The position numbers and the translations under genes were made by a program. Shown here piece by piece: positions 1 to 64,000 of a stretch of DNA of 64,000 nt. The stretch's first letter is position 1. The number at the start of each line of letters is the position of its first letter. This DNA comes from Volutella citrinella (Eukaryota; Ascomycota; Sordariomycetes; Hypocreales; Nectriaceae): positions 1 to 64,000 of the forward strand of contig JAWZSP010000010.1 in assembly GCA_034401135.1 (NCBI GenBank). The letters run 5' to 3'. The notes below the pieces were generated by a model that worked only from the letters and a program-made list of their open reading frames with translations, ran no database searches and was not told the DNA's origin.

Positions 1-188
1 AAGCATACTATTGTATGAATTTTATATTTGGTATAATGAATAATAATATTTAGAAAAGCTTCTCGTTTAGAAATTAGTGGGTATATATGCTATTAGCATA
101 GCTAAGCTAACGCTTTAAATTTTTAATTAATTATTTTACAGTATAGTATAAAATAATATATATAAGTACATCGTATACTTATATATTA

Positions 189-259
189 GGGGATGTAGTT
201 TAATGGTAGAACTCCAACTTTGCAAGTTGGCTATCTTGGTTCGATTCCAAGTATCTCCA
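189..259 (+). tRNA. trnA: Mitochondrial-type tRNA-Ala (anticodon UGC)
   Basis: A full cloverleaf can be drawn by eye. The acceptor stem GGGGATG pairs with TATCTCC, allowing G-T pairs; there is a D arm with GGTAGA, the anticodon stem CCAAC/GTTGG encloses TTTGCAA (anticodon TGC), and the T arm TTGG-TTCGATT-CCAA follows. The discriminator is A and no CCA is encoded. It lies 3 bp upstream of tRNA-Phe, the tight spacing usual in fungal mitochondrial tRNA clusters. Confidence 0.9.
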
Positions 260-262
260 AAC

Positions 263-335
263 GCTCAGGTAACTCAATTGGTAGAGTGAAGCATTGAAGC
301 TGCTTCTGTTGTAAGTTCGAGTCTTACCCTGGGCA
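263..335 (+). tRNA. trnF: Mitochondrial-type tRNA-Phe (anticodon GAA)
   Basis: Acceptor GCTCAGG pairs with CCTGGGC, with one T-G pair. The anticodon stem AAGCA/TGCTT encloses TTGAAGC, giving anticodon GAA, and the T arm is GTAAG-TTCGAGT-CTTAC. The Ala-Phe order supports a mitochondrial source. A tRNA-Lys, often next in this cluster, is not visible before the telomere junction. Confidence 0.9.
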
Positions 336-667
336 CGGGTAATCCTAATCCCGCCAGCGTAAGCTAAAAAATTTAGAAGATATATAAACATAAACACATG
401 ACAAGACACACATTTAATAATAAAAATAGTCTATTTACTAGACCCAATTGAATAATAATTGTAAATATAATTATTACTCTCTTAATTTTTAAGTTTGCTA
501 TTTATAGCAAACGATTCTTTGGTAATAAAATTATTTTCTTTATGAGATAATGAATTATCAAGAATTATTTATATCAACAAAGTAAATTGTGTTGAATATT
601 TTCAATACCAGGGAAAAATATAGGTATAAATATATTTACGTTTTTGGTATTAGTATTTAATTTCGAA

Positions 668-901
668 ATGATTATCATAAAGCTATGTATATTATTATGT
701 CAAAATTTTAATATAATTTTGTTAATATTATTAAGTTTATGGTTTTCGACAGCTCTTACTAAAAACTTTTGAGCTAAGCATATTTTAAAATCTAATGCAG
801 ATCTTATTTCTAAATTCTTTTATGTATTAGAAAATAAAAAATATACTTTTATATTAGTAAGTATTGCTATTACAATATTCATTACCCTAACCCTACCCTA
901 A
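668..901 (+). CDS. Truncated mitochondrial-code ORF running into the telomere
   Basis: From an ATG at 668 an AT-rich frame stays open for 77 codons when TGA is read as Trp (translation table 4); the in-frame TGA follows Lys-Asn-Phe. The frame runs without interruption across the junction at 884, and its last codons and stop (TAA at 899-901) are telomere repeat. The native protein is therefore cut off and its real C terminus is missing. The product is rich in Leu, Ile, Phe and Lys with one hydrophobic stretch near the N terminus. I do not recognise the family. It could be an unassigned or intron-derived mitochondrial ORF. It would not be expressed intact in the nucleus. Confidence 0.45.
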
Positions 902-1030
902 CCCTAACCCTAACCCTAACCCTAACCCTAACCCTAACCCTAACCCTAACCCTAACCCTAACCCTAACCCTAACCCTAACCCTAACCCTAACCCTAACCC
1001 TAACCCTAACCCTAACCCTAACCCTAACCC
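884..1030 (+). repeat. Telomere tract (CCCTAA)n
   Basis: About 24 near-perfect copies of the hexamer CCCTAA on the plus strand, the orientation expected for a left chromosome end, with the G-rich strand running outward. The distal edge has one short unit (CCCTA). A tract of this length is usual for filamentous fungi. It is not terminal in this window, because mitochondrial-type DNA lies beyond it. Confidence 0.97.
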
Positions 1031-1685
1031 TTGCGACGCAAACTCGCTTACTGTCGTGAACGCTTTCCACGGAACCCTAAACCACCCTGTTAAGCCTAAC
1101 TCCAACCCCGAACGTGCCGCCGGCGCGCCCTCCTTCTTCAGCGGTTAGCGGTTAGTTTAGACTCGGTACCACACCCTTCTTAACACCTCAACCCTAGCTC
1201 TTCAACTTTTACTGCCGCCAGCGCCCTTACACACCTCAGAGGTTAGCCCTCTTTAACTCCTCTCTCCTTACCCTCCTCTGCCCTTTCCACCTCACTCTCT
1301 AGTCTTACTACCACTCCCACCCCTTCACTTCTCCTGTCCGTCCAAAAGTCGACGTCGCTGTCTAAAACACCCCAGTGCCACCTACTTTAACACCCTACTT
1401 CTCTCTTAGCTCCTTGTCTCTACCCCCGTCCTGTTTCTACCACTCTTCAACCCCCCCTGCACAACTCTACTAGCACTCTTCACTCTCTTCCACAACACTA
1501 AGCACCCTACGCCTCTGCTCACTGCTCTTCTACAGCTTGTACCGCTGTACACGTTAGGGTTCAACAGGCCAGGCGGTAGGTTGGGGTAGACGCAACCAGC
1601 CTGCTACCTACAGTTAGTCTCCTTGTCCTTAACCCTTACCGCGGCTGCTTACCTCACTCTACACTCCTCAGCCTTGTAGCTCTAC

Positions 1686-1860
1686 TTGCCGTCGCAGTTG
1701 CAGTCGTTGTTGTAGTTATAGTCGTAGTCGTAGTTGTAGTCGTAGTCGTAGTTGTAGTCGTAGTCGTAGTTGTAGTTGTAGTCGTAGTTATAGTTGTAGT
1801 CGTAGTCGTAGTCGTAGTTGTAGTCGTAGTCGTAGTCGTAGGTAGGGTTGGGGTTGTAGT
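1686..1860 (+). repeat. Hexamer array TAGTCG/TAGTTG
   Basis: Roughly 28 tandem 6-bp units, almost all TAGTCG or TAGTTG with a few TAGTTA, ending next to a degenerate GGTAGGGTTGGGGTTG. The alternation of C and T at one position suggests either two founding units or C-to-T change. Confidence 0.9.
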
Positions 1861-2250
1861 TGTAGTGGCCCCCCTGGGGGCTGCTCTAGGGTTAGGGTCA
1901 CCTCCTTGCCTTCAGCCTGCCCGTACCGTCACCCGTAGGATTAGATGTACGGTTGGGCGTAGGACCTGCCAGTCCAGCTCGGTCTCGCTAGCGTGTGCGT
2001 CACCCCATGCCGTAACAGTGCCTTAACGTACCCCCGGTGCCGTCGCAATAACTCCTTGTTGTAGATAAATTGAAACACCTTTCCCTTTTCTTGTCCGTAA
2101 CCCTACGTCGGCTGTCCGGAACGCACGGTGACATTAGACCTTACTAGAAACAAGGCAGTGCCTTCTTTTAACCCTACACTACTGACCTCCGGCATAACAA
2201 CGGCTCCGCCAACGAGAGGCCCTCACTGTTGACCGTCCTTGACACTCGGT

Positions 2251-2284
2251 GTAGGGTTAGGGTTACCTGTGAACCCTACCCTAG
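2251..2284. repeat. Inverted telomere motif (head-to-head)
   Basis: TAGGGTTAGGGTT is followed after a 7-nt spacer (ACCTGTG) by AACCCTACCCTA. The arms are complementary except for one missing A. It is a short potential hairpin made of two telomere repeats in opposite orientation, about 1.2 kb inside the telomere. Confidence 0.8.
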
Positions 2285-2626
2285 ACCAAGACACCGAACA
2301 CATTATCGCGCCGTCTATAGCTCTGCCCCTTGTCGGCAAGTATTTACCCAGCCAAATAACGCAAAGATACGCAAGATTAAACTCATTCAACACCTTGTAA
2401 CTCGTCATCGTCTTTCCGTCCTCTATTTCTCCGATTAGACACTTGTCGAGGCTCTCTAGTACCTCTTGAAGGAAAGCGTCTTTGAGTCCATTTACGACGC
2501 CCGCCTACTCTTTCCCGAGCTGTTTCACTCGTCTCCATCCGAACCAAGAGTGACCTGCGCCGAGTCTCCTCCTCCTACCACCTTACGCTCCTTAGCTATG
2601 GACTAGCTGCTCGCTTCTTTCCAGAG

Positions 2627-2910
2627 GTGCTCCGCCCTTTTCCCCACTGCGCGTGTACCCTAGATCAACTCACTCTCAGTGCCCTAAGCACCGGCCAATA
2701 CTCCGACCTCACCCTCATCTCGACCGCTAAGTCTTACACAGCCCATCGCCTTCTCATTCATCAGAGGGCTCCAGTCATAGCAAGCGCCATCAGCCGTCGA
2801 GATATCACTCGAAACGACCTACACAATGCAGCAAGAGACTACTTTAACTTCATTGATGATAGCCCTCAACCAGTCGACTGCCTCTTGGCCAGCCTGTCTG
2901 CGTTTTCGTT
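2627..2910 (+). pseudogene. BTB/POZ domain remnant, 3' end lost
   Basis: The translation contains the hallmark start of a fungal BTB domain: a TGQYSDLTL segment, then a short strand, AHRLLIHQRAPVIASAI, and later YFNFIDDSPQPVDC. It is a paralogue of the BTB gene at 12.56-13.25 kb: the same blocks (TGQ-SDLTL, STAK-Y-AHRL, AP-IA-AI, PQ-VDC) occur there in the same order. After VDC the similarity stops and the sequence switches to a piece related to the opposite-strand RNase H gene. The BTB fold would be cut before its C-terminal helices. BTB proteins dimerise or serve as cullin-3 adaptors; this copy is unlikely to function. Confidence 0.7.
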
Positions 2911-2924
2911 GAATTTGCGCAATA

Positions 2925-3025
2925 CATGCCAGAACAGGACTTCGATGCCAACACTGTTCAAGGTCTTCACCAGCTCATCGAGTTTCTCGAGATGAGATTT
3001 GTCTCGGAACCATATTAATGCGAGA
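2925..3025 (-). pseudogene. RNase H 3'-fragment (duplicate of 3102-3782)
   Basis: On the minus strand this reads LDELVKTLNSVGIEVLFWHV, matching the block before the last catalytic Asp of the intact RNase H gene about 230 bp away. Nucleotide similarity is visible by eye: the shared word ACATGCCAGAACAG is followed by a diverged block containing TCGAGTTTC. The fragment is fused directly to the BTB remnant, so this is a chimeric junction of two dead pieces. Confidence 0.7.
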
Positions 3026-3101
3026 CTAGGCGAACAGCTAGCACTTATAACCCTAACCAGCCAAGTTTTTTAACCCCCCTTCCTAATTTCCTCGCCAACT
3101 A

Positions 3102-3782
3102 TTATGTAAAAGCTCTATTAGCCAGCTCGTCTGCCTCTTTATTATAATAGCGTCTTACATGCCAGAACAGTACTTCGACGCCAATACTCCCTAAGTCCTT
3201 CACTAGCCCCTCGAGTTTCCGAAATAATTCCATATTAGCAACAGGGGTCCCCTTTGCAGTCCGGTAACCATTGGCCTGCCACTTAAAGATCCACTCCGTC
3301 ATACCCTTGACCAAGTACTCTGAGTCTGCCTTGATAACCACTTGAGAAAGTGATTCATCGGAGAGCCTGTTCCTCTGGATGTTGAGAGCCTGTTCAAGAC
3401 CAAGCACTCCAGCCTCTAACTCGGCAATCTGATTCGTGGCTGGGTTGCTTTGTAGTAGGCGGCTCTGGTTGTATGCTGATGCCGCGCCGACAAACACACC
3501 CACCGCCGCTCGTGCGAGTGGTGTCCCATTGCCCTTGCAAGCGCCGTCGACGGCAATCACGATGCTGTCTAAGTGCGACGTTCGACAATCACAAACCCCA
3601 CAAGGGCTTGCATTATCGCATGCCACGTTGACCCAAAGCTTATCGTCACAGATTTCCACGTCGTCAGGTGTTACGTCCTCTCCAAATAGAGCAGCAACAT
3701 CAAACAGTCGACTCTGCTGCCCCTTCCGTGACTGCGGTTTGCGGTGTGCCTTTCGCATAAGGAACCAGCCGATGTAGAGCAA
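3102..3782 (-). CDS. RNase H-like (type 1) protein
   Basis: 226-aa ORF without visible introns. Residues about 75-226 form an RNase HI fold with all four acidic active-site positions: Asp in VDGACKGNG, Glu in IAELEAG, Asp in IKADSEYLVKGM and Asp in NKEADELANRAF. Such enzymes cut RNA in RNA-DNA hybrids using two metal ions. The first 70 residues are basic then acidic, with a small Cys-rich stretch (CDNASPCGVCDC), and are not part of the fold. Fungal genomes carry many stand-alone RNase H genes of this kind near chromosome ends and transposons, some derived from retroelements. The start is the first ATG of the frame; an internal Met at residue 9 is an alternative. A broken partial copy lies just distal. 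Confidence 0.8.
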   Translation of the reverse strand: MLYIGWFLMRKAHRKPQSRKGQQSRLFDVAALFGEDVTPDDVEICDDKLWVNVACDNASPCGVCDCRTSHLDSIVIAVDGACKGNGTPLARAAVGVFVGAASAYNQSRLLQSNPATNQIAELEAGVLGLEQALNIQRNRLSDESLSQVVIKADSEYLVKGMTEWIFKWQANGYRTAKGTPVANMELFRKLEGLVKDLGSIGVEVLFWHVRRYYNKEADELANRAFT

Positions 3783-3941
3783 AGGTAATTAGGGAAAAAA
3801 TGACATGAAGAGCGATTGACGAGCGGAAGGAACCCTTACTAAAGGGTGCGCTGGGCTGTGTGCAACAAGCAAAATGCAAAGTGGCCACTTTCGGTGAAAA
3901 GGCGGGGTGATACAGAAAGAACAAAAGAGTCATACAGGCGG

Positions 3942-4032
3942 GGTTGGCTGAATAAGGCCGGCCGAACAAGGCTGGCCAATAAGGCTGCCCAACGAGGCTG
4001 CCCAACGAGGTTGCCCAACTAGGCTGCCCAAC
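3942..4032 (+). repeat. 13-14 bp minisatellite
   Basis: About seven tandem units of the form GGCTGCCCAACGA, the first three diverged (GGTTGGCTGAATAA, GGCCGGCCGAACAA, GGCTGGCCAATAA) and the last four nearly identical. It lies just upstream of the RNase H gene. Confidence 0.75.
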
Positions 4033-4109
4033 ATGCAGCAGCTGACATATGACCTACTGATGCATTACCACAATAAACGATTATATATGCCACTAAGGGC
4101 ACGAAGACC

Positions 4110-4215
4110 GGGTTTTAGATAGTTCCAACTACTGTATAACCAGTTCATTATGTCTCTCTATAGCCTAAATTTGCTGTGAAAGCGGCAAGCCGCAGGACAG
4201 CCTGATAGTACTATA
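4110..4215 (-). pseudogene. OrsD-domain remnant
   Basis: The minus strand encodes LSCGLPLSQQI followed by a stop. This matches the LPCGLPISQQF block of the OrsD-domain gene at 13.4-14.2 kb. The DNA match spans about 50 bp (GCTGTGAAA-CGGCAAGCCGCAGG-CAGCCTG at both loci), with weaker similarity on each side. It is a decayed copy, downstream of the coiled-coil gene at 4341-5590. Confidence 0.6.
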
Positions 4216-4340
4216 GAACTGTAGCTTCATTGCTATGTGGTAAAAAGGTAGGATTAAGGTAGCCCTAATATATACTTTTCAGCCATCCAGTATCATTATA
4301 GTGCTTACATTATGGAAAAAAACAGCAGTAACTTGAACCA

Positions 4341-5590
4341 CTACCTTCCCATTCCTCCTCCTACTCCCTCCTCCTCCTCTGGGGTTCGTACACCAGGCTC
4401 GCTTAAAAGGTCCACCGGACCCAAGTCTCCGAGCCCCAAGCAGGAATAGCCCACCAGGTTCATTTTCTTAACGCTCACAACAAGTCGCTCCCCTACAAGA
4501 GCAGCATGTTCGTCGCGTTTGGCAATATACATAGCCAGCGCAGCACGCTCGTCCTTGTTTAAAACCGCCAGCTCCTCCTGAATCCTTAGCAGCCTATCCT
4601 CTAAATCCGACTTCTTATCACTAATTTTCGATAGCTCATTATCCAGCTTCGACTCTAACGTGCGTGTGTTCTCGACAATGGATGTGAACGCCATCTGAGT
4701 TTCATCATACAGCCTCTTGATCACATCGGCGTGCTGTGCCCCGGTATCGAGCAGCTCGGAAAAAGCATGGGCCGTGGATAGGAGAGCTTGCAGATTCCTG
4801 GAGGACATAGGAACACGCCCCTCCGCAGTAGGTTGGATTCTGGCCACTGACTGGAGTAGTCCTTCCAGCGTCCTCTGATCAGTGTTGCCTCTTGCAGTAA
4901 GATAGGTGAGGTCTTCCCGGAATTCATCCACCCATTGACTAAGTTGGACCAACTCGGCGCACTTCCACCCACGTGCCTGTAACGTTTCTTGCATATTTTC
5001 TTGTGCAAAAGCATAGCAGAGGTTTTCCAGAGCCGCCTGCAGCCTGCACATAATTGCATGCTGTGCTGGGTATGAGAGATCTGTAAGAAAATGAGTCGGC
5101 AATAAGGGTTCTCCTAATAATGCTGGTCAGGTATTTTAAATCGATGTAAAGACGGGTACCGCTTACCTGAACTTGAGTTTTCCATCTCCTGCGTACCCAG
5201 CAGCCCTAGTTCTGCTGCTTTCTCAGAATCTCGAAATGCACCATTGAGAATCAGCTGCTTAGCCTTTGCAATGATAAGATCCTCGTCGAAGCGATCCATT
5301 AATTGGATACATTCTTGGCCTTGACACCTCTGGATCCTGTTCTTGATAAAGTTTCTTTCCTTTGCGCGTTGCGGCTTGGTGTTCTTAAAGACGCTTTTTA
5401 GAGCGTGATAGACATCTTGGTCACTTGGACCCGTTGAATGAGGCTCGGTCAATTCATCGCGAGTGAGGCATGTCGCACAGATCAGTAGCGTCTGTTGAGC
5501 GTCCTCCGGACCGCATCGAGAACATGGAGCCAGTGCAGCCCCCGTTGTTGCTGGTAGATTCGACTCCGATGTATTCATTCTCACCGTCAA
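4341..5590 (-). CDS. Unknown CxxC and coiled-coil protein, two exons
   Basis: Two ORFs join through an 86-bp intron (5166-5081, GTAAGC...TTACAG, phase 1, making an Asp codon), giving exons 5590-5167 and 5080-4341, about 387 aa. Near the N terminus are two CxxC pairs (CSRC and CATC) that could form a small zinc-binding motif. The middle is helical. Residues about 270-350 show heptad-like charged sequence (NELSKISDKKSDLEDRLLRI), a likely coiled coil. The C terminus is Gly/Glu-rich. I do not recognise the family. It lies upstream of an OrsD remnant in the same orientation, and a smaller coiled-coil segment is fused to OrsD at 13.4-14.2 kb, so the two may be associated. Function unknown. Confidence 0.6.
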
Positions 5591-6390
5591 GACTTCGGGC
5601 TTTTATATTTCGTACGCGACCTGATGACTGTTGATGTAAAGAGGAAGAGAAGAGTGAGGCGGTGGTGGATACTGCGGGGTATTTGTGATGCCACGTCAAC
5701 CAACTGCACTGATTATTGGCTGTCTCGCCACGCACCTAGCCAACGACGTACACTCCCTGTAGATACAGCAATCAAATCCTCTTGTGGGGTATACGGGCCT
5801 CGCCATATGACATAGAGCTGTAACTTCATATATATGCGCAACCTTCTGTAAATATGATCCTCATCGTGCTCATCGTGTGTCTACAGAGCAGGGCGTAGGG
5901 CCAACTTCGAATCCGCATCAATACTATTCCGAGACATGTTCCACTGACCGCCGCCCTTGAACTCTTGCCCCCCTAATCGTCTCGCCCCTCATGCCATCCC
6001 TTCTGTTTTTACTCTCCCTACATACCCTTGACACACTCTTTTATGCCATTTAACCTCGAGCAAAAAGTTCAAACCCAATCATGACGGAGAAGAATGCTAT
6101 GGATGTCGATATACTAGCCACGATCGATCTGCTTAAGAAGCAGCTCAACTTCTGCGATGAGCACGCTAGTATACGGGCTGCCAACGCTCTTACGGACACC
6201 CAAACTGAGATAGGCCACCTAGCCTCTAGACGACATCGAGGATAAGCCCTAAAGGCTTTAGGCACACTTGACAAATGTGTGATTATTATCGGCCAGATAA
6301 ATGATATCTAGCCTGAATCTACGCTACTCTTTGATATGAGGTTTCTATGGACATGCTCTCGCTATACGTATACGAACCCCGCGTTTGCAT
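5591..6390. other. Intergenic, with one possible small ORF
   Basis: Spacer between two minus-strand genes. The only coding candidate is the 54-codon plus-strand ORF at 6081-6245. No repeats or RNA genes seen. Confidence 0.6.
6081..6245 (+). CDS. Possible small ORF, 54 aa
   Basis: ATG to TAA on the plus strand, encoding a polar peptide (starts MTEKNAMDVDILATID, ends ASRRHRG) with helix-forming composition. No family recognised. It may be an exon remnant; the preceding 100 bp are pyrimidine-rich. Low confidence. Confidence 0.25.
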   Translation: MTEKNAMDVDILATIDLLKKQLNFCDEHASIRAANALTDTQTEIGHLASRRHRG

Positions 6391-9300
6391 TCAGGCGTTT
6401 CTTTTCTTTTCTTCCCGTTCCTGCTTGACTTGCTTCCTTAGCCGTTTCTGCGGCCGCCACGAGCCCGTGCTGTCCATAGTCTGTATGGTGAAGGCTGTCC
6501 CCTCGGTCCCGTCCGATGTATTAGAGGCATCTTCATCCTCCTCCTCTAATAGCTTCTCTAACACCAATCGACGCTGTTCTCGAATTTCTTCCAAACAAAT
6601 AGATCCTTGTGAAAATCCGGTAGATCCAGCTCGAGATACCGTTGACTCGCTTGCCACGGCCACCGAGTGGCGAGACGGGAAGGATGCCGTGGGGGAAGAC
6701 GTGTAGACTGCTTGGCTGGACCGCGCCATGCTGATCTTACGCTGCCGCCTAGCCTGATCTGCCTCCAGCGTCTTGTTGAATACAGCCTCAAGCTCGTCCA
6801 GAGTCTTCTTGCGTATGGCGCTGACCAGACGAAGCTGCGGCGGTCGGCCACCTTCGACGACGGGAAACAAGCTGCCATTGTTGTACGGCTCTACAGCACG
6901 ACCCAGCCGCAATGCGTCTATATGCACTGTCTGATTCGAGCTCAAAAGCAAGTCGCGCGTCGACCAATGAAACTGGCTGTTTGTGTTGTCCTCGTCGTCT
7001 TTCCAACCTGAACCGCCAAATCGCTGGCGGCATAAAGGTGCCAGTACCCGTGAAAGGCTGCTTTGTACAGAGATGCGCACGTCTGGGTCCTCGAGCTTAC
7101 GCGGTGCTACGGTAGGATTGGGAAAACCCAGAGACGTGCTAGTCGGCTCGATATAGATGATCGATGCCCACATCAGCCGCCGCTTCAAGTCCTTCTGCTT
7201 ATTTTCCTTCGTGGTGCCGATAAGCTCTGTAGATGATGGCCAAGGCAAGATCCAGTGAGTGAGGAAGACTAATCGACTGAGGTCCTTATACCATCGTTGG
7301 GCCTCTACGAGACCAAAGTAGAATGTGATAAGTTCGATACTGCGCCGTGCTGCAATCCGAAAAGGGAGTGAATACCACCCTTTCCGCTCTCCTAGGGCTG
7401 TATGCGAACTGCTGTGGGAGAACAGATCGTGAAACAAGTCCATCACCTCCGTCGATCGTAGCTTATTCCCGGTAATCAAGTGAGGCCAAGTGTGGCTGGT
7501 ATCGCTCATCCGGTCATGGAATAGATCACAGAGTCCATCGTAGCAAAGGTTGGGCGCATCGGAGTCGGGATAGCGACTGGCGGCCTCATCTGTGACGTCG
7601 GAGCCCGTCTTCCATTTTGTGCTCTTAAGGGCCACGCGCCAGACATCGCGTTGGAAGAGCTCGATAACGGTCGAATGGAGATACTCGAGCCATACCCTTT
7701 TAGCTGCCGCGTTCTCCATTACCTGGAATCGGCCGACCCAGCTCTGGGCCTGCCACATACGTACGTGGACATCCCGGATGTCCTTGAGCACTTGCCACTG
7801 CCGTTTGTAGTCCTGACGGAGCAGATCGTTTCCGACGGCCAGTCGATCCCCCACTTCCGAGTGGAATCGCCAGATGTTCCAGTCAAACTTCCCCGGCAGC
7901 CACCAGCCAAATCCATGCAGCTTCGAGGTTTTGCCCAGACCCAGACCTTCCCGCTGCGTCTTTGTCTCTTCGGTGCCCCCCTCTTGCGTACGAGTGCGCC
8001 GTGTTGACTCCCACCTGTCGCTCCACAGCACACTCTCACTGCCGATCAATGACGAGTCGTAGCTGAAGCGAAGTCCGCGGAGCGCCACGGCCATGGTGAT
8101 CGTCTCGGGAAGTGAGTACTTTAACCCTGTCTGGGACTTGATGTGCTCGAACAGGAAGCAATACCGATTAACGCTCGCTCGAAGAAATCGTGCCATGGTA
8201 GCAGACGGTATTGAGAAGAAGGGCCTGTCCACGATGCCCTCGGACCCCAGACCCTCGGGTTGTTCTAGTGGCGGGTCCGCTCGGAACAGTTCTGTGATAC
8301 GCCGCAGCAGTGCGAGAGACACCCTGTCCTCCGACCGGATGCCGTACGTGAACTGATGCTCGGGTAGCTCTTGGATCGGCGGGTCATCTGCGCAGGTCGG
8401 GATGTTCCGATGGATGCGTAGCTTGCTGAGTCGGTATGCGCATTGCACCCGCGACTGGTGTGCGTGGATCCCTTTCGTCGAGTTATTCTGGTCGCGGAGA
8501 TACGACGGGTCAAGCGACATGCTCTCTGTGTGCCTGTTCTGGAAGGGATACTGCTTGGCCGCGTCGAACGGCACCTTGATGAGGTCGTAGAACTGACTAT
8601 ACACGAGCCCGTTCTCCATCTCCCAGCTCCCCGGTCGCGGCGTTACCGTCATGCCCCAAGCGTCGCGGAGCGTCACAAAGGGATACGTCGTCCTCGTGAT
8701 TGGGGCTTTGCGGCCCTTGACATCCTCGCTGATGCACCGCCGGTCCTGTATACGGCTCCACTGCAGGCGCCGCCGCCATGCCTTGTCCAAGCAGCATCGC
8801 CGCCATAGCAAGACCCTGCCCTGCGGACCCTTCTCTGCCGGCGTGCACTGGCGCCCGATGTCGATATAGGTTGATTCTGGCTTGAGGTATGTCTCGTCCA
8901 CGGCCTGGACCCAGTGCCGCTGCCACTTCTCCAGCATTACATCTAACCTCGGCTGCATCCAGGCCAGCTTGGTGTTCTTTGCGGCCATGTACAGCCGCAC
9001 ACCCTCAAACTCACTGTAGGCCGCCGCCCTATACTGGATCCCGCACCACAGAGCGTCGAGGTATTGCGGCTGCAGGGTGATATAGAAGTGCTTGCGCCGT
9101 GCCCCCGAGTTCCCGGCACCCGGCTGGCTCCTCTTCTTGCCGGCTGCCCCGAAATCGTCTTCCATCTCGGCCTGCTCTGCTGGCTTCACCTCGCCTGCTG
9201 CAAGTGCTTCCCGAGGTGCGCTGCTGTCTGACGTAGCGATCGCGTGCGTCTTGGGGATGTACTGGAGGATGTTGTTGTCGTCGATCGCGGCCTGCATAGC

Positions 9301-10467
9301 CGGCATCACCACCTCCTCGTACCAGCACACAAAGACGTCTCGGCGGATCGCCGTCTGGCTGTACGGCTCCGTTACGGGCGTTCGGAATAGCGCGGGGAAG
9401 AAGACCCAGATGAAGGTGTCGACGAGGCCGACCACGCGCCCGAAGCAGTAGTTTGGTATGTTGTGCAGGGGCTGCGCCTTAATACCGTCGGGTCCCTGCA
9501 CCGACTCCGGCACCGGGATGCTGAGGTGCACGTTCTCGACCAGGTTCAGTACAACGTGCGGCTGTGTATACCACTGGATCCCCATCTGCGCGACCGCGAG
9601 CGACACGGGGAAGCTGCAGAGGCTGTCGACATCGTACGTCGACTGTATAGCGCTCTGCTCGCCCTGCTGCTCGCCGTAGTGCGAGTGCATGCACAGATAG
9701 GGCGGCGACGGCTCATGGTCTGTAAGCCCCTCCATGGCTGCCTTACAGGAGCTGCTATGCCGTGTCGGTGCCGTCCCCAGCGTTGCGTTGCGGTACCCTG
9801 GCCGTAAGAGGTCTTGTGCTGGGTCGAGGACGACTGGCAACCGATCCTCACGCCCATTGCTGTTAGATACCCGACCCTCGAGCCTCTTGGCTACATCAAG
9901 CAGCGATGCGCAGCTCGGTTCCGCCCCGAGTGCCTCCGTGGCCTTGTTCAACTGCGACTGGTGGCCGTCTTCATGCTCCCGGCGCGTGCAGCCTACCTCG
10001 CCGGTCCACTCTCGGAATAAGAGTACAGCAGGATCTTCCGGCATTGGCTCCTCCACCGCCTCGCTTCTTCGTTCTGTTATACTCGGGCTGGTCGCGTTGG
10101 AGCTGACGATTGTGTTGAGCCTGGCTGCGCCCGGTTCGACCGTAGGGCTGATGATCCCAGACACGCTCAACGTCTCTCTACCTTGATGATGATCCCGGGC
10201 CATGGTAGCCGCGGCGGTGGGCGAGCTTTGGGAGGGCTTTATCCAGGCATCAAGCGTATGGGACCCCGACCGCCGACCTGACGACGACGGCGGCTGCTCG
10301 GTCTGCTGGCGGGACTGCCGAGGCGTTTGCGTGCCTGCACTCGCCCCCGAACGCGCTGTTCCTTGAGCCGAAGGCGCCGACTGCGGGCTCCAGCCCAGTA
10401 CTGGGTCACTCAATGCACCCACACTACTGCTGGAGGCCTGGGACCGATTGCCTCCGTCTATGTGCAT
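6391..10467 (-). CDS. Large uncharacterised subtelomeric protein, 1358 aa
   Basis: One uninterrupted 4.1-kb ORF. The N-terminal 160 residues are Ser/Gln/Pro-rich and look disordered. From about residue 270 the protein is compositionally normal and probably folded, with recognisable blocks: SLCSFPVSLAVAQMGIQWY, IPNYCFGRVVGLVD, FYITLQPQYLDALWCG and AVDETYLKPESTYIDIG. The C terminus has an acidic run (LLEEEDEDA) and a basic tail (RKQVKQEREEKKRNA), possibly nuclear. I see no Walker motif, RT motif, clear DDE triad or recombinase signature, and do not recognise the family. An intact frame of this length beside a telomere implies recent selection or recent arrival. The AT-hook ORF immediately upstream is in the same reading frame (both starts are multiples of three), separated by one stop codon and 24 bases, so the two could be one spliced or split gene. 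A nucleic-acid role is inference from context only. Confidence 0.75.
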   Translation of the reverse strand: MHIDGGNRSQASSSSVGALSDPVLGWSPQSAPSAQGTARSGASAGTQTPRQSRQQTEQPPSSSGRRSGSHTLDAWIKPSQSSPTAAATMARDHHQGRETLSVSGIISPTVEPGAARLNTIVSSNATSPSITERRSEAVEEPMPEDPAVLLFREWTGEVGCTRREHEDGHQSQLNKATEALGAEPSCASLLDVAKRLEGRVSNSNGREDRLPVVLDPAQDLLRPGYRNATLGTAPTRHSSSCKAAMEGLTDHEPSPPYLCMHSHYGEQQGEQSAIQSTYDVDSLCSFPVSLAVAQMGIQWYTQPHVVLNLVENVHLSIPVPESVQGPDGIKAQPLHNIPNYCFGRVVGLVDTFIWVFFPALFRTPVTEPYSQTAIRRDVFVCWYEEVVMPAMQAAIDDNNILQYIPKTHAIATSDSSAPREALAAGEVKPAEQAEMEDDFGAAGKKRSQPGAGNSGARRKHFYITLQPQYLDALWCGIQYRAAAYSEFEGVRLYMAAKNTKLAWMQPRLDVMLEKWQRHWVQAVDETYLKPESTYIDIGRQCTPAEKGPQGRVLLWRRCCLDKAWRRRLQWSRIQDRRCISEDVKGRKAPITRTTYPFVTLRDAWGMTVTPRPGSWEMENGLVYSQFYDLIKVPFDAAKQYPFQNRHTESMSLDPSYLRDQNNSTKGIHAHQSRVQCAYRLSKLRIHRNIPTCADDPPIQELPEHQFTYGIRSEDRVSLALLRRITELFRADPPLEQPEGLGSEGIVDRPFFSIPSATMARFLRASVNRYCFLFEHIKSQTGLKYSLPETITMAVALRGLRFSYDSSLIGSESVLWSDRWESTRRTRTQEGGTEETKTQREGLGLGKTSKLHGFGWWLPGKFDWNIWRFHSEVGDRLAVGNDLLRQDYKRQWQVLKDIRDVHVRMWQAQSWVGRFQVMENAAAKRVWLEYLHSTVIELFQRDVWRVALKSTKWKTGSDVTDEAASRYPDSDAPNLCYDGLCDLFHDRMSDTSHTWPHLITGNKLRSTEVMDLFHDLFSHSSSHTALGERKGWYSLPFRIAARRSIELITFYFGLVEAQRWYKDLSRLVFLTHWILPWPSSTELIGTTKENKQKDLKRRLMWASIIYIEPTSTSLGFPNPTVAPRKLEDPDVRISVQSSLSRVLAPLCRQRFGGSGWKDDEDNTNSQFHWSTRDLLLSSNQTVHIDALRLGRAVEPYNNGSLFPVVEGGRPPQLRLVSAIRKKTLDELEAVFNKTLEADQARRQRKISMARSSQAVYTSSPTASFPSRHSVAVASESTVSRAGSTGFSQGSICLEEIREQRRLVLEKLLEEEDEDASNTSDGTEGTAFTIQTMDSTGSWRPQKRLRKQVKQEREEKKRNA

Positions 10468-10490
10468 AGGGTCAGCCTGTGGGGACCTTT

Positions 10491-10500
10491 CTTATATAAG
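10491..10500 (-). promoter_or_regulatory. TATA-like palindrome CTTATATAAG
   Basis: A perfect 10-bp palindrome about 24 bp upstream of the ATG of the 1358-aa ORF, overlapping the stop of the AT-hook ORF. It could be a TATA element for a separate transcript of the large ORF, but 24 bp leaves almost no room for a leader. Confidence 0.3.
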
Positions 10501-11115
10501 CACGATGCTTAACCAACCCGAACGTGATCCATTGTGTGGACTGATAAGCAGTTGATCAACCGTATCGGTTAGTGACCGCAGCTCCTCGTCTCGAGTATTG
10601 TTTTGGTCGGCATTCGCCTGGCTTTCCAGCACGACGGCATCTGCTGCATCGCCGCCTTTAGACACGATCTCGAGTTGGGTACGAGAGTTCTCGAAAAGGC
10701 GATTGCGATCTTGACTGTCGTCTTGTGTCGATTGGATCGCCCTTGTATTCTCGACCGGGTTCCAGACGGGTCGACCATGCTGCAGCGCGTCTTGCTGGTC
10801 GCGAGGTGGTTCTGCCACGGGCCGAGGGGAGGGCGGCTCTTCAGCCGGCACAGGGATCGAGATATTCGGTTCTATATGCAGACCGATGACTGGATCAGTG
10901 GTAGACGGCAGTGCTGGTAGGTGAGGCGCGTTGTGGTGAATGCCTGCGCGCGTCTCGGTCGGCGCGATGGCTCGTGCTTGTTGCTGGTGATAGTGACGAT
11001 AGGATCGCGCTCTCTCGAGTGCGCGTCGTCGTTCTGCTCGCTGTTCTTCGGTTAAATCTAATTTTGGTCTACCTCGGCGCCTAGGTATAGAAGGGATTGT
11101 AGCGTGAGCCGGCAT
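10492..11115 (-). CDS. AT-hook protein, 207 aa
   Basis: Starts MPAHATIPSIPRRRGRPKLD. RRRGRPK is a canonical AT-hook core (RGRP), which binds the minor groove of AT-rich DNA. It is followed by a strongly basic helix (EEQRAERRRALERARSYRHY), resembling the basic part of a bZIP but lacking a leucine zipper. The rest is polar and low-complexity, ending in a short structured tail (ELRSLTDTVDQLLISP). The frame is the same as the 1358-aa ORF 24 bases downstream. It may be the N-terminal DNA-binding exon of that gene, joined by an intron I could not place, or a separate protein cotranscribed with it. Confidence 0.65.
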   Translation of the reverse strand: MPAHATIPSIPRRRGRPKLDLTEEQRAERRRALERARSYRHYHQQQARAIAPTETRAGIHHNAPHLPALPSTTDPVIGLHIEPNISIPVPAEEPPSPRPVAEPPRDQQDALQHGRPVWNPVENTRAIQSTQDDSQDRNRLFENSRTQLEIVSKGGDAADAVVLESQANADQNNTRDEELRSLTDTVDQLLISPHNGSRSGWLSIVLI

Positions 11116-11186
11116 AATAATAGGTCTTTATTAAAAAGCTCTGTTTGTTTTACGTTGTTTGGGTATGCCCAGGTCGAGTTGTTATT

Positions 11187-11329
11187 GCGTGAGACCACCG
11201 GCCCAGTCTCAGGGCCAATGGTGATTTTTGCGTGAGACCCACCGGCCCAGTCGCAGGGCCAATGGTGATTTTTGCGTGAGACCCACCGGCCCAGTCTCAG
11301 GGCCAATGATGTTTTTGCGTGAGACCCAC
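11187..11329 (+). repeat. Tandem repeat, 43-44 bp, 3.3 copies
   Basis: Units begin GCGTGAGACC at 11187, 11230, 11274 and 11317 (the last partial). Each contains GGCCC-AGTCTCA-GGGCC, an inverted repeat able to form a small hairpin. The array sits 70 bp upstream of the AT-hook ORF start on the minus strand, in its likely promoter. Copies are almost identical, indicating recent expansion. Confidence 0.92.
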
Positions 11330-11930
11330 TAATACCCTACGATCTTTAAAAATCGATAACTAATTAGCAAAAATAGATATGAAAAAAAGGGAAGAGGTAG
11401 AAATTAAGAAATAAATCAGTTTAAATCGCTATAAGGTTTATTTTCTATTTTTCAAAAAAAGTGTACCCCTCGATTTCCTAAGGTCGGCCTAACCCTGACC
11501 TGGGTTTCCACACTTAACTGATATATACACAATAGAAACCACAGCAAATTTCACAGTAGATGTCATACCCAACATCTCAACCACAGTGTTAGTCCGTAAT
11601 GAGTCACAATTAGCATTTGACAGATGCAGCAAATGGCGGCCTTCTTGTCCATCAAGGTCTCTGCACCACCAAAGGTTGTAGGCACCACCAAAGGTTGTAG
11701 GAAGGTTGCGATGAACCTTTGTGGCCGCAGGCGCAAGGACAAAGTTATCCACGCTGGATGACCCAACGCCGGGCTTGCGCCAACTATATCATAATGCCTT
11801 TCCCCCAGCTTCTCGTCAAGCAAGCAACCAAGCCAGCAGCCAAGCCAGCAACCAAGCCAGCAGCCAAGCAAGCCAACGCCCGCACACACACACACACTTC
11901 TCCCGCCTGCCATCACCCAACGACCTCGAG
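11330..11930. other. Intergenic with simple repeats
   Basis: No gene seen. It contains a duplicated 19-bp word (GCACCACCAAAGGTTGTAG, near 11660-11700), an alternating AAGCCAGCAACCAAGCCAGCA-type tract at about 11818-11875, and a short CA run at 11885-11896 just upstream of the next ORF. Confidence 0.7.
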
Positions 11931-12272
11931 ATGCCACTAATCAACGCTCCCTTTATCTCTGAAGAGGGTCTTCTCTCAGAGAAAACGATCAACTTTAAGC
12001 TGCCGGCTAAAAGCCTGAACCCACGAAATATCCAAACCAATACACAATCCGACGAGGTGCTGATATCTCTCTTGGGATTTGGATATCGATTGATGAGTAA
12101 GGAAGTCAATATGGAGGCCAAGGAAAGCATTTTTTTCCTAGAAAAAGAAGAGAACGAAGGCCAGAAGAAGGATATCCTTTCCAGGATCAGGGAGAAGAAC
12201 GGTGATTGGGTGAAGAAGCTGGTGGAAGTGGTGGAGAAGCTGCAGAAGAAGGCACGCAACAAGCAGCGATAG
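11931..12272 (+). CDS. Small lysine-rich hypothetical protein, 113 aa
   Basis: ATG at 11931 (MPLINAPFISEEGLL...) to TAG at 12272. The frame extends 70 codons further upstream, but that part is translated tandem repeat, so the internal ATG is the better start. The C-terminal 50 residues are rich in Lys and Glu with a helical pattern (GDWVKKLVEVVEKLQKKARN), possibly amphipathic. No family recognised. A 79-bp dispersed repeat starts about 70 bp after the stop. Confidence 0.4.
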   Translation: MPLINAPFISEEGLLSEKTINFKLPAKSLNPRNIQTNTQSDEVLISLLGFGYRLMSKEVNMEAKESIFFLEKEENEGQKKDILSRIREKNGDWVKKLVEVVEKLQKKARNKQR

Positions 12273-12340
12273 GGCTGTTGGCAAGCAGAACCAATGTTCA
12301 GCATGGAGGACCCAGGAGACATACATACGCCTAGCTTGAT

Positions 12341-12419
12341 AGGGCAATTCAAACCACCAGTCACCTCATCTGTCAAAATTTCACAATTCGTAGTATCACA
12401 ATTATGTTCCCTCGTAGAG
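12341..12419 (-). repeat. Dispersed 79-bp repeat, copy 1
   Basis: The reverse complement of this stretch matches 28413-28491 with only about four substitutions. The two copies are 16 kb apart and in inverted orientation. It may be the end of a transposon family or a shared 3' module. Confidence 0.85.
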
Positions 12420-12535
12420 GGAGTCGGTTGAAGTATACTAAGGATTTTATTCTAGCCAAGCTCAATTAGTAAAAGTGCGGCTACACAATTGGCCGGTATA
12501 TATTTGTTCCCCCCGAGCGATGCTGTCTCTCCGAG

Positions 12536-12554
12536 CCCCCCCCCCCCCCCCCCC
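12536..12554 (+). repeat. Run of 19 C in front of a BTB frame
   Basis: An uninterrupted C homopolymer. The ATG at 12520 reads into it but comes out one base off the BTB frame; one extra C (or two fewer) would join them. Such runs are prone to sequencing error and also to slippage in the cell. Confidence 0.9.
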
Positions 12555-12562
12555 TCCCGAGA

Positions 12563-13249
12563 CCACACCTCTTACTTATCACCCTGCCTGACTACCTGAA
12601 TTATAGTGCACTCGAAACAGGCCAGCACTCCGACCTCACACTGAAGTCCACCGCCAAAACATATCCCGCTCATCGTCTCGTCGTCTGTGGTCGTGCTCCA
12701 GCCATAGCGGCCGCCATCAAGTTTCGAGATGCAGCTCAAGTCCAGTCGAAAGACGCAAATCAGGCCTATTTTGACTTCCTGGATGACCCCCCGCAAGCTG
12801 TCGACTGCGTAGTACAATGGCTCTATACCCTGAAATACGACAACTACATGTGGAGCCTGAATGCCACATCAGAGGCAGACGACATCCTAAGTCATGTAGA
12901 AACCCAGCCCTCCGACTTGGTCCTGCATCTGCATGTATACATACTGGCCGACAAATACATCATACCTCTTCTGAAAGAAACAGCATTGAGTAAATTCAAG
13001 GCCGCCGCCCTAGAGTACTGGCATTATGACGAGCTTTTGACCGCCACACGAGAAGCATACACTTCATCCATCAACAACCACCCAGAGATGCGAGCGGCTA
13101 TCCGCAATATATATCACACACACCCAGAACTACTAGATAGGATTCCCGTTCAGGCCCTGTTCCAGGAGCTCCCTGCTATCAGCTTTGATATGCTCATGTA
13201 TATCCGCCAACGGTCAGCAGCTATGTTTAGTTCTGGTTTGCAGTTCTGA
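12563..13249 (+). pseudogene. BTB/POZ domain protein, start out of frame
   Basis: An open frame of about 228 codons, with the BTB domain at the front (ETGQHSDLTL, STAKTYPAHRLVVCGRAPA, AYFDFLDDPPQAVDCVVQWL, then LHLHVYILADKYIIPLLKET) and a helical C terminus (HPELLDRIPVQALFQELPAI). This is the arrangement of the common fungal BTB-only family, thought to act in protein-protein contacts or ubiquitin ligase adaptors. No ATG precedes the domain in frame; the nearest, at 12520, is out of frame by one base because of the 19-C run. If that run is miscounted, the gene is intact. It is the better preserved paralogue of the remnant at 2627-2910. Confidence 0.65.
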
Positions 13250-13380
13250 TGACTTGGCTAATCAGGAGTGACGCCAAACGGTCACATGTATCCTACTAGC
13301 GCTTTCTGCTGGAGCTTATCAACGATCAATATCCCAAACTACCGCTCAGACACTAGTACTAGACAATATCGGCGGATGAC

Positions 13381-14164
13381 CTACGCCTCGTGCTCCTCCT
13401 CTGATGGTACAGAGACTAGGTTCAATTCGCCGTCTTCTGCTGAATGGTTCGCCTTCACAATCGCGGCGGACTCGTCGTCAGCGCCAATACAACCTTCTGC
13501 GATCTGGTAGAACAGTATGCAAAGCCGAGCTGCCTGCATGGATCTCTCCTTCAAAAGCTTTTCCTGCTTGTCTAGCCTTTTTAAACGGCCAAAGTTCTCC
13601 CTATAGCGAGATTCACAGGCATCCAGCTGCTCCAGGACCCGCGTGAAAAGCTCTTCCAGTGGCTCTGGAGCTAATGCTGGCTCCGTATCGTCCGTTTCGT
13701 TCTTCCTGTCTGATGCTTTATCCTCCGACTCAGAACTCTGCTGCAGCCAAGGCACATGCGGGCTTTTAAATAGTTCGGTACACAACCATTACATAGTGCT
13801 GCGTTCCAGTATCACCCTTCTCTATAGCCTTAAATTGCTGTGAAATCGGCAAGCCGCAGGGCAGCCTGCATTGATAGCCTATTGTGGGGTATACACGGGC
13901 CATGTTTAGGATAAATGGGATGGGGTCGGTTGCGGGTGGCGGCGTTGGCCATGTTGCCAATTCGGCTGGGGTCTGGATGATATCTGGGTCTGACTGGAGC
14001 GCCTTCGTAATCTCTTTCCTTTCTGCCACCCGGATGGACCTGTGATGTTGCTTCATGTGCTGCTTAATATGCTTACCGATGTATGCATAACGGCACGTTT
14101 TGCAAAGAACAAATGGAAACTCGGGCAACTTGATAGACCATTGGATTCGCGACTGCATTCGCAC
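13381..14164 (-). CDS. Short OrsD-domain protein with coiled-coil tail
   Basis: Exons 14164-13793 and 13740-13381 join through a 52-bp phase-0 intron (GTAATG...GCTGCAG), giving about 243 aa. Residues 10-110 match the OrsD family (Pfam OrsD, formerly DUF3505), a paired zinc-finger-like module: VLCKTCRYAYIGKHIKQHMKQHH (split here as VLCKTCRYAYIG and KHIKQHMKQHH), then WPTPPPATDPIPFI and GYQCRLPCGLP. The second half is acidic then coiled (LEELFTRVLEQLDACESRYR). Full-length members are followed by a recombinase-like and/or helicase region; this one is short, so it is a truncated relative or a stand-alone DNA-binding protein. It lies 44 bp downstream of the 1520-aa OrsD gene on the same strand. 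Confidence 0.6.
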
Positions 14165-14207
14165 GCAGATACGATGGATTTGCTTCCCTACCTACTACCT
14201 AGCTACC

Positions 14208-17200
14208 TTAGCCTCTCATATTATCCCAAACCATTCGCGACCACCATCTTAACTGCCTCATTATCTCAGAAGCCTCCATACCGCCTACTATAATCTTCTC
14301 CCCTAGCCACACGGCTACCCCCTCCCCCTCAAAATCATTCAAACCCTCATCCGCCATACTCTCCATTAGCTCTATCCGGAACTTGGAATTCTTACAGTGA
14401 AAGAAACCAATAGCGGTATCGTAAGCTTGTCGTCCATACTGGCAGCGGATCCTTACATCTCGCTCCCATTCCCCAGATGCGCTCTGTACCCATGCCTTGC
14501 AAACTTCCCGGGGAAGAGCACAACCTTGACAACCCCCACGAGCCCACATGCCTTCCTCATATATAGCTTCTGCTAACTCTGTCTTTAGGGTCTGCTTTCC
14601 ACCAAACGGGCATTGCCGCAAAGTATGCTCAATCTGTGGTCCTCTTACCCCTCGACCTGCGCAGAAGCTACATTTGCCCGCCCACCAGTCCATCACAGTC
14701 CTCCACTCCGCGACCTCATTACTATCACCCCAGGACATTTCCAGGCTAGGAAGGCCGGAAGGTTGTTCTTCACTAGGACCAGCGGAAATAGAATGGTCCT
14801 GGTCGGCTCGTTGATCTGCCTGGTAAGGACGACGGAGATATTGCCCAAACGCAGTCACAAGTACGTCGAAGACTACAAGGAGCTGTGGTACCCAGGTCTC
14901 TCCATGGGGAACCTTTCGTTCGAACCATTCAACCGCCTGGCTCTCTTTAGTCAGATCCACGTCATTCTTCATAGATATGAAAGTGGTCAATGTCTTGCCG
15001 AGGAGTTGCTCGTCAAACGCACAAAGAGCGGCAATCGCCCTTCGTATGGCTGGCTTGTTACCGCAGAGGCCGTCCGGATCGGCTGCTGACGTGTATTTCT
15101 GCTTCCAACGATTCTTCTTTTCCTCGGTGCTCGCATCAGATACCCGAAGTCCTATGGCTATGTCCTCGCATACCTGATTGGTCTCCGTGCAGAGGCTGCA
15201 GTTACCGCGGGCCCCTACGAATCGGTCAAGGCGTAGAGTCTCTAGCCAACCGAGTAGTCGCCGAGCCACCTCGGAACCTACAGCGGTGCAATCGTCGAGT
15301 TCGTGATCCAACCCCATATCGCCGCAGACGTAACAGAGCTGACAACCAACGTTACACCATTGCTCTAATTGTTCACCTAAAGTCCATAAATTGAGATTCG
15401 CTCGAAATAGGTTCTTATCATCGCTGAACCCAACCCGAGTCCCAAGGTGGTCGAGCACGGCCATTCGCGTAAACATCGCGCTGGAGGTGGCAATGTCACC
15501 CGGGTACCCAAACAGTGGCCAATCATCATCGTTGAGAGATTGATCTGGAACATCTTGATTTTTAAAGCTTAACGGGAGAGTTCGTCTTCGCTTTGGAGGT
15601 GGCGCTGTATCTTTCGGTGGTATAGATGCTTCCGCGAGGGAACGACCCGGAGTGTTTTCTATAGCCTCCGAGGCCGGAGTTCGGTCTGGAGAAGTTGATG
15701 AAGAGGACACCACTACTGGTGTGCTTACCACTCTGTCTCTGCCCCGCTTCTGACCAGTGGTTACCTGCATTTCAGATACTGGTATTCCTGCAGTTGGCAT
15801 CTCTTCCGCCCCCCTGGAGGTGAGTCTAGGTTGGTGCCCTAGGATTCGCTCGCGGTCGCTATGAACCTGGGCATTCACTCTCGGTCTAAGTTTGCTGGGC
15901 AAGTGGAGAAACTCGTGCCACCGGAGGGATGCCCATTCATACAGGTCCAGAAGCTGAGGCTGCATCGTGGTTGGGAACGCTCCATCAAGACCGTAAGTTG
16001 ACCCACGCTGCAAGGGACGATGTCCGCTCTGCCAAGCAAAGACAACGTTTCGATGGGCGTCCTTGCTTCGATCATCGAATCGATTAAACGGCTGGTATAC
16101 CTCACGCACGTGCTTTTCGGTTATACCGATGCAGATCTGCCGAAGAAGTCGAGAGTTTACTGCGAACCCCCAGGCCTTTGTCGTTACCTTTCGAATCACG
16201 CTGGTGAAGCGGCTGGTGCTCCATACCTTGCTGTTGGAAGACACGGTCTGGGTTCGGAAGAGCAGCGGCGAGGAACTCTGACCCGCCTCGCTTGGGCTGA
16301 TAATGCCGCGCTCCCTGTCTAACAAATTGATGAAGGGGCGGATGTAGGTACAATACTTGAAGACGGCTAATGCAAGCTCGGCTGGAAGGAAACGAACGAC
16401 GACGAATTCTCGGTTGGTGGAGCTTTTGGCCTTGTGGTGACGGACCACATAGATAATGTAGCCTTTGTAGACGTAGAGGCCTCTGGGTCCAAGTTCGTCG
16501 TTCTCGACCCAGAGGCTGGAGAGTTCTGGCCATCGTGGCAGCTGGCCGCCAGTCAAGGACATCCCCGTTCCCAAGAGCTCGCGAAAGTCCTCCTCCTTTT
16601 TCATGTATTGGTTGACCTCTGACCAGTTCCAGGAATTCCCTCGCGAGAGACACCCGCTCCGAGCTGTACAAGCTCTCCTGAATAAATCAAGATAGGCCGA
16701 GGTCAGTTCGTTCCTGGGGTCCGTTACGAAAGAGTATCCCCTGTCACAGTTTGCCATGTTGTCTTTGATCTTGAGCAGGTCGATGTCAGGCTCAAGCCCG
16801 AACATCAAATCGTTGCATAGGCGATTGGCCTCTCTGATGAGATATGCGCTCAGGGACCTGAACTTCCCCATAGAGACCTCTGCCCCTTGCCCCCAGCTTA
16901 CCCTCTGGCCGTCGTCGCTCCAGTACAGGAAAATGGATGGCGTATCGTTGCGGGCTGCCACGCACCCGTAGGCACGAAGACTGACAAATTCTTCAAACGT
17001 CGATTGGGATCCCATGACCATGTACCGCCTATGCACCTGCTTGAACCGCTCAAGCTGTTTGAACCGTGGCCGGCGTTCGATTCCTAGAAGAGCATACGGC
17101 CGCAGGGGAAGAGCTCGCTCAAGGAAAAGGAGTCGCTGGATGCATATAAGTCCAGAAAGGTAAGGTGTGTAGGAACGCGCGTTGTGGAAACTGTTGGTTG

Positions 17201-18770
17201 CTTCCGAGAATGCAAGTATACCGCTGAAGTACACAAGCACCGTCGAGCTTGGTTGGCCATCCGTCAACCGTTCCGTACATAGCGCGAGACTCAGGCCGAA
17301 GACGAGCTCGGCAAGGGAGACAAGGGACTCAACTCTTTCGGGCCTTTTGGTGAAGTTCCCTACTCCGTTCTCATCGTCGTCGCTAGGTATGCAAAAAGCA
17401 TCATCACTGTCCTCATCGATGGTGCTGTGCAGGTCGCTGTCGTCGTCATCGTCGTCTTCCCCGTGGAGGTCTCCATAGGCATTTCCATCCATATCCATAT
17501 CCATATCCTCATCCTCGACTCGCATTTCATCCCCACTCGCCTCTTCAGCCCGCTCTTCCGCCTGAGCCACATCCTCGGTAACCAAAGGTAGATTGGCCAG
17601 GTCTTCATGATGCCAAATCTCATCAAGGAAACGATTCAGCTTCTTGTTGAAATGCACGCCAATAAGCCGCTCTCGTTGCTTCGCGTCCATGCGGTATAAA
17701 CGAAAACAGAAGGCCAACGCCTTTTTCAGTAGTAAGCGGTATCTGGTGGTTGATGAGGCATGTTTGACCAGTGTGAACGGCTTGGGGTAAGGCATATTGG
17801 GATGGTTGCTTTTTAGCCAGCAAAGGAGATTGCGACTCGTCCTGTGAACAGTCTCTTCACAGCGGTCCATAACCATATCCACGGCCTTCAAGATTTCATC
17901 GATCTTAATCTCATCTTCGCGCGGGCTGACCAGATCGGTGGAGAGACCAGGGACTCGGGCCACGCTGGCCAGGAGGTACGGCGGCGCATCTGGCCGCCCA
18001 TAGAAACTTAGATAAGGTGTCTGGATAAGGCAACGGTGCAAGCTTCGGTCCCTGTTCCTGTACGTGGTCTCCCACCTCGTTCTCTCCATCCATGGCCGCT
18101 GCTCGGCGTACATGGTCGCCGAGCCGGCCGCTGAGGTTTGCATATCGGCGGCAAGGCCGTGGTTACGCTGGTGCTCGCGTTCCTGCACAGATCTGATCAA
18201 GTCCTGTTGTTCTTGACCAGTCCTGTCTCGACGGCTCAAAGCTGACCGACTCATGTGGCCCACAGGCACCGCCGGTCGGGTCAGTTGGCCATCGCGCTCG
18301 ACAATCCAGTAGACTCGAGACGAGCCAGAGGCCCAAGCTTGCAAGTAAACGTACTCGAAATATGCCTCCATGTCCGCCCGCCTGGTAGATCTCCGCGGGT
18401 GTTGGGGGTACTTGGGCAGGTCTTGGCTGTAATGTTGCAGAATGAGAGTGAGGTTGATGGTGCGATAGCTGCAATGCAGACAGGAAAATCCATCGTAAGA
18501 CCGGAGCCTTTGCTCTTCAGGCGAGCCGTCAACAAGAGGCGCAGCTCCGCTTGGACTTTTCAGCTCTAGCTTAGCCAACACCTTAGAAAGACCTCTCCGC
18601 CGAGATAGGGGGATGCCGTGTTCATCGCGCAGATGATTAGTAGGGTTAGACCCAACGGGGGAAATAGCGTGTCTGCATTTCTTGTCGAAACAGATCAACA
18701 GTCGTGACTTAGGATGGACCCATAAAGAAAGTGACTCGAGAAACTCGGCAGAGGCAGGTACTTGGTCCAT
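14208..18770 (-). CDS. OrsD protein with tyrosine-recombinase-like core, 1520 aa
   Basis: Single ORF. N-terminal OrsD module: a C-x4-C...H-x3-H-like finger near residues 23-45 (ICFDKKCRHAI, NHLRDEH) and a second near 95-115 (GFSCLHCSYRT). An acidic Asp/Glu run at about 415-460 follows. The central region carries, in order, RWPELSSL (Arg about 745), VVRHHKAKS (Lys about 777), RLLRQICIGITEKH (Arg about 877) and SGHRPLQRGSTYG (His about 917, Tyr about 926). Spacing and order fit the R-K-R-H-Y set of tyrosine recombinases, with the usual nine residues from His to Tyr. The last 400 residues are Cys/His-rich (CQLCYVCGDMGLDHELDDC, CSLCTETNQVC, CSFCAGRG, CQGCALPREVC), probably several zinc sites. No helicase motifs. 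It resembles the telomere-linked helicase at 53.7 kb with the helicase removed. The recombinase reading is my inference. Confidence 0.8.
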   Translation of the reverse strand: MDQVPASAEFLESLSLWVHPKSRLLICFDKKCRHAISPVGSNPTNHLRDEHGIPLSRRRGLSKVLAKLELKSPSGAAPLVDGSPEEQRLRSYDGFSCLHCSYRTINLTLILQHYSQDLPKYPQHPRRSTRRADMEAYFEYVYLQAWASGSSRVYWIVERDGQLTRPAVPVGHMSRSALSRRDRTGQEQQDLIRSVQEREHQRNHGLAADMQTSAAGSATMYAEQRPWMERTRWETTYRNRDRSLHRCLIQTPYLSFYGRPDAPPYLLASVARVPGLSTDLVSPREDEIKIDEILKAVDMVMDRCEETVHRTSRNLLCWLKSNHPNMPYPKPFTLVKHASSTTRYRLLLKKALAFCFRLYRMDAKQRERLIGVHFNKKLNRFLDEIWHHEDLANLPLVTEDVAQAEERAEEASGDEMRVEDEDMDMDMDGNAYGDLHGEDDDDDDSDLHSTIDEDSDDAFCIPSDDDENGVGNFTKRPERVESLVSLAELVFGLSLALCTERLTDGQPSSTVLVYFSGILAFSEATNSFHNARSYTPYLSGLICIQRLLFLERALPLRPYALLGIERRPRFKQLERFKQVHRRYMVMGSQSTFEEFVSLRAYGCVAARNDTPSIFLYWSDDGQRVSWGQGAEVSMGKFRSLSAYLIREANRLCNDLMFGLEPDIDLLKIKDNMANCDRGYSFVTDPRNELTSAYLDLFRRACTARSGCLSRGNSWNWSEVNQYMKKEEDFRELLGTGMSLTGGQLPRWPELSSLWVENDELGPRGLYVYKGYIIYVVRHHKAKSSTNREFVVVRFLPAELALAVFKYCTYIRPFINLLDRERGIISPSEAGQSSSPLLFRTQTVSSNSKVWSTSRFTSVIRKVTTKAWGFAVNSRLLRQICIGITEKHVREVYQPFNRFDDRSKDAHRNVVFAWQSGHRPLQRGSTYGLDGAFPTTMQPQLLDLYEWASLRWHEFLHLPSKLRPRVNAQVHSDRERILGHQPRLTSRGAEEMPTAGIPVSEMQVTTGQKRGRDRVVSTPVVVSSSSTSPDRTPASEAIENTPGRSLAEASIPPKDTAPPPKRRRTLPLSFKNQDVPDQSLNDDDWPLFGYPGDIATSSAMFTRMAVLDHLGTRVGFSDDKNLFRANLNLWTLGEQLEQWCNVGCQLCYVCGDMGLDHELDDCTAVGSEVARRLLGWLETLRLDRFVGARGNCSLCTETNQVCEDIAIGLRVSDASTEEKKNRWKQKYTSAADPDGLCGNKPAIRRAIAALCAFDEQLLGKTLTTFISMKNDVDLTKESQAVEWFERKVPHGETWVPQLLVVFDVLVTAFGQYLRRPYQADQRADQDHSISAGPSEEQPSGLPSLEMSWGDSNEVAEWRTVMDWWAGKCSFCAGRGVRGPQIEHTLRQCPFGGKQTLKTELAEAIYEEGMWARGGCQGCALPREVCKAWVQSASGEWERDVRIRCQYGRQAYDTAIGFFHCKNSKFRIELMESMADEGLNDFEGEGVAVWLGEKIIVGGMEASEIMRQLRWWSRMVWDNMRG

Positions 18771-19907
18771 GATATCAACCGTTGCAAGTGGAAGTGGTGG
18801 AGTAGTGAAAGGAACGAGTGCACGGATAGAAAATAGATAAACAACAGGTTGTTTTTGTCAAACCTGGTTACTGTGTCAATGTGCACGGACAGAAAGTGTA
18901 GAATCTAAGGGTGGTTTTTCGGGAAAAGGCCGGGGAATTTCATGGTCGTCCAGGTTTGCACGGACGAAAATTAGACAATGCGGCGCGTTTTGGATCAACA
19001 TTGGTATAGTAGGGCCGTTGGTCTGGGTCAGATGCGTGAGTACCTGTCTGCACCACTTTACCATGGCTGCTTCCCCACCCACGGAGGCTGTATGTTCTGC
19101 CAGCGACAAGACCGCGACGATGTCCCAGAGCCCTTTGAAGACTCGTATAGGCGGCGAGGAGCTTATTATTCTTCCAGGTCGGTATATCCTGGCGGTGCGA
19201 ATGCGCCCAGTTCGGCGTGTCTATGGGCAGACTCTCCTGGCATCCCGCGGCCGCTGGCAGTAGCTTTGCTGCAGACCCATACATAATCACCGCGTTGTCG
19301 CACTGCGACCAGGCGTCGTGATAGATCTCCTAGATCGTTGGGGCCGTGAGGATCTTGAGGGAGGGGTGGCTGTGCTGCCAATCCAGACCCTGACACTAAC
19401 CCCAAGCACTGTACTTGGTCTTTCGTGCGCGCCGCCCGCACTCGTGTCCTGTCGTGAACATCTCTCACCAGTTTCACCACCCTGTATAATGTGATTACGT
19501 TTGGACAACTTATCTTCTTATTACTTTTAAATACGAATACTCTAAGCTTATAGCGTGAGAAACACTCCCCAGGTACTTTATCCATATAGACAAGGGTCCG
19601 TATTATACGATAGAGGAAAAGAAAACAAGTCAAGTCGAGAAAAAGAAACTGAAAAATCAAAGATAAAAAAACTAAAGCAATCTGACCGGTATATTACTCA
19701 ACCTTATCTGGGCAATGGATCTCATTCTGTCGATGAATGAGAGGTCACGTGTCGTGGTGGCAAAATGTTGTTGCCCCACCAACTGCGCGGTCGCTTCCCC
19801 ACGACGCGTTCTCCAGGCATGACGTCGTTCTCAACATCACGGCCGCCGCAACGCAACCACCTCATGCTCGCCAACAGTGTCGCTACGCCCAGCTGAAGCT
19901 GCGGGAG
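18771..19907. other. Intergenic boundary of the subtelomeric block
   Basis: No supportable gene. AT content rises after 19490. It divides the minus-strand subtelomeric gene block from the ordinary genes to the right. An in-frame upstream extension of the next ORF (from 19737) exists but does not look like protein. Confidence 0.6.
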
Positions 19908-21314
19908 ATGTCATTAAACGACGACTTCATCGTCTCGTGGCTCGACTCGATCCCCGACGAGACTGGCCCCGGCCCAAAGAAACGCAGGGCAAGCGACCTA
20001 ATCTCCCCCCCGAAGTCGACCGACGGATCGCACACGAACGGCATGGATGCGGAAACGGAGACCCCTCGGGCAAAGAGGACGAGGCGTATCGAAAATGCAG
20101 ACGAGAAGACGCCCCGTCCTACCTCTACCAGCGGTCGTCGCGCTTGGGCGCCACCCTCTCTGCCTTCCACAAGAAGTGGGAGCCGCGCCAGCTCCTCGCC
20201 GTCAAAGGAGCTGTCTAGGCTGGAGCTCGGGTCCGATGCCATCGAGGTCAGGGCACTGCTTAGTACGGGCCACGACGAGATGCCACAGACACTTCGCGAC
20301 CTTGTCCAGGACATGGAGGCCATCAGGGGCGGGTTAGGTGTCATTCCCGCATCGTTAAGGGATACGGTTCAGGATTCCGGACAAATACACGCGGCCTTTC
20401 TACGGTTTGCACTCGACCAAGACACGGAAACTTCCTCTTCGGACGAGACCAATGTGTTGAGAGCAAGCGAGGTGCTTTACGGGGCGGTTTGCGAAGCCGT
20501 GGCTGAGAGCATCGACTGCCAGGAACAGCAACAGGTGGAAGCTGGCTGGAACAACTTGGTACATACGCCTTTGCTGAAAGCTGCCTTGGCTGGCCCGGAC
20601 GATGGCACGCCGCGGCTGCGAGTGACCCCTTGGTACGTCCAACAGACCTAGCGCAGCGGAAACTTGTTCGTAACTAATTGCCTCCAGCATGGCGGCCCGA
20701 ATCATCCCCGAATACCTTCCCATCTACCGGCTTGGCAAGATGGTAGACTATGCCATCAGTATTGATGCGAGCCGCAGCGGCGCCCCTGCCGCCGCCATCG
20801 ACGATATCCGCAGGATGCTGCCCGCCGGCACGATCAACCACACCGACTTTGACGCCCTTCGCAAACGCCCGGTCGCCATCAGCATCGAGACTAAGCGCCG
20901 CGGTGAGCAACAGGTACGGGCTGAGGTGCAGATCGGCGTCTGGCACGCCGCGCAGTGGAAGTTTCTCGCCGCACTGGCTGGTAACGACGGCATTGCTAAG
21001 TTGGACTATCTCCCCGGGTTCATCATTATTGGCGACGAATGGAAGTATTTCGCCAGCACGTTCAAGGATGGCAAGACGGTGAGCGAGCCCTATTAAACTG
21101 ATTTTGGCCGATGGACCAAGTGCTGATCTGATATTTCTAGACAATATGGCTCGATTCGACCATCGGCTCAACGGTGTCCATGCTCGACACCTTCAAGGTC
21201 GTTGCGGGCATCCGACGGTTGGCCAAGTGGGCTAGAGAAACCTACTGGCCCTGGTTCGAAAGGGAAGTACTTCATCTACTAGAACAAGAGGAGTTGAATC
21301 AACACCCGACATGA
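19908..21314 (+). CDS. PD-(D/E)XK nuclease-like domain protein
   Basis: Three exons, 19908-20632, 20688-21078 and 21141-21314, with introns GTACGT...CTCCAG (phase 2) and GTGAGC...TTCTAG (phase 0); about 429 aa. The start MSLNDDFIVSWLDSIPD is typical of a fungal family annotated as PD-(D/E)XK nuclease-like. A basic linker with KKRR and RAKRTRR could be nuclear signals. The core has an acidic position in INHTDFDALRKRP and a strand with the E-x-K signature (VAISIETKRRGEQQV), followed by a helix (AEVQIGVWHAAQWKFLAAL). The C-terminal exon closes the fold (TIWLDSTIGSTVSMLDTFKV). These proteins are widespread and variable in Pezizomycotina; substrate unknown. It is the first intact ordinary-looking gene inside the subtelomeric block. 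Confidence 0.8.
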
Positions 21315-21572
21315 GTGCATGTGTCAGGAACCTGTGCAAGAAACTCCGGGGATCCGATATTGCGATAATGACAGCCTCTTACGATCGAGTGATGGTCGGG
21401 GGCGGGTTTAGGCACTTGAAGGAGGGGTTTCTTAGGAGTTGGCATGGTCCAGCAAGTCGTTGGAGGGGGGGGGGTCTGATGTGGTTTCGGATCTTGATGC
21501 TAGTGTTGGGCCATCGTTAAGACGGCCACGCGATTAAGTCAAGCGCTCCCGATGTGGTCGTGTAGTCGGAAA

Positions 21573-23163
21573 CTAGGCGAAAGCACCCACGATAGACATG
21601 CCGGCAGCTACAGGTGGTCAGTTTTCCGGAGCGATGACATGATATTTAGGTGTACTGACCTCCTAAAAGAACCCAGATGAATGCTTGGATCTTGGCCCGC
21701 TTGTTCATGACGGCATCAGCCTCTTCGGAGAGGAAGTCCTCAGCGAGAAGGTCAACCAAAGCAGCCCAGAGAAGCAGCCCAGATGAGCTAAGGACTAATT
21801 AGCAACGGACATGTCATCTCTCAACAAACACTTACATGGAATTGAAGACGCCGACAATGATGAGACCAAAGGCACTGCCAGGGTCGTAAGAGTCCTTCGC
21901 AAAGAGACCAATGGCCTGTCCAATGGGCGCAGTGGTGGCAAAGGTCATGACGAGTAACCACGGGCGCGGACTGCCCTTGGGGTAGGGAACCTCGGCAATG
22001 CGCGAACCGAGACCGAGACCCTCGAACATCTGGTGGAAGACGATGGCGACCAGCAGGATGACGAAGCCGTCGATGGTCAGGGAGATTGTGATGCCAACGA
22101 AAACGGAGTGGAACAGAATACCGCCCTCGAGCAGCGTAATGTTCATAGACATGGTACGGTACACGGCAGGGTCGACGGTCTGGCCCTCGGCATCAAAGAA
22201 GGGCTCTGGGGAGGGGTCAGCGGGTGCGACGGCCTTGTTGTCGCCGGACCCGAGCCGGGAGTACTTGGCCTCCGAGGCCTTGATCATGTTCATGAGCTCG
22301 AGGCGCTGGCGGACGTACTGCTCGTAGAAGACGACGAACCAGGAAGGCATCTCCGACGCCATCAGAACAGCATCGTTGGGGTCACTGGAGGTGCTGTTAG
22401 TGTAGGGGTAGCGCTCCTTCTCCGCCCACATCCGCTTGGCCACCTCCTTTTCGTACGCGAGTTGGTCGTCGTCTTCGTCGCCGGCCTCGTAGCTGTTGCG
22501 GTCGAACCTGGGAGGGCGTGTTGGGCCCATGGAGCGGCGCGCGGCGGCCTGCATGGACTGGCGAGCGGCACGCTGGACGCGAGGGGCCGTGACATCGCCG
22601 GTAGGGCCACCATGAGAGTGGCCTCCAACTTTGGCATGAAGATACATCTCGACGGAAAAGAGGGCGAACATGGCAGCCATCATAATGACACCAGGCATGG
22701 CAGGGTACTGATCGGTGAAGAGGTCGGGCAGGCAAGGATCCGTCAGGCTGAGAAAGGCGGTGGGCAGAAGCTGAGACAGTTAGCTATGAGTAGACTCGGG
22801 TAACAAGCGAGACAAGCTTACATGAACGAAGGCCGTCGCCACGAGCACGCCAGTACCGAAGTGCTTACAGGCGAAGAACACCTTGGGTGGAACCTTCAAC
22901 CACTTGACCTTCTTGGCTACAACCGGGAAACCACAGCCTAACAGCATGTCAACAAGGAGTAGTTGGGAGGCTGAAGCGGGTTTTTCAACCACATACCCAT
23001 TCCGGAGGCAATGAGGACAATGACTAGGAGTGCGTTAGCTCAGTGATGGAGTCGCCAGTAGTCTTTGCCACTTACAAAGAGCGGCCACATGGAGAGGCAA
23101 GTCGTAGACTCCGGATTCCTTGCCGCCGCCACACTGCGGCTTCTGATCGGGAAGGGCTTCCAT
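21573..23163 (-). CDS. ZIP-family zinc/iron transporter
   Basis: Six exons joined by hand with phase agreement at every intron: 23163-23076, 23023-22997, 22937-22822, 22770-21836, 21787-21660, 21607-21573; about 442 aa. ZIP proteins move Zn2+ or Fe2+ into the cytosol across the plasma or vacuolar membrane. Visible features are TM1 (LPLHVAALFIVLIAS), a KHFGTGVLVATAFVH segment, a His-rich loop (GGHSHGG), a long variable cytosolic loop, then the metal-site helices (HSVFVGITISLT and VAIVFHQMFEGLGLG) and the C-terminal helix ending AAGMSIVGAFA. The HxxxE-type site (HQMFEG) is present. It stands back to back with a CDF transporter 2.5 kb away, so uptake and efflux or sequestration genes face each other. 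Confidence 0.88.
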
Positions 23164-25646
23164 GATGAAGGAATGAGAAGACTATTCGTGGATGATTATT
23201 TCTCGTATATGGAAGCGTCGAGTCGCAGCAGCCAAATTATGCAGGGCCAGCCTACGGACAGTCGACGTGAATAAGCGGAGCCAACAGAAGAGAAGTGACC
23301 AAAGAAAAGGGGTAAATTGAAGCTGTCCCGCAGCTTCAAGAGCAACGAGCCTGAGATGGAAACAGAGCACAAGCTATCAAGATCCAAGATGAAGAGAAGA
23401 AAGAAAAGGAGAAGGGAGGGTGGAAGTTGTGTAAGGGGAAAGGAAACCCAAGTATGAAGTCAGCGACGGCTCGGGTAGACTTGAAGACAGGAACGGTGAT
23501 GAACAACCCAACCCTTGCAACTCAAGTCCAGCAGATATGGCCCTCATCTTGGCCTTGGTGTTCGACTATTGGTCTCCAACGATGCTCCCCCGTGTAAGAA
23601 TAGAAGTGGCACAAAACTCCAGGGTTGGCAAGGACTCGAGTCTCGACCGGGAAGGCAAGTGCGTCACGGACGGCGACTCGGATGCCAAGACTGAAGCAAG
23701 CCGTGCTGCGACGATAATCAGATTGACTGATTGTCTCGCGCGGATGCGTGAGGGTGACGCCGCGGTAGTGCCCCTGCAAGGTGAGCGAGAATATGTTTGG
23801 GCGTGCTTGGCAGTTAGAGTTTGAGGTCGACTGTCTGAGCTGAGCTCGACCGTCGATCTCAGGACGGGTATGGCGTCTAGTGGGTTCAACTCGGAGAATA
23901 GACGCCTTTCAGCTCCTTGTCATTGGCTGGTCCCTCGATCCTAGTGTTGATGGGGGGCGAGTTGCGAGTAAGTTGTCAGTGGAGCCCCGAGGCGAGAAGG
24001 GGGCCAACGTACGAAAGAGCCGTCCAAGGTTATGAGGCGAAACAAGGGTAGGCTTTCCCGTCTGGGGTAGTTAGCAGAAGCTATGCTATAGCGATAGGTG
24101 TATGGCCAGTCATGTGACGCTAGTGTTTCAGATGTAGGGGTGAAACGGGAGATCGACGTCGTTTATGTCGGAGAGTGCTTAAGTTACTTTGGCTTTTTCA
24201 GCCGGGAGACGCGTCAGCTCTGGGCCAGGGTCCCTTTCTGTCTCTGGCTCTGACCCTGGTTCCTGGAGGGGAGAGGATTCGGAGAGAATCTAGGCAATCT
24301 GGGAAATCGAGGCCAATCTGGGCAATCTGGAGCCATCGTTGCTGCGCCCGGTTGGGGCAGGGGCGGTCGTTTGGATGGCAGGGAGCTGCGAATGCTTGGC
24401 GCGGAGTTGACCCCATTAACAGCGAACCTTTAGTGAACAAGATGAAAGACTCCACCTTGGAGGTGAATGCCATGCCCAACAGGCATCTACCACGGCGTAA
24501 TTACCGTACTATACTTACGTAGGAGCTATCACCATCTCAGCGCCGCATGGTGATCAGGTTCCCTGCCGCTAGGATGGGACGGCCGAAGGAGCTGGCTGAA
24601 TCGCAGCTAATGCATCGCCCATTTGGATGCATTCCGATCCAGTCAACGCCATATTCTGTCTGGGTTCGAGAAACCCATCTGCATAGATGGTAGCATGGTA
24701 ATGCGTAGTAGAACTGGCTCAACTGCGTCGGTGCCACGCCGGCCGGCCGCAGCCTCGAACGAAGATCGGGCCCTGTAACCCGCTGCGAAACCAAAGGTGC
24801 CACGCAAGCGGTCTGGCCACAGAGCGGCGCACCGTGCATTTCACGGCTCTCAGCGTTTCCGTGGGGATGAAACGGCAATGAAAAGACCAACCACTGCTCG
24901 TCTGTCGAGTCGTTGCTCCCATTCTGGCTTGCCCGCTCAATTGAGGAGAGGGTTGCAAACCGGCAGGGTTTCACTGGTCCCAAGGACTGAGGGATTAGTA
25001 CTTGCTTCTTGCAGGGGGCCTCGAAATAGATGCCGGAAAGCTAAAACGGCTCTTGGTCCCTGGCACTTGGCCTCCGACGGCTTGGCGCCGCCTTGACCTT
25101 CCACGACTGGGTAAACTTGTTAGTCGAAGCACCAGCCCCTGAAAAACGCCCAAACAATAATACTACAGTGATGGCACAGCCAGCAGCACTGCGGCAGCGC
25201 CAAACACGTTTAACCCTACGTTAGCACTCACGTTAGCTACTTACTGTGCTGCCCCCCCCCCCCCCCCCCCCCCCCCCTGGCGGACAGGCTAGCATGAGGG
25301 TGGGGCGCTCATAGACCCGGCCGCTGCCAGGGTCTAGTACTCCAGGAGGCGGCGCCTTACTGTAGACGATAGCCTATCCCGCTTCCTCACACTGCTGTCT
25401 CCCTTAGACAAACCCATGGCACTGAATCCAGGAGGCAACTCTGGAACTCGTGCGGCTGGGAGCCTAGTGCCGATTCCCTCCCATTGGGTCGCCACCAAGC
25501 ACCGCCGGCTCTCGAGGTCTGCGGACGGGCATAATATATCAACCTTCCTCGAGTGAGCACCTCTCCCAGACAGTTTTCTTCCTCATAGATCCAAGCCCAC
25601 CTCGGCATCTCTTGTCTCCGTGCTTCGAATTTCCTCTTAGCCCAAA
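23164..25646. other. 2.5-kb divergent intergenic region
   Basis: Shared upstream region of the ZIP (minus) and CDF (plus) genes. I see no ORF with protein character and no obvious Zap1-type site (ACCTT-n-AAGGT). It contains a 26-C homopolymer at 25252-25277. A possible small exon or non-coding RNA cannot be excluded. Confidence 0.6.
25252..25277 (+). repeat. Run of 26 C
   Basis: Uninterrupted C homopolymer in the CDF upstream region; its true length is uncertain in any assembly. Confidence 0.9.
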
Positions 25647-27431
25647 ATGTCCACAACACCTGAGTCGCATCCAAACAATCCCCCGCCGTCAGGTATGTCT
25701 TGGCAATGCCTCGCCCTCCTCTTGCCCGGACACTGGCTATTCCCGTCCATCATTGCTTAGTGCCAACCTTCTTTGCACATCTCGACAATTTTCAACTCAA
25801 GCATATATGTGTCGCACATAATGACTAACCATGGTGAAGACACCGCGGTGCTTGGGGACAGTATCACACCGAGCCCTCCCGTGGGCGGTACCGAAGACAA
25901 GGTCGTCGCTCACACCGCCTCCAAACCTCTCAAGAACGTCTCTGATGCCGATGCCGAGACGGTCCAGTCCTCCGATGCCGAGACGATGAACAGGGCCGAC
26001 CCTATGGACTCTGGCCGCCACCGACGAGACGATGTTTCGAGGAAGCAGATGAAGGTCGAATATCCGCTGGGCAACAAGCGGAAGCTGACCAAGTTCTACA
26101 CCCGCCAGAATCAGCTGATCAACCAGTTCCTGGGCGCCGACGATGAGGAGCGGCTTAAGATCGAGGAGCTTGAGAAGAATCAGCCAAAGATCAAGTTCGC
26201 TATATGGGCGTCCTTCTATCTTAACTTGGCTCTTTTCATCATCCAGATGTACGCCGCCATCTCGACGGGGTCACTGGCGCTCTTTGCGACTGCCACAGAT
26301 GCTTTTGTAGGTTCGACCCGTTGCGGTGAGAGAAAGCCAGGTCTAACAATGAGTCGTAGATGGACTTTGTGTCTTCTCTGGTGATGCTCGTCACCTCGAG
26401 AATGGCTGCCCGGCCAAGTGTGTACAAATACCCCGTGGTAAGTCTCAGAGCTCCGAGGGTTAAGAGAAAGCACGCTGACCTATTCCAGGGGCGCACCAGA
26501 ATCGAAACCATTGGCATCATTCTGTTCTGCTGCCTCATGACAACAGTCGCCGTGCAGCTTCTGGTGAGTAGACTTTGCTCCCCTCGACCACGCGTCTCTA
26601 ACACACCGATAGATCGAGTCCGGCCGCCGCTTGGCGAGCGGAGAGGAGGAACACGAGGCCCTGCACCTCGTCCCCATCGTGCTAATTAGTGTGGCCATCG
26701 GCACAAAGGGTTCCCTCATGTTGTACTGTCTGATGTACAGGAAGTACCCATCGGTCCACGTCTTCTACATCGACCACCGCAACGACATCGCCGTCAACAG
26801 CTTTGGTCTGATCATGGCTGTCGTCGGCCAGAAGTTCGTATGGTACCTAGACCCCATTGGTGCCATCATGATCGCGCTGCTCATCTTGGTCTCCTGGGTT
26901 TCCAACGCCTTCGAGCAGGTATGGCTTCTGGTTGGCAAGGCCGCACCTCGGGCTTTCGTGTCCAAGCTGGTGTATATGTCCATAAACCACGACAACCGCA
27001 TTGTTAAAGTTGATACCGTAAGTCCTCTCGGCTCCGGTGGTGACATGACGAATCTGACCCAATTCAGTGCCGGGCGTATCACGCTGGCCAACATTACTAT
27101 GTCGAAGTTGACATTGTCATGCATGAGGATACTCCGCTGAAGGTCTCACATGACGTGGCCCAAAGCCTGCAGAGAAAGTTCGAAGGTGAGTCTCTATGCA
27201 ACCGTTGCTCACCCTATGTTTACCGCTGACCGACACTTGCCAGGCCTCGGAGACGTCGAGAGAGCGTTCGTCCATGTCGATTACGACGATAAACACGACA
27301 TCAACGAAGAGCACAAGCCGCTCTTCGAGAAGGAGAAGAAGAAGGGAAAGAGGACGCTCAAGGACATCCTCCTCTGGACTAAACAGGAGACGAGCGAGCC
27401 ACAGGCGCAGGTTACGGCCACAAGCTCGTAG
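25647..27431 (+). CDS. Cation diffusion facilitator (Mn/Zn type)
   Basis: Seven exons with consistent phases: 25647-25692, 25840-26306, 26360-26437, 26489-26563, 26613-27017, 27068-27185, 27244-27431; about 458 aa. CDF proteins export divalent metal from the cytosol to vacuole, Golgi or outside by proton exchange. The polar N-terminal 110 residues precede TM1 (FAIWASFYLNLALFIIQMYA). Metal-site aspartates lie in ATDAFMDFVSS (DxxxD) and in YIDHRNDIAVNS (HxxxD). The C-terminal cytosolic domain has YVEVDIVMHEDTPLKVSHD. The DxxxD in the first site is more typical of the Mn-transporting branch of CDFs than the HxxxD of Zn branches, so manganese is the better guess. The first exon is short and supported only by a good donor and phase. 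Confidence 0.88.
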
Positions 27432-28412
27432 TGGACACAGAAAATACGATACCCTAGACCTAGGCAACAATGAATCGGGTGGTGATTCAGAATTTGAGAT
27501 ATGCTGCGGGGGCGCGGGGACGCGGGGACGCAATGTTGCAGGCCAGCAGCAGACCCTGCCCATGAGGCGCGCCCTGACACGACAGGCAGAAGAATACCAC
27601 AGGCAGCAATAGCCGATGTGATACCACGTGACAAATGACTGCGCTATTTAAAAAGCCTACCTGAACATCAGACAACTTGCTGTGGCTGAGGAAACTTCGG
27701 ATTGCAATTTTGTCAGACTTTAGTGTGACGATGTAAGCTACTCCTTGGGGGGGCCCAAAAATCTCGTACGGATGGTACGTAGGCAAAGGAGGAGCTAAGT
27801 ATGTGCCATACTAATCCATCAGTGCTGGGTGTGTGCGGGAGAATCCGTTCGAGTGCGAGGTTGCTGCAAGAAACGGGGAAGAGTTGGGTAAAGGTCTTGG
27901 GCCGGGGCAGCATCTATTCTGCTGAAGGTGGCCATCCACCAATTACTCCCCCGACGACTGAACCGCCTCTCCCCATATGTCGTCTGGGTACACAACTTTG
28001 CTCGGCTTCACGGAAGTGGTCAGCTAAATTCATTGCACTCGTCGATTTGGCGAGAGTGAAGAACCCTCACGTTGTACAGCACGTTCAGTGACACGAGCAT
28101 TGCTCCAAGCCCACTCGACACCGCTAGTTATAGCCCCCCGTCAGGGTTACCCTAAGCACAGGAGATCGCGCCATGATATGGATACTTCTAAGGATCAGGC
28201 ACCCTCACACCGTGCCTGTTGCATCAAGCAAATGGTGTCCGTGTCAATTCGCAACGTAACATTAATGTGCAAAGCTCTGTCGGCGCAGGTCGAATTTTGA
28301 AGAGGTCAGCGTTCATCAGGTATAGCGGTGCTGGCCATTATACTGAACCTTGAAATACGGATGTTTGACTATTATTAATAGCAACGCTGGCACTCAAACT
28401 GATAAACCAGCT
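27432..28412. other. Intergenic
   Basis: No gene seen. It contains a short GCGGGGGCGCGGGGACGCGG-like GC-rich patch just after the CDF gene, and otherwise unremarkable sequence. Confidence 0.6.
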
Positions 28413-28491
28413 CTCTACGAGGGAACATAATTGTGATACTACGAATTGTGAAATTTTGACAGATAAGGCGACTGGTGTTTTGAATTGTCCT
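28413..28491 (+). repeat. Dispersed 79-bp repeat, copy 2
   Basis: Near-identical inverted copy of 12341-12419. It overlaps the last codons of the truncated Zn2Cys6 gene on the minus strand, so insertion of the repeat may have replaced that gene's 3' part. Confidence 0.85.
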
Positions 28492-28886
28492 CCTGAATGA
28501 TTGGATCCATCTGAGCGGGGGAATCAAGGTCCTTGGCAGATCCACCACCATGGGTGTGATTTGAAGGGGAAGAGTGGTGCGGAGTACCGGCCATTTGAGC
28601 CACGAGGGCCTCAAGTTGCTCTAGGCGGGCCTGCACATTTGCATCCTTGCCCTCTGCTGCTGGCCGAGGACTGTTGCTCGATATGTCAGCTTGCTTTTTC
28701 CAGGTTCATTACCCATTAGGTGTCAATATCCGGTACAGCCCGGGGAAACCAGGGACGGGAGCCGTGCTTGCGACCCAAAGCCGGGGTTGGGGCAGTGTAA
28801 ACGCATCTTCGTTCGAGGTCGCGGCAGAACTTGCAGACTGGCTTTGCACCGTCGCACTTGGTCTTCCTGTTATGGCAGGTATCGCA
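28439..28886 (-). pseudogene. Truncated Zn2Cys6 regulator
   Basis: The exon from 28886 begins after a good acceptor (CTGAC...CGCAG) and encodes a full binuclear zinc cluster, CDTCHNRKTKCDGAKPVC then KFCRDLERRC (spacing CX2CX6CX6CX2CX6C). After a further segment and a region that should be an intron, a coiled linker follows (QARLEQLEALVAQMA), as is usual after such clusters. The frame then stops inside the dispersed repeat. No fungal_trans middle domain follows, and I could not find a splice that keeps phase. It is a 3'-truncated relic, 5' to the monooxygenase gene and divergent from it. Confidence 0.65.
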
Positions 28887-29126
28887 CTGCGAAAATTGTC
28901 AGTCCTCCAGCTCCATGCCTAGTCTCTCCCAGGCGCAACTCGAGCACGTAGATCCTTGGTTGTGTGGGTGCCGATGTTTCCCCACAAGTACAATTGCCGA
29001 CCGATGTTACCCCGGACGCCATTGCCGATCAATATCCCGACGAGGATATAAAGCATCCGCACCTCGTCTGGTTATGGGGCCCAAGACTCAATCATTAGCC
29101 AAGTCCTGAAGTATACGGCAGACACC

Positions 29127-31143
29127 ATGGAACCCGAAAAAGTCCAAGTCGTCATTTGTGGTGCTGGTTCGGCCGGTCTCACCGCTGCCATATGGCTCGC
29201 CCGCTTCGGCATAGACTTCAAGATTCTCGAAAAGCGGGCTGGACCTCTCGAGATTGGCCAGGCTGATGGTGTCCAGTGTCGCACGGTCGAGATTTTTGAG
29301 CACTTGGGTATCTCCGAAAAACTCCTACAAGAAGCCTATCATGTCATGGAGGTGGACTTTTGGTCGCCAAATGAGCATGGCCAAATCCAACGAAAAGACA
29401 CGGCACCGGATACCGAGGAGGGGTTGAGTCATCAGCCTCATGTCATCCTCAACCAGGCCCGTATAAACGACATCATGCTACAGGAAATCATTCGTCTGCG
29501 GGGAAATGCAACTAGCGCAGTCATGTACGACTATCAGGTCGAGAATGTACACATCCTTGACGACGCTGGCGAGTACCCAGTTGAGGTTGTCGCTGTTCAT
29601 AATGGGCAGCCCCATCGCTACCACGCAGAATATGCAATTGTATGCCCCTCAAGTGTCTCAGAGTCTTGCACTCGCTAACAAACTGTGCTGCCAGGGCTGT
29701 GATGGAGCTCATAGTACCGTCCGCAAATCACTCGGCTTCCAAATGGTCGGTGACTCGTCCGACTCTGTCTGGGGAGTCATGGACGTTTATCCAATCACAA
29801 ACTTCCCAGATATTCGCAAAAAGGCCATTCTTCATAGCAAGAATGATGGAACCCTCATGATTATCCCTCGTGAGGGAGATGAAATGGTGCGGTTTTATAT
29901 CGAGCTGCCTGGAACAACATCACGGGATGTCACCGAGCAAAGCCTCGTTGACAAAGTGAAGCGAATATTCCAACCCTATGACATGGATATCGCCCATACC
30001 GTGTGGTGGTCAGCGTATGTTATCGGCCAACGCCTCGCAGATCACTTTACACAGGACTTTCGCATCTTCCTCACAGGCGATGCATGCCATACTCACTCCC
30101 CAAAAGCTGGTCAGGGTATGAATGTCAGCTTACAAGATGGCTTCAATATCGGATGGAAGATGGCTCATGTGCTCACTGGCTTAGCACCGCCTGAAGTCCT
30201 CGAGACATATGTTCTCGAAAGGCAGCAGACGGCACAAGATCTGATTGAGTTTGATCGCTCGTTCAGTAAGCTTTTCTCGTCCAAAGATCACAAACAGAAC
30301 GGCATTACGGCTCAAAACTTTCGGGACAAGTTTGTACAGGCTGGTCGGTACACTGCAGGGATGGCAACCAAGTACAAGCCCTCAATTCTGACGCAGCTAT
30401 CCGACGGTGACAGCAGTGTCTCTTCGGAACTGACTGTGGGAATGAGGTTCCCAAGTACACCAGTAGTGAGATTGTCTGATGCCAAACCAATGCAGCTCAA
30501 CAAGGCCCTTGCTGCAGATGGGCGGTGGCATGTTCTAACATATTGCCCCAAGGACGCCTCTACTGATAGATTGGATCAGGTAAGTTTGCAGGTTGACTAC
30601 TCGCCCTCAAGTCTTATTGATTGTTTTAGGTCGCCAAAGAGCTCGATAACCTGACCAAGATGTTTACCTCACATGGAGCACAAGCAGACAAGGTCATCAG
30701 CCATACGCTCATTATCAAAGCGGAGCGGAAGGCTGTGGAGATTCATCAACTTCCTGACTTCTTCTTCCCTCGCACTGGGCAATATTCCTTGAGAAGTAGG
30801 TCGGATCCTCGCTGTCCTCAAGCTACCACTACGGCGTCTTTGGAACTGTGGATGCTAATAAACATCGGTAGATCTTCACAGAGTTTTCATCGATGATGCA
30901 AGCCCATATATGTCGGGTTGTGGATACGCATTCTCTAAGTATGGGATTGATGCAGATCAGGGAGCCATTGTTGTGATTCGACCCGATTTATGTAAGTCCT
31001 GGCTCGTCCCACTTGAACTGTGAAGTTGATAGTAACGATGGACAGATGTCGCCATGGTTGTGGATCTTTCGGATGTGAAATCATTATTCCCGTTCTTCAA
31101 GCGCTGCTTAATCGAGACGGAGCAAGGTGAAATGTGGACTTGA
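29127..31143 (+). CDS. FAD-dependent monooxygenase, phenol 2-monooxygenase type
   Basis: Five exons with matching phases: 29127-29639, 29695-30579, 30630-30795, 30872-30991, 31046-31143; about 593 aa. The enzyme class hydroxylates phenolic rings using NADPH and O2. The three signatures of class A flavoprotein hydroxylases are present: GxGxxG (CGAGSAGLTAAIWLAR), the DG motif (GCDGAHSTVRKSLG, across intron 1) and the GD motif (FLTGDACHTHSPKAGQGMN). The C terminus has the thioredoxin-like dimerisation domain of phenol hydroxylases (RVFIDDASPYMSG, YGIDADQGAIVVIRPD). The short last exon ends QGEMWT. It is flanked by a Zn2Cys6 relic (divergent) and a full Zn2Cys6 regulator (convergent), so it may belong to a small aromatic-catabolism or secondary-metabolism locus. 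Confidence 0.9.
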
Positions 31144-31307
31144 TTGTATTTGTCATATACTGTAACCCTGTAGCATGGTTCGGGTATGCGATCTTGGTTG
31201 CTCCTGAAGCTCTTGCATCAAGATTTCGTTACGTATTTAATGAAGCATCCATCAAGAAGGGTTATCATCCATACTCCGGGCCTGATAGCTGTTCATGTTC
31301 ACCAATT

Positions 31308-34131
31308 CTAACCAAGATCACTGTGAATCCTCTCAAACCATCTCTGGAAGTCGCTAGCAAAGAAATGACCCAACTCGAGGTCATCATCGTACCGAACCTC
31401 TGATGCACTGCCTGAAGGGATGGCGGAAAGTAGGTCTGACTCAAGCTCAAAGGTACCAGTCTCGTCCGTGACGATGGGTTGTGTTGCGGAATATCTATCG
31501 GAGGAATCAAGGGTTTGTGGTGGCTTGGGGTCTGGAAAGCAACAGTCAGAGTCAGATAGACATTCGCCACAAAAAGAGAGCAATGACATACCCCACGCGC
31601 TGACAACTCCGAGAAGCTGTTGTAGGAACTCAACACAGCGCAATACAATAGCGTTCTGGGCGCCGAGACGGGCCACAGCTTCAGAAATCCGATTTAGATA
31701 TTGCTTGGCTCGGCCGATACGATCCATGCCGGCCGCTTCATCTGGGTAGTCTTGAGAGATTAAACAGCTTCCAAAGACCGCCAACGCAGCACTGAAACCT
31801 ATAGCATGTCAGGCAATGCCCGTAATGGTCGTGGAAAGAGCCAACAATACTGACCATAGTAAAGGGTGAACCACCACGCGCCAACCAGGTGCCGACCATG
31901 GTCTGGTCTCATCAGTACAGCATGTATGAGATCTATGGTGTTCTCCGCCACCTGGACGAATACTCTCCCAAAATTAGCTTGCATGCTACCGACTGATCTT
32001 GTATTGCGATATGGTATTTCCTGTTCTTTGAAAAAGGCATTGAGAGATCGGATAAAGGTTGGACGATAGAGAAGGAGCTGGACATTGAGGTATCTCATTG
32101 TCAGTATTATTCTGAAACGCTCAAGTGTTGTGTCTCGCTTCTGCGTGGCTAGATCTGCGTTGGGTGGTATGTTGATCGCGCTACAAAGACTTAATTGCGA
32201 TGGCAGGCCGCTCTGCCAGTCTTCAAGTTCCTGTTCGAGTTGAATAATGGAAGACATCAAAGCAGTGTCTGATATCTGCTCGTCGCACCCAAGGTTGTCT
32301 CCATAAAGACTTGATATTGTTCTCCCCGAGATCCTGCTTAATGATCTGTGGCAAGTCAGGCCAATAATCCTCATCTCTACAACTCAAAGGTGATCTCACA
32401 TAGAGGCGTTGTAGAAGGCAACGCTCAGCTGCGCTACTTCCTCAGGAGCCGAGGTAAATTGCGGCAACGGTCTGGGGGTTTCTAGGCGGATGTAGGCATC
32501 CGGGATCGCGAGGGGACGCCCAAAGGTCGTACTAAGAGTTCTTGTGTTTCGTCAGCTGATAAAAGAAGACAAACTTCACAAGTCCATTCTTTGTCTATAT
32601 CGGCGTGGCTCTTATAGACTATGAGGAAGTTAACTAACCTGTCGAGTAAAATACACCCAAACCATGTGCGCTTCCTAATTTCTTGCTCAGGTGGCGTGAA
32701 TTTGGAAGCAACATGGGCGGAGTGAAGTCCGATAGACATTGCAGCTTTCACTGCCAGACCATGTATGTTCCAGGTAAGAACGGACTTTTGTGTACCTTGG
32801 AGATACTGGCTCGTAAGCAGAAGGTATTGAACTGTACAAAGCGTAAATCAATATACCTGCAAGTTGATGAAATATCCGAAGGCTTACCTATTTCGAGGGT
32901 CGTACCTCGGAGCATTTGCGCTTGACAAAGTTCTTGGGCTCGCCGATAGTATATATTAGACTGCTGAAGATTTAATTCGCTTCCTGAGTCTTCCCAGCAG
33001 GGCATGCAAATGGCCATGGCGAGCACCATGTTCAATAAGCCTAGCCAGGTCCGGCGAACATTGGTTCGAAAATTGCCAGCTCGAAAATTCATGTATGTAT
33101 CCATGAACTCTTGTTCATGAATGTATGGGAATAAGAGTCCCACATTGTCAAAGTAAGCACGGATAAGCCTCTGCATCTCTCGATCTGGTGGCAGCACGTT
33201 GGCGCTGACTTTGTCGGCATCACTTGTCGATGTGCCTAGAGAGGTCGCAGCCAGCATACTGGAGCCGGTAGCCAGTCCGCTCCCGTAGTTGCTATGCTCC
33301 GACGCTGATGCTCGAGGCGATTGGCTACAGCCAGACGGTCTCTTCTTGTCAACGGCTCGCATTATGTGCCGCATGAGCGCGATGTTCGAAGACTGCCCTA
33401 GAAAGTGGCAAAACATTCAGCGGGGCGAAACTCGGATCATCGTTTGGGCAGTCACTGTGGAACTTACCAAAAAAGCCAGAGTCTTGTTCATGGACAAATG
33501 ACATCGCCATGCCGTCGGTTATGTTCTGATCAGTCAGGCTTTCCTGTATCCCGTCGATGCTCACAACCACGTTATTGGCTTCATGAGAGGAAATAGGGAA
33601 GTCATGCTGGATTCCCGTGGGTGGTGGTCCACAGTTATTCTCTAAAGAAGTGAGCCGGCCATTGTGGCGTTCGATATTGGCCTCTAAAAGCTTGACTTTG
33701 GCGTCTAATGCGGCAAACACGCTGTAGAGATACTCAGGTGAGACTCATAGTCTGAAGGAATCTCATGTGGCGAGCCAGAAGCTGAGGACATCTTACTCTT
33801 TCGGTACTAGCAGATTGGCTGATGTTTCATGCTGCTCATAAACGCACTCAAACCCTAGCTTCTCACATGTATTACATCTCGGCCGCGCTCCATTGCACTG
33901 CGAGCTATGCGTCAGGGAAGTGACCGGTAAGGGAATTTGTAAACCTCTTACTCGTGATTTGCGGAGTCTACAGGCTGAGCAAGCCAAGGCGATCCGGCGC
34001 CTTTTGGGACCCGGTTCGGTATTGTTCGCTTCTTGCTGCTGAGCCATACCATCCTCCTCGCCTTCTGGGGGGCGCTCCCTGCTAGAGGGCATGGTCTCGT
34101 GTTGTGACAGTGCACCACAAGCAAGGGGCAA
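31308..34131 (-). CDS. Zn2Cys6 transcription factor with fungal_trans domain
   Basis: Multi-exon gene; stop at 31310-31308, start at 34131 or the internal ATG at 34092. Exon 1 ends after [11 protein letters not shown] and exon 2 (from 33897) resumes [18 protein letters not shown], so the binuclear cluster is split by an intron of about 54 bp. Next come a coiled linker ([15 protein letters not shown]) and the fungal-specific middle domain ([58 protein letters not shown]). The C-terminal region has [14 protein letters not shown] helices, the segment [15 protein letters not shown] and AWWFTLYYG. It probably regulates the adjacent monooxygenase, with which it converges (164 bp between stops). I did not resolve every exon border. 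Confidence 0.8.
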
Positions 34132-34485
34132 TTGGGCAGGGAATGGGGCGCCGGGGAAACACTGGGAATGATCCGATTCTGTTGGCCTGCTGTGGTATTT
34201 ACCCCGCGTTGACCTGTTCGTCTACTTGCCGAGTCCACTGCCGTTGGCCAAGGCGACCCAAAAAGCCCCACCATATCAATGCACGTTCCAACTCTCTATC
34301 TCGTTTTCGGCCTAGCTCCTCGGCTTCGGGGAAGCATCGGTGGTGACCGGGAGGCCGGGTCTTTCATCCGGACTCGAATGCCGCGTTGGAAATTGCTTCA
34401 AGACTGTTATTGAGAATCTAAATAAATACTAGGAAAATGGCTACGTGAGGCCGTACTTTGTTCCTCCGCACCGTTCCTATTTCAG
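34132..34485. other. Intergenic
   Basis: Upstream region between the regulator and the lectin-like gene. A first exon of the lectin-like gene may lie here, but I could not support one. Confidence 0.5.
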
Positions 34486-35812
34486 TTCAAGCAGCAGGGG
34501 GTGTGGTTGTTAATCTCCACTTCAAGCTCCGCGGAAGACTTCCAGAAGGTTGACAGTTCAACGCAGAGCCAGTCTCTTCCATCCAAGGGCATAAGGATTG
34601 ACTTGAGCACACTTGTTGCACCTGAAGTCTGGGCAGAGGTCCTGCCGAAGAGAACGGGTCCTCTTCCGATTGACCTAGAGGACGATGCCACCACTGCCCC
34701 TGCTACCTCAATCCCCGCACCCCCCAAAGACGACAAGGCTACGTTTCTCAACGGCAAAGAGCCCAACAGGCTTAAGATCCTTGCGGCTGTTTGTGGAATC
34801 CACGACGTTACGCAAACGTTGCAAGATAAAGTTCGGACGGGATCGACGCTGACGATCGCTATCAATGAGATAGACCGGCTTGTTCAAAGCAGTGTCTACA
34901 AGGAATTTCCACAGTTGATTAAGGCACTGGCGTTTGTATACCAGTACGGAGATGGCGCCATGCGTGTCTGTACTGCACGATTTAATGAAAAATCAACCGA
35001 ATCCGTCAAGATTACTCCTCAGTCGTTGGATGAAGAAATAAAGCCCCGATTGTGGACTAGGGAGTCGTGGTCTATTCTCACGGTCATTTATGGTGGTAAG
35101 CCCTATGGCAAGGACGAGGTACTCAAGAAGGTCGCGACTGAGATTGGTCGAAGCTTCAACGAGACCCACATCGCGTCACGTTTAGCAATTCGTTGGTTGG
35201 GGAAGATCCTTGGGAGGGGCACGAAGAAGACCGGCGTCGTATTCTTCAAGTCTTCTATCGATGGTCCTGTACGGGCCGCTGTTGGCATCGAAGGTCATGA
35301 ATGCCTGCTTACTGACCAGTTCCAGCTTGCCAAAGTGGTTGAGCCCCCTCAAGAGGTGGTTAAGGAAGTCAAAACTGATCAGATCACACTGCGCTCGGGC
35401 TTAGGCCGAACTCGTATGTCTTATATCCATGAAAGTTGCACCGATACTAATAGAACTTCCTAGGCTTCTTATGCAAATTTAGCCCCGGTACCTTAAATAT
35501 CGGGCCAGATGATGCAGGGTTTCTCAAGTTCGATAATGGCATCAAGTTTGTCTTCCAGTCCGACAGCAACTTCACCATCTAACTTACAAAGGCGACGGAG
35601 GCCAGTGGGTCTGGACATCCAATAGAGTTAAAGAGGCCCCCCGACGCTTGGCCTTCCAGGAAGATGGCAACCTCTGCGTCTACACTGAGTCTGGCTGTAT
35701 TTGGCACACGGCAACTGACAAGAACTTCGACGCAAAGCTGCTACTTCTGTCAAGCAATGTGCCATATGTGGAGATCGTTAGCAGTGATGGCCGAAGACTC
35801 TGGAGCTCGTAG
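34486..35812 (+). pseudogene. DUF3395-like and bulb-type lectin protein, frameshifted
   Basis: A frame without an upstream ATG begins after a YAG acceptor at 34485. Residues of the first exon (RLKILAAVCGIHDVT, GSTLTIAINEIDRLV, ALAFVYQYGDGAMRVC) resemble DUF3395, the domain found C-terminal in DnaJC11 and in some fungal lectins. After an intron (GTATGT...TTCCTAG, about 35417-35463) a bulb-type lectin domain begins (FSPGTLNIGPDDAG, FVFQSDSNFTI, with the QxDxNxxxY mannose-site pattern) but hits a stop at about 35580. The lectin resumes in another frame (WVWTSN, FQEDGNLCVYTESG, ending DGRRLWSS, stop 35812). A few extra bases near 35581 explain the break. Either a recent pseudogene or a sequence error. 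Confidence 0.6.
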
Positions 35813-37882
35813 TCACGGTTGTGGCCGATGGAGCAGGAGTGAACTTAGTGATAGCTACGGTATACATTATTGCAAACTGCCTCGAGCTGTAGGTGTTGCG
35901 GCTGCCACAAGCCATATATTGCCACATATGGCGTTGGCGCGCCTGCGGCGTAGCTACTATTGCAAACTACCCGCCTGCCTATGTGGGAGATTGCTGTCAA
36001 TTTCCCACGAGTTAGAAATGAGAGGTACTTCCACTTCCAGGTTGTTGGACCATTGAGCAGGGGACCCCCCATTCAGCAATGCGCAGGGTCAATGACTAAG
36101 ACGAGCGGCAAAAGCCGGAAAGGAAGCTCCTTGGGCCTATAAGCATATCCTTGATTATTGTACCTATGCAGATAACCAGCTACAATACGTGACCCATACC
36201 CCTGCCGCAAAAGCGGGGTAATGAGGAACGCGCACAATTCAAGCAGACGGTTCAACAGCTTTTGAGTGCACCTCGATGACATGGTCCAGGGGCGGGATGC
36301 GGCCCGGGAGTGAGTCCTGCTCGCCACTTCCTTTCCCATCAGAAAAGTACAATCAGTGGGGTTCATGGTCAGGGTGGCCTGCTGGGCATACGCTATTACG
36401 GTCAAAGAGGAGGTGGCGGCAGGGGTAGGAGCGAATGGGCAGGCGTGGAATTCCTTTTTCAGCGAAAGGGTTAGGCGGGCTAGGGATGTAGGATATTTCG
36501 ATGGCGAGGGCGCTATTCACGGGCGAATTCCGTGTATAAGCGTCTGCTTAAAGAAGACTGCGTGAGCGATTCCATGCTGCTCTTAGTATAGTGAGCTACA
36601 TGAGCAGACTGCCGACTTCTAGCACCCCAATCACTACGCCTAGTCATGACAAATACGCCCAATCTCTAAATTCCCAAGGTTCCTATCTACATACTATTCA
36701 AGGCCATACCGGAGACTTTTGCGCAAAGACCGCTTTCTAAATGCACTAGTTGTCCCAGATTGTTCACATAGGGACCTAAGATGATGCAACCGCAAACGAA
36801 CTCCACCGGTGGCGGAACATGTTCGGTGGATGAAATGAGCATGGGCAATGATGGGCAACAGATCGTTGTTTCCACAACTGGAGAGCCAATCGAAGTACAC
36901 AAGATAGTTGCGGGCAGCAGGACGATGCAGTTTGTTGGGTCGGTTTCTGGTGAATCCTTTCAACTGTATATCAAAGAGCTAGCTAAAAGATAGCTACTGC
37001 ACATGCACAGGCTGCCTCTACATCCACCACTTGTGATTTGTAGATGAGAGTGAAGCCTCACCCTATTAGGTAAGTAAGTGGATATTATGACGGGAAAGCC
37101 CTATTGTGAAAGCTCTTCATCATTTGGGTGTGTAATCGGGCCTCAAAGATCGTGTGTTAGGGGGCGCGTGGAGGTGATCCAGAACTCCTCGGAACTTTTG
37201 GGGGCCCCCTGTAGCACCTTTGAGCTAGGCTGTGATTACACAGCGATGCCTCCTCGGTCTAGCCAGAGGCGAATTGCTTGATTTAAATTGCCCGAACGTC
37301 AAGCTCCATGCTAGGCAGCATTGCGTGACCGACGCCCATAGTCATCCCGTCGATCATAATGCATAGCTCCAGCTTCTTTAGACGCAGCTGAAGTAGTCAC
37401 TAGATGATTTTTTTATCTTAATTAATAATATCCTAATTAATCTGCTTTGTTTTTAAGCCTTCTATAATATTAAACGCGGGTGTTGCAGCTGTAGGTTACG
37501 TTCAACAATTGTGAGCTACAACCGCAACACAGTCGAATAAGAGAACATGTGTTTACACATCATTTTAGGAATTTACTCCGCTGTTAAACTATGTAAGACG
37601 GGTAGTCCTTGTTGTTGCCTGGAAGCCCCAACTCGCAATTGCCTACTGGGTTCCCGGACTTGCTCGAATCAGATAAATCTGGACTCACTTCCCAGTGGTT
37701 GCAGAAGCCAGGAAATCTTATATCTAATGGCAAAAGCGGTTGAGATAGTGACATGCCAAGAGATAAGAGGAGGGGCAAGGTTATGTTGCAGGATGTGGCA
37801 TTCAAATGAAAATCAAGGTTCATGCTGGAATGATGTTAGTGAGATATAGACATCTCATTACTAGAGTCCAAACTAGAACACT
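35813..37882. other. 2-kb intergenic region
   Basis: No gene supported. It contains duplicated words such as CTATTGCAAACT (near 35870 and 35960), an AT-rich patch at about 37400-37470 and an inverted repeat at 37480-37530. It probably holds old transposon debris. Confidence 0.55.
37480..37530. repeat. 51-bp imperfect inverted repeat
   Basis: Arms GTGTTGCAGCTGTAG and CTACAACCGCAACAC are complementary except for two transition mismatches, around a 21-nt centre. It may be a folded MITE remnant or fused transposon ends. Confidence 0.6.
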
Positions 37883-38794
37883 TTAAGCTGTGATAAAGTC
37901 TTCAACAATACTATTGAACCTCTTGGGGTTCTCCCAGAACATAAAGTGACTGCCCTTCTCTGCCTTTGTAAAAGTATAACTCTTGCCACCAGGTATTTGC
38001 GTTGCCACCCATGCGATACCAGGTGCCGAGTTGACACTGGCCTCACCCGCAATGACCAGGGAGGGGGCGTCGATATGGGGAAGAACGTCGCGCCAGTCTC
38101 GAAAAGCGTGGTCGATGACAAGCGTAGCGGCGTGCTTGTCGCTAATCTTCTTGTTCTGGGCGAGAACCCATTCGAAGTCGGCCTCGGAGATGGAATCAGT
38201 AAACATGCTTCTGACAAAGGGCGGTGTGGCGAGTGTCATGTTGTCTGCGAGGTCGTAGACTCCGATCGGATCGAACAGTGCTGATACTTGCTTTGCCTGG
38301 GCCTCGGTCCAGTGAGGGTCAGCAGTGAGGACGGAGGACTGGTCGACAAAGACAAAGTGGCTGATGCGGTCGCGAGCCTCGGGATACTGGTCCCACCAGG
38401 CCCAAGAAATGGAAGAGCCCATGGAGTGGCCGACAATGCTGACATCCGTGAGATCGAGTTGGTTCAGGAGGTCGTTGAGATCAGCCGCAAAACGGCTTAT
38501 ACGGTATCCGAAATTGGGCTTTTCAGACTCGCCGTGGCCACGCATGTCGTATGCAGTCACGCGGTATCCAGCCGAGGAAAAGTATGCGACCTGCTTCTTC
38601 CATTCCGCCGCAGTTTGTCGCCAACCCGGGATGAAAAGGATCTTCTGTCCGGATGGAGGTCCGCTTTGCGTATACTTGAGATTGACTCCATCCTGGGTCT
38701 TGACGACTCCAGTGCGCGGCGTGTTTAGGCCAGGCTTCGATGAAGCTGCATGAACCACGCCAAGAAGACCAGCGAGGAAAGATAGGAGTTTCAT
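37883..38794 (-). CDS. Secreted alpha/beta hydrolase
   Basis: 303-aa intronless ORF. An N-terminal signal peptide (MKLLSFLAGLLGVVHAAS) indicates secretion. The fold signatures are clear: oxyanion-side block FIPGWRQTA, strand-turn VTAYDMRGHGESEKP, the nucleophile elbow GHSMGSS (catalytic Ser), and a late His in KGSHFMFWENP. The likely acid is near LVIAGEASVNSAPG, though an Asp is not in the usual spot and a Glu or Asn occupies it. It resembles haloperoxidase or epoxide-hydrolase-like esterases; substrate unknown. The sequence is intact and codon use looks normal. Confidence 0.85.
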   Translation of the reverse strand: MKLLSFLAGLLGVVHAASSKPGLNTPRTGVVKTQDGVNLKYTQSGPPSGQKILFIPGWRQTAAEWKKQVAYFSSAGYRVTAYDMRGHGESEKPNFGYRISRFAADLNDLLNQLDLTDVSIVGHSMGSSISWAWWDQYPEARDRISHFVFVDQSSVLTADPHWTEAQAKQVSALFDPIGVYDLADNMTLATPPFVRSMFTDSISEADFEWVLAQNKKISDKHAATLVIDHAFRDWRDVLPHIDAPSLVIAGEASVNSAPGIAWVATQIPGGKSYTFTKAEKGSHFMFWENPKRFNSIVEDFITA

Positions 38795-39859
38795 GGCGCG
38801 CCGTCACTGTCAAGGGGCGTTGCAGTGAAATTGGTATGGCACATCATCCAATATCTGACTGTAGCCGCGGGGGGAGGCGTTATATAACCGAAAGTAGATC
38901 CCAACTCTTATTGGAATGCCGGCGTATAGGATTCGCTTACCTCATCAACCTGGTCGTAACGGAACATCCCCAGGCCTGCCAGGGCCCGGACTAAGGTGAG
39001 CATTAACTTTAGTTCTAGCAGGGATAACAGTCCTTCGCTCTTCCGGATCCGTAGATCCATGCCTCTGCATCCATAAACCTATGCCTTGCCCATTGTTCAA
39101 GTTCCGGGGAGTCTTCCGGTAGTGCTTACGACGCCCGCTGCTTCCACCCCAGGCGAAATCCGCCAAATGAACTTTATGTATGCGCCTGCATCGTCAACGT
39201 TTGAAAAGGGCATGATCGGCAGAGTGTGAACTAATTGGGAAATATGACATGAGTCGGCAACTGCTGCGCTGATCGATCAACTATCGCGGAAGGCGGTGAG
39301 GCGTCTGACCCTGTTGTTGGATACAGGCTACGAGCTGGGGCCTAATGCCTGGTATCTCCTTCGTGCATTCCTTAGCAAAAGGAAACATCAAGGAGATCAG
39401 GACTTTCGTCTTATAGCAATACCAATCAATATCTCCCTTCGTGTCTCACCCAAGCTTGCCATTCTTCTCGTTCTATCGCTATTGCGGCTTGAGGACAGGC
39501 AACAGCCGTAGGTTCAACCTGCCCATTCCATTAGATAGCTCCCATTGGGTTCTCATCTCATCTGGTGCGCGAAGGTGCCAATTATGTCGCTACCACTCGT
39601 ATATTGCTGATCTGTACCGTTTTATCCAAGACAAGGGGGGTTTCGACATCATTAAGAGAGCATTTGTTAAAAAGCTACACAGCCCGAATACACAGCATTA
39701 CCAGGCAGGATCTGCAAAATACAGGTACTCATGTTACTCTGGATGGGCATTGGTCAGACTCATCCTTTGGTACAAAACTGGCACCTTCGCGCACCAGATG
39801 AGAAAATAGGCTCAAGTTACTCATTCATCTGGCTCACCTCATCAGCTGCCCGTTTCTTA
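38795..39859. other. Intergenic
   Basis: No gene seen. Short ORFs here lack protein character. Confidence 0.55.
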
Positions 39860-40436
39860 GTGGCGGATTCGGGACCCTAGTAATAACAGCGCCTTTTCTA
39901 TCGGAAGGAAAACAGCCCTGGAACATGAACTCAGAAGCCCCTTACCCTCTCTCTCGAGTACAGCTCCGTACAATCGCGTCACCAGTCTTCCTTTAGACAC
40001 TATAGTTGCCGCAGCATCTCGTCAGGCCAAATGACATTCTTCCATTCAGTCTTCTAAGATCCAATCCTGATGCTGGAGGCGCCAGTTTAGCGGCCCCTTT
40101 ATCATCTCCTTCGTCAATACAGGCCTCCTCGTTGGCTTGGTCTTCTTGAACCCCCAGCTTCCCGTAGATTCGCCATAACGTAATACTAGTGATATTGAGC
40201 CCCTCGAGGTTAGCTCCTTAGTAATACTAGCACACGCTTTTTTCCTTCGCTATCGATCCCGGCGTATTGGCGATGATCTGCTGTACGGTCTCTCGAGTTT
40301 GCTTCTTTGGGCGCCCTGAGCGCATCTCAAGGAATTCGTCGTCATCCATCGTCACTGGCGGAGATTTGAGATCAAAGCCCCCCTCACAAGCTCGGGCACT
40401 ACCCCTGATGGTCTTGCCGTCGGCATTTCCAAGCAA
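39860..40436 (-). pseudogene. Dead Tc1/mariner transposase
   Basis: On the minus strand, pieces of a Tc1/mariner transposase appear in order but in shifting frames and with stops: the HTH linker (RSGRPKKQTRETVQQII), then TSITLWRIYGKLGV, FKKTKPTRRPVLTKEM, WILED, a NVIWPDE block where active elements have the WSDE catalytic Asp, and EFMFQGCF. At least five stops or frameshifts are visible. No terminal repeats found. Confidence 0.7.
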
Positions 40437-41278
40437 CGACTAGGGCCCGGTCGCCAAACTAAGAAACTCAAAAACGCAGCACCAAGCGCGCTAGGCTACT
40501 TTAAGCACCACTGCGCAAGCAAGCAAGATGCAGGCTTTAGCGAGAAAATGAAAAATGTCTTCGGCAGTGGTTTGCCCTTTTGATACGGGAAGCGCCGTAC
40601 GCCACAAGCCTCAAATATCCTAGTGGCATTGACCAACCCTTAAATGACAGTAACGCAAGTTCCCCGGCCCGCGGCGCGGAGAGTGCCGGGCGGTGATGGA
40701 TCCTGGACAGAGTGGTGCGTCCCCATGTCTAGCAGCGAACCGCCGGCTCCCTAGTTCTTAGTGGCTGACTGCCACCGCATTACGTTCTGGTCGGATTTGT
40801 TATAATCCCTTTCTCATCCTTATGCTACTCTACTAGATTGAGTATCTCTGTTAGATAAGTAGCGGCACATTACGCCACATAACTTCGCAAGAGGCGGGGG
40901 GGAGTGTTATCGACCCCCGAACCGTCGCTCTTTATGCTTTTGGCTTCACCTGGCTTTCATGACCAATGATTTGCGCTACCGAACTCTAACGATTTGACGA
41001 TACGCTTATGGACTTTGACAAATCTACCTCCTCCTCTTCGGCAGTGGCATCCGTGCTGAGACAAGCCAGGCATCCCCTCCCTGTAAGCCATGTATCAAAG
41101 AACTGGCGCCCTAATTCAGCCTCCCCCAGGAGAAAACGGCGTGGCGCAGCAAAGGGTTGCGCAGAACAAGACCTCTGATAAAGAAGATGGAAGCCTTGCA
41201 AAGCTGGGTCCTCGACGTAAAATTCTGCTTGACTGGACTGGCGTGCCTATTGCAAGTTGGCATCCGCACGGCATCAAG
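40437..41278. other. Intergenic
   Basis: No gene seen. It includes a GC-rich patch (about 40660-40700). The frame of the next gene extends upstream to 41090, but that part is not receptor-like. Confidence 0.55.
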
Positions 41279-42637
41279 ATGGCGGGTGAATTCGACGTTG
41301 CCGACGTCAAATACATGACACGGGATTTCCGGGTGCGGACCATCATCGTCTTTGCGGTCTGCTATCCTCTGGCTGTCCTAGCCGTGAGCTTGCGATTCGT
41401 CAGTCGTCGGGTAGCCCACAATAACTTCTGGTGGGATGACTGGCTGGCAGTTACCGCACTGGTAAGTGACGATGAACCGGTGAGAGACTGGAACAATGGC
41501 TAACTAACCCGTCAGTTGATGACCACGGGCTTTTGCGCAACGAACCTTACTTGTATGCAGTTCCCCTTCAGAACCCAGACCACGTTGGCCGGGTTTTAAT
41601 TCAACCCTTGCTAGGTCTTCCGAGCGATGCTATTTTGGATGGCAAGCAGGCAATCGACGTACCGCTCATGATTCACCATACAAAGGCCGCTTATGTCGCC
41701 GAGCTCTTTTACTACGTCAACCAACTCACCCTGAAGTTCTCCATCTTGTGCTTTTATTGGAGGGTCTTCTCGGCTTCCAGCTATTTCAAAGTGGCTCTCC
41801 AGGTTACGGGATGCCTCATCATTCTCTGGTTTATCGCATCAGTGAGTTATCGGCGACCAAGGCGATACAACCCGTGCGCAAGCGGCCCTGACGTTGTTTT
41901 CCTAGATTATCACCGCCATCCTCCAATGCATACCTGTTCACGCAATCTGGGATCCTGTAGCTCAAGCCCAACCTGGCGTCAAGTGCATCAACTTGAATAG
42001 CTTCTTCTTCGGCACGTCGATCCCGAATATCATGGCCGACTTGGTTTTGGTCCTCTTGCCTATACCACAGGTGTTGACACTCAAAATCACCACGACCCAA
42101 AAGGCTTTCGTTATCATCTTCTTCATGCTTGGTGGATTGTAAGCTCCTCTTCCCAAATCTTATACCTTCATATGGGCATATGGAGCTGAAAATGCATAAA
42201 GTGTCGTGATTACTTCGATTATTCGCCTGCGCTTGATAATTCTTGTCGACTTTGCAACATTCGCCATCAACTGGCCAATGGATGATTCCGTCGTTTGGAC
42301 CATAGTCGAGAACTGCTGCGGCGTCATCAGCATCTGCCTACCGTCGCTGCGGCCAGTCATCAAGCTGCTACCTTGGGAGTTTATCCAGCAGGCCTTGGTC
42401 CACAGCTACGGCAGCAGAGCATCACGCACAAGAAGCCGCACGGACAATACCAGTTTTAATCTGTCCACACATCAATCGCATTGGACCGAGATAAGGTCGA
42501 CGACTAACAGGGGGCCGACGACGTTGTCTGGGATTCGCAAGGAAACATGGGTCGATGTCGAATCTATCGAGATGCAGCCGACAACGGGGAATTCGAGTCA
42601 GGACCAACTCGCGGGAAGCTCGCGCTCGATGGTGTAG
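41279..42637 (+). CDS. PTH11-type integral membrane receptor-like protein
   Basis: Five exons with consistent phase: 41279-41461, 41516-41552, 41615-41841, 41906-42138, 42202-42637; about 371 aa. It belongs to the fungal rhodopsin-like/PTH11 group of seven-helix proteins, some of which sense host or surface cues. Visible helices include TIIVFAVCYPLAVLAVSLRF, the WWDDW motif, TLKFSILCFYWRVF, VTGCLIILWFIAS, FFGTSIPNIMADLVLVLLPI, AFVIIFFMLGGFVVITSI and ISICLPSLRPV. The cytosolic tail is Ser/Thr-rich. No CFEM domain precedes the helices. Exon 2 is only 37 bp and rests on splice motifs alone. An alternative in-frame start is 41090. Confidence 0.8.
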
Positions 42638-42689
42638 AAATGAATATGCGAAGATGTTGTATATTGGCCCCGACGGCCCAATCTTTTGC

Positions 42690-42855
42690 CCTGTAGCGCA
42701 GCGATTAAGGTGCCCGCAGCTGTGACGGTTCGTCACAATAAGCTCTTATTAATATACTCTCTTAATATACTCTACTCTTATTTATCTTATTATTAAGATC
42801 CTATTATACTCTACTTTTATATTGTGAGAACCGTCGGGCTTCTCGCAGCTGTGGG
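42690..42855 (+). repeat. tRNA-derived SINE-like piece with repeated ends
   Basis: TAGCGCAGCGATTAAGG resembles an internal promoter box A, and GGTTCGTCAC about 35 bp later resembles box B (GGTTCGANNCC). An AT-rich middle made of TTAATATACTCT-like units follows, then TATTGTGAGAACCGTC, an imperfect inverted copy of GACGGTTCGTCACAATA. The word CGCAGCTGTG flanks the AT-rich part on both sides. A short mobile repeat is likely; its class is uncertain. Confidence 0.4.
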
Positions 42856-43218
42856 TGTCAGAACCCACGCTAATGCACAGCGGAAGCCATGCGCGCTACG
42901 CTGCACGGAGCGGATTAACCCAGCCCCGCCCTACCAATGAAAGAAGGGTCACCCGGGTCACCAAGGATCACTCGTGAACCATCGTGACCACCTGGGAAGA
43001 GATGCACTCACACAGCAGGAAGAAAGACAAGTAAACTAGTATATATAGACCTACCCATAGTACGATGAAGAGGACCAGCCTCTTCAGCTATCAATACAAC
43101 TTGGTTACCACAATCTGATTGTTATCACCAAACGTGACATTTGCGACCACCACGCTCAGCATTACGCCCTAGTGCGACTGCCAACATAAACCCCAGTACG
43201 ATTACTGCTGTTTACACA
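42856..43218 (+). repeat. Possible solo LTR
   Basis: Begins TGTCAGAACC and ends TTTACACA, contains a TATA-like TATATATAGACC near its middle, and encodes nothing. These fit a solo LTR of a gypsy or copia element. No target duplication or second LTR was found. Confidence 0.3.
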
Positions 43219-43345
43219 GTTGGACCCAGCCCGATCGTCACATAACGGATATTCTTATTTTCTTCCCCTATCTTCTTTACTTTTTCTTCCCCCTTGACCT
43301 CCAACCTTCCCAAGTTTCCTTCCCCTTTTTTTTTTTTTTTGGCCC

Positions 43346-45456
43346 CATCCCCTGGGCAGTCGTAGGGCTTATTTTTCGTACCTGCCCCACCGGGCCCGTG
43401 CGAGGACCGCGATACCGCGTCGGTACGCGATCCTAAACATGAACGCGATTACTACGCAGCTACACCAAAAGGCATTCATCCAAAAGATCTGACTCTGAAG
43501 CCTTAGAGCAACATGCGACCGGCACCCGTGACGGGCCCTGTGCCCCCCAAGAGGCCTAGGGCCACCAAGGCCACCAAGGCCACCACAATCCGGGCCCCAA
43601 AGGCAGCCAAAGCATCATCACAACGCCCGATTGACGGCTTCAAATTCCGCCCTTTTCAACCCCGATACAGACCTTTTATTACAATGGACCCTCCTGATGA
43701 AATTGTCGACCTTTTCCGGCTATTTTGCCCGGTTTCCCTTGTTGAAAAATGGGTCAGTTGGACGAACAACTGGGTCGCGCACCTTCAATCTAAAAATCTA
43801 GCCCCAAACGCACGCCTGCGAAGCTGGAAGCCAACAACCGTCGCCGAGGTATACACCTGGCTTGCAATCCTAATTTATATAGGCACACACCGCGAAAAAC
43901 GCGTCGAATCCCACTGGGTGACTCCTATCATCGACGATACCATCCGACCGTTGCACCACATCGTGAAGTGGATGACGTACGCGCGTTTTTGGCTGCTTTT
44001 CCGACACATTCGCATCTTTCCTCCGTTCGAAGACGACAATGACGCTGTTGAGCGCATGCTTTCGCGTGTGTCCGAGTGGTCTGACCACATACAAGAAGTT
44101 TCTGCTACGCTCTCTACGCCTGGCACACATATCGCTGTAGATGAGTGTATGGTCCGCTATACGGGAAGAACGAAGGCAAAAGTGACGATACCTACGAAGC
44201 CTATTCCGATAGGGCTTAAAGTGTGGGTATTGGCGCAAGAGGGCTATTTTCTACGTTGGAGCTATCACATTCCTAGCTGTGCGAGGGCCCGGCCACGAGG
44301 AATTCGAGCTGTCCGCGACTATCAACTTGCAGAGACGCAAGCCGTGGTCCTTGACCTAGTATTACAGCTGCCAATTGCCAACTATCACGTCTTTTTCGAT
44401 AACCTCTTTACGACACCCCAATTACTCAGTGCCTTGCGAGATCACGGCGTCGCAGCTACCGGCACTGTTCGTGTCAATCGCGGTATCCACACACCGTTCG
44501 TCCTAGCAAAAAAGCTAGATAACGAGGGGAAATTGACTTGGCAATACAACGAGCTTCGCTCTGTCGCTACATATAATGAACGGGTACATTAAATTCTTTT
44601 TTTTCCCTAGCTTTTTCCCTACTAATTCTTATTTTCCTAGGTCAACCAGATCGCGTGGAAAGACAACGCCCTTGTGTTATTCTTATCGTCATATTTCACC
44701 GGCACCGAGCTCGAACATGCTACACGACGCAAGCCGACATCAAGCCTCCTTCGGGCACGCCCAATGCAGCAATTTTTCAGTACGGAGCCAGTGAAAGTTG
44801 TATTGCAGCCGTCTATTGGCGTTAAATACAATTTACATATAGGTGCAGTTGATCGGGGCGACCAAATGCGAAGCTATCATGGCTATGATCATACAATTCG
44901 GGGAGGACCTTGGCAAGCCCTAGCCTGGACCTTCCTGATTGATGTGATACTTATCAACACATACATTTTGCAGCAGAAGAAGAAGTCAACCTGGAAGCCT
45001 TATGATTCGCAAGATCAGTGGCGCGATACTATCACAACTAGCCTGATCAAGAAGTTCGCCATGACAGCAGCTTCACGCCAGAGGTTTCAGACGGGGGATC
45101 AATTTACGCCGCTTGACCAGCACAAACACATCAAACGCATAAAATTTAGTCGGTGTGTTGCCTGTCAAGGCAGGCAGCTAGGCGAGGCCTACACTCGAAG
45201 CTCGCAAAGGCAGGCAAAAAAGGCGCCCTTGGGCGAGGCAAGCTGCAACGAGGGCACAGCCCGTAGGAAGGTGGGCAAGCAGACGTGGCACGGGTGCGAT
45301 AAGTGCGATGTAGCAATTTGTAACCGGGGAAATTGCTGGTACTTGTGGCATAGTAAGATTAATAAGTAAATATATGTACCCTTCATCTGTTCAATTTTAA
45401 TTGGCCACATACCCCTGTTGGTACGAAAAATAAGCCCTACGACTGCCCAGGGGATG
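43346..45456 (+). mobile_element. PiggyBac-like DNA transposon, apparently complete
   Basis: A 2.1-kb element bounded by perfect 37-bp terminal inverted repeats: 43346-43382 (starts CATCCCCTGGGCAGTCG) and 45420-45456 (its exact reverse complement, ending CTGCCCAGGGGATG). Inside is one spliced transposase gene with all catalytic residues. The expected TTAA target duplication is not visible directly at either edge, so the true ends may lie slightly outside or inside the repeat. Perfect TIRs and an open frame suggest recent activity. Confidence 0.88.
43513..45369 (+). CDS. PiggyBac transposase
   Basis: Exons 43513-44583 and 44641-45369 (phase 0, intron 57 bp, GTACAT...TTCCTAG), 599 aa. The N terminus is basic and Ala/Lys/Pro-rich. 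The DDE_Tnp_1_7 domain follows (FCPVSLVEKWVSWTNNW onward). The catalytic aspartates of the family are present: HIAVDECMVRYTGRTK, NYHVFFDNLFTTPQLL and IGAVDRGDQMRSY. The C terminus carries the Cys-rich zinc motif typical of piggyBac (CVACQG, CDKCDVAICNRGNCWYLWH). No stops or frameshifts, so the enzyme could be active. Confidence 0.9.
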
Positions 45457-45480
45457 TCCTGATTGGCTATGGCGCGAAAT

Positions 45481-45603
45481 GGTAGTTTGGCACTGGTAGT
45501 TTGGCCCCCCCCGTCCGCGTCCCGGACCCCACCCTGCGCGTATCCCTGTACGGCCATTGGCCCGTGCCCCATGAACCCGAATGGTAGTTTGGCCCAAACT
45601 ACC
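45481..45603. repeat. Short repeat with GGTAGTTTGG ends
   Basis: GGTAGTTTGG occurs at 45481-45490, 45495-45504 and 45583-45592, and inverted as CCAAACTACC at 45594-45603. The last two form a nearly perfect palindrome. The 123-bp interval may be a MITE with 10-bp inverted ends lying between the piggyBac element and the LINE. The same word starts again at the last bases of the window (63991). Confidence 0.55.
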
Positions 45604-45615
45604 GCCGGCCTCCTC

Positions 45616-47417
45616 GGTTAGGGGTTAATAACCCTGGAGGGGTCGAGCCAGCTATCTTCCTGCTAGAAGAAGCTATCAGCGGCCCTAATAAGGCCAAGAT
45701 AGCTAAGATAGCCTCCCTAGACCTCTCAAATGCCTTCAACTCAACCCCAAGAGCCTCTATGGCTGCAAGCTTGGTTAAATACGCCCCAGCCTTTTATAAG
45801 GCATCTGCCTGGGCCTATAATAAACCCTCAGTCTTAGTCACTCCAACAGGGGCTACCCTAGCCTCTGCAGAAGGGGCCCGTCAAGGCGACCCATTTGGGC
45901 CCTTCCTGTTTTCCCTAGCCTTCCGACCTACCCTAGAGCACCTCCAGAGACAGCTGCCTGATGCAACCTTTATTGCCTACCTAGATGACGTCTATATCCT
46001 TAGGCCAAAGCAGGGGAAGGCCCGGAGCCCTGCCCAGAGCCCTGCCCAAAGCCCTGCCCAAAGCCCTGCCCAAGGCCCTGCCCAAAGCCCTGCCCAAGGC
46101 CCTGAGGAGCCAATTCTAGCCATAGTGGCCCGAGCCTTTAAGGAATCCCCTCTAACTCTAAACCTCTCTAAGAGTAAAGAGTACTGGATAGGAAACCTAA
46201 AAGCAAGAGGCCTAAAAGCCCTTGGCACCTTTATAGGACCTCAAAAGCAAAGAAGAGACTTTCTTTCCAAGAAAATCCAGTCTTTTAAAGAAGCTCTTAG
46301 CTCCTTAGTCGGCCTGCCTAAGCAGTATATCCTTTTACTAGCTAAAGGCAGCCTCCAGCTCCTTCTTAGGCACCTACTTAGACAGCTGGACCTAACAGGC
46401 TTGGAAGGACTGTGGGCAGAGGTCGACTATACAGTCCAACAGCTAATCCTGAGCCTTGCCACCCGGGACCCCTCAGAGCCTGACTTACCTAGCCCAGCTG
46501 CCCAAGACCTTATTTCCCTTCCAGTTAAATCAGGAGGAATAGGCCTTCTAGCTTTCAAAGCTATAGCTAAGGACACCTATCAGGCTGTTAAGCGAAGCAG
46601 CCAGGCGGCCCTTGGAGACATCTACCCAAACCAGGCCTTTTGGCCTATAGAGCCTCCAAAGCGGTCAGCTAAGACTATCCTCTGGGAAAGGAATAGGGAC
46701 TGCCTTCTGAACCTCCAGGCAGCCCTAGAGCCCCAAGCCCAGCAAGCCCTGCTAGAAAATAGCAGCTATCTAGGCCGACAGTGGCTGGTAGCCCTGCCTA
46801 CTCAGAAGCAGCTAATTCTATCAGATTCTGAGACCACAGAAGCTCTTAGAACTAGGCTACTAGTCCCTATCCGACCCTTAGAGACTCCCTGCAGCTTCTG
46901 TGGCAACCTACCTACCTTAGGCCACCAGGACCTTTGCAAGGCCGCTGAAAGAAGGTGGACCAGCCGCCACAACCGAGTTTCCCGTGCAATTATCAACCAA
47001 TTATATAGCCGGGCTAGCTTAGAAGTGGAATCTGAGCCCCTTATCAGCCCTGACCCTTTAGGCCCCCGGGCTGACTTTTCTATCTGCCTGAATGGCAGCC
47101 GGCATTTCTATGACCTCCAGATAGTTGCTATAAGCAAGGCCTCTGCAAAAGAGGATGCTTTTCGCACTCTCAGAGAGGCTGCAGAAGAAAAGGCTAGGAA
47201 ATATAAAGCCCTAGGGCCTTTCTTCCGACCCCTTATTATCTCAGCAAGCGGCCTATTTGAGAAGGAGGCTGCGAGCCTTTATAAGGAAATCCAGAAAGCT
47301 ATAGGACCTACAGCAAGCTTCTGGCTTGACCGGTCTATTAGCTTTATCCTTACTAAAGCAAGAGCCCAGGCAGCTGCCTCTATATCTAGAGAAGCCCCTA
47401 GAAATAGGAACCTTTAG
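45616..47417 (+). CDS. Reverse transcriptase/endonuclease ORF, N-terminally truncated
   Basis: An open frame of about 600 codons to TAG at 47417, with no true start; the first ATG is at 45759. RT motifs: LDLSNAFNS (motif A Asp), GARQGDPFGPFLFSLAF (motif B) and FIAYLDDVYIL (motif C, YLDD). A 12-bp repeat encoding SPAQ follows motif C. The C-terminal part has CSFCGNLPTLGHQDLC (C-x2-C...H-x4-C) and then RADFSICLNGSRHFYDLQIV, matching the CCHC plus D-x12-D layout of the restriction-like endonuclease of early-branching LINEs. The frame is intact throughout, so this copy is dead only by 5' truncation. Confidence 0.82.
46020..46104 (+). repeat. In-frame 12-bp minisatellite inside RT
   Basis: Seven tandem copies of AGCCCTGCCCAR, encoding (S/G)PAQ repeats, directly after the YLDD block. 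Confidence 0.9.
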
Positions 47418-47620
47418 AAAAACCTCTCTCTTTTTTCTTAATATCCTACCTCCCTCCTTCTTATAAAAACCCCCTTTTTCAAGGCCTTACTTACCTTTGT
47501 TACTTTTTCTTATTTTACTTATCTTACTCTCTTTTATATATTTCCTAAGTTTCTTATCTTAAATAGCTAAAAAGCCTAGCTTACAGCTTAATCTTGTATA
47601 GTAGAAGCAGAATAGCCTAG

Positions 47621-47658
47621 CTAACCCTAATCTAACCCCACTCTAACCCTAACCCTAA
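47621..47658 (+). repeat. Interstitial telomere repeats
   Basis: CTAACCCTAATCTAACCCC followed by ACTCTAACCCTAACCCTAA, five to six full or degenerate CCCTAA units, 46.6 kb inside the chromosome end and directly 3' of the LINE. Confidence 0.9.
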
Positions 47659-47847
47659 AAAACCATTCGAGGTACCATGCGAGGCACCACTAGAGGTGTT
47701 GTGGCATTACCCGCCATAAAATGCTGACCATGCTTTATTCGGAATGAATAACGCCTTTCATTGAAACAGGGGGTAAACAATTCCACGTCCTTCGTTCACT
47801 ATTCTAACCCTAAGCCTACGCTATGAAGTAATGACCACTATGTATAA

Positions 47848-50800
47848 TCAAATCGTCCTTGGTTTCCTCAACACGAGCCCGGCTTCAACGTCAGCTTCGG
47901 CGTCTGGATATTCCCCGGTATACACCTTGAAAGGATCCCAAAGGGATTGAGGACGCCCAGTGTCACGGCATTTGTTGCATCCATTGACCGTGACATAATA
48001 GCCATTATCGTGCTGCGTAGTCCCGCAAGATTCGTCATGGTCTCTGAAGAGATCGGAAACGCTCTTTTTAATCTGTTTTCCAGTCATACCTTTAGCACAA
48101 GATTCTTCGTCCTTACACTTGACGATAACGGTACACCCGTAGTCAACACCAAAAAATTCCGCAAGCAAATCCCCTACAACGGGTAGGATAGCGCCGGTGA
48201 TATCAGCGCCAGTCCCATCCGGCGCAACAGCCGAAGAGGATACGCGATAAATATCCTCGTTTATATATCGCGCCACTGCATGCCTGCAGGCGTCTTGGCT
48301 AATAGAGTCGCAGATGGCCGATCCATCATGGTCTTGCGATATCAGCTTCGGGTCCGGAGGCGGTGGTCCAGCATATGGATTGGTGGTAAGTGAATTGGAT
48401 ATATCACTGATACAGCCTGTATCAAAGAGGGAGATGTTAGCCATGAGACATAATATCTATGCGTTGTAGGCGCTTACATTGATTGAAGATTTTATTCTTA
48501 TTTGCATCATATAGGCAGCCGTCGGCAGAAAAGTAAATATCACCAAAGTTGGCTGGCCATCGCGCCTGAAGACGGCAAGATGCATGAGCATGTAGCCTAT
48601 AATCAATAGTCTGATTAAAGCCGGACTCGATAAGAACAGTACTGTAGGGCTCGTTGGGATCCGAGGCAATATCTAGGATAGTTTATCAGCACGACACCCG
48701 GCACAGGACTATCCCAGACTCACTGTAGAAGCTGCTAAAGGTCTTTGTAAGATTGCCAGCGTCAGGTGCGCAGCGCGGTGATCCATCAATAAGGATACAG
48801 CCAGCACCGGGGCCAACATGCTAAGCGCAATAAGTTAGTCAACCTATAAATTCTAAGCCGTTGAGTTACGTACCAGGTTCGTTCCCGCAGGGTTCGGAGT
48901 AGGCGTCTCAAGCGGGTGACATGCGGCGTTATTCGATCCTTCGATCACTACGCATACCTTGTCTCCTACCGTCTTGGTCTCCATTCGGAGGGGTGTGCGT
49001 GTACTATCCGGGCTCTTGCCAGACTGAGATGGCTTATCAGTAGCAGTCGGCCGAGCTGGAGGTGGCGTTTGCCCCTGAGGTGGTGTTTGGACGGCTTTGC
49101 TGGTGCTTTGGCTGCTGGAACTAGACGAACTCGTGCTCTTCTGTGGAGTTTTCGATGACCGAGAAGGAGTCTGGGCTTGAGCGCTGCTGCGGCCTTGCTG
49201 GGATTTCTGTGTGCTCGTCGTGCTCTGGTTCCTCTGAGATGTCTTGGTCCTGGTGCCCTGAGTTGACTGTGATGGAATTTCTTTTCTGTTGCAGTCTTAC
49301 TAGAATTCTGCTGTGGTGCCTGAGAATATTGAGATGAATCCTGGGTGGCTGCACTCTGCTGAGAAGCGGTTTGAGTGAGGGTGCTCTGAGACGCGCCTTG
49401 GGAACTGGCTGTTGTACTAGCCTGGCCGCTATGGGTACGAGTTCCATCCCGGCTCTGCTGAGGGGCGGTATGTGTTTGGGCACTACCCTGGCTTTGCTGA
49501 GACAAGTTCTGAGTCTGAGTGTTATCCAGGGTATTCTGGGATGAAGGTTGGGCACTGACGGTGCTCGCTTGGTAACTTCGAGGCCAACTGGCATGCTGGC
49601 TCTGCCGAGATGCGGTCTGCGCCTGACACGTCTGACATTGAACCGGCGCTCCAGCAGTCGTCAGCGTCGCAGCGGATGATGCTAGGCCTTCTGATGACGC
49701 CTCACTTGTGGTAGGACCCTGTCTGCTTTCGAAGTTGCTTGTGGCGCCAGAACGTGTTGCTGTCATCAGAGTTGTCGGTCGTTGGCATTGAAAACCATTT
49801 CCGTCTCTTTTTTGGCGAAAATTGACAGGGCAGGTCGCATCCTCCCAGTCTTCCCATAACGCACCGTTCCAGATGGTCAAGGGGGCATCATCGGCGACTC
49901 GGCCATTCGCATCAGGTCTTGGATACGCGAAAACCTTCATGGTTTTAACTGCCTCCAGAGCTGATTTGAATGGGCGTCCTACCTCTCTTCTAAAGGCAAT
50001 ATGGGCGGCCATAACACCTGCACCGGACGCAGAAGCTAACTTCCTATTAGCTAGATATGGCGGCTCGCAAAAGACAACATGACCTACGGCCCGATGTTCC
50101 TATGGTCTTTCTGTCCCCGCCAGTGTTTGCGTCTGCACATCTGAATCTACCCGGATAGGAGGCGTGTGGTGCCTTTTTCAGCGGATCGATATTGCAGAAG
50201 TCTTCGAATTTGGTTCCGTCCGGAGTGGTAGCACCTATCATCAAAATCTCCGGAACATGAAATGGGTCCTCTTCCCAGACTAATTCATCGGGCAGAGACG
50301 GACTAAGGGTTTTCTTGTCAAAGGTAAAGTAAGTTAGTGAGTAACGAGTTGTCTGAGGATTCGCAAAGTGCTTACTCTGCTGTCATTGCCCGATGCAATA
50401 ACGGTTGCCACACCCAGGGAGGCGAGCTCCTTCAGTATAAGAGATACCACGGCTTTGAGAACCTTCCAGAGGGGCTTGCCGTTAATGCCAATAAAGTTCT
50501 CGATTCCGGTATCCAGATCATAATGGTCGATGGCGAAGGGCATAAGCAAGACACCAATCTCACCCTCTGGATGGAAGTTGGCAATTGTCGCCAACCCTGC
50601 CAACTGATAATAAGTACTCTGCCCTGCATGGCTGACAACGATGTTGTTTGCTCTCTTTGCAAATTTCCGTACGCAGGACATCATACAGGTACCGTGGCCT
50701 TTTGGGTCAACATCACGCTCCACTTTCGTGGTGGCATCATTATCCTCGAATGGCCAAAGCCACTTGAAGGCATCGCCAGCCCACTCCTGCGTCTTGTTAG

Positions 50801-52405
50801 CCAGAAATATATGCCAATGTGTGAGTAAACGAACTGGGTGGTCGGGGTTTATGCCAGTATCACTGACGTAAACATTGGTGCCAAAACCCTCCGTGTCATC
50901 TTTGACGCCTAGGTCCCCGTACTCGCTCAGTGTTCTCCCCCTGGCCTGGCAGATGACTCTCTCATCCAGAGGGGCCGGATATCGAATGTATTCGCGCATT
51001 GATAGTTTGTCCTTCTGTGATGATTTGTCTCTCCCAAGAAGGTCTCGCGCTTCCACTTGTGATGGCAAAGGTGGAGCGTCTGCCGGTCGGGGTTCTGTGG
51101 AAGGAACTCTGGAGCCGGCTCCGTACACACCCGCAACCTAGGGACTATGGTCAGAATCGTTTTTATAATCTAGAAATTAAAGGGCATCCATACAATGGTG
51201 GTGGCAAGGGCTACTCGCAAGGCTTGGCTGCGCCTCATGACAACGACAAAGAACAAAACACCAGAGCGGTCTGTCCTCACAGCGTAAGTCATCTCTGTTG
51301 TTCCAGTAGCCGCGGCAAGCCAGCTTGCTACTGTGTGATAGTTTATGTGGTCGATGGGGAAAACCATATAAATATCCATAGGGTCGTCACATTGATCATC
51401 CGGCTCCGCCCGCGGGGCGAGATTGGGGGATGGGCGAGGTGTACAGGCATTTTTGGTGGCCGATGTAGTGGTGGATTTAGGCGCTCTCGACTTGGTTCCA
51501 GTCCGAGACCTTCGAGTGCCTTGATTTTCTTCCTCTGGAACATCTTCGTGTTGGTCTAGCCCTTCATTATTGGGACTGAGTTGTTTCCGCAAGGTTTCTA
51601 GAGGGCGATCAGGAACCACAGGAGCGCCGCCAATGACGGCAACGATGGCAATACGGGGAGAGATCGGCCTCGGCTCAGGCAAAAAAAAGTTCCCGGCCTT
51701 GTCCGGAGAAGGGAGGGGTGCAAACCCGATCCCGCGAAGAGTGAGTAAGATGGCTATGGTAATAATGCGCCTAACAAGGCCAGTGAGTGGGTCAATATCT
51801 TGGACCTCTGTGTTGACCCATGTATCTTCTGTTATCGCGCTATGTTGGTCCATCTTGGTTCGGATGTAGTGTCCTGTCTGACCATCTTCGAAAACATGTG
51901 TTGCGAAGTCGGGTATTTTCTCTGGTGCCAGTGTTACTGCTGACATTGATGTAGTCCCTGAGGCGGTTGTGCCGCTCCTAGTGCCACTTGTCGTAACAGA
52001 TGGCAGGTCTAGATTGCTTGAGATGACTGGTTTGTCAGGTTTGGTCTGTATAGCTGTCCCCGTTGTCGGTTGGCTCTCGGTCTCGGTACTAGCTTTTATA
52101 CAGCTAACTTGAGTTATCGTCACAGTTGGCAGCCCAGAGCTTGCTATGGAGGTGGTGGCCGTCTCTGTCGAAGTCGTTTCAGCACTCGTAGCCGTGCCCG
52201 TCGTCGAGTCGCTACCAGATACAATGCTACTCGTGATTTCCGTGGTCCTTAACCACCCCTCTGAGCATATTCTTGTTTCTGTAACGGTAATCGTGACTGC
52301 TGTCTCCGGTAGTGTAGTTGTCGTCGACACGGATGATGTCAGGGACTCTTGGGCCGCCGCGGCGTGAGCCAAGACGAGGCCCAGCAGAGGAGACCTGGCA
52401 CGCAT
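47848..52405 (-). CDS. Secreted subtilase-like protein, degenerate
   Basis: A long multi-exon minus-strand gene assembled from consecutive frames. Exon 1 (52405 to about 51208) has a signal peptide (MRARSPLLGLVLAHAAAAQES), a Ser/Thr-rich stalk and a propeptide-like block (VASWLAAATGTTEMTY). After an intron ending CCTAG it continues VAGVYGAGSRVPS, then the subtilisin Asp block (NVYVSDTGINPDHP), His block (DPKGHGTCMMSC) and Asn region (TVIASGND). The Ser block reads SASGAGVMAAHIA, without the expected GTS. Then come a Ser/Gln/Thr-rich linker with a frameshift near 49290 and a Cys-rich C-terminal domain (CKDEESCAKG, VNGCNKCRDTG) to the stop at 47848. The missing Ser and the frameshift suggest loss of protease function. 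Exon borders after 50000 are incomplete. Confidence 0.6.
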
Positions 52406-53658
52406 GGCGATGAGAAACAGGCAAAGCAGTCAACCATGAAGCCAGCAACGGGGTAGTTGAGTCCCAGTTATATTTCTCCGACGGAGAATTGTGGAGGCAC
52501 CTACGATTACCGGAGGGACCCCGGCAAATCCGCAGCCAGCCGTTAGCGGCCCAGTTTTGACTCCATTAAAAACAAAGGCTAGCCAGTTGCGAATGCAGTA
52601 CGTTACTCATTTGGGCTCCTTTCGGGCACTGGAGACGCTAGACTGGGCGGGTATTCCACTACCACCCAGGGATGGATTCTTTAGACGTGGCTTATTTTTT
52701 TTTTTTTTTTTTTTAGCAACATGCCGACATCCCACATTCGGTATGGCAAATCCAACCCGAAGAGTTGGAATACTGGAATAAGGGCAAACCCTTGCAGGTC
52801 AGACTATATACTATATTCTCAACGGTCTGGGATCGGCGCTGTGTCGGGCTGCCAACAACCTCCATCCCCTGGGTCCCAAACCCGGGCCCTTACGTAGCCA
52901 TCGGGACGGGGGCGGGACGAAGGATCAGAGCGGCCGCCTAGTCCACAATCCCAATCATCCTTCCCATGTATCTCTCTGCACCTCTTTTCCTTGCTTTCAT
53001 CCTCCCTTGGCATTTACTAGCCGCATCGGTCGCATTTGGCTGTTTCCCTTTCCCTTCCTGCCACTTCCTGCTTGCGTCTTTTTCGGCCGCCATCTCTGTT
53101 CCTTGGCGCGCCCGGTTCTTATGAAAATATGGCTGGTAACAGGAACCGGTCAGAAGTAGTTGCCACGCCTACTCGGCCAGAAGCATGTACAGTCTTGCAA
53201 GAGCTCACAGAGGAGCTGGTCCAGCTCGGTTCCCACAGCAGAATGCTCAACACACTTGCTAGAGTAGTTCCGCAAAGGGATGGAAGTTGCATAAAAGCAC
53301 CGCGACCAGACTTGGCCTGTAGTGAGCCAAACATGTACCTGGATACGCCAGTGGCGGCGGTGCTTGGAGGTATTCCGTTTGAGATTGGCTGCCCAACGGC
53401 CACATCGCAGCAATTTTAGACGTCTATTGCGCAGATTATATCGCGAGGGCGAAGGCACGGTTTGACTGCCCAGCTTCTTTTTAGCCGTCCGCCGCCGTTT
53501 GGGCGCTTCTTCCCGTACTGATTGTTCCGGCTCGCCGCCATCAGTGGCCTCGTTTCGTGAGCGCTTCGTTTAAATTTGGAGAAATTGCCAATCGGAGTTC
53601 ACCGCTGTAAGTAGCTGTCTGGTTGGGCTCTTGGAAGCCAGTGCGGTAGGGCTAACAG
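52406..53658. other. Intergenic, upstream of the helicase gene
   Basis: It contains a run of about 25 T near 52690 and a 127-codon plus-strand ORF (53036-53419) that I do not recognise. The OrsD part expected at the N terminus of the following gene is not found here. Confidence 0.5.
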
Positions 53659-56600
53659 GGAGCCGCGGCTCGTCTATACCGGCTTCCCCGGTCACCTGCG
53701 GGGGCTCCAGGATGCCGAGATCAAGTCGTCGTATCGGCTACCAGCAAGGGGGGAAGACCCGGACCTCGAGCGGATGCTAGACGCGGCCCAAAACGTCCTG
53801 GAGGGCGCCTACAGGCTCTGCAGTGACCGATCGCCGGAGCGCAAAATGACACAGCAGCGGGCGAAGCTGCTCAGCGACTTTGCTGCCGAAGGGCCCGGCA
53901 AAGGGTTAAGGGGTGGCGGCAGGCAGGCGGCCTTTCGCTGCTTCAAGAACCCATCGACGCTGACGACATACTTCAAGAGGATGAAGCAGCTGCTTGCTTA
54001 CTATTACCGAGTCGTCCACCAGGAGGGCGGCCACTTTACGCAAAGGGCAGCCGACGAAGCGCTACCTCGGGACGTCATCGAGCCGACAGGGCACCAGCAG
54101 GAATCCATGGATAAGATCATCGATGCATTGCAGCAACAGGATGATGCAGTGGAGGCGGGGGATGTGGTGAAGGCAGAGGGGCCGCCGAGCATCCAGCTGG
54201 AGCATGCTGTCCGGAAATTCTACATTGCCCTGATCTGTCAGGAGGTCGGGAGTAGACCCTTCCGATCACCCGTGCTCAGCTTCTGTGCTATGCTTAGCCG
54301 TAAGGCCTCAGCTCGAGAGGGCGTAGCCGACGGTGAGTGCGCAGAGCGGCGGCTCTACGGAACCTGGCATGAGCCGGGAAACTTCAACAGCAGCCTCTCG
54401 GCGATGACGTGGACAGCACAGCTGGTCCTCTTCGACTTCGTCTGCTTCCAGAGGCAGGATGACGAAGATGGGATTCCGGATCTCCTAGGGAGGCTCTGTG
54501 GCAAGTACTTCCAGCAGATGGCCGAGACGCCGTTTGGCCACATACTGCAGTGGCGGCTCTATCTCTTCGCGGTCTCGCGGGCGGCCATCGCAAAGAACCA
54601 GGCCCGCTGGTCCCTCGACGGTCGCTCGTTCGACTACATGGGGACCAGGTTGCAGCTAGAACAAGTGTCGCAGATGCTCGTGCCGGAGTTCCGCCGGGCA
54701 CACTCGCTTCTCTACGACAAGCTGCTCTTCGGGGCGACGGACATTACGCCAATCGAGGCGTGGAGGGTGCAGGACGACATCGACTCCGACGGCTACGGCA
54801 ACTCCTGGCTCACAGACGTCCGCAATAGGGAGATACTGCAAGGCGCGCAAGACGCCCTGCTCCGGCAGATCGAGGGAAGGGAAGAGCTACGGAACACATT
54901 CATACGGCGGCGCTACGATGACGACAGCAGGCGTAAGAGCAAGGGAACGAAAATACCGATGACCATAGGGACGAACCGGGTCCTGAAGCGGTCGAGCCGG
55001 ACGGCCCGGGCCTGGCGAACTCGAGAGCGGGACCATTGTCGCTATGCCCAACGGCCATGGCTCTATACGAAGCGCATGTCCAGGAATTCCTACAGCGGAT
55101 GGCGACGCTCATACACATCTCGCCGGCCCCGCCGATGCGGGCACCTGAGCTGCTGTCGATCACATATGCGAACACGGGCCGCCGCCGGAGCATCTTCGTA
55201 TGGGAAAAGGCCGTCATGATCTACGTACGATACCACAAGAGCCAGGAGCAAACCGGCGCCGAGAAGGATAACATCCGGTTCCTGCCTCCAGCTATTGGGG
55301 ATTTGCTTTTGACGTACCTCGCACTTGTGGCACCGCTGCGCCAGGTCTTCCTCCGCCATGGCCAACCAGGGTCGCTATCGTCGCCATACCTCTGGTCCAG
55401 GGTAGGCGGCGAAGTTTGGGGAGACAGTACTGTCTCGTCCTGCCTTCGCAAGGCCTGCGCGCGTGCCGAGGTGCCGCAGTTTCAGGTAGCATGGTGGCGC
55501 CAAGCCGCTGCATCGATCACCAAGGAGAAATTCACGGCGAAAGCGCGGGCCAATTTTGATTTCGAGGCGATCGAGTCGGCGGAGAACATCGAGGACGAAT
55601 CCGACCTCATAGATCTAGCGGAGATGAGCAACCATAGCTACCGCACGTTCAACCATGCCTATGCCGGGGGCACGACACTGACGATGAGCACGCTGCTACA
55701 TCGTGCACATCGTGCACATCGTGCACATCGCGCATCCCGGAGCTGGCGGGACCTCTTCCGCGTTGATCACCTCTTTGCCACGGTCGAGTGCAAGCGCACA
55801 ACGGCAGCGATGGCCGCATCGGACATGCTCCGGGACTGCAAACAGAGGCGGGTCCGCAGGCAGCCGGCACATGCCGAACGCACTCTCACGACTGTCGCCC
55901 GAGCGCTATACCAAGACAATGCCCTTCAGTTAAGGCGACCGGGACAGCTGGCAGGCATGCTCGCAACCTTCGGGCCCGGGCCGGCCGAGCAGGTCATCGT
56001 CGTACTCGCTACAGGGTCCGGCAAGTCGCTCATTGTCCTCGCCGGGGCGGCGCTGCCCGACACCGCGACGACAATATTTATACTGCCGACGGTGGCCCTT
56101 CGCCTCAACATGGTCACCCAACTCCGCAGGCTCGACTTGAAGCATCATGTATGGCAGCCAGGATCGACACGGTCGGCGCCCCTAGTCATCATGTCGGCCG
56201 AGGCTGCCTGTACAGCCAGCTTCCTTGACTATGCCCGCCAACTCGCTGACCAGCAGCGGCTCGATCGCATCGTCATTGACGAGTGTCACCTTACGATCAC
56301 GGCGAGTGCATACAGACAGTGCATGTCGCAGCTTGGCTGGCACGTCCGACAGGTGCGGGCGCAGACGGTCTGGCTTACGGCAACGCTGCCACCGCTGTAC
56401 CAGCCCGCCTTCGAGCAGCATAACAAGCTCGTGCGGCCTCGTATAGTAAGAGAGTCCACGAACCGATCCAATATCCGTTACATGGTACGGCGAGCGACAC
56501 CAGCGGCCGGTACACTATGCCAGCAAGCCGTCGAACTCGTCAGGTCGTGGTGTCGGTCCCAGGAGGGGTCGCGGGAGGCTGAAAAGGATAGGGTCACCCT

Positions 56601-57384
56601 GTACTGCCGGACAAAAGAGCTTGTCGACGAAGTCGCAGATGGCCTTGGCTGTCGGACGATGGTAGGCGGCTCTGGCACGGCGGAGGAGAAGGACGTCATC
56701 CTCCAGGACTGGCTCGGTGCATCTGGCTCGCCCGCCATCGTCGCTACGTCGGCGCTGGGCCCGGGTTTTGATTATGCACATGTGCGGCTCGTGGTCCATG
56801 TCGGTGACCCGGGCGGCATGATAGACTTTGCACAAGAATCGGGCAGAGCTGGCCGTGATGGCCGAGCGGCCGAGTCCATCGTTCTCCTGGGCGCCACCTG
56901 GGAACCCGAACTAGGCAGAGGCCGGTCCGGCGTGGACGCGGATCGCGATGCAATGCAGTTATATCTCACACATAAGCACTGCGCAAGAGGCGTCATGAGC
57001 CAGTTCCTCGATGCGCGGCCCGATTGGATACGTGCTAAGGAGAGAACACTTAGAGAGTGCAAAGCACAAAACAGGGAGTGGATGGAACGATTTGTCGTCT
57101 GTTGGAAGTGCTACCAACCACAGGTCATCTGCCGTGCGGCAGACCCAGAGTATGGTGGGGATAGTAGCTGCCAGTTTCCTGATATGGTCATGCCACTCTG
57201 CTTTGGTGCTTATCGTCGAACTAACCGGACTCGATGGTTCTCCAGGCACTTTGGTAGAAAATTTGCAACTTGCCAGGAATATATGCTCTGGCTCGGTGAG
57301 GCAGCAACGTTAGGTGGTAGGAAGTGTACACATGCAAATAATGTGGCTGCACTCCTGTTGTCTAACTTTGGTCTTTATACCTAG
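53659..57384 (+). CDS. Telomere-linked RecQ-type helicase with recombinase-like domain (5' incomplete)
   Basis: The frame opens at a CTAACAG acceptor (53652-53658) as VYTGFPGHLRGLQDAEI and continues through a proposed 56-bp intron (54933-54988, phase 1). The middle carries a tyrosine-recombinase-like set: MRAPELLSI (Arg, 55138), VRYHKSQ (Lys, 55237), AWWRQAAASITKE (Arg, 55498), SNHSYRTFNHAYA (His 55633, Tyr 55660, nine residues apart). A superfamily 2 RecQ-like helicase follows: ATGSGKS (motif I), VIDECH (II), WLTATLPP (III), TLYCRTKELVDEV, ATSALGPGFDY and QESGRAGRDG (VI). The C terminus is Cys-rich (CWKCYQPQVIC, CQFPDMVMPLC). Such helicases are repeated at fungal chromosome ends. The N-terminal OrsD module is missing, so the gene is truncated or a first exon was not found. 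A CATCGTGCA triplication lies between the two domains. Confidence 0.82.
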
Positions 57385-58322
57385 CTCAGCCTATTCCGGA
57401 ATTGGTTGGAGCTACTTTTTTGGGGGGGTTGGGTTGGGGTTGAATAGGGTCGTTGAGGAACATGCAGAGGAGGTAAGGAGGAATATCAGGTAGAGGACGG
57501 CTTGGAGACGGGCCTTGGCCTCATCAAAAATGTGTGATTCCCTGGGCGTGAGGGACTCGTCAAGTCTGTAAGGCATGATAGCTGACTTCTTTCCACTTCC
57601 AAGAACGGACTTAGGTACATGAGGCGTTGCCTGATGCATAGAGATGTCCCCTCTGACAGCCACGAGTTGAGCTCTGTGTGCCCTAGGAGTGATCAAGGGA
57701 CACTTTACACCTCCACATCTACTTAGAGTCACTATGCATTAGCCAATACAACTGTAACTTTACAAGTTATGGTGTATTCAGGGATTTGGTTGGTCCGAGC
57801 AAACAAATGTCCACTCGGATGTTGGCACATCATGCCGCCACTGCTAACATTCTAACATTGAACTTTGTGTGTGTGATGGTGCGCGCTCAATTGCCCTGGC
57901 ATGCCTTTTCGATGAATAGTTTGACCGCAATCATGCAGGAGTAGAAGCTCGACGTGGTACATGCTTCAGGCACTTTTGTCTCGACGGTACAGCTACCTAC
58001 GATACTTCCACAAGTCCACATCGATTCGTGGTAATGATACCACCCCCTATTGGCACTACCATAGGTGCTGTGTACTTGATGCACCCTCGCTTACGAGATG
58101 GTGTAAAAGCTGCATCGCCTCCCGTGTCCGCAACCATCAGCCGCTGCACAACCCCCACCCTCATCCCACTTCTTTTTACTCAATGCGTCTGACTGCCCAT
58201 CCCATGACAATGAGTTGGCTATAGACCAAGGTTTGCTCGTCTCGTTTTGGGATTAGTGCGAGTGCACCGCATTTGAACTGACAGTCACAACGTGGATGTC
58301 CTAAGTATAAAAGCTTAGCTTT
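57385..58322. other. Intergenic
   Basis: No gene supported. It starts with a G-rich strand GGGGGGGTTGGGTTGGGGTT (57421-57440), a degenerate telomere-like patch just after the helicase stop. Confidence 0.55.
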
Positions 58323-59337
58323 GTGCTCCCATACATCTTCACCCCTTTCTACCCACAGCCACACTTGCCACTTCATACTTGCTCTTGTTTGACGAGAACA
58401 ACAAAACTCGATATGACCTACCAGCCCAACATGACCAACCAGCCCAGCATGATGTCGAGCCAGCCCAGCACGACCAAGCCAGCCCATCCTGTGTTTCACT
58501 ACCACAAAAACATTCAGGGCGTACTCTATACCGCTGCCAATGCCAAACCTGAGGAGAAAACCATCGACTTTTGCACACATCTGCTCAACAAATCTTACTT
58601 TCCGGAAGCACACTATATGACCAGCACAGAGGCCGCCCCTAGAGATTACGACTCGCGGAACAGAATCGATATTACAGTCAAATGTTCGGTGGCAGGCCAT
58701 ATTTGGACGTCATATTGATCATCGAAGCCAAAAAGGGCGTTCGGGTGACAACGCTATTGCAAAAGCAGAAATGCAAGCGTATAGATATTGTGTCGAGCAC
58801 TTGGTTTGGAATGATGATACGACTCGGGTTTGGGCCATGACCTGCTTCGGGACCAAGGCCAGGTTCTGGTACTACGACAATGATGACGACCAAGGCATGC
58901 CCCTCCCTCTTTATCCCTTCGATTATATGAGTGGTGAAAAGTCAAGCAATCTCGATATCGCCGATTATGAAAATGGGTTCGATACAATGTTTGCATTTAT
59001 GAAGCGTTTTGTGGAGCCTAATGATGAGGCCGTCGAATTGGTAAACCAACAATTGGGTCCCAAACTCTCCGATGCGGATCTGGAGGCTGGGTATGAAGTC
59101 AAAATTTTGCACTCTGAAAAGGATCATGTGCAAGTTCATCGAGTTGTTGATGGCGAACAGCATCCGGTTGGGATAGTTTGGAAACAGTACTACACCGAAA
59201 GTTCAAACCGAAAGTACTTTACGATTAACTACGGTAAATATATGTACTGGTCATATGATGATTGGACCGACTTCCTTGACGAAAGTTCTGAGGAAAGTTC
59301 TGAGTCCGAGCGGGAAGACAAAAAAGGACAAGCATAA
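58323..59337 (+). pseudogene. Nuclease-like (PD-(D/E)XK?) gene with two frameshifts
   Basis: The first frame (58323 or ATG 58414 onward) runs to RIDITVKC. A one-base loss near 58687 moves it to the frame reading FGGRPYLDVILIIEAKKG, and a second one-base loss near 58738 moves it to DNAIAKAEMQAYRYCVEHL, which stays open to TAA at 59337. Read across both breaks it is one protein of about 300 aa whose centre has an Asp strand (IDIT) followed by E-x-K (IIEAKK) and a helix, the order of a PD-(D/E)XK nuclease core. The acidic Ser/Glu-rich tail is low-complexity. Close spacing of two single-base deletions could mean decay or sequencing error. The nuclease call is inference. Confidence 0.55.
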
Positions 59338-59473
59338 GCGCAAGGACAAGGAGAGGAAGCAGCAGAAGTAGAAGAAGAAGAAGAAGGGTACGTTTCCTAG
59401 ATTTCTTGGCCTCAAGTAATGTATACAGTCCCTTCAATGCTGGTAAACCAGATTTGAAGGGTCCCTTTCATCA

Positions 59474-61259
59474 TCATACACGTCCACCCAGAAGTAATGT
59501 AATTACCTGAGCATGATGCCGCAAAACTAAGGTAGAATCCCACTTTCCCTTGTTGTTGATCACCTTGAAACGACGTGGAGGCATAGCAAATGAAACCTGG
59601 TCTCGCACACGATTGTATAGTATCGAGGCCAAATCGGCACTGTCCCAGCGCTCGCGGCTTCCGTCGTAATAGTCAATCGGCACTCCTAAACAACGCCGGC
59701 TCCTCCTGTCCTGAAAAACCTTTGCGAAGGCAATGTTTTCCAGCGGAGCGGAAGCAAAGAGAGCATTCCGGAAGGAGCCTGAGTTTCTGGCAAGTAAGGC
59801 TCAAAACTTATGTCTCTGTCAGGGCAGGGGATTCCAGTTAGTATGGATACTTTACGCTTCTGGTCCTTCTGGTAAGCTATCTTAGGGTTAGGACCAGTTG
59901 CAACGATGTAATCGCGTATCGATCCCAGATGTAAGGGCCCGACAGCGATATCTTTCAGCAGACGCGTACGGAACTGGGATGTTAGCGATATCTATTGGAT
60001 CCAACAACACTCGACTTGATGCTTACTAGATAGCAGGGCTTGTCTCGCATGAGACTCCCGTATTGTACTTTAAATCGAACACCAAAAGTAGCGATGTGAT
60101 CGCGAGAGGAAACTGGGACATAAGTCCAGGCGACTAGCGATGGGCGGCGTAGGGCAAGCCTCTCAAATGTCGCTACTGCTGTGGGAGATGCCTTGGTGTG
60201 AGGGTGGATGGCCATGGTAGACCCATGAAAAGTAAAAAAGGTATGCCTGTGCAGTCGTTTGTCTCTATAAGCGAGAAGACAGGACACGCAACTTTAAGAG
60301 GCGGATCTGGGAGCGATACGAGATCTACAAGCGGCAGGGGTTCGGGTGTTGACCACAATTAAACAGATTTGGGCTTTATTGACAAACGGCCGAGGTTATA
60401 CTGGTCATGACACAATCAGAACGAAATTCCTTGTCAGCGGGTAGTATGATATCCGAACCTTGAATTCCACTGACAGTCCGGCGAAATTGCTGACGGGGTC
60501 GAAGGCATAGACAACGTCTTTGGATGCATGTTGGCGAACAGGGGACACCGAGCTGCGCGGCATCTCCAGAAGCCCCCAGCAATCGACCGTACGCCGTAGG
60601 GTTGAATCAATGCCATCATCGGTAAGTGGTTGAGATCCACGCTTCCACTCACAAACATTCCGCAGTGGGACCGATAGATAAGACTCCGGGGGCTTGTTGA
60701 GCACGGCACAGATCTGCAAAACTCGGGGATACCGTTGCAGTAAGTCTGTAGATGATCCCAAGCTGTATATCATCTGCCATATCTCATCTGGAAGTAGGCG
60801 ATTCAACTCCCGCAAGCCATAGAAATCAGCCGCGACTGTTCGCGCCAGCATTGCATCTGTTGCAGGTCTTAATGTCAAAGGGTCCGATTGAGGCCAGGGG
60901 GGTATCCAGGTTGCCGCTGTCCAGCCGCGCCGTTGCAATTTACATTGCAATCTGAACAGACAAAAACAATCCACGTGAATAGTTGCACTCTCCGTAACTG
61001 CGCATTGGCAGTTGGGAACCATGCAGAGAACATAACTAGCAAAGTTCAATTGAAAACGTGGACGCTCTGGATATTTTGCTTTCTGAAGCACGGCTTTATT
61101 CTGGACTGTTGATGTCGTCAGCCTTGCCTTGCAGTGTTGACATGAAACCAACCTGTTCCTAGTGCAATGATATTGGCATCCGAGCAGGTCGGACTGCGGC
61201 AAAAACTGCATAGGCTTTGGAGTCGGATATGGGCGTCTAACCTCATCTTGAGACGTCAT
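59474..61259 (-). CDS. F-box-like fungal protein
   Basis: Multi-exon gene. Exon 1 (from 61259) starts MTSQDEVRRPYP and has Cys pairs (GCQYHC, SCQHC), the block HVDCFCLF and an F-box-like motif (LPDEIWQMIYSL) followed by a helical repeat (LLQRYPRVLQICAVL). Later coding pieces on the same strand continue the family pattern: STMAIHPHTKASPTAVATFE, WTYVPVSSRDHIATFGVR, LLKDIAVGPLHLGSI and the last exon GVPIDYYDGSRERWDSADLA ending LLLGGRV (stop at 59474). F-box proteins link substrates to SCF ubiquitin ligases. The family is common but uncharacterised in Pezizomycotina. Not all introns are resolved, and a frame break cannot be excluded near 60405. Confidence 0.6.
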
Positions 61260-62327
61260 GTGTTGGTCAAAATTAGTGTTTGGGAAAATCTTGGTGTGGA
61301 GAGTGTGGCTGGCAGGTGCCCTGTAGAATGCTGTATCACGTGAAGGTCAAGCACCCCGCAATTGGCCCGGTGTGTCTCAGATTATGTGGTCCTCCATGTC
61401 TTGTCTTTCAGTGAACAGCAAAAACCTCGCAGACCCCTCCTACTCTTCTGTTATTAATTGCCATGTACCCTCAATTGTCGCCTGCCCCTGTAAAAAATAT
61501 TGCTCTCCTCTAAACCCAGGCTATTTCCGCTGTCAATTCTACAAGATGATGCCCTCTTTGCTTTTTCTTGATTACTCATTCACACATCTAAACTTGTCTC
61601 GTCGCGTCTTCTCGTCTTACTCGGGTCGTAATATGCTTCTTTGGGGTTAGGGTGGGGTTAGAAGCCTGGCCTGCCGCTTCGAGCTACTGTGCAGAGAGCA
61701 GCAGGCGCTCGACGGCCGCCAGCCGGGACGTCGAAGCGCTCACAAAGGCGGAGCCGAACCCGTGGGTCAATCGAGCCGGTTGGGCCGCACGCCTCCAGTG
61801 CCTGGACAAGGCACATTTGCGGGCCAGTGCCAGACCCATTACGCCGAAGGAGCCCGGGACCGAGATCCTTTGTTCGGTCCTCTGTTTGTCGGTCCTGGCG
61901 CAGGACCGAACGTTTCCTCCCAGTCCCACCGTTCATCAGTTCGTCCCCCCTGTGAGTCGCTTGTAAGTCCGCGTCTAAGTTTCCCGTTTCCGTGTGTTCG
62001 TTCCATACGGAGTACATTGGGGCACCGTGTATTAGCGCGAGCTCTGACACATGCGGTTTCTATATGCCACTCACATGCGTGTTCCTCCAAAGCCAGACAG
62101 AGAAGGCTGCGGAGAGCGGCGTCAGGAGGGCCAGAATTAGCCCAGATGCAGGGACTAGCTGTGCCATCACGTTTCGATTCATGTGTAGATTGGTTAAAGG
62201 AGCATCAAGGTTTGAGACCGGCGCTGTCTGATGACAGGAAATGCCCGAAGCGACAAGGCTCTAGCTTACGCAGGCAATGGAAAGGGTGGGTTTCTACGAG
62301 AGGCTGGCAGACAAGCAATGTGTCAAT
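61260..62327. other. Intergenic with telomere-like word
   Basis: No gene supported. It contains GGGGTTAGGGTGGGGTTAG at 61644-61662, a degenerate telomere repeat, and a GC-rich stretch at 61680-61960 whose overlapping ORFs in several frames reflect composition rather than genes. Confidence 0.55.
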
Positions 62328-63911
62328 TTAATTCCGACTGGTCTGAAGCGGTATAACCCAAGAGCCATCCTGTTGGCGATACTGCGCCACATTGTATCTG
62401 CTACAGGTCTGACTGTCAAGGTCATATTAGTATTAACAGTTCTTCGCTAACAGTTCTTCGCTAACAGTCAAGCAAGGGTAAGAGGTAAAGACTTACGTCC
62501 AAGCATAGTGGCCTGACATATTATACTCAAGTACTTGAATATACTTGATAAGCTTGCCACTCAGGCGCTCATCGTCACCTGAAAAGCTGAGCACCTTCTT
62601 CGCTATCTTTTTGAATTCAAACACACCCTGGAGCTGCTCCTTAATAGTGAGTACTGCCGGCTCGAGTCCCACGTTGAGATCAACAACCATAGTGATAGGG
62701 ATCAGGCTCTGTAGAGTTCGGTGCTACAGCAAATAAAGAGGTTAGGGAAGGTGCAACAATATGTAGTAATTTCGGTATTTATTCCTACTTGCCATTTCTT
62801 TCTTCAATGAAAGCATATCGTTGATGCTGCGGACAATATCAGCCTGTGCTATGGGTGGTTGAGAGGGCTGACTCGTCCTACATAACAATATTGCGGTTGA
62901 CTTCAATCCACAACATCTTGGCCTCAGGAATCTGGAAAACCCGTTCAGGTAATTCAATATCGGCCATATACCTAAAATTCAATTAGTTTAGTGAGTTTCC
63001 CTTGGACTCTTGCTCAGCGGCTCACTTACTCTGCCATGGCGCAGCTGCAGAAGACAGCCGAAGTACCCCATCTCTGGTCCCAGTACTGCTGAGTCGATAT
63101 ATTCCTCCTGTCGTCTAGGCACTGTTGCTCCGATACGCAACTTCTAATATAATGCCTCAATTGCTCAAATAGTCGGAGACGCTGGGGTCGTTTCATCTGG
63201 GCGCGGAACATGTGGCCTGAATGCTTGAATAACGTAGCGGTAGCTGTTGGCGGAACGGGCTCTTCTGCGAAGGGGTCGGCCAGCCCAAGATGGAACTAGA
63301 TATAGTCGATAATCCTATCGTATATTTCGTTCAGGTTTGGGGTGATGGCTTCGACCTGGTCCTCCCCGTCATCAAAAACATCGTCCCAAACAAAGAGCCA
63401 AACATGATAGAGTGAGATGGCCACTTGCCTCTCTATTCGAGAGTCAGGCCACCACCTAAGGATGAAAGGGGGTTGGTAATCAATCGTCATGTCGTAAATA
63501 GTTTCACCAGCATCGCAAAAATTAATAGCTGACATTTTAAAATCAAAATTCTAAAGACTGAAAACACTTATTTCATTGTGCTTACTCCGAGACAAAAGAT
63601 GGTATATCAACCCTGTCCACCTGCTGTCGAACACGATGGTTCGTGATAATATCGTCAAGGCGAGAGTTGACGAGTCGATTTAATAACTTATGATGCGAGC
63701 TTGTGCCACAAGCCAATGGAGACATGATGGAGTCAAGGTCCGTAATGCGTAGCTCTTTACCGTGGAGCTCGGCCGAGACATCGCGATCTGCATAAAGGGC
63801 CATTGTCGCAAAGGGTAGGAGATAATGATACGTGAGATATTGCTGAGGTTGTAATAGCAATGGAAAAACGGTTTGCCAAAGGAAATTACCCCGTGTCGCG
63901 CCAGTTGGCAC
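62328..63911 (-). CDS. Class I terpene cyclase
   Basis: Multi-exon minus-strand gene. The metal-binding first motif lies in WLFVWDDVFDDGEDQ (DDxxD type). A conserved aromatic block YWDQRWGTSAVFC follows, then MADIELPERVF, the second metal motif VRSINDMLSLKKEM (N-D-x-x-S-x-x-K-E, the NSE triad), and in the last exon TRYNVAQYRQQDGSWVIPL with the RY pair seen near the C terminus of fungal sesquiterpene cyclases (stop 62330-62328). The enzyme would ionise farnesyl or geranylgeranyl diphosphate. The N-terminal exon (about 63911-63585) could not be joined to the next one in phase, so the start is uncertain. A biosynthetic cluster may continue to the right of the window. Confidence 0.75.
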
Positions 63912-64000
63912 AAAGCACCAATAAATACTTTGAATATGCCTTCTGTCCGATCATGCGTACTCCGAGGCGCTAGAATGGAGCGACGCCAGATGGTAGTTTG
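63912..64000. other. Right edge
   Basis: No feature supported beyond the cyclase upstream region. The window ends in GGTAGTTTG, the word that flanks the small repeat at 45481-45603. Confidence 0.5.

Follow-up and report, generated by a model that had tools for sequence, protein, structure and literature searches.

The window, by which we mean the whole 64,000-nt stretch of Volutella citrinella DNA analyzed here, is the left end of the 778-kb contig C10 in a genome of 45.1 Mb. Based on its size and content, C10 is probably an accessory chromosome. Near its outer end is a telomere repeat array (Table 1), to which bases 1-883, AT-rich and with tRNA-Ala and tRNA-Phe in the first 336 bases, are directly joined; they look mitochondrial, through either an assembly join or a real mitochondrial-telomere junction. 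About 53 kb from the array is a gene for a recombinase-type domain followed by a RecQ helicase. This gene, called telomere-linked in the earlier note, is not telomere-adjacent. Three protein searches defined group A, like the 1520-aa protein also encoded in the window, group B, like the window helicase, and group C, like a 1134-aa ORF; a fourth group, D, consists of a 1364-aa ORF and the second half of the relative P0008.

Table 1. Positions of the family genes, their motifs and the repeated ends in the window (B rows: the 118 aligned group B homologues among the matches listed)
Feature	Position	Strand	Evidence
Telomere repeat array (CCCTAA)n	884..1031	.	
OrsD fragment immediately downstream of the 1520-aa gene, where a second, broken family gene begins	13769..14191	-	PF12013 at 13865-14125; similar to L010 ORFs
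1520-aa helicase-free relative, family A; zinc-finger-like N-terminus and recombinase domain	14208..18770	-	
Exon 1, N-terminal and core-binding-like part of recombinase region	53645..54932	+	B profile 1-248 match; frame open 53615-55216
Proposed 95-nt intron, GTAAGA ... CTCGAGAG	54933..55027	+	Inferred; spliced product collinear with L012 ORF
Exon 2, recombinase catalytic domain, RecQ helicase and Cys-containing tail	55028..57384	+	ORF 55036-57384; B profile 244-534; DEAD, Helicase_C
Box I RAPELL, catalytic-position Arg R462 of spliced protein	55138..55155	+	R in 115/118 B rows, 2 gaps, 1 Q
YHKSQ, catalytic-position Lys K495	55231..55245	+	K in 113/118 B rows, 2 gaps, 3 substitutions
WWRQ, box II Arg R582	55492..55503	+	R in 109/118 B rows, 6 gaps, 3 substitutions
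HSYRTFNHAY, H627 and candidate nucleophile Y636	55633..55662	+	H in 108/118, Y in 109/118 B rows, 7 gaps each
9-bp tandem repeat, HRA expansion between catalytic Tyr and last domain helix	55698..55734	+	Gap in 3 other B rows, alignment A3
RecQ-type helicase core	55987..56862	+	PF00270, PF00271; TGSGKS 56011-56028, DECH 56278-56289, QESGRAGRDG 56833-56862
Terminal-motif copy of OrsD-YR units	61439..61488	+	Just 5' of weak relic at 61.4 kb
Weak relic of family gene just inside terminus	61592..61963	+	phmmer E 7.2e-5 to residues 214-258 of 664-aa L010 ORF

The span from 53659 to 57384, given in the earlier note, does code for a recombinase-type domain and a helicase, but in two frames rather than a single ORF. 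At the proposed intron the upstream frame gives way to one open from 54937 to 57381. The intron (GTAAGA...GAGAG) is one of five frame-compatible GT-AG candidates, and the spliced protein, compared by eye, is collinear and gap-free with a one-frame relative (L012). At the sequence level, a 95-nt intron is therefore best read as the account of the frame change, and a frameshift at the same place was dropped in its favor. The predicted product has the SF2 helicase motifs, including QExGRAGRDG, that define a RecQ helicase, and a profile of alignment A2 matched the Bloom helicase (E 9.7e-39).

A partial copy of the gene (L009, C10:185-195 kb) has 95% DNA identity to it and the same donor and acceptor, along with a 1-nt gap of its own just after them and another frame break farther upstream. 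The homology begins at 53644. Upstream of that point, the partial copy continues in the same frame for about 170 codons or more, through an OrsD-matching region that holds one stop. As the OrsD-type N-terminus seen there and in many relatives is absent from the window gene, the window copy is 5'-truncated, with its break at 53644. Between the two copies, of which L009 is itself a broken gene, dN/dS was 0.21 (424 codons), 0.33 (58 codons) and 0.41 (321 codons), which suggests that purifying selection acted on the lineage during at least some of the period after the copies split. Given the loss of the OrsD part and the distance from the telomere array, the window copy is probably a relic.

Directly upstream of the RecQ core, the four motifs first picked out in the earlier note (RAPELL, YHKSQ, WWRQ and HSYRTFNHAY) are all where it had placed them. 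The 1520-aa protein likewise has the R-K-R-H-Y pattern claimed for it, in the same order (R746, K780, R877, H917 and Y926). The spacing of nine between His and Tyr is correct as an offset but not as a count of intervening residues, which is eight. In the predicted structure model, the YHKSQ Lys has strands on either side. The canonical His of the box II HxxR, which is a Lys in topoisomerase IB, is replaced: position -3 is A in 57 and S in 48 of 118 B rows, mostly R or Q in group A, and S in group C. Since this His is missing, our claim extends to superfamily membership and a recombinase-like mode of working rather than to any named integrase family.

Homologues were drawn from the best 120 of 164 matches for group A, the best 120 of 155 for group B and all 109 for group C, with the candidates sharing most words being scored; 119, 118 and 91 of them, respectively, entered the counts, the last being 91 of 106 new rows after a length filter. 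Among the matches listed, the R, K, R, H and Y of the pentad are found in 118, 118, 118, 115 and 111 of the 119 A rows, and in the 91 C rows the numbers are 90, 89, 86, 87 and 87, the remainder being gaps; the B counts are in Table 1, with two gaps at each of the first two positions. The candidate nucleophile, whose free variation would have spoken against a recombinase, is nearly constant: among the matches listed, the nine B rows without Tyr have seven gaps, one F and one S, the eight such A rows have seven gaps and one R, and in group C four gaps but no substitution were found (87 of 91 Tyr). The whole pentad is present in 102 of 118 B, 109 of 119 A and 83 of 91 C rows, again among the matches listed. 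The 16 B, 10 A and 8 C rows with an incomplete pentad carry a substitution in six, one and none, respectively, and gaps alone otherwise. Sampled C rows have 25-75% identity with the reference.

The groups were then combined into an alignment of 148 rows, taken from 333 after a cut to 70% identity, with 430 aa as the minimum length of the domain piece. The H-Y offset of nine holds in all 144 rows that have both residues. Of the 435 well-filled columns, the five of the pentad rank among the nine most conserved (hypergeometric P ~1e-9), which is more than chance would give. In a 12-sequence alignment of groups A to D, the invariant columns are R, E, R, K, R, W, R, H, Y and S. Of 83 non-redundant rows from B, C and D that have a helicase match, 80 show the complete pentad; it is incomplete in P0008, whose model lacks box I, in P0134, with Phe in place of Tyr, and in P0344, which has gaps.

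Structure prediction, proposed earlier as a check on the domain, was run separately on one relative from A and one from B (alignments of 65 of 120 A and 57 of 120 B proteins), and both models matched the recombinase fold. Recombinases outscore topoisomerase IB in both models. The matches of the A model include protelomerase and Ndc10, while the B list has neither, an absence that is no test there. The residue register of the pentad fits the alignment with E. coli XerD, including the H-Y offset. Proof of recombinase kinship from sequence alone failed. A profile of 12 catalytic domains had no match among PDB sequences at E 10, the NCBIfam search gave no recombinase match, and PHROGs returned weak matches to unknown families and nothing more. 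The PF00589 (Phage_integrase) profile matched neither the organism's own genome, with its control positive in 14 of 14, nor the scanned proteins. With hhalign, E values against a six-sequence Xer alignment were weak for A (0.33), B (0.023) and C (0.22) and 0.0048 for the joint set; against Cre alone they were 0.62, 0.081, 0.26 and 0.21. The N-terminal half gave no signal against the six-sequence Xer set (E 0.49). The recombinase-type domain of the window helicase is unannotated in standard databases though complete and strongly conserved. Computation shows a domain of the tyrosine recombinase/topoisomerase IB fold; its R-K-R-H-Y pentad is nearly invariant throughout the four clades, three of which have the domain fused to RecQ.

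A helicase follows the recombinase domain in 42 of 45 B, 38 of 45 C and 2 of 2 D rows, and in 2 of 56 A rows. The two A rows, P0003 and P0008, are apparent run-on gene models, being long and having an A-type recombinase that runs on into a C- or D-type gene. In a quick unrooted tree of 72 of the 148 rows, A, B, C and D each form one side of a branch (SH-aLRT 99-100), the 1520-aa protein being a member of the helicase-free sister clade A. C10 encodes two other recombinase-RecQ proteins in one frame, the 1364-aa ORF and the intact 1134-aa ORF at C10:656699-660100, and the fusion is therefore no artefact of the proposed splice. The proposal that fungal telomere-linked helicases (TLHs) descend from, or still are, recombinase-helicase fusions is borne out to the extent that the fusion characterizes whole clades (B, C and D); as the tree is unrooted, it fits either gain or loss of the helicase.

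Like the Xer-type recombinases (XerH, XerA and XerD) and Cre, the family has the catalytic-domain fold, the R-K-R-H-Y order and the H-Y offset of nine; unlike them it has no detectable sequence match, a replaced box II His, and fusions to OrsD and RecQ. With the fungal telomere-linked or -associated RecQ helicases (TLH, TAH and UTASa) it has in common the RecQ core, the OrsD domain and subtelomeric copies. Three B relatives are named telomere-associated recQ-like helicase by a source: in P0148 and P0205 the pentad is complete, and P0130 shows the R and K with gaps at the other positions. However, no recombinase domain is described for these helicases in openly licensed PMC text, and the window copy is away from the telomere and without OrsD. 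Starships have their captain recombinase gene (DUF3435) as the first gene inside a sharp element end, and among relatives in this genome, too, a tyrosine-recombinase-type gene is first inside the sharp end of a large unit. The family differs from Starships in its OrsD and RecQ parts, and no DUF3435 (PF11917) match is listed for the scanned proteins; a genome search gave 0, with its control equally silent. To our knowledge, a recombinase-TLH fusion has not been reported, and no report of a recombinase-helicase fusion was found in openly licensed PMC full text. Cryptons, per the main text of their description, are fungal tyrosine-recombinase DNA elements, present in F. oxysporum among others, and carry GCR1_C in fungi, while the word helicase is absent from that main text (PMC3212892). 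Unlike fungal Cryptons, the scanned proteins have no GCR1_C among their Pfam matches. The main texts of two TLH papers describe the TLHs of U. maydis as RecQ-like, with OrsD in a neighboring element (PMC10532341), and those of F. oxysporum as frequent neighbors of telomeric retrotransposons (PMC12857005); the word recombinase is absent from both main texts.

Relatives of the family crowd on one small contig, C10, and near contig ends, and 19 of the 23 OrsD matches in the genome are on C10. Elsewhere, two copies are full of stops: a C9 relative about 13 kb from a TTAGGG end, and a C2 copy of type D, also about 13 kb from its contig end, which is without a telomere array. The distance to the end is 17 kb for D fragments on C4 and 29 kb for those on C11, where the ends carry telomere arrays; on C5, whose end has no array, four more lie 19-94 kb in, and another is 587 kb inside C1. 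The stop-rich copies resemble products of repeat-induced point mutation. Among the matches listed, the closest to this genome's family proteins are from Fusarium and its relatives. One full OrsD-YR-RecQ protein, P0275, is filed under the bacterium Blastochloris viridis (MAG), likely as fungal contamination.

At C10:624.4-635.3 kb (L010 and L011), three same-strand neighbors encode the 1364-aa YR-RecQ protein, a 1212-aa A-type OrsD-YR protein and a 664-aa OrsD protein, the last ending before box I; the row is reminiscent of recombinase arrays. This trio and the OrsD fragment after the 1520-aa gene indicate that same-strand family neighbors recur.

A 50-bp terminus (CCTACTCTTC...CCTGCCCC) is just 5' of PF12013 matches at 99.5, 115.1, 266.4, 599.8 and 670.1 kb on C10, and the outer flanks of its copies are unrelated to one another. 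Its 33-bp core (at most 3 mismatches) has eight copies genome-wide, all on C10, compared with none for the reversed control. In the window, 61439-61643 matches the start of the repeated unit at 79% on the DNA level. The terminus also begins three units, 99% identical and about 18.5 kb long (C10:266.4-285 kb, 99.6-80.8 kb on the minus strand, and 599.8-618.4 kb), which were read through for 12 kb and then sampled at three points. A broken OrsD-YR gene opens each; in the copy read its catalytic half is missing, so these copies would have moved only with outside help or before the damage. In two of the three units an inverted terminus copy is near the far end. It was dropped as a candidate right end: the sequence common to copies 2 and 3 goes on past it, and in copy 1 the motif is absent. 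No such terminus was found beside the window B gene. A gene closest to family C thus comes first inside a sharp repeated end, as would be expected of a mobile element.

Given the above, the fold and the pentad are almost surely real. A chance motif in an unrelated helical domain would agree with the lack of a sequence-level match to known recombinases in the libraries searched, but that explanation, now very improbable, is largely refuted by the conservation of five residues in four clades and by the fold match in two separately modelled relatives with its XerD register. The main rival instead accepts the fold. Without the HxxR His, the pentad is the same in kind as that of topoisomerase IB, and the domain may then be a topoisomerase-IB-like relaxase or a telomere-resolving, protelomerase-like enzyme that serves, with RecQ, a host function on subtelomeric DNA. 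Such a role seems unlikely, as both models score recombinases above topoisomerase IB and the multi-copy, decayed and C10-rich occurrence is unlike that of a host gene. Slightly less likely still is a domesticated recombinase kept, as in Ndc10, for DNA binding alone, with the helicase as the working part; such domains are reported to have lost the Tyr and the second Arg, both of which are nearly invariant in this family.

The evidence suggests that helicases of the window type are, or come from, enzymes of a mobile DNA element. The family is likely to be catalytic now or to have been so in the past, and with somewhat less assurance we favor a role as the integrase of a mobile element. It is reasonably probable that the window gene belongs, with its N-terminal part cut off, to a fungal family with OrsD zinc fingers, a tyrosine-recombinase-type domain and a RecQ helicase, and, jointly with this, that the family has the proposed integrase role. 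In such an enzyme, the OrsD and core-binding parts may choose and bind a specific DNA site, the Tyr would attack the DNA to form a 3'-phosphotyrosyl link, and strand exchange would pass through a Holliday junction, which the RecQ motor in the same chain may remodel, or the motor may open end-proximal chromatin. The family would thereby act, or have acted, as the integrase of repeated DNA units that gather at chromosome ends and on accessory chromosomes. More tentatively, and with real doubt, TLHs could be the integrase-helicase fusions (OrsD-YR-RecQ) of an unrecognized superfamily of large tyrosine-recombinase elements. Beside these fusions would stand sister recombinases that lack the helicase; the elements would home to chromosome ends and accessory chromosomes, and RecQ would process the recombinase's own Holliday junction or the chromosome end.

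TLH genes have so far been taken for helicases whose part in the biology of fungal chromosome ends is uncertain. A working recombinase in them would offer a testable cause for their copy number, for their spread to small extra chromosomes and for their behavior at failing telomeres, and the physical union of such an enzyme with a RecQ helicase would, if true, be a new enzyme design. Reading the domain as a recombinase also gives meaning to a large unannotated region of many fungal proteins.

Other features of the window include a 1358-aa ORF at 6391-10467 on the minus strand without any Pfam or NCBIfam match, and a DDE_Tnp_1_7 transposase ORF at 43513-44592. A reverse-transcriptase-like ORF at 45759-47417, with RVT_1 just below the cut-off, is followed by a short telomere-like run at 47621-47652.
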